From positions 1-39,132 of the forward strand of contig NZ_JADWYU010000186.1 of the NCBI RefSeq assembly GCF_016786325.1: a stretch of DNA of 39,132 nucleotides. Reading direction: 5' to 3'. The DNA comes from Frankia nepalensis (lineage in GTDB: Bacteria > Actinomycetota > Actinomycetes > Frankiales > Frankiaceae). The stretch's first letter is position 1; every line of letters starts with the position of its first letter. A model generated the notes under the pieces. The model was not told where the DNA came from. It did no database searches and worked only from the letters and a program-made list of their open reading frames with translations. Below, piece after piece: positions 1 through 39,132 of this stretch. Both the position numbers and the translations under genes were made by a program.

Positions 1-86
1 TACTTCGGGTCCAGATAGTCGCGGTACTGCTCCGGCGGCAACCCGGCATGCGTGTCAGTCGAGATCAACAGGTATTTGTCGCTCAT
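1..86 (-). CDS. Amidohydrolase-family protein (5-prime fragment)
   Basis: Only the first 28 codons are inside the window; the gene runs off the left edge. The N-terminus reads MSDKYLLISTDTHAG and continues with PPEQYRDYLDPKY. This matches the start of amidohydrolase_2-type TIM-barrel metal hydrolases/decarboxylases, in which an early D-x-H pair supplies metal ligands. A GGGGAG purine run lies 10 nt upstream of the ATG. It follows the decarboxylase-family gene by only 20 nt on the same strand, so it is probably the distal gene of the Rieske operon. In catabolic clusters such proteins often hydrolyse or decarboxylate ring-cleavage products, but the substrate here cannot be inferred from so short a piece. 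Confidence 0.7.
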   Translation of the reverse strand, partial: MSDKYLLISTDTHAGLPPEQYRDYLDPK

Positions 87-106
87 GGCCTGTGCGCTCC
101 CCGCCG

Positions 107-871
107 TCAGTGGTCGTAGCGGCTGTACGCGAACGGCTCGAAAGCGACCGGATCGACCGGTCCGACGACACTCGCCTTACCCTTCGACGACCGCGTCGTC
201 CACGCGATCGAGGCGGTCTCCCGCACGGGAAGATCGACGATCGGCGCCGTCGGCTCGTCGCGCAGCACGAGCTTGCCCTCGACGCTCTCGGCCGTCACCG
301 GGGTACGGACCTGGTCGTAACGCACCAGCAGCGGGTCACCGTCGAAACCGGACCCGGACACGGCGGGCATGAACTTGTACCACCACTGCGCGGCCGGGTA
401 GGGCTCCCCCACCGGCAGCGGACCGGCGACATCGCCGACGATCTCCACGAAGGTCACGCCGTTGCGGGTGATCCGCCCCTCGACGTGGTCGCCGGCGCGG
501 ATGAGCTCGATGTCGGCGAGCTTCTTCGGCTCGCCGTTGCGCTCCCGGCTGACCGAGATAGCGCTTTCCAGGTCAATCGGGATCAGCAGCGGGTACTCCC
601 CGGTGAACCCGTCGTAGACCGCGTCGACGGCCAGGAACCCGACCAGTTCCTTGTGGCGGTACTCCCCGAACGTCAGGTCGATGTCGGTGATCCGGACGTG
701 CACCCGGGGCTCGGCCGGCGGGGTCAGCGGCGGCGGGAGGACGGCGGCGAGCGCCTCCGGGTCCGTCAGGTAGACCACCTCCAGCGACGGAATCGGCGGA
801 AGCCCGGCTCCCAGGTCCTGCCGCTCGCCGTCGGCTAACTTCTTGATCTCACGTACCCACCGGTTGCCCAT
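107..871 (-). CDS. Acetoacetate decarboxylase family protein
   Basis: The 254-residue product is close to the roughly 245 residues of clostridial acetoacetate decarboxylase. The E-P-K-K-L-A segment puts Lys116-Lys117 where the family has its Schiff-base lysine and the neighbouring lysine that lowers its pKa. A family member could decarboxylate a beta-keto acid, but some relatives are aldolase-dehydratases, so the exact reaction is open. The ATG at 871 was chosen over an upstream start at 958 because AAGGAG lies just ahead of it and the upstream frame overlaps the Rieske gene. It lies 79 nt downstream of the Rieske gene on the same strand and just upstream of the amidohydrolase, which suggests a three-gene operon. 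Confidence 0.82.
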   Translation of the reverse strand: MGNRWVREIKKLADGERQDLGAGLPPIPSLEVVYLTDPEALAAVLPPPLTPPAEPRVHVRITDIDLTFGEYRHKELVGFLAVDAVYDGFTGEYPLLIPIDLESAISVSRERNGEPKKLADIELIRAGDHVEGRITRNGVTFVEIVGDVAGPLPVGEPYPAAQWWYKFMPAVSGSGFDGDPLLVRYDQVRTPVTAESVEGKLVLRDEPTAPIVDLPVRETASIAWTTRSSKGKASVVGPVDPVAFEPFAYSRYDH

Positions 872-950
872 GGGGACTCCTTCGCGGACGTCGGGGTGTG
901 GAGAGGCCGGGTTCTCGGGGTGGTGGAGGCTGAAAGCGGACGAGAGCCGC

Positions 951-2051
951 TCAGGCATCGGGGTAGGAGTAGAACTGGGCGCACCAGCGGCGATGCTCCG
1001 TGATGCCCTTCTCGGAGGGACGCAGCACGGGCGGGTCCTTGAAGATCTTGTTCTCCCAGATCGGGAAGTCCTGGCTGACGCCGGCGACGAAGCTGTCCGC
1101 CGCCGCCTCGGCGACCCCCTCGCCGGCGCGGCGGGGCGAGGTGAAGATCCAGCGGCAGTGCACGTTCTCCTCGTCGATCGGGGTCGTCGACGACAGGAAC
1201 GTGGTGTAGTCCTTCACCCGCAGCACGCCGAGGCCCAGGCCGTAGCCCTCCCGGACGAAGTTGCCGTCCATGCCGACGGTGCGCTTGTAGTGGCCGTCGG
1301 TGTGGAACTCCTCCTCGGGCACCGCGGGCGTGCCGTGCACGAACCTGAAGTGCGGGGTGTCGACGTTGTTCTCGGCCATCTCCTGGCAGCAGGTGGCGAT
1401 CTCGAACTCCCGGACGACGATGGGTGACCAGTCGTCGTCGTGGAACTCGGGCACGTCGGGCACGTCGTAGAACGGCTCGGAGCCCTCCAGGTGGTGCCAG
1501 GCCCAGATCATGTGGTTGCGCTCGATCGTCGGGTAGACGCGGGCGGTCGCCGTCTTCGGGATGTAGTCGACGTCGTCGTAGGGCACCTCGACGCAGCTCC
1601 CGCTGGCGCCGTCGAAGCGCCAGCCGTGGAACGGGCACTGCAGCGTGCCGTCGACCACCCGGCCGCCGACGCCCAGGTGGGCGCCCAGGTGCGGGCAGTA
1701 GGCGTCCAGCAGATGGGGGGTGCCGTCCGCGGCCCGGAACAGCACGAGGTCCTTGCCGAAGTAGTAGAGGTTGCGGGTCTCTCGGGGCGCGATCTCGTCG
1801 GCGGTGGCCACGATGAACCAGCCGTTCGGGATCGGGAAGGGGAACCGCCGCCCGCGCTGGCGGCGGACCCGGGTGCGCAGGGACAGGTCCGTGGCCGTGT
1901 CGGGCCGCTTGGGCATCGGCAGGCCGACGAACCGGTCCACCCGCCCGCTCAGCACGGGCACCTCCCCCACCGGGTAGGCCGTCCTCGCCGCCGGCCCGTC
2001 GTCGCGGACCCGCGCGGGCTCCCGCGTCGCGGCCTCGTCGGAGATCGTCAT
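951..2051 (-). CDS. Rieske [2Fe-2S] oxygenase, terminal component (KshA-like)
   Basis: The 366-residue protein has the Rieske cluster motif C119-x-H121 ... C139-x2-H142 (CPHLGAH and CPFHGW). It also has the mononuclear iron motif N-x-x-D231-x2-H234-x4-H239. The layout is that of single-component terminal oxygenases such as 3-ketosteroid 9-alpha-hydroxylase KshA, which insert one oxygen atom into an alicyclic substrate. No ferredoxin reductase partner is seen in this window. The ATG at 2051 has GGAGG six bases upstream; the open frame further upstream is low-complexity and probably not translated. It leads the operon running down to the window edge and diverges from the acyl-CoA ligase gene. 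Steroid, terpenoid or other alicyclic acids are plausible substrates by inference only. Confidence 0.85.
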   Translation of the reverse strand: MTISDEAATREPARVRDDGPAARTAYPVGEVPVLSGRVDRFVGLPMPKRPDTATDLSLRTRVRRQRGRRFPFPIPNGWFIVATADEIAPRETRNLYYFGKDLVLFRAADGTPHLLDAYCPHLGAHLGVGGRVVDGTLQCPFHGWRFDGASGSCVEVPYDDVDYIPKTATARVYPTIERNHMIWAWHHLEGSEPFYDVPDVPEFHDDDWSPIVVREFEIATCCQEMAENNVDTPHFRFVHGTPAVPEEEFHTDGHYKRTVGMDGNFVREGYGLGLGVLRVKDYTTFLSSTTPIDEENVHCRWIFTSPRRAGEGVAEAAADSFVAGVSQDFPIWENKIFKDPPVLRPSEKGITEHRRWCAQFYSYPDA

Positions 2052-2370
2052 CTCCTGCCTCCAGGGGTGTGGCCCTCGGGCGGGCCGTGGGGATCCTCGC
2101 CAGGGCCGAGGACTCCGCGCCGGACGCGGCCGCCCTCGGTCCCCCCGCATGTCGTCTGTAGGTCCTCGCCAGGCCAGAGCCTCGGCGGTAGCTCGGACAG
2201 AAGGCAGAGTCGGATAAGATATACAATCACCCTCCGCCGCCATCGGCGAGAGGATCACTGAACCAACATTCAACAACGTCGCAGGCCGGTTCACAAGGGC
2301 GTTCGCCCGGACACCCGGTACCAGGACACGACCAACACCACAGCACGACCACGAGAAGCGGGAGAGCCAC
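2052..2370. promoter_or_regulatory. Divergent intergenic region, Rieske operon / acyl-CoA ligase
   Basis: This 319-bp gap between two divergent genes is mostly GC-rich. It has one A/T-rich island at 2212-2228 (separate entry). Two imperfect direct copies of a TCCTCGCCAGG-type segment lie near 2094 and 2164. No convincing small gene was found. Confidence 0.5.
2212..2228. promoter_or_regulatory. Putative regulon operator, site 1
   Basis: GGATAAGATATACAATC matches site 2 at 9321-9337 in 14 of 17 positions and the reverse complement of site 3 at 10700-10716 in 13 of 17. It is an A/T-rich island in a very GC-rich sequence, between the divergent Rieske and acyl-CoA ligase genes. On the minus strand it contains TATCTT, which could be a -10 element. 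It could be an operator overlapping the promoter, or only a shared -10. Confidence 0.5.
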
Positions 2371-4005
2371 GTGACCGACGGCGTGTGGGGCAGCGCTCCC
2401 CGGCACACGACCACAGCGCTGCTGCTGGCGCGCACCGAGAAGGACCCGGACTCCGAGTACCTGGACGTGAACGGCGCCAAGTTCAGCGCCGCCGAGGTCG
2501 CCCGGACGGCCGCGGCACTCGGCGCCGCGCTCGTGCGCGAGCTCGGCGTCCGCCCGGGCGACCGGGTCGCGAGCCTGATCGAGAACTCGCCGGAGGCGAT
2601 GCTCGTCTGGTGGGCCACCCAGTGGGCCGGCGGGATCGCGGTGCCGATCAACACCGCCTACAAGGGCGAGTACCTGCGCCATCAGCTGCGTGACTCGGGC
2701 GCGAGCGTCCTGGTCGTCGCCGCGGACCTGGCCGACCGGGCGCGGGCGGTCAGCGCCGACCTCGAGACGCTGCGCCACGTCGTCGTGACCGGCCCCGACC
2801 GGCTCGAGTTCCCGGGCGTCGCCGCCCACCGCTGGGGCGACCTGGCGGCGGCGAGCCCACTGGCGGCGCCGGTCGACCGGCGCCCCGCGGATCTGGCGAC
2901 CTTCATCTACACCGGCGGCACGACCGGCCCGTCCAAGGGCTGCATGCTCAGCCACAACTACCACGAGGCGCTGGCCACCCAGATCGGCGTGACCTGGGGA
3001 CGCACCGCCGACGACGTGCTGTGGACGCCGCTGCCGCTGTTCCACTTCAACGCGCTGACCACCGCCGTGATCGGCGCGCTGGTCTTCGGCGGGCGCTCGG
3101 CGATCTACCGGAAGTTCTCGGTGTCGAACTTCTGGCCGGAGATGAACCGCGCGGGCGCGACGCTGACGTCCACGCTCGGCACGATGGCCTACCTGCTCGC
3201 GCACGATGTCGACCGCCCGGAGATGCCGCGCTCCGGGGCGCCCGAGGCGAACACGTCGCTGCGGATGATGGGCGCGGCCCCGCTGCCGCCCGAGGTCGAC
3301 GACATCCTGCGCTCCCGGTTCGGCATCGAGACGTTCTCCGGCGCCTACGGCGTCACCGAGGCGAGCCTGATCTCCACCCTGCCGCCCGGCGTGCGCAACA
3401 AGCCAAGGGCCGCGGGAAAGATCAACGCGGACTATTTCGACGTCCGCGTGTTCGACGACGACGACAACGAGCTGCCGCGCGGCACCGACGGCGAGATCGT
3501 GGTGCGGCCCAAGCTCGCGCACGTCATGTTCGAGGGCTACTGGGGCCGGCCGGAGGCGACCGTCGAGACCAGCCGGAACTGGTGGTACCACACCGGCGAC
3601 ATCGGCCGAATCGACGCCGAGGACTTCCTGTTCTTCGTCGACCGCAAGGCCGACTACCTGCGCCGGCGCGGCGAGAACATCTCCAGCTTCGAGGTCGAGC
3701 GCGTCCTGATGGGCCACGGCGAGCTCGCCGACGTGGCCGTGCACGCCGTCTTCAGCAAGCTCACCGAGGACGACGTGAAGGTGACCGCGACCCGTGTCTC
3801 GGGCTCGACGCTCACCGAGGAGCAGCTCTTCCGCTGGTGCGTCGACGCGCTGCCGTACTTCGCGATCCCGCGCTACATCGAGTTCCGCGACGAGCTGCCG
3901 CGCAGCCCGGTCGGCCGGGTGCTCAAGCGGGACCTGCGCGCCGAGGGCGTCACGCCGGCCACCTGGGACGCCGAGGCCGCCGGCATCACCTACGAGAAGC
4001 GCTGA
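2371..4005 (+). CDS. AMP-forming acyl-CoA synthetase (CaiC/FadD-like)
   Basis: The 544-residue protein belongs to the adenylate-forming ANL superfamily and would activate a carboxylic acid to its CoA thioester with ATP. Visible motifs are the P-loop-like YTGGTTGPSKG near residue 180, GAYGVTE near 325, YHTGDIG near 407, the hinge DRKADYLRRRGENIS near 422-436, and the C-terminal lysine in GRVLKRDLR. The GTG start at 2371 has GGGAGAG four bases upstream. It stands alone on the plus strand, opposite the Rieske operon, and ends at a strong terminator. It is probably the entry enzyme that commits the imported acid to the CoA-linked steps encoded nearby. The closest-looking subgroup is crotonobetaine/carnitine-CoA ligase, but substrate assignment is not possible. 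Confidence 0.88.
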   Translation: MTDGVWGSAPRHTTTALLLARTEKDPDSEYLDVNGAKFSAAEVARTAAALGAALVRELGVRPGDRVASLIENSPEAMLVWWATQWAGGIAVPINTAYKGEYLRHQLRDSGASVLVVAADLADRARAVSADLETLRHVVVTGPDRLEFPGVAAHRWGDLAAASPLAAPVDRRPADLATFIYTGGTTGPSKGCMLSHNYHEALATQIGVTWGRTADDVLWTPLPLFHFNALTTAVIGALVFGGRSAIYRKFSVSNFWPEMNRAGATLTSTLGTMAYLLAHDVDRPEMPRSGAPEANTSLRMMGAAPLPPEVDDILRSRFGIETFSGAYGVTEASLISTLPPGVRNKPRAAGKINADYFDVRVFDDDDNELPRGTDGEIVVRPKLAHVMFEGYWGRPEATVETSRNWWYHTGDIGRIDAEDFLFFVDRKADYLRRRGENISSFEVERVLMGHGELADVAVHAVFSKLTEDDVKVTATRVSGSTLTEEQLFRWCVDALPYFAIPRYIEFRDELPRSPVGRVLKRDLRAEGVTPATWDAEAAGITYEKR

Positions 4006-4028
4006 GCCACCTGGCGGCAGATGATGAG

Positions 4029-4060
4029 AAAAGCCCTGACGGCCCGCCGTCAGGGCTTTT
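4029..4060. terminator. Rho-independent terminator, bidirectional
   Basis: Perfect 15-bp arms AAAAGCCCTGACGGC and GCCGTCAGGGCTTTT enclose a 2-base loop. The stem carries A and T runs on the two sides, so it can work in both directions. It lies 24 nt after the acyl-CoA ligase stop and 86 nt after the gntR stop on the other strand. Confidence 0.9.
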
Positions 4061-4145
4061 CTCGTGGGTGGACCACTTCTGAGCCTTTCCGTCCCGGGCC
4101 CGACCGGCCGGGCCGGCGCGGATCAGCGGGGCAGACGGAAAGGGT

Positions 4146-4871
4146 TCATTCCTCCGCGGCCCAGATAATGTTGCGGGACCGCAGCAGGTCGACGACGAGC
4201 TCGCCGTGGCCGCGCAGCATCTTCACGAACTCCGCGGACGCGCGCTGGCCGTCGCCCTCCCGGATCGCGCGGTTGACCGCCGCGATACCGCGCTTCTGCG
4301 GCTCGATGGTGCCGGGAACCAGCTCGAAGAAGTTCCCGGGAATGACGCCCGTCATCAGCCGGCCGAACGAGGACAGCCGCGGCGAGGCCGCCATCGCGAA
4401 AATCTGGCGAAGATAGGTCTCGTTGGCGTGCAGGACGTCGTCGGGGTCCTGCGCCGCGCGCAGCGCGCGCTCGGCGACGGACAGCGCCTCGACGCCCTCC
4501 TTCTCGCCCCGCTCGGTGGCACGCTCGGCGGCCAGCCCATAGAGCTGGCCGAGCAGCGCGTAGTGGTCGCGCACCGAGTTCAGGTCGAGGCCGTGCACGA
4601 ACGCGCCCCGGTGGGGCTCGATCGAGATCCAGCCCTCGCTCTCCAGGGCGATCATCGCCTCACGCACCGGAATGCGGCTGACGCCCAGTTCCTCGGCGAT
4701 CTCATCCTGGCGGACGTGGTCACCCTGGCGCAGGGTGCCGGCAAAAATCAGGCTTCGGATATGGTCCGCGACCTGGCTTCCGCTGCTCCTGCGGTCGACA
4801 ACGGACCGTTTGCCCGCCGCATGGTGCGAAAGCGGGCTGGCGGCGGTCGCCGTCCGGCGGTTGGGAGGTAT
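4146..4871 (-). CDS. GntR-family (FCD) transcriptional regulator, start codon unusual
   Basis: The frame encodes an N-terminal winged helix (...QVADHIRSLIFAGTL ... DEIAEELGVSRIPVREAM...) followed by an all-helical FCD/FadR-C ligand domain (HYALLGQLYGLAAERA ... NETYLRQIF). It is about 241 residues if read from ATA at 4871-4869. The frame is open up to 4886 but has no ATG, GTG or TTG before the GTG at 4667, which falls inside the recognition helix region. AAGGAG sits exactly 7 nt upstream of the ATA. An ATG at 4890 is in another frame. So either ATA is the start or a 1-nt indel separates ATG 4890 from the gene. FCD regulators usually sense small organic acids or acyl-CoAs. Its place between the ligase and transporter genes suggests it controls the island. 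Confidence 0.82.
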   Translation of the reverse strand: MPPNRRTATAASPLSHHAAGKRSVVDRRSSGSQVADHIRSLIFAGTLRQGDHVRQDEIAEELGVSRIPVREAMIALESEGWISIEPHRGAFVHGLDLNSVRDHYALLGQLYGLAAERATERGEKEGVEALSVAERALRAAQDPDDVLHANETYLRQIFAMAASPRLSSFGRLMTGVIPGNFFELVPGTIEPQKRGIAAVNRAIREGDGQRASAEFVKMLRGHGELVVDLLRSRNIIWAAEE

Positions 4872-4989
4872 GGCCGTGCTCCTTGCTCATCTGGGTAGCT
4901 CACTCATGGGTCGGCCCATACCAACTCACGAGACCGGCTCATAAGACCTGCGCGCACGGCCCGCGCAAACGCGCGGCGGACCGGCTACG

Positions 4990-5006
4990 AACTGTAGGAA
5001 GTATAC
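4990..5006. promoter_or_regulatory. Weak regulon-motif-like site upstream of gntR
   Basis: On the minus strand this reads GTATACTTCCTACAGTT. It matches site 2 in about 10 of 17 positions and includes the palindromic core GTATAC. It lies about 120 bp upstream of gntR in a locally A/T-richer patch. The similarity is weak, so the call is tentative. Confidence 0.25.
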
Positions 5007-5102
5007 GACCTTGCGGCGCGACATCCGCGCGACGCGCGCGCGGGCCACGCATTGCGTCCGTCACGTTCCGGGCGCCCGCGGCGCGTCGTTCCACCGGGAG
5101 GC

Positions 5103-5144
5103 GGTGCCGGCGAGCGGGCAAAGAGAGCGCCTCTCGCCGGCACC
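5103..5144 (-). terminator. Hairpin downstream of the liv operon
   Basis: Perfect 12-bp arms GGTGCCGGCGAG and CTCGCCGGCACC enclose an 18-base loop, about 130 nt past the stop of the fused liv gene. There is no T tail, as is common for actinobacterial terminators. It could instead stabilise the 3-prime end of the mRNA. Confidence 0.5.
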
Positions 5145-5274
5145 ACGCGCCTCGGTGGCTGGCGGCACCACCAACCTGGCCGATATCTCCCGAGCGTCGT
5201 CGGCTACTTGGATGTCGAAACGGCGGAAGATCCTCCCAAGGCGCCCCCTCACGCGAGGCCCGGCCGAGCCGGCG

Positions 5275-8229
5275 TCAGTCCTCCGTGTCCAGACGGCCGG
5301 ACCCGGCGGAGGTGGCGACGGCGTCGAGCGGCCGCTCGCGCTCGCCCGCCTCCGGCGCGAGGCCCAGGTAGGCGGTGGCCAGGCGCTCGGCGTCGACCTC
5401 GGCCGCCGGACCCGTCCAGGTGATGTGCCCGACGGTGAGGAAGGCGACCCGGTCGGCGATCGCGAGCGCGTCGCGGGTCTTCTCCTCGGCGATGAGCAGC
5501 GCCGTGCCCTGGCTCTGCAGGCTGCGCAGCGCCTCGAAGATCTGCTCGATGATGAGCGGGGCGAGACCGAGCGACGGCTCGTCGGCCACCAGCAGCTTCG
5601 GCGGGCGGACCAGCGCGGGCGCCAGCGTGAGCATCTGCTGCTCACCGCCCGACATCGTGCCAGCCGCCTGGTTGCGCCGCTCCTTGAGCACGGGGAAGGC
5701 GTCGTAGGCGCCCTCGCGCTCGGCCGCGTCCCGCAGCCACAGCTGGAGGTTCTCCTCGACGGTCAGGTCGGGGAAGATGCCGCGGCCCTCGGGGGCGAGG
5801 TAGGCGCTGTCGCGCTCCCGCCGGCGCGCCGGGACTCCGGTGACGTCCTGGCCGGCGAGCCAGATCGTCCCGCCGCGCGCCGGCACCAGGCCACCGACGA
5901 CCGAGCACAGGGTCGTCTTGCCGGCGCCGTTGCTGCCCAGCAGGGCGACCGCCTCGCCGGGGCTGACGGTGAGGTCGATCCCGTGCAGGACCTCGATCTC
6001 GCCGTAGCCGGCCTTGAGCCCGGACAGCCGCAGCACCGGCGCCGCGGCGCCGTCGGCCACCGGGGCCGCGACCGGGGTGGCCGTGGCGACCGAGGCCGCG
6101 GCCGCCTCGGCGGCCGCCTGCTGCGCGGCCTTGCGCGCGGCGCGCTCCTGGCGGATCCGGGCGCCGGCGGCGAGGCCGCCCTCCGGGTCACGCGCCAGGC
6201 CGATCGCGCCGAGGCCGAACAGCATCTGCATGAAGTAGGTGGACGCCGGGACGTGGTCGAGGCCGACTGCCGCGACCACCAGCAGCGCGACCGCGATGCC
6301 CCCGCCCGTCAGCTTGCGGACGGTGAGGCCGCCCTTGACCATCAGCGTGACCAGGCTGAGCAGCGCGACGGCCGCGCCGAGGCTGAAGATGATCCGCATG
6401 ACGAGGCCGGACTCGAGCGCCTCCGGCGCGACGACCATCATCAGGCCCGCGAGCACCGCGCCCGCCGGCCGACGGATGCTGAGGGTGACCGTGGTGGCCA
6501 GCCACACCAGGCCGAGCAGCACGTCGAAGTCGGTGTTGGTGACCCGGCCGCGACTCGAGGCCAGCAGTACGCCGCCGAAGCCGGCGATGCCCGCCGAGAT
6601 CACGAACACCAGCAGCTTCATCCGGTCGGCGGCGATGCCGCTGGTCCGGGCGCCGACCTCGGTGGAGCGGACGGCCAGCATCGCCCGGCCCGTGCTGGAG
6701 ACGCGCAGCGCGTGCACCAGCCAGACCACCAGGCACACCAGCACCAGCATGAACAGCACCCGCCAGCGCGGGTTGGTGGTGTCGATCGGCCCCAGCTTCG
6801 GCGGGGTCACCGCCCAGCCACTGGAACCGTTGGAGATGCTCCGGATCTGGAAGAGCAGGTTCTGGCCGACGTAGGCGAGCGCCAGCGTGGACAGCGCCAG
6901 CGGCAGGCCACCGAGGCGACGCGTCGGCAGCGCGACGATCAGGCCGATGAGGGCGGCGACCACCGTGCCCGCCAGCAGCGCCGGCAGGAACGGCACGTCG
7001 TGCGAGAGCATGATGCCCGCGGTGAACGCGCCGGAGAGCACGAACGCCGCCTGCGCGAGGCTCACCATGCCGCCGATGCCGGTGACGACGGTGAACGACA
7101 GCAACACGATCGAGGTGGCCAGGCCCTGGGCGAGCAGGCCCGCCCAGTAGTCGTCGGCGCCCCAGGCGGTGAAGCCGAGCAGGGCCACGGTGAGCACCGC
7201 CCACACCGCGCGCCGCCGCCACGGGTCGGTGCTGAGGTCGTACGCCGGTGGCTTCTCCTCCAGCGTGGTACCGGCGCTGCGTCCGCGCTCGGCGCCGAAG
7301 AAGATCAGCAGGACGAACAGGATGATGAACGGCACCGCGGTGCGGAAGCCGGTGATGTCGAGGTAGTCCGAGACGTAGCCGTCGACCAGGTTCTGCGCGA
7401 CGCCGAGCAGCAGGCCGCCGAGCATCGCGATCGGGATCGAGGCCATCCGGCCGAGCACGACCGCCGGGATCGAGATGAACAGCAGCGTGTTGTAGCTGAA
7501 CGAGTTCAGGCCGAACATCGGGGCGAGCAGGACGCCGACCAGGCCCGCGAGGCCGCACGAGGTGATCCAGGAGACCGCGGAGGCGCGGTCCGGGTCGACG
7601 CTGCGCAGCGCGGCGAGGTTCGGCCGGCTCACCGACGCGCGCATCTCGAGGCCGATGCGGGTGTGGCGCACCAGGTACCACAACAGCACCGCCGCGAAGA
7701 CCGCCGCGCCGAGCATCGCGAGCTGGTCGCTGTCGATGATCAGCCCGTCGCCGAAGGTGTAGCTCTCCTTCGGGCTCGGGCCGAGGCCGGGAATCCGGAA
7801 GACGTCCTCGATCGCGGGCACGCAGCGGGCGTCGGGCTCCTGCGGGGTACAGCCGGCCAGGTTCGCCTTGTCCTTGAGCAGCGCGACGATCCACAGCCCC
7901 AGCGAGGGCAGCGCGATCAGCAGGCCGAGCGAAGCCACCATCCGGGCGGCGATCGACGCCTCCCGTAGCGGGTTGAACAGCACCTTGTGCAGTAACCAGC
8001 CGAGCAACGGCGCGAAGATGCCGATGCAGATGACCGCACTGAGCCAGATCGGCAGCTTCTGGCCGGAGTTCAGCTGGAAGAACAGGTAGGCGGTCGAGAA
8101 GGCGACGCCGCCCTGCCCGAAGTTGAAGACGCCGGATGTCTGGTAGCTCAGCGTCAGCCCAGACGCGAGGATCGCGTACAAAGCGCCGGTGACCAGCCCC
8201 GCGACGACCAGGTTGAAGAACTCGGTCAC
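5275..8229 (-). CDS. LIV-type ABC transporter, LivH-LivM-LivF fusion
   Basis: This 984-residue polypeptide joins three transporter parts that are usually separate. Residues 1 to about 310 form a LivH-type permease (FFNLVVAGLVTGALYAILASGL). Residues about 330-660 form a LivM-type permease. An Ala/Arg-rich, probably helical linker spans about 665-715. A LivF-type ATPase follows, with Walker A GSNGAGKTT, signature MSGGEQQ and Walker B LLVADEPSLGLAP. The GTG start at 8229 has GGAGG five bases upstream. It follows livG on the same strand, after the thiolase-fold gene. LIV-type (HAAT) importers carry branched-chain amino acids, but in actinobacterial catabolic islands they often carry organic acids. 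Association with the catabolic genes suggests uptake of the pathway substrate. Confidence 0.88.
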   Translation of the reverse strand: MTEFFNLVVAGLVTGALYAILASGLTLSYQTSGVFNFGQGGVAFSTAYLFFQLNSGQKLPIWLSAVICIGIFAPLLGWLLHKVLFNPLREASIAARMVASLGLLIALPSLGLWIVALLKDKANLAGCTPQEPDARCVPAIEDVFRIPGLGPSPKESYTFGDGLIIDSDQLAMLGAAVFAAVLLWYLVRHTRIGLEMRASVSRPNLAALRSVDPDRASAVSWITSCGLAGLVGVLLAPMFGLNSFSYNTLLFISIPAVVLGRMASIPIAMLGGLLLGVAQNLVDGYVSDYLDITGFRTAVPFIILFVLLIFFGAERGRSAGTTLEEKPPAYDLSTDPWRRRAVWAVLTVALLGFTAWGADDYWAGLLAQGLATSIVLLSFTVVTGIGGMVSLAQAAFVLSGAFTAGIMLSHDVPFLPALLAGTVVAALIGLIVALPTRRLGGLPLALSTLALAYVGQNLLFQIRSISNGSSGWAVTPPKLGPIDTTNPRWRVLFMLVLVCLVVWLVHALRVSSTGRAMLAVRSTEVGARTSGIAADRMKLLVFVISAGIAGFGGVLLASSRGRVTNTDFDVLLGLVWLATTVTLSIRRPAGAVLAGLMMVVAPEALESGLVMRIIFSLGAAVALLSLVTLMVKGGLTVRKLTGGGIAVALLVVAAVGLDHVPASTYFMQMLFGLGAIGLARDPEGGLAAGARIRQERAARKAAQQAAAEAAAASVATATPVAAPVADGAAAPVLRLSGLKAGYGEIEVLHGIDLTVSPGEAVALLGSNGAGKTTLCSVVGGLVPARGGTIWLAGQDVTGVPARRRERDSAYLAPEGRGIFPDLTVEENLQLWLRDAAEREGAYDAFPVLKERRNQAAGTMSGGEQQMLTLAPALVRPPKLLVADEPSLGLAPLIIEQIFEALRSLQSQGTALLIAEEKTRDALAIADRVAFLTVGHITWTGPAAEVDAERLATAYLGLAPEAGERERPLDAVATSAGSGRLDTED

Positions 8230-8436
8230 GTACTCCTCCTTATGACGTCCGCGGGGACGCGGCGTCCGGGTGCCCCGTCCGGGCGGGCGGGCAACCGCCG
8301 ATCGGGGGTGGCGCCGCCGTCATCCGGTCGCTGCCCGGCGACGGCGTTTCCTGATATTTACGGTTATCGGCCGTCGTCCGGGGCGGAGAACAGGCCCAGT
8401 GCCGCGTGGGCCACCGCGCCGCTCCCCGCCTGGCGG

Positions 8437-9288
8437 CTAGCCGAGGTAGGCGTTACGTACGGCTTCGTCGGCCTGGATCTGGGCCGGGGTGCCCTCGGCC
8501 AGCACCGCGCCGAGGTTGAGCACGGTGATCCGGTCGCACATCCGCATGACGAACCCGGCGTCGTGCTCGACGAGCAGGATCGCGGTCCCCTTGCCGCGCA
8601 GCGACTGGATCAGGTCGCCGAACCGCTCGGACTCGGCATGGTCGAGCCCCGAGGTCGGCTCGTCGAGCAGCAGCAGCCGCGGCTCGTCGACGATCGCTCT
8701 GGCGAGCTCGACGAGCCGCTGCTGGCCGAGCGGCAGCGAGCCGGCGGCGGCGCGGCGGCAGTCGGCCAGGCCGCACCAGGCCAGCACCTCGTCGGCCTTC
8801 TCCCGGCGGGACCGCTCCAGCGCGCGCCGGCCCGGCCAGGCGACCAGGTCCGCGAGCACGCCGCCTCCGCCGCCGTGCCACTCGAGCGCGGCCAGCACGT
8901 TGTCCTCCACGGACAGCCAGCTGAAGACCTGGGCCCGCTGGAAGGTGCGGCGCATGCCGAGCCTGGCGCGCGCGGTGGACGACAGCCCGCTGACCTCGCG
9001 GCCGGCGAACTGGACGCCGCCCACCGTCGGCGGGGTGATGCCGGAGACGATGTCGAACAGCGTCGTCTTGCCGGCGCCGTTCGGGCCGATGAGCCCCTGT
9101 ACCCGGCCCGGCGCGACCTCCAGCGAGACGTTCGTCAGCGCCTGGACGCCGCCGAACCGCTTGCTGATGCCATACAGGCGCAGCAACGGTTCCGGGGCGC
9201 CCCCGGCGGTGGTCGCCGCGCCGGACGGGGCCGCCAGTGCCGTGGCCGTCGTCGCGGCCGGCGTCGAGTCGCTAGCGCCAGGCGGCAT
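8437..9288 (-). CDS. ABC transporter ATP-binding protein, LivG-type
   Basis: The 283-residue ATPase has Walker A GPNGAGKTT, the LPLGQQRLVELARA signature region (the usual LSGG is replaced by LPLGQ, a common LivG variant), Walker B LLLLDEPTSGLD and the switch His in VEHD. About 35 residues of Ala/Thr-rich sequence precede the domain. ATG 9288 was chosen because GGAGG lies five bases upstream; an upstream in-frame ATG at 9354 would put the -10 region inside the gene. It is the second ATPase of the importer, paired with the LivF domain of the next gene. A promoter with its own regulon motif lies immediately upstream, so it can be transcribed separately from the thiolase-fold gene. Confidence 0.88.
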   Translation of the reverse strand: MPPGASDSTPAATTATALAAPSGAATTAGGAPEPLLRLYGISKRFGGVQALTNVSLEVAPGRVQGLIGPNGAGKTTLFDIVSGITPPTVGGVQFAGREVSGLSSTARARLGMRRTFQRAQVFSWLSVEDNVLAALEWHGGGGGVLADLVAWPGRRALERSRREKADEVLAWCGLADCRRAAAGSLPLGQQRLVELARAIVDEPRLLLLDEPTSGLDHAESERFGDLIQSLRGKGTAILLVEHDAGFVMRMCDRITVLNLGAVLAEGTPAQIQADEAVRNAYLG

Positions 9289-9320
9289 GGGGCCTCCAAG
9301 TTCAGCCGAACAGTGATCGT

Positions 9321-9354
9321 GGATACTATATGCAATCTGGCGACGATGTAACAA
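9321..9354 (-). promoter_or_regulatory. livG promoter with putative regulon operator, site 2
   Basis: On the minus strand, TTGTTA (9354-9349) and TATAGT (9330-9325) form a -35/-10 pair with an 18-bp spacer. The predicted transcription start is about 30 nt ahead of the livG ATG. The -10 is embedded in GGATACTATATGCAATC (plus strand 9321-9337), which matches site 1 in 14 of 17 positions. A repressor bound here would cover the -10. Confidence 0.6.
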
Positions 9355-9363
9355 GGGTCACGT

Positions 9364-10509
9364 TCAGTCCAGGCCGAGCAGAACGGTCGACGTCGACGAG
9401 AACCAGCCGCCCGTGCCGTTCACGCAGGCCACCCGCGCGTTCGGCACCTGCCGGCCGGCCGCCTCGCCGCGCAGCTGCCGCACGGCCTCCACGAGCAGGA
9501 AGATCCCGCGCATCCCCGGGTGGCAGGCCGACAGGCCACCCCCGTCGGTGTTGGTGGGCATCCGCCCGCCGACCCGCATCGTGCCGCCCTCCAGGTACGC
9601 GCCGCCCTCGCCCCGGCCGCAGAAGCCAAGCGCCTCGAAGGTGAGCAGGACCGTCGAGGTGAACGAGTCGTAGAACTGGCAGACGTCGACGTCCGCCGGG
9701 CTGAGCCCGGCCCGCTCGAAGGCCAGCTTGCCGGACACCGCGGCCGGCGAGACCGTGAAGTCCGTCCATTCCGACATCGTGGTCACGTTGCTCGCGGTGC
9801 CGGTGCCGAGCACCCGCACCGCGGGGCGTGGCAGGTCGGCGGCGCGCTCGGCGGAGGTCAGCACGACCGCGCCCCCGCCGTCGCTGCGGATGCAGCAGTG
9901 CAGCTTGGTGAACGGGGTGGCCACCATCGGCGCGGACAGCACGTCGTCGACGGTGAGCGGGTCCCGGTACATGGCGTCCGGGTTGAGGCTCGCGTTGTGG
10001 CGGGTGTCGACCGCGATGTTCGCGAGCTGCTCGATCGTGGTCCCGAACTCGTGCATGTGCCGGCGTGCCGTCATCGCGTACTTCGCGATCAGCGTGTGCC
10101 CCCACGGCGCCTCGAACTGGCTCGGGCCGCGGGTCGACAGCGACAGGTTCGCGGTTCGCAGCCGCTTCTTGAGGTCCGCGCGGGCCGTCGAGCCGTAGAC
10201 CAGCAGGACGGTGTGCGCGGTGCCCGCCCTGATCGCGTCGACGGCGTGCTCGAGCATGACCTCCCAGGTCGACCCGCCGACCGCGGTCGAGTCGACCCAG
10301 GTCGGCCGCAGCCCGAGGTACTCGGCGAGTTCCACCGGCTGGAGCACCCCGAGCCCGGTGGAGCCGAACCCGTCGACGTCGGCGTGGCTCAGCCCCGCGT
10401 CGGCGAGCGCGCGCGCCGCCGCCTGGTAGTGCAGGGCGAACGGTGTCGCCCCGTCCACCCGCCCGCAGTCCGACAGCGCCGCGCCGACGACGGCTACCTG
10501 CCCCGACAT
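9364..10509 (-). CDS. Thiolase-fold protein, Ltp2-like (SCP-x/lipid-transfer) probable aldolase
   Basis: The 381-residue protein has the SCP-x/nonspecific lipid-transfer thiolase layout, including NTDGGGLSACHPG near the C-terminus and CQFYDSFT before it. Where true thiolases have the acyl-accepting Cys (C-x2-G-S), this protein reads TAVGGST, with Ala76 in that position by my alignment. Loss of that Cys is typical of the Ltp2 group, which works with a DUF35 partner as a retro-aldolase on beta-hydroxyacyl-CoA in steroid side-chain breakdown. A DUF35 gene is encoded nearby at 11263. The ATG at 10509 has GAGGAGG four bases upstream; an open N-terminal extension to 10638 lacks this support. It leads the thiolase-livG-livHMF strand and diverges from the MaoC operon. 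Confidence 0.82.
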   Translation of the reverse strand: MSGQVAVVGAALSDCGRVDGATPFALHYQAAARALADAGLSHADVDGFGSTGLGVLQPVELAEYLGLRPTWVDSTAVGGSTWEVMLEHAVDAIRAGTAHTVLLVYGSTARADLKKRLRTANLSLSTRGPSQFEAPWGHTLIAKYAMTARRHMHEFGTTIEQLANIAVDTRHNASLNPDAMYRDPLTVDDVLSAPMVATPFTKLHCCIRSDGGGAVVLTSAERAADLPRPAVRVLGTGTASNVTTMSEWTDFTVSPAAVSGKLAFERAGLSPADVDVCQFYDSFTSTVLLTFEALGFCGRGEGGAYLEGGTMRVGGRMPTNTDGGGLSACHPGMRGIFLLVEAVRQLRGEAAGRQVPNARVACVNGTGGWFSSTSTVLLGLD

Positions 10510-10537
10510 ACGTCCTCCTCGCCCAGCAAAGACTGGT

Positions 10538-10552
10538 ACCGCATATCTGACC
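10538..10552. promoter_or_regulatory. Weak regulon-motif-like site upstream of the thiolase-fold gene
   Basis: ACCGCATATCTGACC shares the GCATAT core and flanking positions with the minus strand of site 2 (TTGCATATAG). It lies about 30 bp upstream of the ATG, the same distance as site 2 from livG. The match is partial. Confidence 0.25.
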
Positions 10553-10699
10553 GGTTCGCCCGGCCCTGTTCCACCCCCGGCCACCATCCCGCCAGCAACG
10601 GCGGCACGACCGGCGACACAACAACCACGACGCGTCACGCGGCCCGACCGGTCCCGGGAGGCGCCGCGCGGGTGGACGAAACGGTCATCCCGACCGACA

Positions 10700-10716
10700 G
10701 TTTGTATATACTATGC
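10700..10716. promoter_or_regulatory. Putative regulon operator, site 3, upstream of the MaoC operon
   Basis: GTTTGTATATACTATGC is the reverse orientation of sites 1 and 2, matching each in 13 of 17 positions. It includes the palindromic core GTATATAC and, on the plus strand, a good -10 hexamer TATACT at 10707-10712. It is the only A/T-rich patch in the 286-bp divergent region and lies about 80 bp before the MaoC start. No convincing -35 was seen. Confidence 0.55.
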
Positions 10717-10795
10717 GATCACGGTTCCAGGCGCCTCCACCAGGCGCCATCCCCGCGGAGCACCCGTCCCCGCAGAGCACCCGTCGGGAGAGCGC

Positions 10796-11266
10796 ATGGC
10801 CGAAGGCACGACGGCACCAGACAAGGGCCCTGTCTTCTTCGAGGACCTCGAGGTCGGCGGGAAGGCGCCAGTACGGACGCTCACGCTGACGCGCACGGAC
10901 CTGGTCCGCTACGCGGGCGCGTCCCGCGACTTCAACCCGCTGCACCACGACGACGAGCGGGCGCGCGCCGCCGGCATGAAGAGCGTGTTCGGGCACGGCA
11001 TGTTCTCCGCCGGGCTGCTCGCGACCGCGCTGACCGACCTCGTCGGCGTCGGGAACCTGCGCGGCTACAAGGTGCGCTTCACGACCCAGGCCTGGCCCGG
11101 CGACGCGCTGAGCACCGACATCACGGTCACGGGCAAGGACGAGGCGACCGGCACCGTCCAGCTCGACTGCCAGGTGGTGAACACGGACGGCAAGGCCGTG
11201 GTCGCCGGTTCCGCGGTCGCGACGCCCGTTCGCGCGCGAGGGAACGCGGGAGGGCCGGCGTCATGA
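10796..11266 (+). CDS. MaoC-family enoyl-CoA hydratase (catalytic hotdog subunit)
   Basis: The 156-residue single-hotdog protein carries the (R)-hydratase motif YAGASRDFNPLH, with Asp45 and His50 as the likely catalytic pair. It would add water across an enoyl-CoA double bond. The ATG at 10796 follows GGGAGAG. Its stop overlaps the next start (ATGA at 11263), so it is translationally coupled to the DUF35 gene. The MaoC-DUF35 adjacency mirrors ChsH1/ChsH2, the hydratase acting just before Ltp2 retro-aldol cleavage in cholesterol side-chain degradation. The substrate in this organism is unknown. Confidence 0.85.
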   Translation: MAEGTTAPDKGPVFFEDLEVGGKAPVRTLTLTRTDLVRYAGASRDFNPLHHDDERARAAGMKSVFGHGMFSAGLLATALTDLVGVGNLRGYKVRFTTQAWPGDALSTDITVTGKDEATGTVQLDCQVVNTDGKAVVAGSAVATPVRARGNAGGPAS

Positions 11267-11673
11267 GCGGCCCCCGGTTCGACCTGCCGACGATCGAGGC
11301 GGAGACCGCGCCCTGGTGGGACGCGGCCCGCCGCGGCGAGCTGCTGATCCGCCGCTGCGGCGACTGCCGCAAGGCGCACCTCTACCCGCGCCCGTTCTGC
11401 CCGGCCTGCTGGAGCGAGAACGTCACCTGGGAGCGGGCCGCCGGCACCGGCACCCTCTACACCTGGTCCGAGGTCCGGGCGAACGACCTGCCGCCGTTCA
11501 AGGGCCGGGTCCCCTACATCGCGGCGATCGTCGACCTCGACGAGGGCCCGCGGCTGGAGACCAACATCGTCGGAGTCACCGAGGCGGAGCTGGCCATCGG
11601 CATGCCCGTCAAGGTCGACTTCCAGACCGACGACGAGGCCGACCTGACCGTCCCCGTCTTCCGCCCCGCCTGA
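11263..11673 (+). CDS. DUF35 (zinc-ribbon OB-fold) acyl-CoA-associated protein
   Basis: The 136-residue protein begins with a helical segment and then a zinc ribbon (CGDC ... CPAC), followed by an OB fold starting at GTGTLYTWSEV. DUF35 proteins bind acyl-CoA and act as obligate partners of thiolase-fold enzymes, for example ChsH2 with Ltp2. The start overlaps the MaoC stop by four bases. The product probably bridges the MaoC hydratase and the Ltp2-like aldolase encoded divergently at 9364-10509, channelling the hydrated acyl-CoA to the cleaving enzyme. That partnership is inferred from family knowledge and gene order. Confidence 0.85.
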   Translation: MSGPRFDLPTIEAETAPWWDAARRGELLIRRCGDCRKAHLYPRPFCPACWSENVTWERAAGTGTLYTWSEVRANDLPPFKGRVPYIAAIVDLDEGPRLETNIVGVTEAELAIGMPVKVDFQTDDEADLTVPVFRPA

Positions 11674-11732
11674 CGGCCCGGCCGGACCCCGCCGCCCCCA
11701 CCCCTCCCGAACGCTTCCCGGAGACCATCACC

Positions 11733-12221
11733 GTGAGCGCCACCGATCTGGTCGGCACCGCCCTGCCGCCGGCGGCCGTCGTCGTCGAGCGCGGCGCCGT
11801 CGCCGCCTTCGCCGAGGCCGTCACCGACACGTCGCCCGTCTACCAGCGGGCCGACGCCGCCCGCGCGGCCGGCTTCGACGCGATCCCCGCTCCGCCCACC
11901 TTCACCTTCGCCGCGCGGCTGCTCGGTGCCTTCCCCGACCTGCAGCCCGCCCGTCCCGAGGGGGCGCTCGAGGTCACGGACGTGATCGCGGCGCTGCGCA
12001 CGGACGGCGGCCTGATCCTGCACGCCGAGCAGGAGTTCACCTACCACCGCCCGGTGCTCACCGGTTCCACCGTGCACCTCACCGGCGAGGTCGAGGACGT
12101 CCGGGTCACCACCAACAGCCGCGGCCAGACGATGACCTTCGTCAGGATCCGGACCGACACCCGCGACGACGCGGGCGAGCTCCTCGTCACCGAGGTCATG
12201 ACCCTGCTGCACCGCGCCTGA
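11733..12221 (+). CDS. MaoC/FAS1-type hotdog protein, probably non-catalytic partner
   Basis: From the GTG at 11733 the product is 162 residues and has the N-terminal FAS1-dehydratase-like hotdog fold (SPVYQRADAARAAGF ... APPTFTFAARL ... EQEFTYHRPV). The D-x-N-P-x-H hydratase motif of the upstream MaoC protein is absent; the corresponding segment reads TDTSPVY. Such non-catalytic hotdogs usually form heterodimers with a catalytic MaoC. CGGAG lies nine bases before the GTG; the start is moderately certain because the frame is open further upstream through the DUF35 gene. It lies 59 nt after DUF35 in the same operon, so a two-hotdog hydratase plus DUF35 complex is likely. Confidence 0.75.
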   Translation: MSATDLVGTALPPAAVVVERGAVAAFAEAVTDTSPVYQRADAARAAGFDAIPAPPTFTFAARLLGAFPDLQPARPEGALEVTDVIAALRTDGGLILHAEQEFTYHRPVLTGSTVHLTGEVEDVRVTTNSRGQTMTFVRIRTDTRDDAGELLVTEVMTLLHRA

Positions 12222-12252
12222 CCGAGCCGGCCGGCGGCCGGCCCAGGAGGTG

Positions 12253-12336
12253 ATGCCGACCCAGGAGGTAATGGTTGTCGCATTTGGCGGGCAGGGCGTC
12301 CGGACGCGAGGCGCGTCGCCGGTGATCACGGAATGA
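12253..12336 (+). CDS. 27-codon leader ORF coupled to the CoA-transferase gene
   Basis: An ATG at 12253 follows CCAGGAGGTG. A second in-frame ATG at 12271 follows a near-copy, CCAGGAGGTA, so the Shine-Dalgarno/start unit is duplicated in tandem at an 18-bp period. The frame runs for 27 codons and ends in TGA at 12334-12336, overlapping the CoA-transferase ATG at 12333 (ATGA). The CoA-transferase has no good Shine-Dalgarno of its own, so translation of this leader may be needed for its expression. The peptide is not recognised and has no obvious attenuation codons. The gap between AGGAGG and ATG is short (2 nt), which weakens the case. Confidence 0.4.
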   Translation: MPTQEVMVVAFGGQGVRTRGASPVITE

Positions 12337-13574
12337 TGTCGTTCGTGACGACCTCCGCCGAGACGACGCCCGAGTCCCCCGCCGCCCCCGGACCGCTGCC
12401 GCTCGCCGGGCTGCTCGTCGTCGGCCTCGAGCAGGCCGTCGCCGCGCCGATCGCGACCCGGCACCTGGCCGACCTGGGCGCCCGCGTCGTCAAGGTGGAG
12501 AACCCGCGCGGCGGCGACATGGCCCGCTCCTACGACGGCGCGTGGCACGGCGAGATCGGGGCGCACTTCGCCTGGCTCAACCGGGGCAAGGAGTCGTTCG
12601 CGGTCAACCTGCGTGACCCGCGCGGCGCCGCGGCGCTCGAGGAGCTGGTCGCCCGCGCCGACGTCGTGGTGCAGAACCTCGCCCCGGGGGCCGCCGCCCG
12701 CCGGGGGCTCGCGGCCGAGCAGCTGCACGCCAGGTACCCGCGGGTCGTCGCCGTCGACATCTCCGGCTACGGCGAGGGCGGCCCGCTCTCGCACAAGCGG
12801 GCCTACGACCTGCTGGTCCAGTCCGAGTCCGGGTCGTGCGCGATCACCGGCCACGAGGGCCACCCGGCCAAGGCGGGCATCCCGCTGGCCGACATCGGCG
12901 GCGGCATGTACACGCTCACCTCCGTGCTCGCCGCGCTGTACGCACGCAACGCCACCGGCAGGGGCGCGGCCATCCAGGTCGGCCTGTTCGACGCCGCGGT
13001 CGAGTGGATGGGCTACGCGCTGAACTACACGATGGGCAGCGGCCTGGTGCAGGAGCCGAACGGCGTGAGCTCGCCGGCGGTCGCGCCCTACGGCAACTAC
13101 CGGACGGCCGACGACCAGGTGCTCGTGGTCGGCACGACGAACAACGGCGAGTGGCAGCGGCTCGCGCGGGAGGTCCTGGGCCGGCCCGACCTCGCCGACG
13201 ACAAGCGGTTCACCGAGAACGACGACCGGGTCCGCGAGCGTGCGCCGCTCGACGTCGAGATCGCCGCGTGGGCGCGCACCGTCACCCTCGCCGACGCCCG
13301 GGAACAGCTGGACAAGGCCGGGATCGGCAACGCCCGGCTCAACACCGTCCCGGACGTCATCGACCACCCGCACCTGGCCGCCCGCGACCGCTGGCGCGAG
13401 GTCGCCTCCCCCGCCGGCCCCGTGCGCGCGGTCCTCCCGCCGCCGGTGAACAAGGACTGGGCCTTCCCGATGGGTGAGATTCCCGCGGTCGGCCAGCACA
13501 ACGAGGCGATCCTGAGAGAGCTCGGCCGCTCCCCCGACGAGATCGCCGCGCTGCGCGCCGACGGCGTCATCTGA
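12333..13574 (+). CDS. Family III CoA-transferase (CaiB/BaiF)
   Basis: The 413-residue protein matches the usual length of formyl-CoA/carnitine-type class III CoA-transferases. It has the N-terminal GLLVVGLEQAVAAPIATRHLADLGARVVKVE segment (CoA-binding Rossmann half) and the GIPLADIGGGMY segment, in which Asp187 aligns with the acyl-anhydride-forming catalytic Asp. It would move CoA between a product and a new substrate acid, sparing ATP. The start ATG at 12333 is coupled to an upstream leader ORF; GTG 12345 is an alternative. It is the last gene of the MaoC-DUF35-hotdog operon and ends converging on the kinase gene. Confidence 0.88.
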   Translation: MMSFVTTSAETTPESPAAPGPLPLAGLLVVGLEQAVAAPIATRHLADLGARVVKVENPRGGDMARSYDGAWHGEIGAHFAWLNRGKESFAVNLRDPRGAAALEELVARADVVVQNLAPGAAARRGLAAEQLHARYPRVVAVDISGYGEGGPLSHKRAYDLLVQSESGSCAITGHEGHPAKAGIPLADIGGGMYTLTSVLAALYARNATGRGAAIQVGLFDAAVEWMGYALNYTMGSGLVQEPNGVSSPAVAPYGNYRTADDQVLVVGTTNNGEWQRLAREVLGRPDLADDKRFTENDDRVRERAPLDVEIAAWARTVTLADAREQLDKAGIGNARLNTVPDVIDHPHLAARDRWREVASPAGPVRAVLPPPVNKDWAFPMGEIPAVGQHNEAILRELGRSPDEIAALRADGVI

Positions 13575-13643
13575 GCGCGCCGGCCGCGCCGAGCCCGTTC
13601 CGCTGCCCGGACGGACGCGCGGACGGGCGGCCGGACGGACGGG

Positions 13644-15794
13644 TCACGAGGCGGGCGGGGGCCACCACAGGCGGACCATGCCATCCACGCCAGCCGAGGC
13701 GATGCGGGTGCCCGACGGCGCGAACGCCACCGCGGTGACCGCGCCCGCGTGGACGCTGTTCGCGCCGTCGGCGGCGCGCAGCTCGCGCAGGCCGACGAGC
13801 TGGCGCCCGCCGTCGGTGTCCCACAGCTCGACGGTCCCGGCGGGGGTGCCGAAGGCGACCCGGGCGCCGTCCGGCGACAGCGCCACCGCGCTCTTCACCG
13901 TCAGGCCATTGGTCTGGTAGGTCCGGCGGAGCTGGCCGGGGTGGCGGCGGCCGCGCGGGACGATCACCTCGTAGAGCTCCACCGCCCCGCCCGGCAGGGC
14001 GGTCACGACCAGGGCGCCGTCGAAGGAGAGGGCCAGCAGCGGCGCGGCCCCGGGCTCGAGCTGGCCCTGCGCGTCGCCGGCGGGCCGCGGCCGCGGCTGG
14101 TACGAGGCCGCCCACAGCCAGCCTCCGCCGTGCCACACGTGCACTCCCTGATCGCTCAGCGCGGCCAGGCGGGCGCCGTCGCGGGAGAACGCCAGCGTGT
14201 CCAGCTGGTAGGGACTGTCCAGGCGCCTGAGCAGGCGCCCGCCGGCCGCGTCCTGGATCGCGACGCCGCCGGGGAACGACCGGGCGGCGAACCGGCCATC
14301 GGGAGAGAACACCGCGTCACCGGACATGAAGTACTGACCGGCCACGCGTCCCGTGACCGCCTCCCACCGCCGCGCCGTCTGGTCGGTCCCGTGGGAGATG
14401 ACCTGAGTGGCGTCCGGGGAGCAGACGACCGCGCGCACCGCGCCGGCGTGGCCGGTCAGGCGGGCGAGCTGGCGGCCTCGGACCGCGTCCCAGACCCGCA
14501 CCGTCTGGTCGTCCCCGGCCGACACGAGGCGGCTGCCGTCCAGGGAGAACATCAGCGCGCGCACCGGGCCGGCGTGGCCGGTCAGCCGGTCGGGCTGGCT
14601 GTCGACGGGCGTCTCCCGGGGCCGGGGCATCCGGGAGTTCCCGTCGAGGTGGCGGCCGCGGGTCCGGGACTCGGGCCGCGGCGGGCGCCGTGGCTCGCCG
14701 GGCCGTGGGGTGTCCGGCCGCGGGGTGTCGGAATACGGAGTGTCCGGCCGCGGGGAGTCGCGATGCGGTGTGTCCGGCCGCGGAGTGTCGGAATACGGAG
14801 TGTCCGGCCGCGGGGAGTCGCGATGCGGTGTGTCCGGCCGCGGGGTGTCCGGCGGCGGGGAGTCGTGACGCGGGTCGGACAGGTCGACGAGGTGTCGCGG
14901 GCGGTGGGTCGTCGGCCGCGCGCGCGGGTCGATGACCGTGCTCTCAGCCGTCGAGTCGGCCCGTTCCGGCCGGGAGGTCGGCCGGAGTGTCTCCGTCTCC
15001 CCGGTGAAGAAGGCCAGCAGTTCGGCGACCGTGGGCCGGTTGTCGGGGCTCTTGTCCAGGCACGCGCGGATCGTGGCCCGCAGCGAGCTGCCAAGCGTCC
15101 CCAGGTCTGGTTCGCGGGTAAGGATGCGGAACATCAGCGTCGACAGCTGCGGATGGTCAAAGGGGCCGTTACCGGTACCGGCAAAGGTGAGCAGGGCGCC
15201 GAGGGCGAAGACATCGGCCTTGGCGGTGACCGGATCGCCGTTGATCTGTTCTGGCGACATGTAGGCGTAGCTACCGAAGACGGCGCCAGCCACCGTCAGC
15301 GTGCTCGCGGTGGCGACGTGCGCGATCCCGAAGTCGATGATGCGCGGCCCGTCCTCCGCCATGATGATGTTGCCCGGCTTGAGGTCTCGGTGGATGAGCC
15401 CGCATCTGTGGATCGCGGCCAGTCCCTCGGCCAGCCCGGCGCCGAGCGCCCGTACCGCGCTCTCGTCGAACAGCCCGCCATCCTTGACGGCGTCCAGCAG
15501 CGACGGGCCCGGGATGAAGGCGGTAACCATCCATGGCGGGTCGGCGTCCGGGGCGGCGTCGACGACCGGCGCGGTGTGGAATCCGCCGACCAGGCGGGCG
15601 GCGGCGACCTCCCGGGTAAACCGCCGCCGAAAGTCCAGGTCATTGGCGAACTCGGACTTCATGACCTTGACCGCGACCTTGCGGCCGCTCGGCGAGACGC
15701 CCAGGAAAACCCGGCCCATCCCGCCTTCGCCCAGCCGGCCGAGCAGCCGGTACTCGCCCACTTGTCGCGGATCGCCATCCCGCAGCGGATCCAC
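13644..15794 (-). CDS. Serine/threonine protein kinase with C-terminal WD40 propeller
   Basis: This 716-residue protein has a Hanks-type kinase domain at residues 14-275: glycine loop GRLGEGGMG, Lys43, HRDLKPGN with Asp137, and DFG with Asp154. A hydrophilic linker of about 130 residues includes tandem PDTP/DSPRPDTP repeats, rich in possible phosphorylation sites. Seven WD40-like blades span 403-716, the first two with LTGHAG...VRVWD-type signatures and the last ending in VRLWW. No transmembrane helix is visible, so it is probably cytoplasmic, unlike PknB. The GTG at 15794 is the start. Phosphorylation targets are unknown; the propeller may dock substrates or act as a sensor. Such kinase-WD40 fusions are typical of Frankia, Streptomyces and cyanobacteria. 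Confidence 0.9.
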   Translation of the reverse strand: MDPLRDGDPRQVGEYRLLGRLGEGGMGRVFLGVSPSGRKVAVKVMKSEFANDLDFRRRFTREVAAARLVGGFHTAPVVDAAPDADPPWMVTAFIPGPSLLDAVKDGGLFDESAVRALGAGLAEGLAAIHRCGLIHRDLKPGNIIMAEDGPRIIDFGIAHVATASTLTVAGAVFGSYAYMSPEQINGDPVTAKADVFALGALLTFAGTGNGPFDHPQLSTLMFRILTREPDLGTLGSSLRATIRACLDKSPDNRPTVAELLAFFTGETETLRPTSRPERADSTAESTVIDPRARPTTHRPRHLVDLSDPRHDSPPPDTPRPDTPHRDSPRPDTPYSDTPRPDTPHRDSPRPDTPYSDTPRPDTPRPGEPRRPPRPESRTRGRHLDGNSRMPRPRETPVDSQPDRLTGHAGPVRALMFSLDGSRLVSAGDDQTVRVWDAVRGRQLARLTGHAGAVRAVVCSPDATQVISHGTDQTARRWEAVTGRVAGQYFMSGDAVFSPDGRFAARSFPGGVAIQDAAGGRLLRRLDSPYQLDTLAFSRDGARLAALSDQGVHVWHGGGWLWAASYQPRPRPAGDAQGQLEPGAAPLLALSFDGALVVTALPGGAVELYEVIVPRGRRHPGQLRRTYQTNGLTVKSAVALSPDGARVAFGTPAGTVELWDTDGGRQLVGLRELRAADGANSVHAGAVTAVAFAPSGTRIASAGVDGMVRLWWPPPAS
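14711..14850 (-). repeat. 60-bp in-frame tandem repeat in the kinase linker
   Basis: Two nearly identical 60-bp units (14711-14770 and 14771-14830) and a third 20-bp partial copy encode a 20-residue peptide repeat rich in Pro, Asp, Thr and Ser. The near-perfect DNA identity indicates recent expansion and possible length variation between strains. Confidence 0.85.
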
Positions 15795-16061
15795 GCGCCC
15801 CCACCCCCGTAACGGTTAGCAATCAGGCTGTTACACCTTCCGGTGACGCCTGTCAATGCCGCCAGCCGCCCAACGCCGCCAGCCGCCGTCGCTGGACTCT
15901 ATTCCAGCGCCCCTCGGGAAAGCCGACGGAACGAGGCCCGGTTTGGGCCGCCAGCGCGCGGAATCGCGCCCGGCTTTCCCGGTCGCGCCGGCCGCCGCGG
16001 CCGGGAAAGCCGGGCGGCTGGCGGAACCGGGTGGGCCGCGGGCCGGCGCCGGGCGCGCCAG
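15795..16061. other. Kinase upstream region with large inverted repeat
   Basis: This GC-rich gap between the kinase start and the 3-prime end of the solute-binding gene must hold the kinase promoter. A less GC-rich patch, AACGGTTAGCAATCAG, lies near 15810-15825. A large inverted repeat lies at 15948-16024. No gene is supported. Confidence 0.4.
15948..16024. repeat. Long nested inverted repeat
   Basis: The inner perfect 14-bp arms CCCGGCTTTCCCGG (15969-15982) and CCGGGAAAGCCGGG (16001-16014) enclose an 18-base loop. Outer 7-bp arms CCGCCAG (15948-15954) and CTGGCGG (16018-16024) extend the structure. A partial copy of the GGGAAAGCCG arm also occurs at about 15916. It could be a terminator, a mobile palindromic element or a protein-binding site. 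Confidence 0.7.
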
Positions 16062-16098
16062 GCGGGTTCCGCGACACCGGCGGCGCCGCGGAACCCGC
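16062..16098 (-). terminator. Hairpin downstream of the solute-binding protein gene
   Basis: Perfect 12-bp arms GCGGGTTCCGCG (16062-16073) and CGCGGAACCCGC (16087-16098) enclose a 13-base loop, about 50 nt past the stop on the minus strand. There is no T tail. Confidence 0.55.
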
Positions 16099-16155
16099 GC
16101 TTCAGGAGACGGCGCTTCAGGAGACGGCGGTTCAGGTGACGGCGGTTCAGCCCGC
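16096..16155 (-). repeat. 15-bp tandem repeat spanning the solute-binding protein stop codon
   Basis: Four 15-bp units of the type GGCGCTTCAGGAGAC run from 16096 to 16155, the last diverging at its end. The gene's stop codon (16147-16149) is inside the final unit. Because 15 bp is five codons, each unit supplies another in-frame TGA, giving four in-frame stops 15 nt apart. Confidence 0.85.
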
Positions 16156-17466
16156 GATAGGGGTGGAGCCGACGGCCCGGTAGCCGGTGGGCTGGCCCTT
16201 GTCGTCGAGGGAGGTGACGAGGCCGCCACGGACGCAGACGGCTGGAGTGGCCGGGTTGGCCAGGCCCCCGCAGCGGAACTTCATCGGGTCCGCGCCCGGC
16301 AGCGGCTTCTCCGGCATCGCCTTGATGGCCGCGATGATGGACTCGGACGTGACGTCTCCCGTGAGGTTCTCGGTCGCGGACTGGAGGGCGGCCAGCGTGG
16401 TGAACATGCTCAGCGAGCCCTGCCTGTTGACCTCAATCCCCTTGCCCTCGCCATACGCCTCGACGACGGCGGCGAACAGCTTGGTTGACGGGTTATCGGT
16501 GCCGACGGGCGCGGTCGCCGACACAGTGACGTTCTTGAGGGTGTCGCCCGGCACGGCCTTGCGGGTCGCGTCGGTGATGCACTGCGCGATCGCCGTGACC
16601 GGGCCGCTGAACCCGACCGTGCGCATGCCGTTGAGCGCGGCGATGCAGAACGAGTCGCTGCCCACCAGTTGCACCAGGGTGTCGGTGCCGACGAGTTGCT
16701 GCATCTGCGGCGTCATGTCGGCCGTGCCCGGGGGGATCGCGACGAGGTTGAGCTTCACGCCGGCCTTCTCGAACGCCGCGGGTGCGACCTTCTGATAGAC
16801 GCTCATGACGGACGGCACGTCGATGGCGACGACCGTCACCGTGTCGAGCTTGTTCTCCTTCGCCAGCGAGATCGGCAGGTTGATCATCGAGAACGCCGAG
16901 TCGACGAGCACGAAGGTCGACTCCCGGTCGGTCAGGATCGTGGCCGCGTTCGCGCCGCCGAAGACGACCGGGATCTTCGACTCGTGCAGCGGTGTCCAGA
17001 TGCTCTCGACGACCGACGACGAGCCGACGACGACGGCGACGACGTCCTCCTCGACCATCCGGTTCGCGCAGTCGGTGCCCTTGCCCGGGTCGGCGAGGGT
17101 GTCGCACTTGACGACCTCGATCGGGTGCCCGGCCAGGCCGGAGAGGCGCTCGTTGAGGTAGGCGATCGTGGCGTCGGCGACCGGGCCCTCGAAGGACAGG
17201 TCGGTGACGGCGCCCTTGCCGTCCGAGATCATCCCGATCTTGACCGGGGTGCCGCTCGCGGCCGCCACCGGCCCGAGCACCTCTTCGACGCCGCCGGGGG
17301 CGGTGGTGGCGTTCGGGACGGTGGTGGCGCCCTCGCCCTCGTCGCCACCGCCGCAGGCGACGAGCACCAGGCTCCCGGCCAGTACGGCTAACGCGGCTAA
17401 CGCACGGGTGCGGTCGCGTGACCGCCGCAGGGCCGGTCGCGTGCTCGCAATCCTGGTTTTGTCCAT
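16147..17466 (-). CDS. ABC transporter substrate-binding lipoprotein, LIV type (Peripla_BP_6)
   Basis: The product of about 439 residues has an Arg-rich N-terminus, a hydrophobic signal segment and the lipobox LVLVAC with Cys38 as the lipid-anchored residue. A mature domain of the Leu/Ile/Val-binding type I fold follows (VKIGMISDGKGAV ... VVVGSSSVVESIWTPLHESKIPVVFGG). ATG 17466 was preferred to ATG 17472 because GAGGGG then lies seven bases upstream. It would capture a ligand outside the membrane and deliver it to a LIV permease; the only such permease here is the fused liv gene at 5.3-8.2 kb, so they may work together. It diverges from the tetR gene. Its ligand is unknown. Confidence 0.85.
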   Translation of the reverse strand: MDKTRIASTRPALRRSRDRTRALAALAVLAGSLVLVACGGGDEGEGATTVPNATTAPGGVEEVLGPVAAASGTPVKIGMISDGKGAVTDLSFEGPVADATIAYLNERLSGLAGHPIEVVKCDTLADPGKGTDCANRMVEEDVVAVVVGSSSVVESIWTPLHESKIPVVFGGANAATILTDRESTFVLVDSAFSMINLPISLAKENKLDTVTVVAIDVPSVMSVYQKVAPAAFEKAGVKLNLVAIPPGTADMTPQMQQLVGTDTLVQLVGSDSFCIAALNGMRTVGFSGPVTAIAQCITDATRKAVPGDTLKNVTVSATAPVGTDNPSTKLFAAVVEAYGEGKGIEVNRQGSLSMFTTLAALQSATENLTGDVTSESIIAAIKAMPEKPLPGADPMKFRCGGLANPATPAVCVRGGLVTSLDDKGQPTGYRAVGSTPIAG

Positions 17467-17847
17467 GTTCATGCCCCTCTGCTCGTGGATGGCCGGCCGC
17501 GACGTGGCGGCGAAAGAAGCGAAGCCGACCGAAGAAAGCGAGAGTGAATGCTTGCGTACTTACGCGCGACAGGTCAACAGTTCGCCAACCATCACCACCG
17601 CGACCCCTCGGTCGGACCGCGCCCTGTCCTCACCCGCGGCGCCACGAGTCCTCGGCGACGAACGCGGCCGCGCCGGCCGGCCACCGACGACCCGCCGGTC
17701 GCGCGGGACCGCCCGCCGGCCGGCGGAGATTTCTCCCCGGCCAGCGGGATGGCTGGGCAGTATGCTTCATGCTTCCGTAACGCCTTGCCACCGGTCCGTG
17801 CCGGGGCACCGGACGGCGGTGCGCACCGACACGGGAGGTCGTGGTCA
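17467..17847. other. Divergent intergenic region, solute-binding gene / tetR
   Basis: This 381-bp gap contains the candidate solute-binding gene promoter at 17548-17577. The remainder is GC-rich with no recognisable gene. GGGAGG at about 17833 is the likely ribosome-binding site of tetR. Confidence 0.4.
17548..17577 (-). promoter_or_regulatory. Candidate promoter with palindrome for the solute-binding gene
   Basis: On the minus strand, TTGACC (17577-17572) could be a -35 and AAGCAT (17553-17548) a -10, with an 18-bp spacer. The inverted repeat GCGTA-CT-TACGC (17554-17565) lies in the spacer and abuts the -10, a good place for a repressor. The -10 is weak. Confidence 0.4.
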
Positions 17848-18495
17848 ATGACGGCGGGAGCCCAACCCCGGTTACGGGCCGACGCGCGGCGCAACCGCGA
17901 CCGGATCCTGGTCACGGCCGCGGCCGCGTTCGCCGACGACGGCCCCGACGTGCCGATGGAGGAGATCGCGCGGCTCGCCGGCGTCGGCGTGGGCACCCTC
18001 TACCGGCGTTTCCCCGACCGTGAGGCCCTCCTCGTCGCGGTCGTCCAGGACAGCATGGCGCGCGCGCTCGGGCGCACCCGCGCCGCCGCGGCCGAGGCGA
18101 CACCGGGCCAGGCCTGGGACGCCCTCGTCCGCAGCCTGAGCAGCCCGCGCGAGCTGCGGCTCATGATGAGCCTGACCAGCCTGGCCTCCCCGACGACCGC
18201 CGCGGCCGTGCATGCCGACCCGACGACCCGGCGGATCCGCCAGGAGTACGCGGAGGTCCTCGACGGCCTCGTCCGCGCCGCCCAGGCCGAGGGCACGCTG
18301 CGCCCGGACGTCGGCGCCGGCGACGTCGCGCACCTGCTCTCCCTGGTCGCCTATGGCCTGCGCCGCACCCCCGACGCGACGGCCGAGATCGCCTTCGAAC
18401 GGGCCCGCGCCATCGTCCTCGACGGCCTGCGCGCGCGGCCGCGGACCCCGCTGCCCGGCCGCCCCCTCACCACCACCGACCTGGAGGCGGAGTAG
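17848..18495 (+). CDS. TetR-family transcriptional regulator
   Basis: The 215-residue protein has a typical N-terminal TetR helix-turn-helix (PMEEIARLAGVGVGTLYRRF), followed by an all-helical ligand-binding domain. GGGAGG lies ten bases before the ATG. Directly downstream on the same strand is an MFS exporter, and a 17-bp palindrome lies between the two genes. The simplest reading is that this protein represses the exporter and is released by an exported toxic compound. Control of the divergent solute-binding gene is also possible, but the palindrome there is different. Confidence 0.88.
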   Translation: MTAGAQPRLRADARRNRDRILVTAAAAFADDGPDVPMEEIARLAGVGVGTLYRRFPDREALLVAVVQDSMARALGRTRAAAAEATPGQAWDALVRSLSSPRELRLMMSLTSLASPTTAAAVHADPTTRRIRQEYAEVLDGLVRAAQAEGTLRPDVGAGDVAHLLSLVAYGLRRTPDATAEIAFERARAIVLDGLRARPRTPLPGRPLTTTDLEAE

Positions 18496-18531
18496 CCCCG
18501 GGCCTCGCGGCCCGGAGGCTGGCGAGCAGAA

Positions 18532-18548
18532 AACTAGACCGGCTAGTT
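18532..18548. promoter_or_regulatory. Palindromic operator ahead of the MFS gene
   Basis: AACTAG-ACCGG-CTAGTT has perfect 6-bp arms and is A/T-richer than its surroundings. It lies 37 nt after the tetR stop and 80 nt before the exporter start. A second inverted repeat, GTTAGC (18551-18556) with GCTAAC (18576-18581), follows immediately. Size and placement fit a TetR-dimer operator. Confidence 0.65.
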
Positions 18549-18627
18549 GTGTTAGCATCCGGAGGATGATCTTCCGCTAACCGGTCGGCGCCCGCCCGCT
18601 GGCGCGCCTCGGCGAGAGGGGCACCGG

Positions 18628-20124
18628 GTGACCGACCTGAGCGCCGAACGGCGGACCCGCGCCGCGGCTCACGAGCGGGACGAGAGCCCCGCCCTGGCCG
18701 GCCGGGGGCGGGTGGTGCTGCTGGCCGTCTCCCTCGGCGCGGTGATCGTCGCGATGACGCAGTCGATGATGATCCCGCTGTTACCGACGCTGCCGGCCGA
18801 GCTGGACACCTCAATCACCAGTGTCGAGTGGCTGCTGACGTCGACGATGCTGGTCGCGGCCGTCGCCGTGCCCGTGCTTGGCCGCCTCGGCGACATGTTC
18901 GGCAAGCGCCGGCTGCTGCTCGTCGCCCTGTCGGCGCTCGTCGTCGGGTCACTGATCGCCGCGCTGACCGACGACATCAGACTCATGATCCTCGCGCGCG
19001 CGGTCCACGGCCTCGCCTCGGCCGCGATCCCGCTCGGCATCAGCCTGCTCGCCGCGCTCCTGCCGGCCGAGCGGGTCGGATCGGCGGCCGCCCTGGTCAG
19101 CGCCATGATGGGCGTCGGCAGCGCGCTGGCCCTGCCGACCGCCGGCCTGATCGCCGACAACACCGACTATCACGTGCTGTTCTGGTTCCTCGCCGCCAGC
19201 GGCGTGGTCACCTTCGTCCTCGTGCTCACGATCGTGCCGGAGGCGCCGGGCCGCGTCGGCGGCCGGGTGGATCTCGTCGGCGCCGCGCTGCTGTCCGCCG
19301 TGCTCCTCACCCTGCTCGTCCCGCTCGCCGAATCCGCCCACTGGGGCTGGGCCTCTCCCAGGGTGTTCGGACTGCTCGCGGCCTCGGCGCTCCTGCTCCT
19401 CGTGTTCGGCCTGGCGGAGTCCCGCGCGCGAAACCCGCTCGTCGACCTCGCCTCCCTGCGCCGCAGGGACATGGTGGCGACGAACTTCTGCTCGGTCATG
19501 TTCACCGCGGCATTGTTCGCCTCGATGATCGGCACGGTCGGCTACGTGCAGGCACCCGAGGAGACCGGTTACGGGTTCGGGACCTCGCTGCTGGTCGGCG
19601 GCCTTTTCATGGTGCCGACCGGCGTGGGCATGCTCCTGCTGGCGCCGGTCTCGGCACGCCTGGTCGCCCGGCGCGGCGCGTCCCGCACCCTGGCGCTGGG
19701 CGCGGTCATCGTCGCGTCCGGCTGGGCTGTCCGCATCGCGCTGACCGGCAGCCTGTGGCACGTCCTGCTCGGCACCACCCTGGTGGGCGCCGGCACCGGC
19801 ATCGGCTACGCCGCCATGCCCGCCCTTATCCACACCTTCACGCCGCTATCAGGGCTGGCCGCGGCAAACGGTCTCAACATGCTTTTCCGGTCGATCGGCA
19901 GCGCCCTCGCCAGCGCCATCGGCGGCAGCCTGATCGCCACCTACACCCTGTCCTTGGCCGGCGAGACCCTGCCCTCGCTGACCGCCTACCGCCTGCTCTT
20001 CGCCGTCTGCGGCCTCGCCGCCGTCGTCGCCGCTGTTGCCGCGCTGACCATCCGCGACCGGCCGTCGGTCACCTCCAGCGGACCATTCCGCGTCGCCGCG
20101 CCGCTGCCATCACCCCCGCGCTGA
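18628..20124 (+). CDS. MFS drug exporter, DHA2-like (about 14 TM)
   Basis: The 498-residue protein has about 14 hydrophobic segments, the layout of the DHA2 proton-antiport drug exporters. Motif A appears as GRLGDMFGKRR after helix 2, and a motif C-like stretch (GVGSALALPTAGLIAD) occurs in helix 5. The first helix carries the common QSMMIPLLPTLPAEL segment after an N-terminal soluble tail of about 30 residues. The GTG at 18628 is preceded by GAGAGGGG. It is probably controlled by the upstream TetR through the palindrome at 18532. Substrates are unknown. Confidence 0.87.
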   Translation: MTDLSAERRTRAAAHERDESPALAGRGRVVLLAVSLGAVIVAMTQSMMIPLLPTLPAELDTSITSVEWLLTSTMLVAAVAVPVLGRLGDMFGKRRLLLVALSALVVGSLIAALTDDIRLMILARAVHGLASAAIPLGISLLAALLPAERVGSAAALVSAMMGVGSALALPTAGLIADNTDYHVLFWFLAASGVVTFVLVLTIVPEAPGRVGGRVDLVGAALLSAVLLTLLVPLAESAHWGWASPRVFGLLAASALLLLVFGLAESRARNPLVDLASLRRRDMVATNFCSVMFTAALFASMIGTVGYVQAPEETGYGFGTSLLVGGLFMVPTGVGMLLLAPVSARLVARRGASRTLALGAVIVASGWAVRIALTGSLWHVLLGTTLVGAGTGIGYAAMPALIHTFTPLSGLAAANGLNMLFRSIGSALASAIGGSLIATYTLSLAGETLPSLTAYRLLFAVCGLAAVVAAVAALTIRDRPSVTSSGPFRVAAPLPSPPR

Positions 20125-20229
20125 CTCACGTTCTCCTGAGGTGGGATCCGCCGGAGCGGCCCGGTTGGCGTGCACCGCCATGTCGATTTCCCGCCAGACT
20201 TGCGGTGGGCCGACGAGCACACTGGCCTC

Positions 20230-21717
20230 GTGTACCTCGACGTTGAGCGGTGCGTACGGGCCGTCCAGGCGAAGGACGAACGCTTCGACGGGTGGTTCTT
20301 CACCGCGGTGCTCACCACCGGGATCTACTGCCGGCCGAGCTGCCCGGCGCGGCCCCCGAGGCCCGAGAACATGCGCTTCTACCCCAGCGCCGCGGCCGCG
20401 CAGCAGGCGGGCTTCCGGGCGTGCAAACGCTGCCGGCCGGGGGCCGTGCCCGGATCGCCACAGTGGAACGAGCGCGCGGACCTGGTCGCCCGCGCGATGC
20501 GCCTGATCGCCGACGGGCTGGTGGACCGGGACGGCGTGCCGGGGCTGGCCGACCGGCTCGGCTACAGCGTCCGCCAGGTCGAGCGGCAGCTGATGGCCGA
20601 GCTCGGCGCCGGGCCGCTCGCCCTGGCCCGCGCGCAGCGCGCGCAGACCGCCCGCCTCCTGATCGAGACCACCGCCCTGCCGATGGCCGAGGTCGCGGAC
20701 TCGGCGGGTTTCGCGAGCGTGCGCGCCTTCAACGACACCGTTCGGGAGGTCTTCGGGCTTACGCCCACCGAGCTGCGGGCACGCGCGAAGGCAACCGGGG
20801 AACCACCGGTGTCGGGCACCATCGTCCTGCGCCTGCCGTTCCGGCGTCCCCTGTGCCCGGACAACCTGTTCGGGCACCTCGCGGCCACGGCCGTGCCCGG
20901 TGTCGAGGAATGGCGCGACGGCGCCTACCGCCGGGCGTTGCGGCTCCCGCACGGGCACGGCATCGCGTCGTTGCGGCCCACGCCGGAGTACGTCGAGTGC
21001 CGGCTGGCCCTGTCCGACGCGCGTGACCTGACCACCGCGATCAACCGCTGTCGATGGCTGCTCGACCTGGACGCCGACCCGGTCGCGATCGACGCCCAGC
21101 TCGGCGCCGACGAGACGCTGGCCCCGCTGGTCGCCAAGAACCCCGGCCGGCGCGTGCCGCGCACCACCGACCCGGAGGAGTTCGCGATCCGCGCCGTGCT
21201 CGGCCAGCAGGTGTCGACCGCGGCCGCCCGGACGCTCGCGGCCCGGCTGGTGGCGGCGCACGGCGAGCCGATCGAGGACCGCGAGGGCGGGCTCACCCAC
21301 CTGTTCCCCACCCCGTCGGCGCTCGCCGGGCTGGACCCGGAGTCGCTCGCCATGCCCCGCTCCCGGCGCGCGACGGTGGGCGCGTTGATCCGTGCCCTCG
21401 CGGCTGGCGACCTGGAGCTCGGCGTCGGCGGCGACTGGGAGCGCGGCCGGGCACGGCTCGCGGCGCTGCCGGGCGTCGGCCCGTGGACCGTCGAGTCGGT
21501 CGCGATGCGAGCGCTCGGCGACCCCGACGCGTTCGTCGCCACGGATCTCGGCGTGCGGCTCGCCGCCGCCGACCTCGGCCTGCCGTCGACGGCACGGGCG
21601 CTGACCGCCCGCTCCGCGCCCTGGCGGCCCTGGCGCGCCTACGCGGTCCAGCACCTGTGGTCCACCCGCGAGCATCCGATCAACCAGATGCCAGCCGACC
21701 GTCCGGAGGAGAACTGA
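20230..21717 (+). CDS. Ada-AlkA fusion: methylphosphotriester sensor and 3-methyladenine glycosylase
   Basis: From GTG 20230 the product has 495 residues. The Ada N-terminal zinc/methyl-acceptor domain contains Cys34, Cys38, Cys65 and Cys68 (GIYCRPSC ... ACKRC), where Cys34 would accept the methyl group. An AraC-type DNA-binding domain follows (about 75-165), then an AlkA N-domain and an HhH-GPD glycosylase ([11 protein letters not shown]) with catalytic Asp439 in FVATDLG. It would sense alkylated DNA phosphate, activate transcription and excise N3-alkyl purines. GTG 20170 would add 20 residues; 20230 was chosen because the domain begins right there. It overlaps ogt by one base (TGATG). The Ada methyltransferase domain is absent and supplied by that next gene. 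Confidence 0.9.
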
Positions 21718-22271
21718 TGCCCACGAGTTCAGCCCGGGAGACGTCAGCCCACGTGACGCACACCGTCGTCGACAGCCCCGTGGGTTCTCTCACCCTCGTC
21801 GCCGTCGACGGCGTCCTCGCCGGCCTCTATATGGAACAACAGCGGCACCGGCCGGCGGAGGAGACGTTCGGCGACCGTGACCCGGCCCCGTTCGGCGCCG
21901 TGACCGCCCAGCTGCGGGCGTACTTCGACGGCGCACTGACGGAGTTCGACCTGCCGCTGGCGCCGCGCGGAACGCCGTTCCAACGCGTCGTGTGGAACGC
22001 GCTGCGCGAAATCCCGTACGGCCAGACCATCACGTACGGCGAGCTCGCCGACCGGATCGGCCGGCCGGCCGCCGCGCGCGCCGTCGGCCTCGCCAACGGC
22101 CGCAACCCGATCGGCATCATCGTGCCGTGCCACCGCGTCATCGGCTCCACCGGCGACCTCACCGGCTACGGCGGCGGCATCGACCGCAAGCGCCACCTGC
22201 TCACCCTCGAGGCACGCGGGAACACCCGTGCGCCGATGACGAGCGTCGCCGCGAGCGCGGCGTTGTGGTGA
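21717..22271 (+). CDS. ogt: O6-methylguanine-DNA methyltransferase
   Basis: The 184-residue protein has the MGMT active site IVPCHRV with acceptor Cys138, the upstream [24 protein letters not shown] helix-turn-helix DNA-binding segment and the Asn/Gly hinge in GLANGRNP. It removes alkyl groups from O6-guanine in a single-turnover suicide reaction. It starts in the stop of ada-alkA (TGATG) after GGAGGAG, so both are cotranscribed and probably induced together by alkylation damage. A hairpin terminator follows. Confidence 0.93.
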
Positions 22272-22298
22272 GCGGCCGCCCGGCGGATATCTCGGGGT

Positions 22299-22326
22299 CG
22301 CCGCCGGCCCACACCGGCCGGCGGCG
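22299..22326. terminator. Hairpin terminator between convergent ogt and ydeI-like genes
   Basis: Perfect 11-bp arms CGCCGCCGGCC and GGCCGGCGGCG enclose a 6-base loop. It lies 27 nt after the ogt stop and 12 nt after the stop of the minus-strand gene, so it can serve both. There is no T tail. Confidence 0.7.
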
Positions 22327-22338
22327 GGACAGGACTGG

Positions 22339-22956
22339 CTACGCGGGGCGGCGTTTCTGGGGGTGGATGGTCTCGCCGCGGGGGAGCATCGCGACGTAGT
22401 CGTCGATGCGGCGGGTCCACGCGGCCTCGGTCTTGAGCGCGGTCAGGCGGTGGTACAGCGCGTACCGGTTCTGCGCGGTAAGGACGTCGAACATCGCCCT
22501 TGCCGCTGGCACGGCGTCGATCGCGGCGAGCAGGTCGGGCGGGGTCTGCGCGGTGGCCGAGCCGGCGTACGCCGCCTCCCAACGGCCGTCGGCCTTCGCC
22601 GCCGCGACAGCCGCCAGTCCCGGCGGCGCCATCCGGCCCTCGCGTTCCAGCCGCTCGACGTGGCCGATGTTGATGATCGACCAGCGGCTGCGCGGGCCGC
22701 GCGGCGTCCAGCGCTGGAACATCGTCTGTTCGTCGCGCCGGCGCGCCTGACCGTCGATCCAGCCGAAGCACAGCGCCTCGTCCAGCGCGCCCCGGTAGTC
22801 GAGCGACGTGACCCTCCCGCCCTTCTTCGTCTGCACCAGCCACACCGCGGCCACGGTCGCGTGGTACTCCTGAAGCCAGGCCCGCCAGGCGGCCGCGTCG
22901 GGCAGTAGCAGCTCAATCCCGGACAACGTCACGCCCCGCACCCTAACAACGACCAT
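22339..22956 (-). CDS. YdeI/OmpD-associated family protein
   Basis: The protein, up to 205 residues, shows the family signature LDYRGALDEALCFGWIDGQ near residue 55, followed by TMFQRWTPRGPRSRWS. The C-terminal half matches the YdeI domain (PPDLLAAIDAVPAARAMFDVLTAQNRYA). Members occur widely in actinobacteria and were linked to bacteriocin or antimicrobial-peptide protection in enterobacteria; the biochemical function is unclear. The start is uncertain: ATG 22956 has no clear Shine-Dalgarno, and GTG 22932 is an alternative. It follows the APH-like kinase gene by 34 nt on the same strand and may form a pair with it. Confidence 0.82.
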   Translation of the reverse strand: MVVVRVRGVTLSGIELLLPDAAAWRAWLQEYHATVAAVWLVQTKKGGRVTSLDYRGALDEALCFGWIDGQARRRDEQTMFQRWTPRGPRSRWSIINIGHVERLEREGRMAPPGLAAVAAAKADGRWEAAYAGSATAQTPPDLLAAIDAVPAARAMFDVLTAQNRYALYHRLTALKTEAAWTRRIDDYVAMLPRGETIHPQKRRPA

Positions 22957-22990
22957 CGCCCGGCTGCGGCGCGCAAGATCTACGGGTCAT

Positions 22991-23740
22991 TCAGTCCTGC
23001 ATGGTTCTGCCTCGCGCCTCGAGCTGACGGCGGTTCTCGGCAACCCACTGACGGCCGGCGCGTACGTCGTCGATGACGCCAGCGTCGCGTAGCCGCAGGG
23101 CCGTCGGCTCGCCCGCCAGCACCCCCGCCTGGACGCCGCGCCAGCAGCAGTCCTGGCACCACAGGATGGTCTCGACCACGCCCGCGCGCTGACGCAGTCC
23201 ATACGCGGCGCAGATCAGCCTGATCCTCCGCCTGGTCTCGTCCAGGTCGGTCACAGCCGGGCCGAGATGGAGGAACTGCCAGCACACATGCGCGACGTCC
23301 TGGATGCGCGCACCAGGGGAAGCCAGATCCCAGTCAAGGAAGGCTACGGGACGCAGGCCGTCGCCCAGGTCTCGGTAGACGGTGTTCCTCGGGGCGAGGT
23401 CGTTGTGGCAGACGACCTCGCTGCCACCGGCCAGCGGCGTGCCGGCGGTCAGGTCATGCAACTGGCGCACCAGTTCGGCGACCTGGACGAGGCTCTCATC
23501 GCACAGGACGGCCGGAGGCTGCTCGGGCTCCCAGCCGACATGGCCGGGCAGGAAGCCAAGAATCTCCCGGCCATGCTCGTCGACGCCGAGAAACCGCGGC
23601 GCCCCCTCCCAACCGCGCTGCTCCAGAAAACCGAGCAGCTGGTGGACGAAACCGGCGTGGGCCGTCACGGGTCTGCGCACCGTATCGCCGCTGCGGACGA
23701 CGGGGTTCACCCAACCGCCTGGCAGAGGTGTCTCCGTCAC
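22991..23740 (-). CDS. Aminoglycoside/choline-kinase-like phosphotransferase
   Basis: The 249-residue protein has the APH catalytic loop VCHNDLAPRNTVY (H-x-D-x4-N) and the metal-binding FLDWDLASPG. The N-lobe is short and poorly conserved, but the hinge-like region is recognisable. GTG 23740 has GGAGG five bases upstream. Family members phosphorylate aminoglycosides, choline, homoserine or other small hydroxyl compounds. Nothing in the neighbourhood identifies the substrate, and antibiotic resistance should not be assumed. Confidence 0.82.
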   Translation of the reverse strand: MTETPLPGGWVNPVVRSGDTVRRPVTAHAGFVHQLLGFLEQRGWEGAPRFLGVDEHGREILGFLPGHVGWEPEQPPAVLCDESLVQVAELVRQLHDLTAGTPLAGGSEVVCHNDLAPRNTVYRDLGDGLRPVAFLDWDLASPGARIQDVAHVCWQFLHLGPAVTDLDETRRRIRLICAAYGLRQRAGVVETILWCQDCCWRGVQAGVLAGEPTALRLRDAGVIDDVRAGRQWVAENRRQLEARGRTMQD

Positions 23741-24130
23741 ATCGACCTCCAGCCGGCCCGGCCCACCGACCCGGCCCCGAGAGCCCCGCCCAGATCATGC
23801 CCGGCGGCACCCGCCGACGCTCGGCGCGACGCGGCCGCCATGCCGAGCCACCGCGGCGGCGGCCGCGCATCCCGTCCGACGTGACGGGGAGTTCTGTCAG
23901 ACGTCAGCGGGCCGACGGCCGTCGATTCATACCCCCGGCGTCGGACAGGACGCCCGGGAGGTGCTTGACGACCGGCGATGGTGGGAGGGCGGTGGGCGGG
24001 GGCGGGCGGCCGCGGTGGGGTCCACCGAGGCCGACGTCGCTCGGGGACCGCGTCAGGTGACCGGACCGGACGCGCGGGGCCCGGTCACGGAAGGACACCG
24101 CCGTCCGCGACCAGGCCCCGCGCGGCGGGG
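23741..24130. other. Intergenic region without supported gene
   Basis: This gap of about 390 bp lies between the phosphotransferase start and the permease stop, both on the minus strand. It should contain the phosphotransferase promoter, but no clear -35/-10 pair, hairpin or small gene was found. The open frames here are high-GC shadow frames. Confidence 0.4.
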
Positions 24131-25450
24131 CTACGGGGCGGCCAGCGCCTCGGTCGGGGAGAGCCGGGCGGCGCGGACCGCCGGGTAGAGGCCGGCCAGC
24201 CCGCCGATGGCGAGGGTCGCGCCGACGCCGCCGAGCACCGCCCAGACCGGCAGCACCGGCGGCCAGCCCCGCGTCGCGGCGTACCCGGCGGTGACCGCGG
24301 CGCCCAGCAGCGCGCCACCGGTGCCGCCGAGGGCGGACAGCAGCAGCGACTCGGTGAGGAACTGGGCACGGACCTGTCCTCTGGTCGCGCCCAGCGCGCG
24401 CCGCAGCCCGATCTCCGACCGCCGCTCCAGCACCGAGATGACCATCGTGTTGGCCACGCCGACCCCGCCGACGAGCAGCGCCACCGCGCCGAGGCCGAGC
24501 AGCAGGCCGGTGAACGCCTCCCCCGCGGCCCGCTGAGCGGCGAGCGCGTCGGACGGGCGGGACACCTCCGCCTCGTTCGGAGCCTCCGGGTTGGCGGTGG
24601 CGCCGAGCACGGCGCGGACCGCCTCCACCTGGGCTTCCTCCGACCGGACGTAGATGGTCGTCGGATGCCCGTCGAAACCCGCCCTGGACTCCGCGACCTC
24701 CCATCCGACCAGCGCCGCGGTGTCCAGCTCGGGGGCGAGCGGGGCCGGTTCGAGGATGCCGACCACGGTGTACCAGTCCCCGCCGAGCAGGACCCGGGTG
24801 TCCGGTCCGGCGTGGCCGATCCCCAGCCGCTGGGCGGCGACCGCGCCGAGCACGGTCGCCGGGTAGCCGCTGGTCGCCTCGTTCAGCCAGGTGCCGCTGG
24901 CCAGCTCGCCGCCGACGGCGGCCAGCAGGTCGGCGCGGGCGGCGTAGGCGGCGATCCCGTTCGTCTCCGCCTCCGGGATCCGGTCGGTCCGGTAGACCTT
25001 CGCGTCCGCGAGCCGCCCGAGGGCCGAAAGCGACTCCACCGGGCCGATCCGGCCGACCATCGCCTCGGCCGCCATGGGCAGCCGGGCCTGTTCTCCGGTC
25101 AGCGTGGTCCCCGGCGCGACGGTCAGCAGGTTCGTGCCGAGCGCGTCGAGGGCGCGGTCCAAATCGGCGCGGGATGACGACGATATGCCGACCACCGCGA
25201 CCATAGCGGCAATCCCGATCGCGATGCCCAGCGCGGACAGGAATGCCCGCAGTGGTCGGGTGCGCAGGCCCACCGCCCCGACCCTGACCATGTCCCCCGG
25301 CCACAGCCGGGCCGGCACCAGCCCGCGCCGTCCCCGCGGGCCCGCCGGCCCCGGCCGCGTCGGTGACATGGGGGGCACCGCCGCCGCCAATGACGCCGGT
25401 TCCGGCGCCGGTGACGTGGCGGCCGAGGCCGCCGGCGCCGAGGGCGGCAT
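24131..25450 (-). CDS. MacB/FtsX-type ABC transporter permease
   Basis: The 439-residue protein has one N-terminal membrane helix (LRAFLSALGIAIGIAAMVAVVGI), a large extracytoplasmic MacB-PCD-like domain of about 200 residues, and three C-terminal helices of the FtsX domain, with the LERRSEIGLRRALGATRGQV coupling-helix motif before helix 3. MacB-type systems transmit force across the membrane rather than moving solute through a channel. The ATG overlaps the ATPase stop by one base. It is the last gene of the lipoprotein-adaptor-ATPase-permease operon. Likely roles are antimicrobial-peptide or lipid export or envelope-stress signalling. Confidence 0.88.
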   Translation of the reverse strand: MPPSAPAASAATSPAPEPASLAAAVPPMSPTRPGPAGPRGRRGLVPARLWPGDMVRVGAVGLRTRPLRAFLSALGIAIGIAAMVAVVGISSSSRADLDRALDALGTNLLTVAPGTTLTGEQARLPMAAEAMVGRIGPVESLSALGRLADAKVYRTDRIPEAETNGIAAYAARADLLAAVGGELASGTWLNEATSGYPATVLGAVAAQRLGIGHAGPDTRVLLGGDWYTVVGILEPAPLAPELDTAALVGWEVAESRAGFDGHPTTIYVRSEEAQVEAVRAVLGATANPEAPNEAEVSRPSDALAAQRAAGEAFTGLLLGLGAVALLVGGVGVANTMVISVLERRSEIGLRRALGATRGQVRAQFLTESLLLSALGGTGGALLGAAVTAGYAATRGWPPVLPVWAVLGGVGATLAIGGLAGLYPAVRAARLSPTEALAAP

Positions 25451-26148
25451 CAGGCCACCTCCCTGGCCGGCGCCCGAACCTGGCCGGTGACGGAGTCGGC
25501 CACGATCCGGCCGTCCCGCATCCGCACCTGCCGGGGCAGCGACGCGGCGATCTCCCGGTCGTGGGTGATGACCACCACCGTGGTCCCACCGCCGTGCAGC
25601 TCACGCAGCAGCGCCATCACCCCCGCGCCGGACACCGAGTCGAGCGCCCCGGTCGGCTCGTCCGCGAGCAGCAGCGGCGGGTCGCCGGCGACCGCCCGGG
25701 CGACAGCGACCCGCTGCCGCTCGCCACCCGACAGCTCGTGCGGCTCGTGGTCCATCCGGTGCCCGAGGCCGACCCGTTCCAGCGCCACCGCGGCCCGCCG
25801 GCGTCGCGCCGGCGGCCGCTGTCCGCAGTAGAGAAGGCCGTCGGCCACGTTGTCCAGCGCGCTGACGCCGGCCGCCAGGTGGAACTGCTGGAAGACGAAG
25901 CCGATCCGGCTCGCCCGCAGCGCGGACAGCTCGGCGTCCGTGAGCCGCGCCACGTCGTGCCCGTCGACGCGCACGGTGCCCGACGACGGCCGGTCCAGCG
26001 CGCCGAGGATGTTGAGCATCGTGGACTTCCCCGACCCGGACGGCCCGACGATCGCGACCAGCTCGCCCCGCTCGATCCGCAGCGTCACGCCAGCGAGCGC
26101 GGCGACCCCGCCTGGGTAGACCTTGCTGACGTCGACCAGCTCGATCAC
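25450..26148 (-). CDS. MacB/LolD-type ABC transporter ATPase
   Basis: The 232-residue ATPase has Walker [10 protein letters not shown], the Q-loop FVFQQFHL, signature LSGGERQR, Walker [13 protein letters not shown] and the switch His in ITHD. The extended [17 protein letters not shown] segment is typical of LolD/MacB ATPases. The GTG at 26148 overlaps the adaptor stop (GTGA), so it is translationally coupled. Separate ATPase and permease genes, rather than the fused MacB of Gram-negatives, is the usual Gram-positive arrangement. Confidence 0.9.
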
Positions 26149-27542
26149 GCCGGCATCCCCACCGTGACGCCCTCGGCGATGCCGGGACCGGAGATCTCCA
26201 CCCGGCCGTCGGCGAACAGGCCAGTGGTCACCGCGACGTACCGCGAGGTCCCGGCCGCCTCGTCGACGACCTCCACCCCGAAACCGCCCTCGGCCAGCGC
26301 CAGCAGCGCGGCGACCGGGACGGTGAGCACGTCTGGCCGCTGGGCCGCGGTGAAGGTGACGTCGACCGAGGCCAGCGTGTAGGCGTCGGCGGCCCGCTGC
26401 TCCGGCAGCCCGACGACCACCTCGACCGTGGTCGTGGGCTGCGCCTCTGGGCCGGTGCCCGGGACGATCCGGGTCGACACCTCGTCGATCCGGCCGCGGG
26501 TCGTCGCGCCGTCCGGGAGGGTGACGGTGACCTCGGCGCCAGCCGTCGCCAGCCGCTGCTCGGAGGTCTCCAGCTCCACGGTCACGGCCTTGGCGATCCC
26601 GGTATAGCTCAGCACCGCGCTGCCGGGGCCCACCGGGTCGCCGAGCTCGGCGGTCACGCTGTCCACCCGGACGGCGTCCGCCGCGAACACCACCCGGCCC
26701 AGGTCGACCCGCCCGGTCCCGGGCAGTCCCAGGTCCTCCTGCCACCGGGCGACGGCGTCGGCCGTGTCACCGGTGTAGGTGTCGTCGACCGTGAATCCGG
26801 CGTAGCCGAGCGCGGCCAGGTTCTCCTCCAGCTGCTGGACGTCGGGGCCCTCGGTTCCCGGGCCCAGCGGCCGGTAGGCGGGCATAGCGCCGTACATCAG
26901 GGTCACCGACTGGTCGTCGACCCGGAACAGCTGCTGGCCGCGAGTGATCTCGGCGCCGGTGTCCGGCAGCGCGGTGACGGTGCCGGGCAGCCGGCTGACC
27001 GCGGTGGTCGACGGGCCGTGGCCCAGGTCGCCGTCGACGGTCCGGGAGTCGGTCAGCGTCTGCCGGGTGACCTCGGCGGTGCTCGGCGGCAGCGCGCCCG
27101 CGTTCGACCCGGCCGCCTCGCCGTCGTCGGCGATGCCGAGCGCCGCCGCGGTGGCCGCCGCCCCGCCCGCGGCCACGACGGTGAGGACGGCCGCGACTCG
27201 CCAGCCACGCCGCCGCCTCCGACCGCGGCGGCGACCGCTCCCGGCGGTCTCGGGCCGGTCGGCCCGGTCGGGCCGCTGCTCGGTTTCATCGCCCCGCTCA
27301 GCCTCGTCGCCCTGCTCGACCGGCGTCGGCGCGGTCGCCGCCGACGGTGTGGCCGGCCGAGGCGCGGGGGCGTTCGTCGGCGTCGCGGGGTGGCCGTTTC
27401 GATCGGCGTTTCCCGTCGGACCAGCGCTCCCGGCGTCTTCCGCGCCCTCGGTGATCAGGATGGCGGCGCCGGTCGCGGCGCCGCCGTCCCGGGCCACCCG
27501 GCCCCGCTGGGCTGTGTGCTCCTCGAAGGCCACCCGGGTCAT
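26145..27542 (-). CDS. Membrane-fusion-type adaptor with peptidoglycan-binding domain
   Basis: In this 465-residue protein, residues 1-112 are low-complexity (Pro/Ala/Asp then Arg-rich) and cytoplasmic. One helix at about 115-136 anchors it, and the rest is outside. An inserted PG_binding_1 domain (about 225-280, [19 protein letters not shown]) is flanked by HlyD/MacA-like barrel and lipoyl-like pieces ([24 protein letters not shown]). It probably links the ABC permease to the cell wall. The start overlaps the lipoprotein stop by four bases (ATGA), and its stop overlaps the ATPase start. The unusually long cytoplasmic tail is notable. Confidence 0.83.
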
Positions 27543-28087
27543 CCCTTCCCGGCGAGGATGCTCTGGCAGGCCTGCTGGGCGGCCTCGAAGTCAGGGTCCT
27601 CCCCGACCTCCGGGCCGATCATGATGCCGCCCTGGGCCGGATCGGGGTCGGGGAAGGCCTCGACGCCGTTCTCCCGCATGCACGCGGCGAAGTCCCTGGC
27701 CTTCGCGGCCATCTCGGGGTCACCGCCCGCCGGCCCGTTCGCCTGCGGGCTGTACTCGCGGCAGGCCGCCATGGCGGCGTCGACGGTCTCCTTCGGCGTG
27801 CTCGGGTCGATCCGCAGCTGGATGCGGCCGTCCACCGGGTCGGGCATGTCGATGCCGTTCTCCCGCATGCACTGCGCGAACTTCATGGCCAGGTCCGCCG
27901 GGTTCGGGTCGCCGGTGGCCGTCGCGCCGCCGTCCCCCGCCGAGCCGCCACCCCCGGAGCCGACCCCGGCCGCCGAGGCCACCATCCCGGTGTCGTCGCC
28001 GCCCCCGCAACCGGTCAGGGCCAGTGCCAAGGCCAGCGGCAGTGCCGCCAGAACCGCCGGCGTTCGTCGGAAAAGCCTTCGCGTCAC
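27539..28087 (-). CDS. Lipoprotein with two CMRENG Cys-pair repeats
   Basis: The 182-residue protein starts at GTG 28087 (AAGGAG five bases upstream). An upstream in-frame ATG at 28111 lacks such a site and would spoil the signal peptide. MTRR, a hydrophobic stretch and the lipobox ALTGC give lipidated Cys27. A Gly/Ser-rich spacer follows, then two homologous repeats: FAQCMRENGIDMPDP (Cys73, paired Cys109) and FAACMRENGVEAFPDP (Cys136, paired Cys174). The Cys spacing is 36 and 38 residues. Proteins with CMRENG repeats are widespread actinobacterial lipoproteins, often near MacAB-type operons, without assigned function. As first gene of the operon it could be an extracytoplasmic sensor or substrate-capture subunit. 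Confidence 0.8.
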   Translation of the reverse strand: MTRRLFRRTPAVLAALPLALALALTGCGGGDDTGMVASAAGVGSGGGGSAGDGGATATGDPNPADLAMKFAQCMRENGIDMPDPVDGRIQLRIDPSTPKETVDAAMAACREYSPQANGPAGGDPEMAAKARDFAACMRENGVEAFPDPDPAQGGIMIGPEVGEDPDFEAAQQACQSILAGKG

Positions 28088-28163
28088 GTCGTCTCCTTGC
28101 CGCGTCGCCATCTCTCGACCGGCGCTGGTCGCGGCCGGTCGAGCGCTGATGCAACGCACCGGA

Positions 28164-28182
28164 GCGTTTCCCTGGCGTTTCC
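28164..28182. promoter_or_regulatory. Direct-repeat candidate operator for the response regulator
   Basis: GCGTTTCC is repeated exactly at 28164-28171 and 28175-28182, an 11-bp register, which is the tandem half-site layout used by OmpR/PhoB-type regulators. It lies about 80 bp upstream of the lipoprotein start and 140 bp upstream of the response regulator. GGGGAAACAG at 28261, whose complement contains GTTTCC, may be a further half-site. Confidence 0.5.
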
Positions 28183-28321
28183 ATGAGCACCGGCCCACCG
28201 CGGCCCCTTGGCCGCGGCCTTTCGAGGGCCTTTTCGAGGTCATCAGGTGGCGCTAACAGTGGGGAAACAGACTGGTCGCGACCATGGGCCGGCGGGGCAG
28301 GTGGACGAACGGGGTGACGCC

Positions 28322-28978
28322 GTGCGGGTACTGGTGGTGGAGGACGAGCCGATGCTCGCCGACGCGGTCGCGGAATGGCTGCGGGACGAGGCGCACGCGG
28401 TGGACGTCGTGTACGACGGCGAGGCGGCGCTGGACCGGCTGACCGTGCACAGCTACGACGTGGTCGTGCTCGACCGGGACCTGCCGGCCGTGCACGGAGA
28501 CGACGTCTGCCGGGAGCTGGTCGCGTCCGGGGCGACCGCCCGGGTGCTGATGCTCACCGCGGCCGCCGAGGTCACCGACCGGGTGGACGGGCTCAGCCTC
28601 GGCGCGGACGACTACCTGATCAAGCCGTTCGCCGTCGCGGAGCTGGCGGCCCGGGTCCAGTCGCTGGGCCGGCGGGCTCGCCCGGCCGCGCCGCCGGTGC
28701 TGCGCAGGGTGGGGATCACCCTGGACCCGGCCCGGCTCGAGGTGTTCCGGGACGGCCGGTACGTGCCGTTGTCCCGCAAGGAGTTCGCCGTTCTCACCGA
28801 GTTGCTGCGGGCCGACGGGGCCGTCGTGTCGGCCGAGCTCCTGTTGGAGAAGGCATGGGACGAACATGCCGACCCGCTGACCGGAGCCGTCCGGCTCGCC
28901 ATCCTCAAGCTGCGCCGCAAGCTCGGTGACCCGCCGGTCGTCGAGACCGTCACCGGCGTCGGCTACCGCATCCCATGA
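28322..28978 (+). CDS. OmpR-family response regulator
   Basis: The 218-residue protein has a receiver domain with the acidic pocket VVEDEP (Asp8), phospho-acceptor Asp51 in VVLDRDLP and Lys101 in LIKPF. A winged-helix DNA-binding domain follows (PLSRKEFAVLTELLRADGAVVS ... VETVTGVGYRIP). GTG 28322 was chosen because it begins the receiver beta-1 strand; the upstream frame encodes no recognisable domain. The gene overlaps the kinase start (ATGA) and diverges from the lipoprotein-ABC operon, which is its most probable target. Confidence 0.92.
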   Translation: MRVLVVEDEPMLADAVAEWLRDEAHAVDVVYDGEAALDRLTVHSYDVVVLDRDLPAVHGDDVCRELVASGATARVLMLTAAAEVTDRVDGLSLGADDYLIKPFAVAELAARVQSLGRRARPAAPPVLRRVGITLDPARLEVFRDGRYVPLSRKEFAVLTELLRADGAVVSAELLLEKAWDEHADPLTGAVRLAILKLRRKLGDPPVVETVTGVGYRIP

Positions 28979-30321
28979 CCGCCGTCGTCGTCCGGCCGCC
29001 GTCGCCGCGCCGGGTACCGCCAGGGACGCGGCCCGCGGCGTCGCCTCGGCGCGGGCCGTCGTCCCGCCCGCGCCGGCGAGGGCCGGCGCCGCGGCGCCGC
29101 ATGCTGCGGACCCGGCTGACGCTGATCTACGGCGGGATGTTCATCGTCGCCGGAGTGGTGCTGCTCGGCGCCACGTACGCGCTGTTCCAGCAGCAACTCA
29201 GCGGATCCGGGTTCAAGGTGCTCGCCCAGCGGATCGACACCAACGGGAACGTGACGACCACCGTCAACAGGCAGACCTCGCCGCTGGAAGGCGACGAGGC
29301 ACTGCTGACCGGCGCGGATGCCGAGCGCTGGATGCGGGAACAGCAGGATCAGCTGCGGCACGCCGCGACCAGATCCCTGCTCGTCCAGGGCGGGATCGCG
29401 CTGGGCGTGGTCGGCGGCGCGGCGGCCGGCTTCGGCTGGCTGGTGGCCGGCCGGGTCCTCGCGCCGCTGCACCGGGTCACCGACACCGCCCGCCGGATCG
29501 CCGGGGCACCGGCCGCTGATCGGGGGCTGCACGAGCGGATCGCCCTGCGCGGGCCGGACGACGAGGTCAAGGAGCTGGCCGACGCGTTCGACACGATGGT
29601 GCAACGGCTCGACCGGTCGTTCGACGGGCAGCGCCGGTTCATCGCGAACGCCTCCCACGAACTCCGCACGCCGCTCACGGTGGGCCGTGCCCTGGTCGAG
29701 GTGGCGATGCACCGCCGGTCCGCCTCCGAGGACGTGAAACAGCTGGGTGAGAGCCTGCTCGAGATCAACCTTCGGCACGAGCGACTGATCAGCGGCCTGC
29801 TGCTGCTGGCCGGCTCGGAGAGGGAGATCACCGGGCGGCGGCCCGTCGATCTCGCGGACGTCGTCACCCACGTCGTCGCGCAGGTCGCGCCAGAGGCCAG
29901 ACGGTCCGGGATCGTCGTGCGCGAGACGACGGCCGAGGCGCCGACCAGCGGGGACGCGCTGCTCCTGGAACGGCTGGTGCACAACCTGGTCGAGAACGGC
30001 GTGCGGCACAACATCGGGGCGGGCGGCGAGGTGTGGGTGGCCAGCCGCGCCCGGGACGACGGCCTGGTCGAGGTCGAGGTCGCCAACACCGGTCCATCCG
30101 TGCCGCCCTACGAGGTCCCGTCACTGTTCGAGCCGTTCCACCGGATGGCGACCGAACGGCTGATCACCGCGAAGGGGGCCGGGCTGGGGCTGTCGATCGT
30201 CCGGTCGGTGGCCGAGGCGCACGGTGGCGCGGCCAGGGCCCGAGCCCGCGACGGCGGCGGCCTGGTGGTGACGGTGACCCTGCCCGCCGCTCCCGACGGC
30301 GATCCACCCGCCCAGGACTGA
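28975..30321 (+). CDS. Sensor histidine kinase
   Basis: In this 448-residue protein, an Arg/Pro-rich cytoplasmic tail precedes TM1 (48-70). A short extracytoplasmic sensor region of about 70 residues follows, then TM2 (about 140-163), a HAMP linker, HisKA with phospho-acceptor His228 (ANASHELRTPLT) and HATPase with N-box HNLVENGVRHN and G-box KGAGLGLSIV. The small sensor loop is like that of kinases that sense envelope damage through membrane partners. It is coupled to the response regulator by a four-base overlap. Confidence 0.92.
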   Translation: MTAVVVRPPSPRRVPPGTRPAASPRRGPSSRPRRRGPAPRRRMLRTRLTLIYGGMFIVAGVVLLGATYALFQQQLSGSGFKVLAQRIDTNGNVTTTVNRQTSPLEGDEALLTGADAERWMREQQDQLRHAATRSLLVQGGIALGVVGGAAAGFGWLVAGRVLAPLHRVTDTARRIAGAPAADRGLHERIALRGPDDEVKELADAFDTMVQRLDRSFDGQRRFIANASHELRTPLTVGRALVEVAMHRRSASEDVKQLGESLLEINLRHERLISGLLLLAGSEREITGRRPVDLADVVTHVVAQVAPEARRSGIVVRETTAEAPTSGDALLLERLVHNLVENGVRHNIGAGGEVWVASRARDDGLVEVEVANTGPSVPPYEVPSLFEPFHRMATERLITAKGAGLGLSIVRSVAEAHGGAARARARDGGGLVVTVTLPAAPDGDPPAQD

Positions 30322-30350
30322 TCACAGGTGCCGGTCCGCGGGCGAAGGGC

Positions 30351-30383
30351 GATGTCAGCGATGTCAGCGATGTCAGCGATGTC
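30351..30383 (+). repeat. 9-bp tandem repeat upstream of the zinc-finger gene
   Basis: GATGTCAGC occurs three times head-to-tail from 30351 to 30377 and a fourth partial copy (GATGTCA) runs into the first palindrome of the promoter. It lies just upstream of the -35 and could be an accessory binding array or replication slippage. Confidence 0.8.
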
Positions 30384-30426
30384 AAGGCAGCCTTGACACT
30401 GTCAGTGCGTCAAGGCTAGCCTGACG
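30380..30426 (+). promoter_or_regulatory. Leaderless promoter with two operator palindromes
   Basis: A consensus -35 TTGACA (30393-30398) and a -10 TAGCCT (30417-30422) are 18 bp apart. Seven bases after the -10 comes the ATG at 30429, so the mRNA should start at or next to the initiation codon. TGTCAAGGCAGCCTTGACA (30380-30398) is a near-perfect 19-bp palindrome containing the -35. CGTCAAGGCTAGCCTGACG (30408-30426) is a related imperfect one containing the -10. Their centres are 28 bp apart. Confidence 0.7.
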
Positions 30427-30428
30427 CC

Positions 30429-30806
30429 ATGGCGAACACGCGGAGCCCGGTGCCCGGCGAGGGCTGGCTGGAGACGTTGTGCTGCTCGTTCTGCGGCAAG
30501 GACAAGGCCGCGGTGACCAAGCTGGTGGCCGGCCCGGGTGTCTACATCTGCAACGAGTGCGTGGACCTCTGCAACCTGATCATCACCGAGCAGCCGGCGC
30601 CCGCGTTCGGCTCGTGGGACGAACGGTCGGACGACGATCTACTGACCGGCCTGGCCAAGGTTCAGGCGGTGGTGGCCCAGGCCGATGCCGCCGTCCACGA
30701 CTACGTGGACGTCCTGCGCGGCCGGGGCATCAGCTGGACCCGGATCGGAGCGGCGCTCGGCGTCTCGAAGCAGGCGGCCTGGGAGCGGTTCTCCGGCGAG
30801 GACTGA
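30429..30806 (+). CDS. ClpX-type C4 zinc-finger protein with C-terminal HTH
   Basis: The 125-residue protein has an N-terminal ClpX-like C4 zinc finger (CSFCGKDK ... [10 protein letters not shown]). An alpha-helical middle part follows, then a C-terminal helix-turn-helix ([20 protein letters not shown]). There is no AAA+ ATPase domain, so it is not a protease adaptor ATPase; a small DNA-binding regulator is more likely. No Shine-Dalgarno precedes the ATG, consistent with a leaderless transcript from the promoter at 30393. Two palindromes in that promoter suggest that the protein, a likely dimer through the finger, regulates itself. It converges on the DUF302-like gene, four bases away. Confidence 0.82.
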
Positions 30807-30810
30807 CGGG

Positions 30811-31473
30811 CTACTCCGGCGGGGCGCCGTCGGATCCGACGTTCGCCGCGATCTCCTCGGGAACCGGAGCGTCCAGGTAGCCCAGCAGCTCCGCCAGTTT
30901 CCGGTCCAGTTCCAGGCCGACCTGGGTGATGTTGGGGTCGCCGAGGCCGGCGAACCGGGAGCTCGGCTGGTCGATGGTCAGGCTGGTGGTCGGCCTCGGC
31001 GCGGATGCGGCGGCGCCTCCGGCGGCATCGGTCCGGGCAGGCAGCGGGCCCGCGCCGTTCTTCGATGATGTCCCAGCTGGCCGTCCCCCGGGGGTGCTGT
31101 CGTAGATCGCGAGGCGAAGCGGCGCGTACAGCAAAGCGGCGGGGTCGTGGCGATACATCCGCTCGGCGATCACGTGGTTGCCCATCAGGTACTCCACGCA
31201 CCGTCGGGTGCCGCCGGCGAGCCGAAACAGCGGCGAGACATCCATGCGCCAGTAGATCATGAAGCTGTGCGGGGCGTTCTCGGCCGTCGCGTGCCTTACC
31301 TCGTCCCAGTCGACACCTTCGCGGACAAGCCCCTCGAACCGCGCGAAGTCCACCGGCGGCACGGCCCGTTCGAAACGTCCCCGGAAACGATCAAAAGATT
31401 CGTCAACGGTCACCATCAGCCGGCATGCCTCGGTGATATCGCTGCTGCTGCCCCGCTCCCGGCACGGCTTCAT
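30811..31473 (-). CDS. DUF302-like protein
   Basis: The protein of about 220 residues has a DUF302-like pattern: DESFDRFRGRFERAV near the N-terminus, GNHVIAERMYRHDPAALLYAPLRLAIYD in the middle (family form GNP...lPlrv.vy), and an Ala/Pro-rich linker before a C-terminal segment QVGLELDRKLAELLGYL. DUF302 proteins are small alpha/beta proteins of unknown function. ATG 31473 was chosen because a GGGGG run lies six bases upstream; the open frame further upstream to 31695 is Arg-rich low complexity. ATG 31416 is another option. Unlike usual DUF302 proteins it has the extra C-terminal part. Confidence 0.65.
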   Translation of the reverse strand: MKPCRERGSSSDITEACRLMVTVDESFDRFRGRFERAVPPVDFARFEGLVREGVDWDEVRHATAENAPHSFMIYWRMDVSPLFRLAGGTRRCVEYLMGNHVIAERMYRHDPAALLYAPLRLAIYDSTPGGRPAGTSSKNGAGPLPARTDAAGGAAASAPRPTTSLTIDQPSSRFAGLGDPNITQVGLELDRKLAELLGYLDAPVPEEIAANVGSDGAPPE

Positions 31474-31547
31474 GGTCACCCCCGCGGCCATCCCTCGGCA
31501 CTTGGCCCGTTCATCGTCACCAGGTGCCGAGACCACCGCAACTCGGC

Positions 31548-31730
31548 TCAGGCGACCCTCTCGAGCACGGCAGGGTCCGCGGCGACGGCGGCCGCGCTGG
31601 CCGTCTCGCCTGCCACGCCGGTCTCCTTCACGATTTCTTCGGCCCGTGGCGCCAGTTGCCCGGGGCTGTGCCGGGTGGCGGGGGCGCGTTGCCACGCCAC
31701 CGCCACGTCGGAACCCGACGTGCCGGTCAT
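31548..31730 (-). CDS. Possible small hypothetical ORF (60 residues)
   Basis: An ATG-initiated 60-residue frame with strongly G/C-biased third positions, like the neighbouring genes. The predicted peptide is helical toward its end (AEEIVKETGVAGETASAAA). There is no clear Shine-Dalgarno and no recognised family. It lies 69 nt downstream of the F420-type reductase on the same strand. It could be chance or the remnant of a longer gene. Confidence 0.25.
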   Translation of the reverse strand: MTGTSGSDVAVAWQRAPATRHSPGQLAPRAEEIVKETGVAGETASAAAVAADPAVLERVA

Positions 31731-31765
31731 CCGGCGCCGGACCCAGGCGACCGAATCCGGGCGCC

Positions 31766-31813
31766 GTCAGCCGGTGGCGGTGTCAGCCGGTGACGCCGTC
31801 AGCCGGTGACGGT
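31766..31813 (-). repeat. 16-bp tandem repeat spanning the reductase stop codon
   Basis: GTCAGCCGGTGRCGSY units of 16 bp occur three times (31766-31781, 31782-31797, 31798-31813). The stop codon of the F420-type reductase (31799-31801) lies in the third unit. With 16 bp the copies fall out of frame. Confidence 0.8.
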
Positions 31814-32497
31814 GTCGGCGTAGCGGCGGGCGGCCGCGAGAGCGGCCCGGAGGGTCGCGCCGTCGACTGGCACACCCGCGTCGCCGCCACGCCCGCCGGG
31901 ACCGAAGTAGATCCCCGCATACGCGGCGGTGTCGCGCTGGAACCGCCAGCCCTCGGCGAGCGGGCCGACGTCCACCCTGTCGTAGCCGATCTCGTCGAGG
32001 AAGGCGGTGACCGCCGCCTTCGCGTCGGCGTGATCCCCAGCGATCGCCAGCACTGAGCGGTCCGGCGCCCCGGCCGGGCGGGCCAGTGACAGCAGATGCT
32101 TGAAGTAGATGTTGTTGAAGACCTTGACGACCTTCGAGTCAGACAAATGCCGCTGCACCAGCTCGCTGGTCGTGGTCCGCTCGTCATCGAGCTCGGCGAT
32201 CTGCCCGTCCCGCTGCGGGTAGTAGTTGCAGGTGTCAAGCACGATCTTGCCGGCAAGCGGCTTCGTCGGCACGCTCTCGTAGGCACGCAGCGGGACGGTC
32301 ACGACCACCAGGTCACCGGCGCGCGCCGCCTCGTCGGGCGTGCCGCCCCTGGCCTGAGGACCGAGCTCGGCCACCAGGCCGGCCAGCGTCTCGGGGCCGC
32401 GCGAGTTGCTCAGGACCACGTCATGGCCGGCCGCGAGGGCGAGCCGAGCCACGGTCGAGCCGATGTTGCCGCTTCCGATCAGTCCGATCGTCGTCAT
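31799..32497 (-). CDS. NADPH-dependent F420 reductase-like oxidoreductase
   Basis: The 232-residue protein belongs to the F420-dependent NADP oxidoreductase family (pfam03807). The N-terminal Rossmann loop GLIGSGNIGSTVARLA binds NADP(H), and SNSRGPETL follows as the ribose-phosphate segment. The rest includes the VFNNIYFKHLLSLARP region seen in this family. It would move hydride between NADPH and F420 or a related cofactor, but many family members have other substrates. The ATG at 32497 has a weak GGCGG site. It diverges from the EAL gene. Confidence 0.83.
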   Translation of the reverse strand: MTTIGLIGSGNIGSTVARLALAAGHDVVLSNSRGPETLAGLVAELGPQARGGTPDEAARAGDLVVVTVPLRAYESVPTKPLAGKIVLDTCNYYPQRDGQIAELDDERTTTSELVQRHLSDSKVVKVFNNIYFKHLLSLARPAGAPDRSVLAIAGDHADAKAAVTAFLDEIGYDRVDVGPLAEGWRFQRDTAAYAGIYFGPGGRGGDAGVPVDGATLRAALAAARRYADTVTG

Positions 32498-32630
32498 ACC
32501 GCCGCAACGGCCCGTCCGCGCCGCGGCATTCCCGGCCGATGGCGATGCGCGGCAGCTGGAGCCGGGCCCGCGTCCACCGGCGCGGAGGGTTGGCCGACGA
32601 CCGCCCGGGCAGACCCGCCTGGGGGATGCG

Positions 32631-33860
32631 ATGCCGACGACGTTTGGACCGCGCGCGCGGGTGATCGAGCCGGACAGGAAGGTCACGGACCTGCTCGACG
32701 TGCTGCGCCTGCACATGGACATGGACGTCGCGGTCCTCGGCATGTGGGATGGCGACCTGCTGGTCGTCCAGGTGGTCGCCGGTGACGGACGACGGTTCGG
32801 GCTGGCTCCTGGCACCACCCTCCGGCACTGCCGAGAGCTTTGCCTCGACGTGGAGAACGGCCTTCTTCCTGTCCTGTCCTGTGATGTCGCCAAGGATCCC
32901 CGGGTGGCGAAGCCCACCGTGCTGACGCGCCTGCGGGCCGGCGCCTACACGGTGACGACGCTGACGGACCCGAGCGGCGAGCGCTACGGGCTGCTGTTCT
33001 GCATGGCCCGTCGGCCGCGGCCGTCGCTGCAGGGACGCCACCACCAGTTCCTGTGCCTGACGGCCGCGTTCCTGGGTGACTCCCTGCTCGACCTCCGGCA
33101 CATGTGGGAGGCGCGCAGCGAGGTGTGGTCGACGATCAGCGACCTCATCGACGCCGGCAAACCGAAGATCGTGTACCAGCCCATCGTCCAGCTCGACACG
33201 GGCGAGGTCGCCGCCGTCGAGGCGCTGGCCCGGTTCCCCGCCCGCCGCGGCGGGAAGGTCCGCAGCACCGAGGAATGGTTTCTCGACGCCCATCTGGTGG
33301 GTCTGTCGACGGAGCTGGAAACGGTCGCGATCAAGCACGCGCTCACGGCGCTCCCCCGGCTCGCCGACGGCATGCTGCTCGCGATCAATGCCTCGTGCGG
33401 CACGATCGCCGCCACTCTGCCCGATATCATCCTCGACCTCCCGGGCCGAGATCGACTCATCATCGAGATCACCGAACACGAGAACTGCCTCACCAAACCG
33501 AAGGCGATGCGGGTCATCCAGCACTTTCGCGAGCTCGGCGTCCGCATCGCGATCGACGACACCGGCACGGGCTACTCGGGCCTGGAGCAGCTCGTCAGGC
33601 TCCGCCCGGACATCATCAAGGTCGACCACATCTTCACCCGCAAGCTCCACCGCGACCCCGCCCGCCGCGCGCTGGCCGCCGGCCTGGTCCAGCTGGCCCG
33701 CGAGATCGACGGAACGGTCGTCGCGGAGGGGATCGAGACCACCGTCGAACGCGATGCCGTGATCAGCGTGGGTATCTCCCACGGGCAGGGATTCCTGCTC
33801 GGCAGACCAGCACCCACCCCGCCGGCCACGCCTCGCCTGGAAGCCGCGAGCAGGCTGTGA
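32631..33860 (+). CDS. GAF-EAL c-di-GMP phosphodiesterase
   Basis: The 409-residue protein has an N-terminal GAF domain (about 20-150, DVAVLGMWDGDLLVVQVVAG ... GERYGLLFCMAR) and a C-terminal EAL domain from about 178. The catalytic set looks complete: Glu197 in EALARF, Asn in AINAS, Glu in EITEH, the Asp pair in IDDTGTG, Lys in IKVD, Glu in AEGIET and Gln in GQGFLLGRP. It should hydrolyse c-di-GMP, with GAF sensing a small ligand or redox signal. The ATG at 32631 has a GGGGGA site nine bases upstream. It converges on a membrane GGDEF protein gene. Confidence 0.88.
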   Translation: MPTTFGPRARVIEPDRKVTDLLDVLRLHMDMDVAVLGMWDGDLLVVQVVAGDGRRFGLAPGTTLRHCRELCLDVENGLLPVLSCDVAKDPRVAKPTVLTRLRAGAYTVTTLTDPSGERYGLLFCMARRPRPSLQGRHHQFLCLTAAFLGDSLLDLRHMWEARSEVWSTISDLIDAGKPKIVYQPIVQLDTGEVAAVEALARFPARRGGKVRSTEEWFLDAHLVGLSTELETVAIKHALTALPRLADGMLLAINASCGTIAATLPDIILDLPGRDRLIIEITEHENCLTKPKAMRVIQHFRELGVRIAIDDTGTGYSGLEQLVRLRPDIIKVDHIFTRKLHRDPARRALAAGLVQLAREIDGTVVAEGIETTVERDAVISVGISHGQGFLLGRPAPTPPATPRLEAASRL

Positions 33861-33918
33861 ACTCGGCTGGGTGGGCTCGGACGGGTCAGGGTTCGGATGG
33901 GTCAGGGTGTCGAACGCG

Positions 33919-36414
33919 TCAGCCCTCGGTCAAGGCCGCGGCCGGCCAGTTCGGCCAGTTCCCGGAGCGGCCGGCCAGTTCCTGGAGCGGTTGCGGAGGC
34001 CCGAGCAGGCTGCCCTGTCCGAAATCACAGCCGGCGGCGCGAAGGGTGTCGAGCTGGGGCTGGGTCACTATGCCGTCCGCGACCACGGTCAGCCCGGTTG
34101 CCGCCGCGAAGTCGATGAGCGCCTTGCGGGCGGGCGGCACGGTGCGCCGCGAGGCCTGCCCGGCCGACAGCAGGTCGGCGGACAGCGCCCTGTCGAGCTT
34201 GATGAGGCTGACGGGTAGCCGGTAGAGCGCGCCAAGCGAGCTGTCCAGGGCACCGACGCCGTCGAGGGCGATGTCCACGCCGGTGCCGGTGAGCCAGCCA
34301 AGGATGGTCTCGGCGGCGGTCAGGTCGGGGATGCGGGCGGTTCTCTCGATCTCCAGGACCAGCGTGCCCGCACCCAGGTGGTGGCGGCGCAGCGACTCCT
34401 CGACGCGGTCGACGAACTCGCGCCTGCCGACGCTTCCGGGGGACACGTTGAGGTGCAGGCGGACGGGGGCGCCCAGCCGATCCCGGATCGCCGGCAGGTC
34501 CCGGCAGGCGCGCTCGCGCAGGTAGCCGTCCAGGTCGTCGGCCAGGCCGTCCCGCTCCGCCACTCCGAGGAGCTCGCGCGCCGGTATCGGAGCGCCGGAC
34601 GCCTGTGTCCAGCAGAGCATGGCCTCGACGGCGGCCGTCCGGCCGTCGCGCAGGCAGCGGATCGGCTGGTAGCAGACGGTGAGCGCGCCGGGGGTGGCGT
34701 CGCCCATCAGCTTCGCCGCGAGGGACGAGCCGCTCAGGTCGTCCGCGTCCGCGGTGGCGGACCCGCGGGGATAGTGGGTGACCAGGCTGCCCTTGGCGCC
34801 GTGCTTGGCGGCGTACATCGCGCTGTCGGCCTGGTGCAGCAGCTGCTCGGCATCGTCGGCGGGCTGGCCGAGGTCGGCCGTGGCCAGACCGACGCTCGCG
34901 CCCATGTACCTGAGGTGCCCGTGGATGGTGAAGGGCGGGCTCATCGCGGCCAGGATCCGCTCTCCGATGCGGCGCCCGAGGACTGTCGGCGTGCTGGCGT
35001 GCTCCGTTTCGGTGATCAGGACAGCGAACTCGTCGCCGCCCAGGCGAGCCACGAGATCGTCCCGCCGGACCGCTTCGCGTAGCCGTTCGGCGACCGCGCG
35101 CAGCAGGTCGTCGCCCGCCCCATGACCGAGGGTGTCGTTGACGGACTTGAAGCCGTCGAGATCGACAAACAGCACACCCACCGCCTGGCCGCCGGACTGG
35201 TGGTCCGCGATGGCTCGTTCGAGTTCTCGGGTGAAGTGGGCACGGTTGGGCAGCCCGGTCAGCGGATCGTGGAAGGCCTGGTAGCGGACCTGGTCATGGG
35301 CCGCCTGCAGCGTGGCGAGCAGGCGAATATTCTGCGCCACCGTGATCAGCTGGCGAACCGCCACCAGCGTCGCCAGGATGAGCGTCAGGAAGAGCGCGGC
35401 GCCTCCCAGCGCGGCGCCGCTGGCCGCCAGCCCCACGATGATGACGGCGGCGGCCCCAAGCGGCAGGTATGGCACATAGTTGTGTGCCCACGGCCAGCCC
35501 ACGCGTCCCGTCCGCGGCCGGGTCAGATCATCGCCCGAGCTGCCGGCCTGTCGGCGACGCTCGGGTACGACGATGGCCAGGGCGAGCAGCGGCGGACCGA
35601 CGGCCAGGCAGGCCCAGTAGGGCGCGGTGGCATCGATCTCCGGCGCGTGTTCGATCGACAGGTTCACCGTCTGCGCCTCGGGGGCGAGCAGCACGGCCAG
35701 CCCGATGCCGAGCAGGGCCAGCGACCGGCCGTTACGCGGCTGGCGGAAGGTCCCGACCAACATCACAACGATCAGCGCGAGCATCCCCCCCAACGAGATC
35801 GCCATCGCGATGGCAAAGGACAACCCAGGCAGATCGCCGGAGACGATCTTGCCCAGCACGACGATCCAGACGATCAGCAGCATGGAGACCATGATCACCA
35901 GGCCGTCCAGCGCGACGAGCGCGTCCGAGTAACGGGGCCGCCCGACCCGCCGCCGGGGAGGACCCCGGCTGACGTCACCGCCGTCCACCTTGGTCGGGAT
36001 CCACAGCAGGCCCGCCAGGATGATGGCGCAGGGCAACAGGTACACGAGATCCGCGCGGCCGAGTGTGGCCTCCGGGATACGCAGGACGGCATATTGGCGG
36101 ACCCAGTCAGCGGCACCGAAGACCGAGGTGATCGGGATCGTCCCCACCAGCAACCGCCAGCGGCGATCAGGACCACGGGTCCGCGCCACCCCCACCATGG
36201 CGACCACCGCCGCGGCGACGGCCGCGAAGATCATCGTTGTCGCCTGGAAGATCAACTGCTCCCGGCCGTCCAGGAATGGCAGGGGAAGGACCGCCGACAG
36301 GGCGAGGATGACGGTGCCAATGGCCAGCACCCGGAAGGTCCTTTCGGTGACCGGCTGAACGCATCCAGCAGTGGATGTCTGGCGCGACCGAGCGCTCCCT
36401 AGCCCCATGGACAT
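33919..36414 (-). CDS. Membrane GGDEF protein with degenerate EAL domain
   Basis: The product of about 831 residues has eight or more N-terminal membrane helices, then a GGDEF domain with intact LGGDEFAVL near 458 and the DLDGFKSVND metal segment, then an EAL-like domain from about 578. Its EAL is degenerate: EAM replaces EAL, the catalytic Asp pair DD becomes DG (LDGVGALD), and the AEGVET loop becomes ADGIVT. The predicted result is an active diguanylate cyclase with a non-hydrolytic, perhaps c-di-GMP-binding, C-terminus. ATG 36414 follows GGAGGA; frames up to TTG 36618 are open, and ATG 36408 is also possible. It converges on the GAF-EAL gene. Confidence 0.85.
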   Translation of the reverse strand: MSMGLGSARSRQTSTAGCVQPVTERTFRVLAIGTVILALSAVLPLPFLDGREQLIFQATTMIFAAVAAAVVAMVGVARTRGPDRRWRLLVGTIPITSVFGAADWVRQYAVLRIPEATLGRADLVYLLPCAIILAGLLWIPTKVDGGDVSRGPPRRRVGRPRYSDALVALDGLVIMVSMLLIVWIVVLGKIVSGDLPGLSFAIAMAISLGGMLALIVVMLVGTFRQPRNGRSLALLGIGLAVLLAPEAQTVNLSIEHAPEIDATAPYWACLAVGPPLLALAIVVPERRRQAGSSGDDLTRPRTGRVGWPWAHNYVPYLPLGAAAVIIVGLAASGAALGGAALFLTLILATLVAVRQLITVAQNIRLLATLQAAHDQVRYQAFHDPLTGLPNRAHFTRELERAIADHQSGGQAVGVLFVDLDGFKSVNDTLGHGAGDDLLRAVAERLREAVRRDDLVARLGGDEFAVLITETEHASTPTVLGRRIGERILAAMSPPFTIHGHLRYMGASVGLATADLGQPADDAEQLLHQADSAMYAAKHGAKGSLVTHYPRGSATADADDLSGSSLAAKLMGDATPGALTVCYQPIRCLRDGRTAAVEAMLCWTQASGAPIPARELLGVAERDGLADDLDGYLRERACRDLPAIRDRLGAPVRLHLNVSPGSVGRREFVDRVEESLRRHHLGAGTLVLEIERTARIPDLTAAETILGWLTGTGVDIALDGVGALDSSLGALYRLPVSLIKLDRALSADLLSAGQASRRTVPPARKALIDFAAATGLTVVADGIVTQPQLDTLRAAGCDFGQGSLLGPPQPLQELAGRSGNWPNWPAAALTEG

Positions 36415-36661
36415 GCTCCTCCCACCGGCAGTATCGCCATGGGCACCGAACGCCACACCTGGTCGCGCTGTTAGCTCCTGGCCGGTGACAACTGGTAGCG
36501 CGGGCCGCGGGCGCGCGCCGCTCCGCCCGCTCTGCCCTCGTGTCGGCGCATCCGCGACGGATGCCGGCCGCGCGGATGACGTGGTCGGAGCCGTTCGCAC
36601 CATGAGTTCGCTGTACAAGGGGCGCCGCGACGGATCGGGAGCGAGCCCGGAGTCGGCGGGC

Positions 36662-38803
36662 TCAGGGTTTGGCGGGGATGACGAGGGCGTCTACGGCTAT
36701 CGCGCCCTTGCCCGCTGGGCGGACCAGAATGGGGTTGATGTCCAGTTCGGCGACCTGGTCGCCCAGATCCACGGCCAGGGCCTGAACGCGCAGGATGATG
36801 TCCACTAGGGCGTCTATGTCACCGGCGTGCCGACCGCGGGTACCGCGAAGCAGCTTGACGCCCTTCGTCGCCTCGATCATCGAGCGCGCGTAGTCGGCGT
36901 CGAACGGCGGAACGCCGAAGGAGACGTCCTTGAAGACCTCGGTGAAGACGCCGCCAAGGCCGTAGGTGATGGTGGGGCCGAAGGGGTGCTGGTGTGAGAC
37001 GCCCAGGATCACCTCGGCCACGGCGTCGGTGACCTGCTGGGCGACGAGGACGCCGTCGACGGTCGCGCCGGGGGCCGCGGACGCGGCCGCGGCGAGCAGG
37101 TGGTCGTAGGTGGCGCGGACGGCGGCCTCGTCGGCCACACCGACGACGACCAGCCCGAGGTCGGACTTGTGCGCGATGTCCGCGGAGACGATCTTCATGA
37201 CGACGGGGTAGCCGTAGCCGGACGCCGCGGCGACGGCCTCGTCGGCCGACCTCGCGATCCGCTCCCCCGCGACCGGGATGCCGTAGGCGGCGAGCAGCCG
37301 CTTGGACGTGACCTCGTTGAGCGCCGCGCCGGTCGCGCCCGCCAGCAGGTCGCGCGCCGCGGCGCGCGCCGAGGAGCGCTCGTCGGACGCCGGCCCACCC
37401 GTCTCGGCTTCGAACGGGCTCCGGTAGTCACGGACGAAGGTCGAGTAGCGGCCGAGCTCGGAAAGGCCGCGGACCGCCGCGCCGAACGAGTGGAACACCG
37501 GCACGCCGGCGTCGCACAGGGACTTGTAGGCCTCGTCCCGGATGGGCGAGATCCAGGCGGCGACCACCGGCTTGCCCTCGCCGGCTAGGAATTTCTGGTG
37601 CAGCGCCACCAGGTCACGGGCCAGCGCGTCGCTCATGCCCGGGAAGACGCCGGTGATGGGCGCGAAGAGCACGTCGGTGTTCGGGTCGTCGAGCATCAGC
37701 TCGAGAACCTTGCGGTTTTCAGGACGGGCGGTGATGGCGCCGCCGGAGTCGACCGGATTGTCCCGGCGCAGGTACCAGGGGATGTACTCCTCGAGCGCGT
37801 CGACCGTCGACTGCTCGAACTTCGGAATCTTCACCCCGGCGGCGCCGAACAGGTCGGCGAGGTGCGACGCGGTGCCGCCGGACATCGCGTAGACGGCGAT
37901 GCCGCCGGTGCCGCCGACCAGGCCGGTGTGGCAGAACATGTTGGAGATCTCGATGACCTCGTCGAGGTCGTCGACCCGGATGACGCCGTACTGCTCGAAG
38001 ACCGCGTCGTGCACGGCGTCGGCACCGGTGAGGTGGCCCGTGTGCGCGGCGGCCATCACCCGGCCCTCCTCGCTGCGGCCGACCTTGATCGCGATGATCG
38101 GGATGCCGGCCTTGGCGCAGGCGTCGGCGGCCAGCTGGAAGGCCCGGCCGTCCTGGAAGCCCTCGACATAGGTCGCGATGGCGCCGATGTCCGGCCGGTG
38201 CGTGGCCAGGTAGGCGACGAAGTCGGCCCATTCCAGGTCGGCCTCGTTGCCGATCGTCGCCCAGATCTCAATGCCGACGCCGAGGGCCTGCGCCTGGGTG
38301 ATCGGGCGGCCCTGGTAGCCGGACTGGGTGACGATGGCGAGCTTCTTCTTGCTCGGCAGCCCGTCGGGCCAGGGCTCGAAGATGTTCAGGTTGGTGTTCG
38401 GGCCGATGATCCGGGTCGCCCCCGAGGCCAGCTCCTTGAGCTTCGCGTCGGCCGCGTCGCCCTCGGCGGTGCCCAGCTCGCTGAAACCGGCGGAGAAGAC
38501 GACGACGAAGCCGGCGTTCCGGTTGACCGCCTCCTCGACGACCGGCAGCGCGTCGCGGACCAGCACGATGACGATGTCCGGGTCGGCCGGCAGCGCGCTG
38601 ACGCTCGGGTAGGCCTTGGTGCCCAGGATCTCGGGCTTCTTCGGGTGCACCGGGACGACCTCGGCGCCCAGCGCGCCCAGGCGCGCCGAGACCTGCGTCC
38701 ACTGCGCCCGCTGCTGGGTGCCCTCGGTGTCGGACGCGCCGACGACGGCGACGTACCGCGGCGAGAACAGCCGCGACCAGTCGACGTGCCGAATCTCAGG
38801 CAT
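36662..38803 (-). CDS. NDP-forming acyl-CoA synthetase
   Basis: The 713-residue protein has the full domain order of NDP-forming acyl-CoA synthetases: CoA-binding Rossmann (VAVVGASDTEG), succinyl-CoA-ligase-like domains with the phospho-His segment AHTGHLTGADA, and a C-terminal ATP-grasp domain (SADIAHKSDLG ... LDINPILVRP). It interconverts an acyl-CoA and NDP with the free acid and NTP, or activates an acid to its CoA ester. AAGGAGG six bases before ATG 38803 fixes the start; an open extension to 38890 is untranslated by this reading. It stands alone on the minus strand and may feed short acyl-CoA products of the catabolic island into energy metabolism, though the two are 23 kb apart. Confidence 0.9.
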   Translation of the reverse strand: MPEIRHVDWSRLFSPRYVAVVGASDTEGTQQRAQWTQVSARLGALGAEVVPVHPKKPEILGTKAYPSVSALPADPDIVIVLVRDALPVVEEAVNRNAGFVVVFSAGFSELGTAEGDAADAKLKELASGATRIIGPNTNLNIFEPWPDGLPSKKKLAIVTQSGYQGRPITQAQALGVGIEIWATIGNEADLEWADFVAYLATHRPDIGAIATYVEGFQDGRAFQLAADACAKAGIPIIAIKVGRSEEGRVMAAAHTGHLTGADAVHDAVFEQYGVIRVDDLDEVIEISNMFCHTGLVGGTGGIAVYAMSGGTASHLADLFGAAGVKIPKFEQSTVDALEEYIPWYLRRDNPVDSGGAITARPENRKVLELMLDDPNTDVLFAPITGVFPGMSDALARDLVALHQKFLAGEGKPVVAAWISPIRDEAYKSLCDAGVPVFHSFGAAVRGLSELGRYSTFVRDYRSPFEAETGGPASDERSSARAAARDLLAGATGAALNEVTSKRLLAAYGIPVAGERIARSADEAVAAASGYGYPVVMKIVSADIAHKSDLGLVVVGVADEAAVRATYDHLLAAAASAAPGATVDGVLVAQQVTDAVAEVILGVSHQHPFGPTITYGLGGVFTEVFKDVSFGVPPFDADYARSMIEATKGVKLLRGTRGRHAGDIDALVDIILRVQALAVDLGDQVAELDINPILVRPAGKGAIAVDALVIPAKP

Positions 38804-38915
38804 GAAGATCCTCCTTGCGGAACTCGCTCGCTGAGAGGCGAACCAGGAAAAACAACGCGCCGCCCAGACGGGGCGAACCATGACAGACATGACGCTGGGA
38901 CTGTGTCCCGCACGG
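38804..38915. promoter_or_regulatory. Upstream region of the acyl-CoA synthetase gene
   Basis: It contains the AAGGAGG ribosome-binding site and an A/T-richer patch (AGGAAAAACAACG near 38846-38858) that could hold the promoter. A small GGGAC-TGT-GTCCC hairpin lies at 38897-38909. No gene is seen. Confidence 0.4.
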
Positions 38916-39132
38916 CGCGGAGGCGCGCCTGCGCGGAAGCCCGGCCACGAGCGAAGCGAAGTGGCCTCCCCGCGGGGAGCGGGTTGATTCGTGACGTTGC
39001 GGTGTTACACGACTGAGCTGGCGCGGAGGCGCGCCTCCGCGGAGGCCTCCCCGCCGGGAGCGGTTGATTCGTGACGTTGCGGTGTTACGCGACTGAGCTG
39101 GCGCGGAGGCGCGCCTCCGCGGAGGCCCGTCC
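38916..39132. repeat. 80-bp tandem repeat with 20-bp palindromes at the window edge
   Basis: Two near-identical units of about 80 bp, starting at 38963 and 39044, share GGTTGATTCGTGACGTTGCG. Each contains the perfect palindrome CGCGGAGGCGCGCCTCCGCG (39022-39041 and 39102-39121). A one-mismatch third palindrome lies at 38916-38935. Other inverted repeats in the stretch are CTCCCCGCGGGGAG (38966-38979) and GGCCAC...GTGGCC (38943-38966). The array runs to the edge, so its full length is not visible. It has no CRISPR-like spacers, and no open frame explains it. Confidence 0.85.

Follow-up and report, generated by a model that had tools for sequence, protein, structure and literature searches.

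A conserved 13-bp dyad at catabolic promoters of Frankia nepalensis and a candidate GntR-type regulator with a putative non-AUG start codon

FadR-type FCD regulators control the CoA-linked breakdown of acids. E. coli FadR and the acyl-CoA-responsive FCD regulators share the GntR family and a related fold with the gntR product described here; against the model of this protein, FadR structures ranked under the VanR-type ones. The VanR-type FCD GntR repressor Atu1419 of Agrobacterium fabrum binds a palindrome over a −10 box; this operator, ATGTATACAT, spans 10 bp, and its half-sites lie next to each other (PMC7797058). The locus analysed here appears to share with Atu1419 the FCD/VanR fold, a short palindrome on a catabolic −10 box and control of a local cluster. 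Its candidate operator differs in that the dyad measures 13 bp, has its arms set 3 bp apart and is extended asymmetrically by AATC. The sites read GNATANNNTATNCAAWC and do not match ATGTATACAT, which is a feature of one member and not of the whole family.

The genes infC and pcnB are known to start at a non-AUG AUH codon (AUA, AUC or AUU). infC (IF3) is a translation factor that controls its own expression (PMC13009471); gntR resembles it in having a Shine-Dalgarno (SD) sequence followed by a non-AUG AUH codon, but would be an unrelated client and not a translation factor. The same source describes ccpN of Bacillus/Staphylococcus, a repressor whose AUA start is conserved; initiation there was ∼10% of that at AUG in poor medium and ≤30% in rich medium (PMC13009471). 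Both ccpN and gntR are metabolic repressors, at least putatively in the latter case, with a strong SD and an AUH start conserved across species. They are, however, different regulators from different phyla, and initiation was measured for ccpN and is predicted for gntR. At lacI the start is GTG, a weak codon that reduces the level of a catabolic repressor and makes induction easier (PMC11445065). GTG belongs to the usual alternative starts, whereas AUH is far rarer. Among the matches listed in the open-access literature, nothing was in print on this regulon or on the gntR start codon, and only PMC13009471 combined an AUA start codon with a repressor.

The dyad, its conservation and its genomic distribution

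The window is the whole stretch of DNA that was analysed, 39,132 nt of Frankia nepalensis (GCF_016786325.1, contig NZ_JADWYU010000186.1, positions 1–39,132, forward strand). Its features are collected in Table 1.

Table 1. Features of the catabolic island and neighbouring genes in the window
Feature	Position	Strand	Basis or remark
Acetoacetate-decarboxylase-fold protein	107..871	-	Pfam ADC 2.4e-37
Rieske oxygenase, KshA-type C-terminal domain	951..2051	-	Pfam
Operator 1 (candidate)	2212..2228	+	dyad GGATA-AGA-TATAC at 2212-2224, where the Rieske and ligase genes diverge; exact match
Motif B, second conserved dyad TGAACCAACATTCA	2259..2272	.	ligase/Rieske promoter
Acyl-CoA ligase	2371..4005	+	Pfam AMP-binding 8.6e-68
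gntR, FCD/VanR-type regulator	4146..4871	-	241 aa read from ATA 4871-4869; Pfam GntR, FCD
Shine-Dalgarno AAGGAG	4879..4884	-	precedes putative ATA start codon of gntR
Branched-chain-type ABC transporter	5275..8229	-	single 984-aa ORF holding two permease stretches plus an ATPase domain; Pfam
livG-type ABC ATPase	8437..9288	-	Pfam; NCBIfam under cut-off
Operator 2 (candidate)	9321..9337	+	dyad 9321-9333, livG promoter; exact match
-35-like TTGTTA of livG	9349..9354	-	16-18 bp from -10 (window: 18 bp); 7-genome alignment
Thiolase-fold (SCP2-type) protein	9364..10509	-	Pfam Thiolase_C_1 1.8e-58; closest solved sequence 4u4e
Operator 3 (candidate)	10700..10716	-	dyad 10704-10716, flanked by the thiolase-fold gene and maoC; overlaps plus-strand TATACT 10707-10712
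MaoC dehydratase	10796..11266	+	Pfam
ChsH2-type OB-fold/zinc-ribbon protein	11263..11673	+	Pfam
Second MaoC/FAS1-type dehydratase	11733..12221	+	Pfam
CaiB-type CoA-transferase	12333..13574	+	Pfam CoA_transf_3 5.9e-103
Substrate-binding-protein (SBP) gene	16147-17472
TetR-type gene	17548-18495		∼7 kb from third site

An earlier note had described three 17-bp sites alike at 13–14 positions, placed them in promoters and had the livG copy covering a −10 hexamer. All of this was borne out. The coordinates are right, with 0 mismatches to GSATANKATATRCAAWC, and the pairwise comparisons gave 14, 13 and 13 identical positions of 17. The first site lies between the Rieske (start 2051) and ligase (2371) genes, the second 33 bp upstream of livG (9288), where it overlaps TATAGT (9330–9325, minus strand), and the third 80 bp upstream of maoC (10796). 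Inside each site we observed a dyad of 13 bp, GNATA-N3-TATNC, with AA(T/A)C adjoining it on one side. At ≤3 mismatches GSATANKATATRCAAWC has 3 matches in the window against an expected mean of 0.08, a number reached by 0/100 shuffles; this enrichment is too flattering, because the consensus was derived from the same three sites.

An independent test of the motif is its recurrence at orthologous promoters of related genomes. The strict dyad was found at the livG-type promoter and at the maoC promoter in 8/8 same-genus genomes (apparently Pseudofrankia), and in 9 of the 10 orthologous Rieske/ligase promoters compared, spanning three genera; in G004 the ligase is preceded only by the degenerate site ATATACATTATTC. 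Outside the genus the strict dyad was absent at livG in G008, G023 and G026, where the near form TTATACAATATCT or a complement-like form stands instead, and at maoC/thiolase in G025, which likewise has near forms. Conservation beyond the TATAVT part thus held for all three promoters within the genus and for Rieske/ligase in other genera, and gave way to near forms at livG and maoC there.

In 7-row alignments (3 further Rieske/ligase promoter rows were excluded from that of operator 1), the mean pair identity of the dyad was 1.00 at ligase, 0.96 at maoC and 0.87 at livG, compared to 0.50, 0.48 and 0.65, respectively, elsewhere. The operator 1 dyad is the top-scoring 13-column window of its alignment, and those of maoC and livG rank 3 and 7; none is equalled by a non-overlapping window.

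The dyad pattern GNATANNNTATNC, likewise composed post hoc with the sites already known, has 19 matches in the own genome (10.73 Mb) against 5 for the reversed control. The strict form GNATANNNTATRCAAWC gave 23 matches in 97 genomes versus 3 for the control; 16/23 lie at island promoters, 3 of those being the window's own. Among 35 Frankiaceae genomes, GNATANNNTATNCAA and its reversed control scored 86:7 in the 16 with the GntR subfamily and 5:5 in the 19 without it. The P values for this contrast (Fisher P 0.0017) and for 3 of the 19 own-genome dyads falling inside 8.5 kb (nominal P 4.8e-7) are guides only, because related genomes were compared and the choice of contigs was made post hoc.

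Sites also fall on contigs bearing gntR: 4/4 distinct sites of G025 lie on one 121-kb contig with gntR genes, and the corresponding counts are 3/3 in G026, 4/7 in G023 and 5/10 in G008. In the last three genomes the dyad also stands before the gene adjacent to the paralog gntR-b. These data point to a phyletic and spatial coupling of the motif, at the sequence level, to the GntR subfamily. The exceptions are G014 and G017, which have only gntR-b-like genes and showed no matching dyad, their 20-kb gntR regions included, and G019, with a truncated gntR and no matching dyad. G028 has a single site, off its gntR contig, and the off-island sites of the own genus are for the most part dispersed. Off-island sites adjoin many different catabolic genes, with P450, CaiB and transporter genes among those marked, and may be targets of other FCD paralogs, for which G000 alone has 7 matches at E ≤ 1e-20.

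The gntR protein and its start codon

The product of gntR has an N-terminal winged helix-turn-helix (wHTH; Pfam PF00392, 2.8e-17) and a C-terminal FCD domain (PF07729, 3.6e-8, 34.3 bits against a cut-off of 24.3), predicted as a helical sensor domain. In Foldseek the top four hits of the model were 3ihu, Atu1419 (VanR), 7u5q and AlkR (VanR), and identity in the structural alignments was 22–25%, Atu1419 included. The modelled fold is nearest to VanR-type FCD proteins. Among orthologs and paralogs the wHTH is near-invariant and the sensor domain variable.

In-frame ATG, GTG or TTG codons are absent from the window gntR up to the recognition helix. We observed an SD followed by an AUH codon in 17/20 subfamily genes (ATA 10, ATC 5, ATT 2, ATG 0), the SD being at the identical place in 17/17 of these (AAGGAG in 16, GAGGAG in G025b). 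A nearby canonical alternative is lacking in 7/17: the window, G001, G002, G003 and G028 have 0 canonical starts between the in-frame stop and query residue 20, G017 has 0 ahead of the first wHTH helix, and G026b has 0 in the 60 codons examined. In each of the other 10, an in-frame ATG, GTG or TTG occurs somewhere in the 60 codons upstream. In the remaining 3/20 genes, the island orthologs of G008, G023 and G026, an in-frame ATG replaces SD and AUH. For comparison, SD plus ATC was present in 9/9 Frankiaceae infC genes found.

From this pattern gntR seems to be translated from the conserved AUH codon. It is quite possible, if somewhat doubtful, that initiation at AUA/AUC/AUU is general to an entire actinobacterial subfamily of catabolic repressors, across tens of percent protein divergence and with no change to AUG at that place in 17/20 genes, and that repressor supply depends on initiation-factor-3 stringency and growth state. 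A frameshift in the window gntR was dropped as a reading, because eight genomes have the identical ATH pattern. A hairpin masking the SD (GGAG with CTCC), judged by eye only, was also set aside; it is absent in G026b.

Proposed control and rival readings

We consider it probable, from the sequence comparisons, that the sites are operators of the GntR protein encoded at 4146–4871, which would repress over the −10 and be released by an acid or acyl-CoA, the regulator itself being AUH-started and scarce. A GntR dimer would sit on GNATA-N3-TATNC, with the right arm TATRCAAWC preferred. The dyad would overlap a TATNNT −10 in the livG and maoC promoters and, read on the minus strand, in that of the Rieske gene, so that repression would probably occur by blockage of RNA polymerase, until the pathway acid or its acyl-CoA released the repressor. 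The regulon would comprise the liv transporter for uptake and the ligase, Rieske oxygenase, MaoC, ChsH2-like protein, thiolase fold and CaiB for CoA-linked breakdown, with members perhaps also elsewhere in the genome. The AUH start would lead to weak translation, and thus to a scarce repressor that is easily titrated. The catabolic regulon under GntR control that the earlier note had outlined is supported, to this extent, by promoter conservation and by the coupling to the GntR subfamily.

The motif might instead be merely a common AT-rich −10, or that of one sigma factor, in a high-GC genome. TATNNT is indeed present in all three sites, and with the orientation of the GATTG flank it points toward livG, maoC and Rieske; livG moreover retains a −35-like element at 16–18 bp (TTGTTA in 6/7 aligned genomes, TTGTTG in G002). 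However, the conserved bases extend beyond the hexamer both ways (GATTGYA upstream, AT-N-C downstream), and at livG it is the inner −10 bases that vary, with the dyad arms and the GATTG flank constant in 7/7 aligned genomes. Only where the GntR subfamily occurs does the dyad outnumber a reversed pattern of matched composition, and the gntR promoter region has a TATACT without the dyad. A plain −10 is therefore quite improbable; judged on these comparisons, the three sites are real and more than common −10 sequence. The decay of gntR, or an internal start at GTG codon 69 or ATG codon 73 (counted from the ATA), would leave gntR of this strain with no DNA-binding product, and restriction to ATG/GTG/TTG does yield an ORF of only 173 aa (4146–4667) without most of the wHTH. 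We regard this as very improbable: the short form would drop most of a near-invariant domain, while the frame is intact, with 85–90% identity in seven sister genomes and codon-like variation back to the ATH (variable columns 3, 2 and 10 of 27 at codon positions 1, 2 and 3; 7 genomes).

That the dyad is the operator of a different regulator, such as the nearby TetR-type protein or an unlinked FCD protein, appears unlikely. It would fit the TetR gene's distance from the third site, the variety of catabolic genes beside off-island sites and the several related FCD proteins in the genome. Against it, the sites of G008, G023, G025 and G026 cluster on gntR contigs, the remaining genomes of those genera having 0 or 1, and gntR adjoins the motif in the islands of three of the three genera, where other regulators were surveyed unsystematically.

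With GntR as the candidate binder, Frankiaceae gain a testable operator and regulon for acid uptake and CoA-linked breakdown. If true, the AUH pattern adds a transcription-regulator family to the few non-AUG starts known in bacteria, and would tie the repressor level to IF3 stringency and growth state; derepression of the acid regulon would in this way be coupled to translation. Several such regulators would be truncated by gene callers that accept only ATG/GTG/TTG, and would lose the DNA-binding part.

Weaker sites and motif B

Two weaker relatives, which the earlier note had placed before gntR (4990) and the thiolase-fold gene (10538), were rejected as operators: the former is a TATACT lacking the dyad, present in 5/8 gntR upstream regions, and the latter is not conserved in the aligned genomes. 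No dyad that might serve autoregulation was found upstream of gntR in the window.

The dyad symmetry, the off-island copies, the second motif of the ligase promoter and the non-AUG gntR start are observations beyond that note. The pattern of motif B, TGAACVAWCRTTC, built from both of its own matches, has only those 2 in the own genome (control 0), one in the ligase/Rieske promoter and one upstream of an SBP gene. The SBP gene inside the window showed no useful similarity to this other SBP. As a constant regulon member the latter was rejected: of ten 85–100% orthologs, those of G002 and G003 alone have the dyad upstream. A 39% relative in G025 is also preceded by the dyad, whose place is taken at the orthologs of G000, G005, G006 and G007 by motif B or by a form close to it.

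Conservation of a dyad at orthologous promoters

The three 17-bp sites that the earlier note had placed in the promoters of the Rieske/ligase genes, livG and maoC are present exactly at those positions. The note had not named the symmetry inside them: each contains a 13-bp dyad, GNATA-N3-TATNC, followed by AA(T/A)C on one side. The own genome (G000; 10.73 Mb in 398 contigs, the window being the whole of contig C6) has 19 such dyads versus 5 for the reversed pattern, and three of the 19 fall inside 8.5 kb of the window (nominal P 4.8e-7; the pattern was written after the sites were seen).

Features of the window discussed in the text
Feature	Coordinates	Strand
17-bp site, Rieske/ligase promoter	2212-2228	+
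Motif B, ligase/Rieske promoter	2259-2272
gntR, read from ATA	4146-4871	-
Shine-Dalgarno (SD) sequence and ATA of gntR	4869-4884	-
Weak site before gntR	4990
Permease/ATPase ORF	5275-8229
17-bp site, livG promoter	9321-9337	+
Weak site before thiolase-fold gene	10538
17-bp site, maoC promoter	10700-10716	-
Substrate-binding protein (SBP) gene	16147-17472
TetR gene, divergent from SBP gene	17548-18495

Each of the seven sister genomes in the genus has a GntR ortholog (85-90% identity), and relatives in other Frankiaceae show 65-77% identity. We fetched 20 regions, mapped the dyad and aligned the intergenic stretches. Both the livG-type and the maoC-type sites are strict dyads in 8/8 genomes of the genus, those of G007 being located on a second contig. 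In other genera, only a near form, TTATACAATATCT or the complement-like AGATATTGTATAA, occurs in the livG promoters of G008, G023 and G026, and only near forms occur in the maoC/thiolase divergon of G025. At Rieske/ligase, the dyad is strict in nine of the ten promoters examined (G000, G001, G005, G006, G007, and, from other genera, G008, G023, G025 and G026) and degenerate in G004; this count leaves out G002, where the ligase is absent, and G003, where the contig ends inside the gene. In the island region of G002 no liv match was found, and the livG-type site (L083:9095) is kept ∼500 bp before the gntR match.

Columns G1, A3, T4, A5, T9, A10, T11 and C13 are invariant over 23 strict sites, which, except for the second dyad letter of each arm, follows from listing strict sites only. 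In 7-row alignments, mean pair identity for ligase, maoC and livG was 1.00, 0.96 and 0.87 within the dyad and 0.50, 0.48 and 0.65 outside it, the ligase alignment omitting G001, G004 and G025 of its ten rows (omission of the degenerate G004 flatters the dyad) and the other two omitting G007. The dyad ranked 1, 3 and 7, respectively, among 13-column windows, and none of the windows not overlapping it was equally conserved in the three alignments.

Read in the coding direction of livG, maoC and Rieske, each site contains TATNNT, and the sites therefore overlie -10-like elements; at livG, TTGTTA (TTGTTG in G002) is kept 16-18 bp upstream. We rejected a mere shared -10 sequence as the explanation, since the livG hexamer varies among species in its inner bases (TATAGT, TATCAT, TATCGT) while the outer dyad arms and a GATTG flank are unchanged. 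This is the pattern that an operator overlying a -10 would give.

GntR as the putative binder

The dyad apparently marks a new FCD-type regulon with GntR as putative binder, an unusual regulator that is apparently not initiated at AUG. The observation in the earlier note is confirmed, and its candidate GntR-controlled regulon is supported, the two weak sites excepted.

Across 35 family genomes, GNATANNNTATNCAA gave 91 matches versus 12 for the reversed control; a few palindromic sites enter the 91 twice, once per strand. The ratio was 86:7 in the 16 genomes with the GntR subfamily (at least 64% identity, one member truncated) and 5:5 in the 19 without (Fisher P 0.0017). Within genus g2, genomes with the island gntR had 10 (G008), 7 (G023) and 3 (G026) matches, and G014, G017 and G020 had none. 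In G025 all four distinct sites share a 121-kb contig with gntR (P 7e-8); gntR contigs likewise carry 3/3 sites in G026 (P 1e-4), 4/7 in G023 (8e-7) and 5/10 in G008 (1e-4). The P values were computed after the list was seen and ignore relatedness and catabolic-gene clustering. The sole site of G028 is on a contig other than that of gntR, and off-island sites in the window's genus are scattered.

The winged helix is near-invariant across GntR orthologs and paralogs, and the sensor half varies. For gntR-b, a close paralog, the dyad precedes the adjacent gene in G008, G023 and G026; G014 and G017 have only gntR-b-like genes and no dyad, which counts against a one-to-one gntR-dyad rule. The closest PDB entries to the AlphaFold model (query residues 1-213, mean pLDDT 84.7) were 3ihu, Atu1419 (VanR), 7u5q and AlkR (VanR). 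According to PMC7797058, Atu1419 binds ATGTATACAT over -10 boxes, so that the proposed mode of action would have precedent, although the window's putative operator differs.

Start codon of gntR

The window's gntR apparently starts at an ATA preceded by AAGGAG. An in-frame TGA is the sixth codon before this ATA, and no in-frame ATG, GTG or TTG occurs before GTG codon 69 and ATG codon 73 (counted from ATA), which fall inside the recognition helix. An SD sequence followed by AUA, AUC or AUU (AUH) is present in 17 of 20 subfamily genes, a set without one truncated member (AAGGAG in 16, GAGGAG in G025b). The codon ∼6-8 bases after it is ATA in 10, ATC in five, ATT in two and ATG in none, with the spacer differing by one base among species. 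As ATA makes up 1.4% of isoleucine codons (45/3157) inside genes of 19 fetched loci, its presence at this position in 10/17 genes is not ordinary isoleucine usage. Sequence after AUH is codon-like, with 3, 2 and 10 variable columns at positions 1, 2 and 3 (seven genomes; G007 omitted because of a gap).

Within the stretch examined, no canonical codon lies upstream of AUH in 7/17 genes (window, G001, G002, G003, G028, G017, G026b). The other ten have some canonical codon within 60 codons upstream, and the G000 paralog has an upstream GTG preceded by SD-like sequence. Island orthologs of G008, G023 and G026 have an in-frame ATG and lack SD+AUH; relatives at ≤50% identity mostly have in-frame canonical starts, with none in the stretch examined in L107. 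In the control gene infC (L110-L118), ATC follows GGAGGAA in all nine Frankiaceae genes found in 10 genomes searched, and in seven of these genes the stretch from the in-frame stop to ATC contains no canonical codon.

We infer that gntR is held at low translation. According to PMC13009471, expression from the conserved AUA start of the repressor gene ccpN in S. aureus is ∼10% of that from AUG and, in rich medium, up to 30%; according to PMC11445065, the weaker lacI GTG start makes induction easier.

Extent of the regulon and motif B

Off-island dyads of the own genome adjoin CaiB/P450, amidohydrolase/acyl-CoA dehydrogenase, P450, SDR, FMO/SDR, SBP/SDR and kinase-like/ligase genes. By our reading, and as a raw count, 11/16 have an oxidoreductase, CoA-type or uptake gene no more than ∼360 bp away, one P450 match being below the Pfam cut-off; those on contigs C9, C66, C75, C333 and C340 do not fit or could not be judged. 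Sister-genome sites, from 14 fetched regions of a larger list, adjoin P450, CaiB, thiolase, acyl-CoA dehydrogenase, enoyl-CoA hydratase, luciferase-like and SBP genes, and also HSP70-like, adenylate-kinase and DapB-like genes. The dyads by P450, CaiB, acyl-CoA dehydrogenase and thiolase genes (L143-L156, L024, L026, L029) suggest a wider catabolic network, whose owner may be GntR or its paralogs.

The island encodes a decarboxylase-fold protein, KshA-type Rieske oxygenase, acyl-CoA ligase, liv-type transporter, thiolase-fold protein, two MaoC-type proteins, ChsH2-type protein and CaiB. We take its MaoC/ChsH2/SCP2-thiolase set to be reminiscent of steroid side-chain degradation. Steroid-enzyme matches in an NCBIfam search of island proteins were all below cut-off. 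The 984-aa permease/ATPase ORF combines an ABC ATPase with two permease stretches, and is one long match in sister genomes too. A few kb off the island, no GntR-type dyad was found between the divergent SBP and TetR genes.

Motif B is a second conserved dyad, TGAACCAACATTCA, kept in G005, G007, G008, G023 and G026; G006 has a degenerate version, and the alignment rows of G001, G004 and G025 show none. Within the own genome, the form TGAACVAWCRTTC is matched twice (control 0), once at the window's motif B and once in the promoter of an SBP gene on contig C397; it was written from both, so the informative part is the absence of others. The form written TGAACVAWCRTTC(A) is common only to the window's motif B and L138:8943 (G000:C397) in that genome. 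Orthologs of the C397 SBP gene (85-100%) occur in 10/35 genomes, every one with the island gntR; G001 and G025, which also have it, contain relatives of only 67% and 39%. In G002 and G003, the SBP promoter bears a GntR-type dyad in place of motif B.
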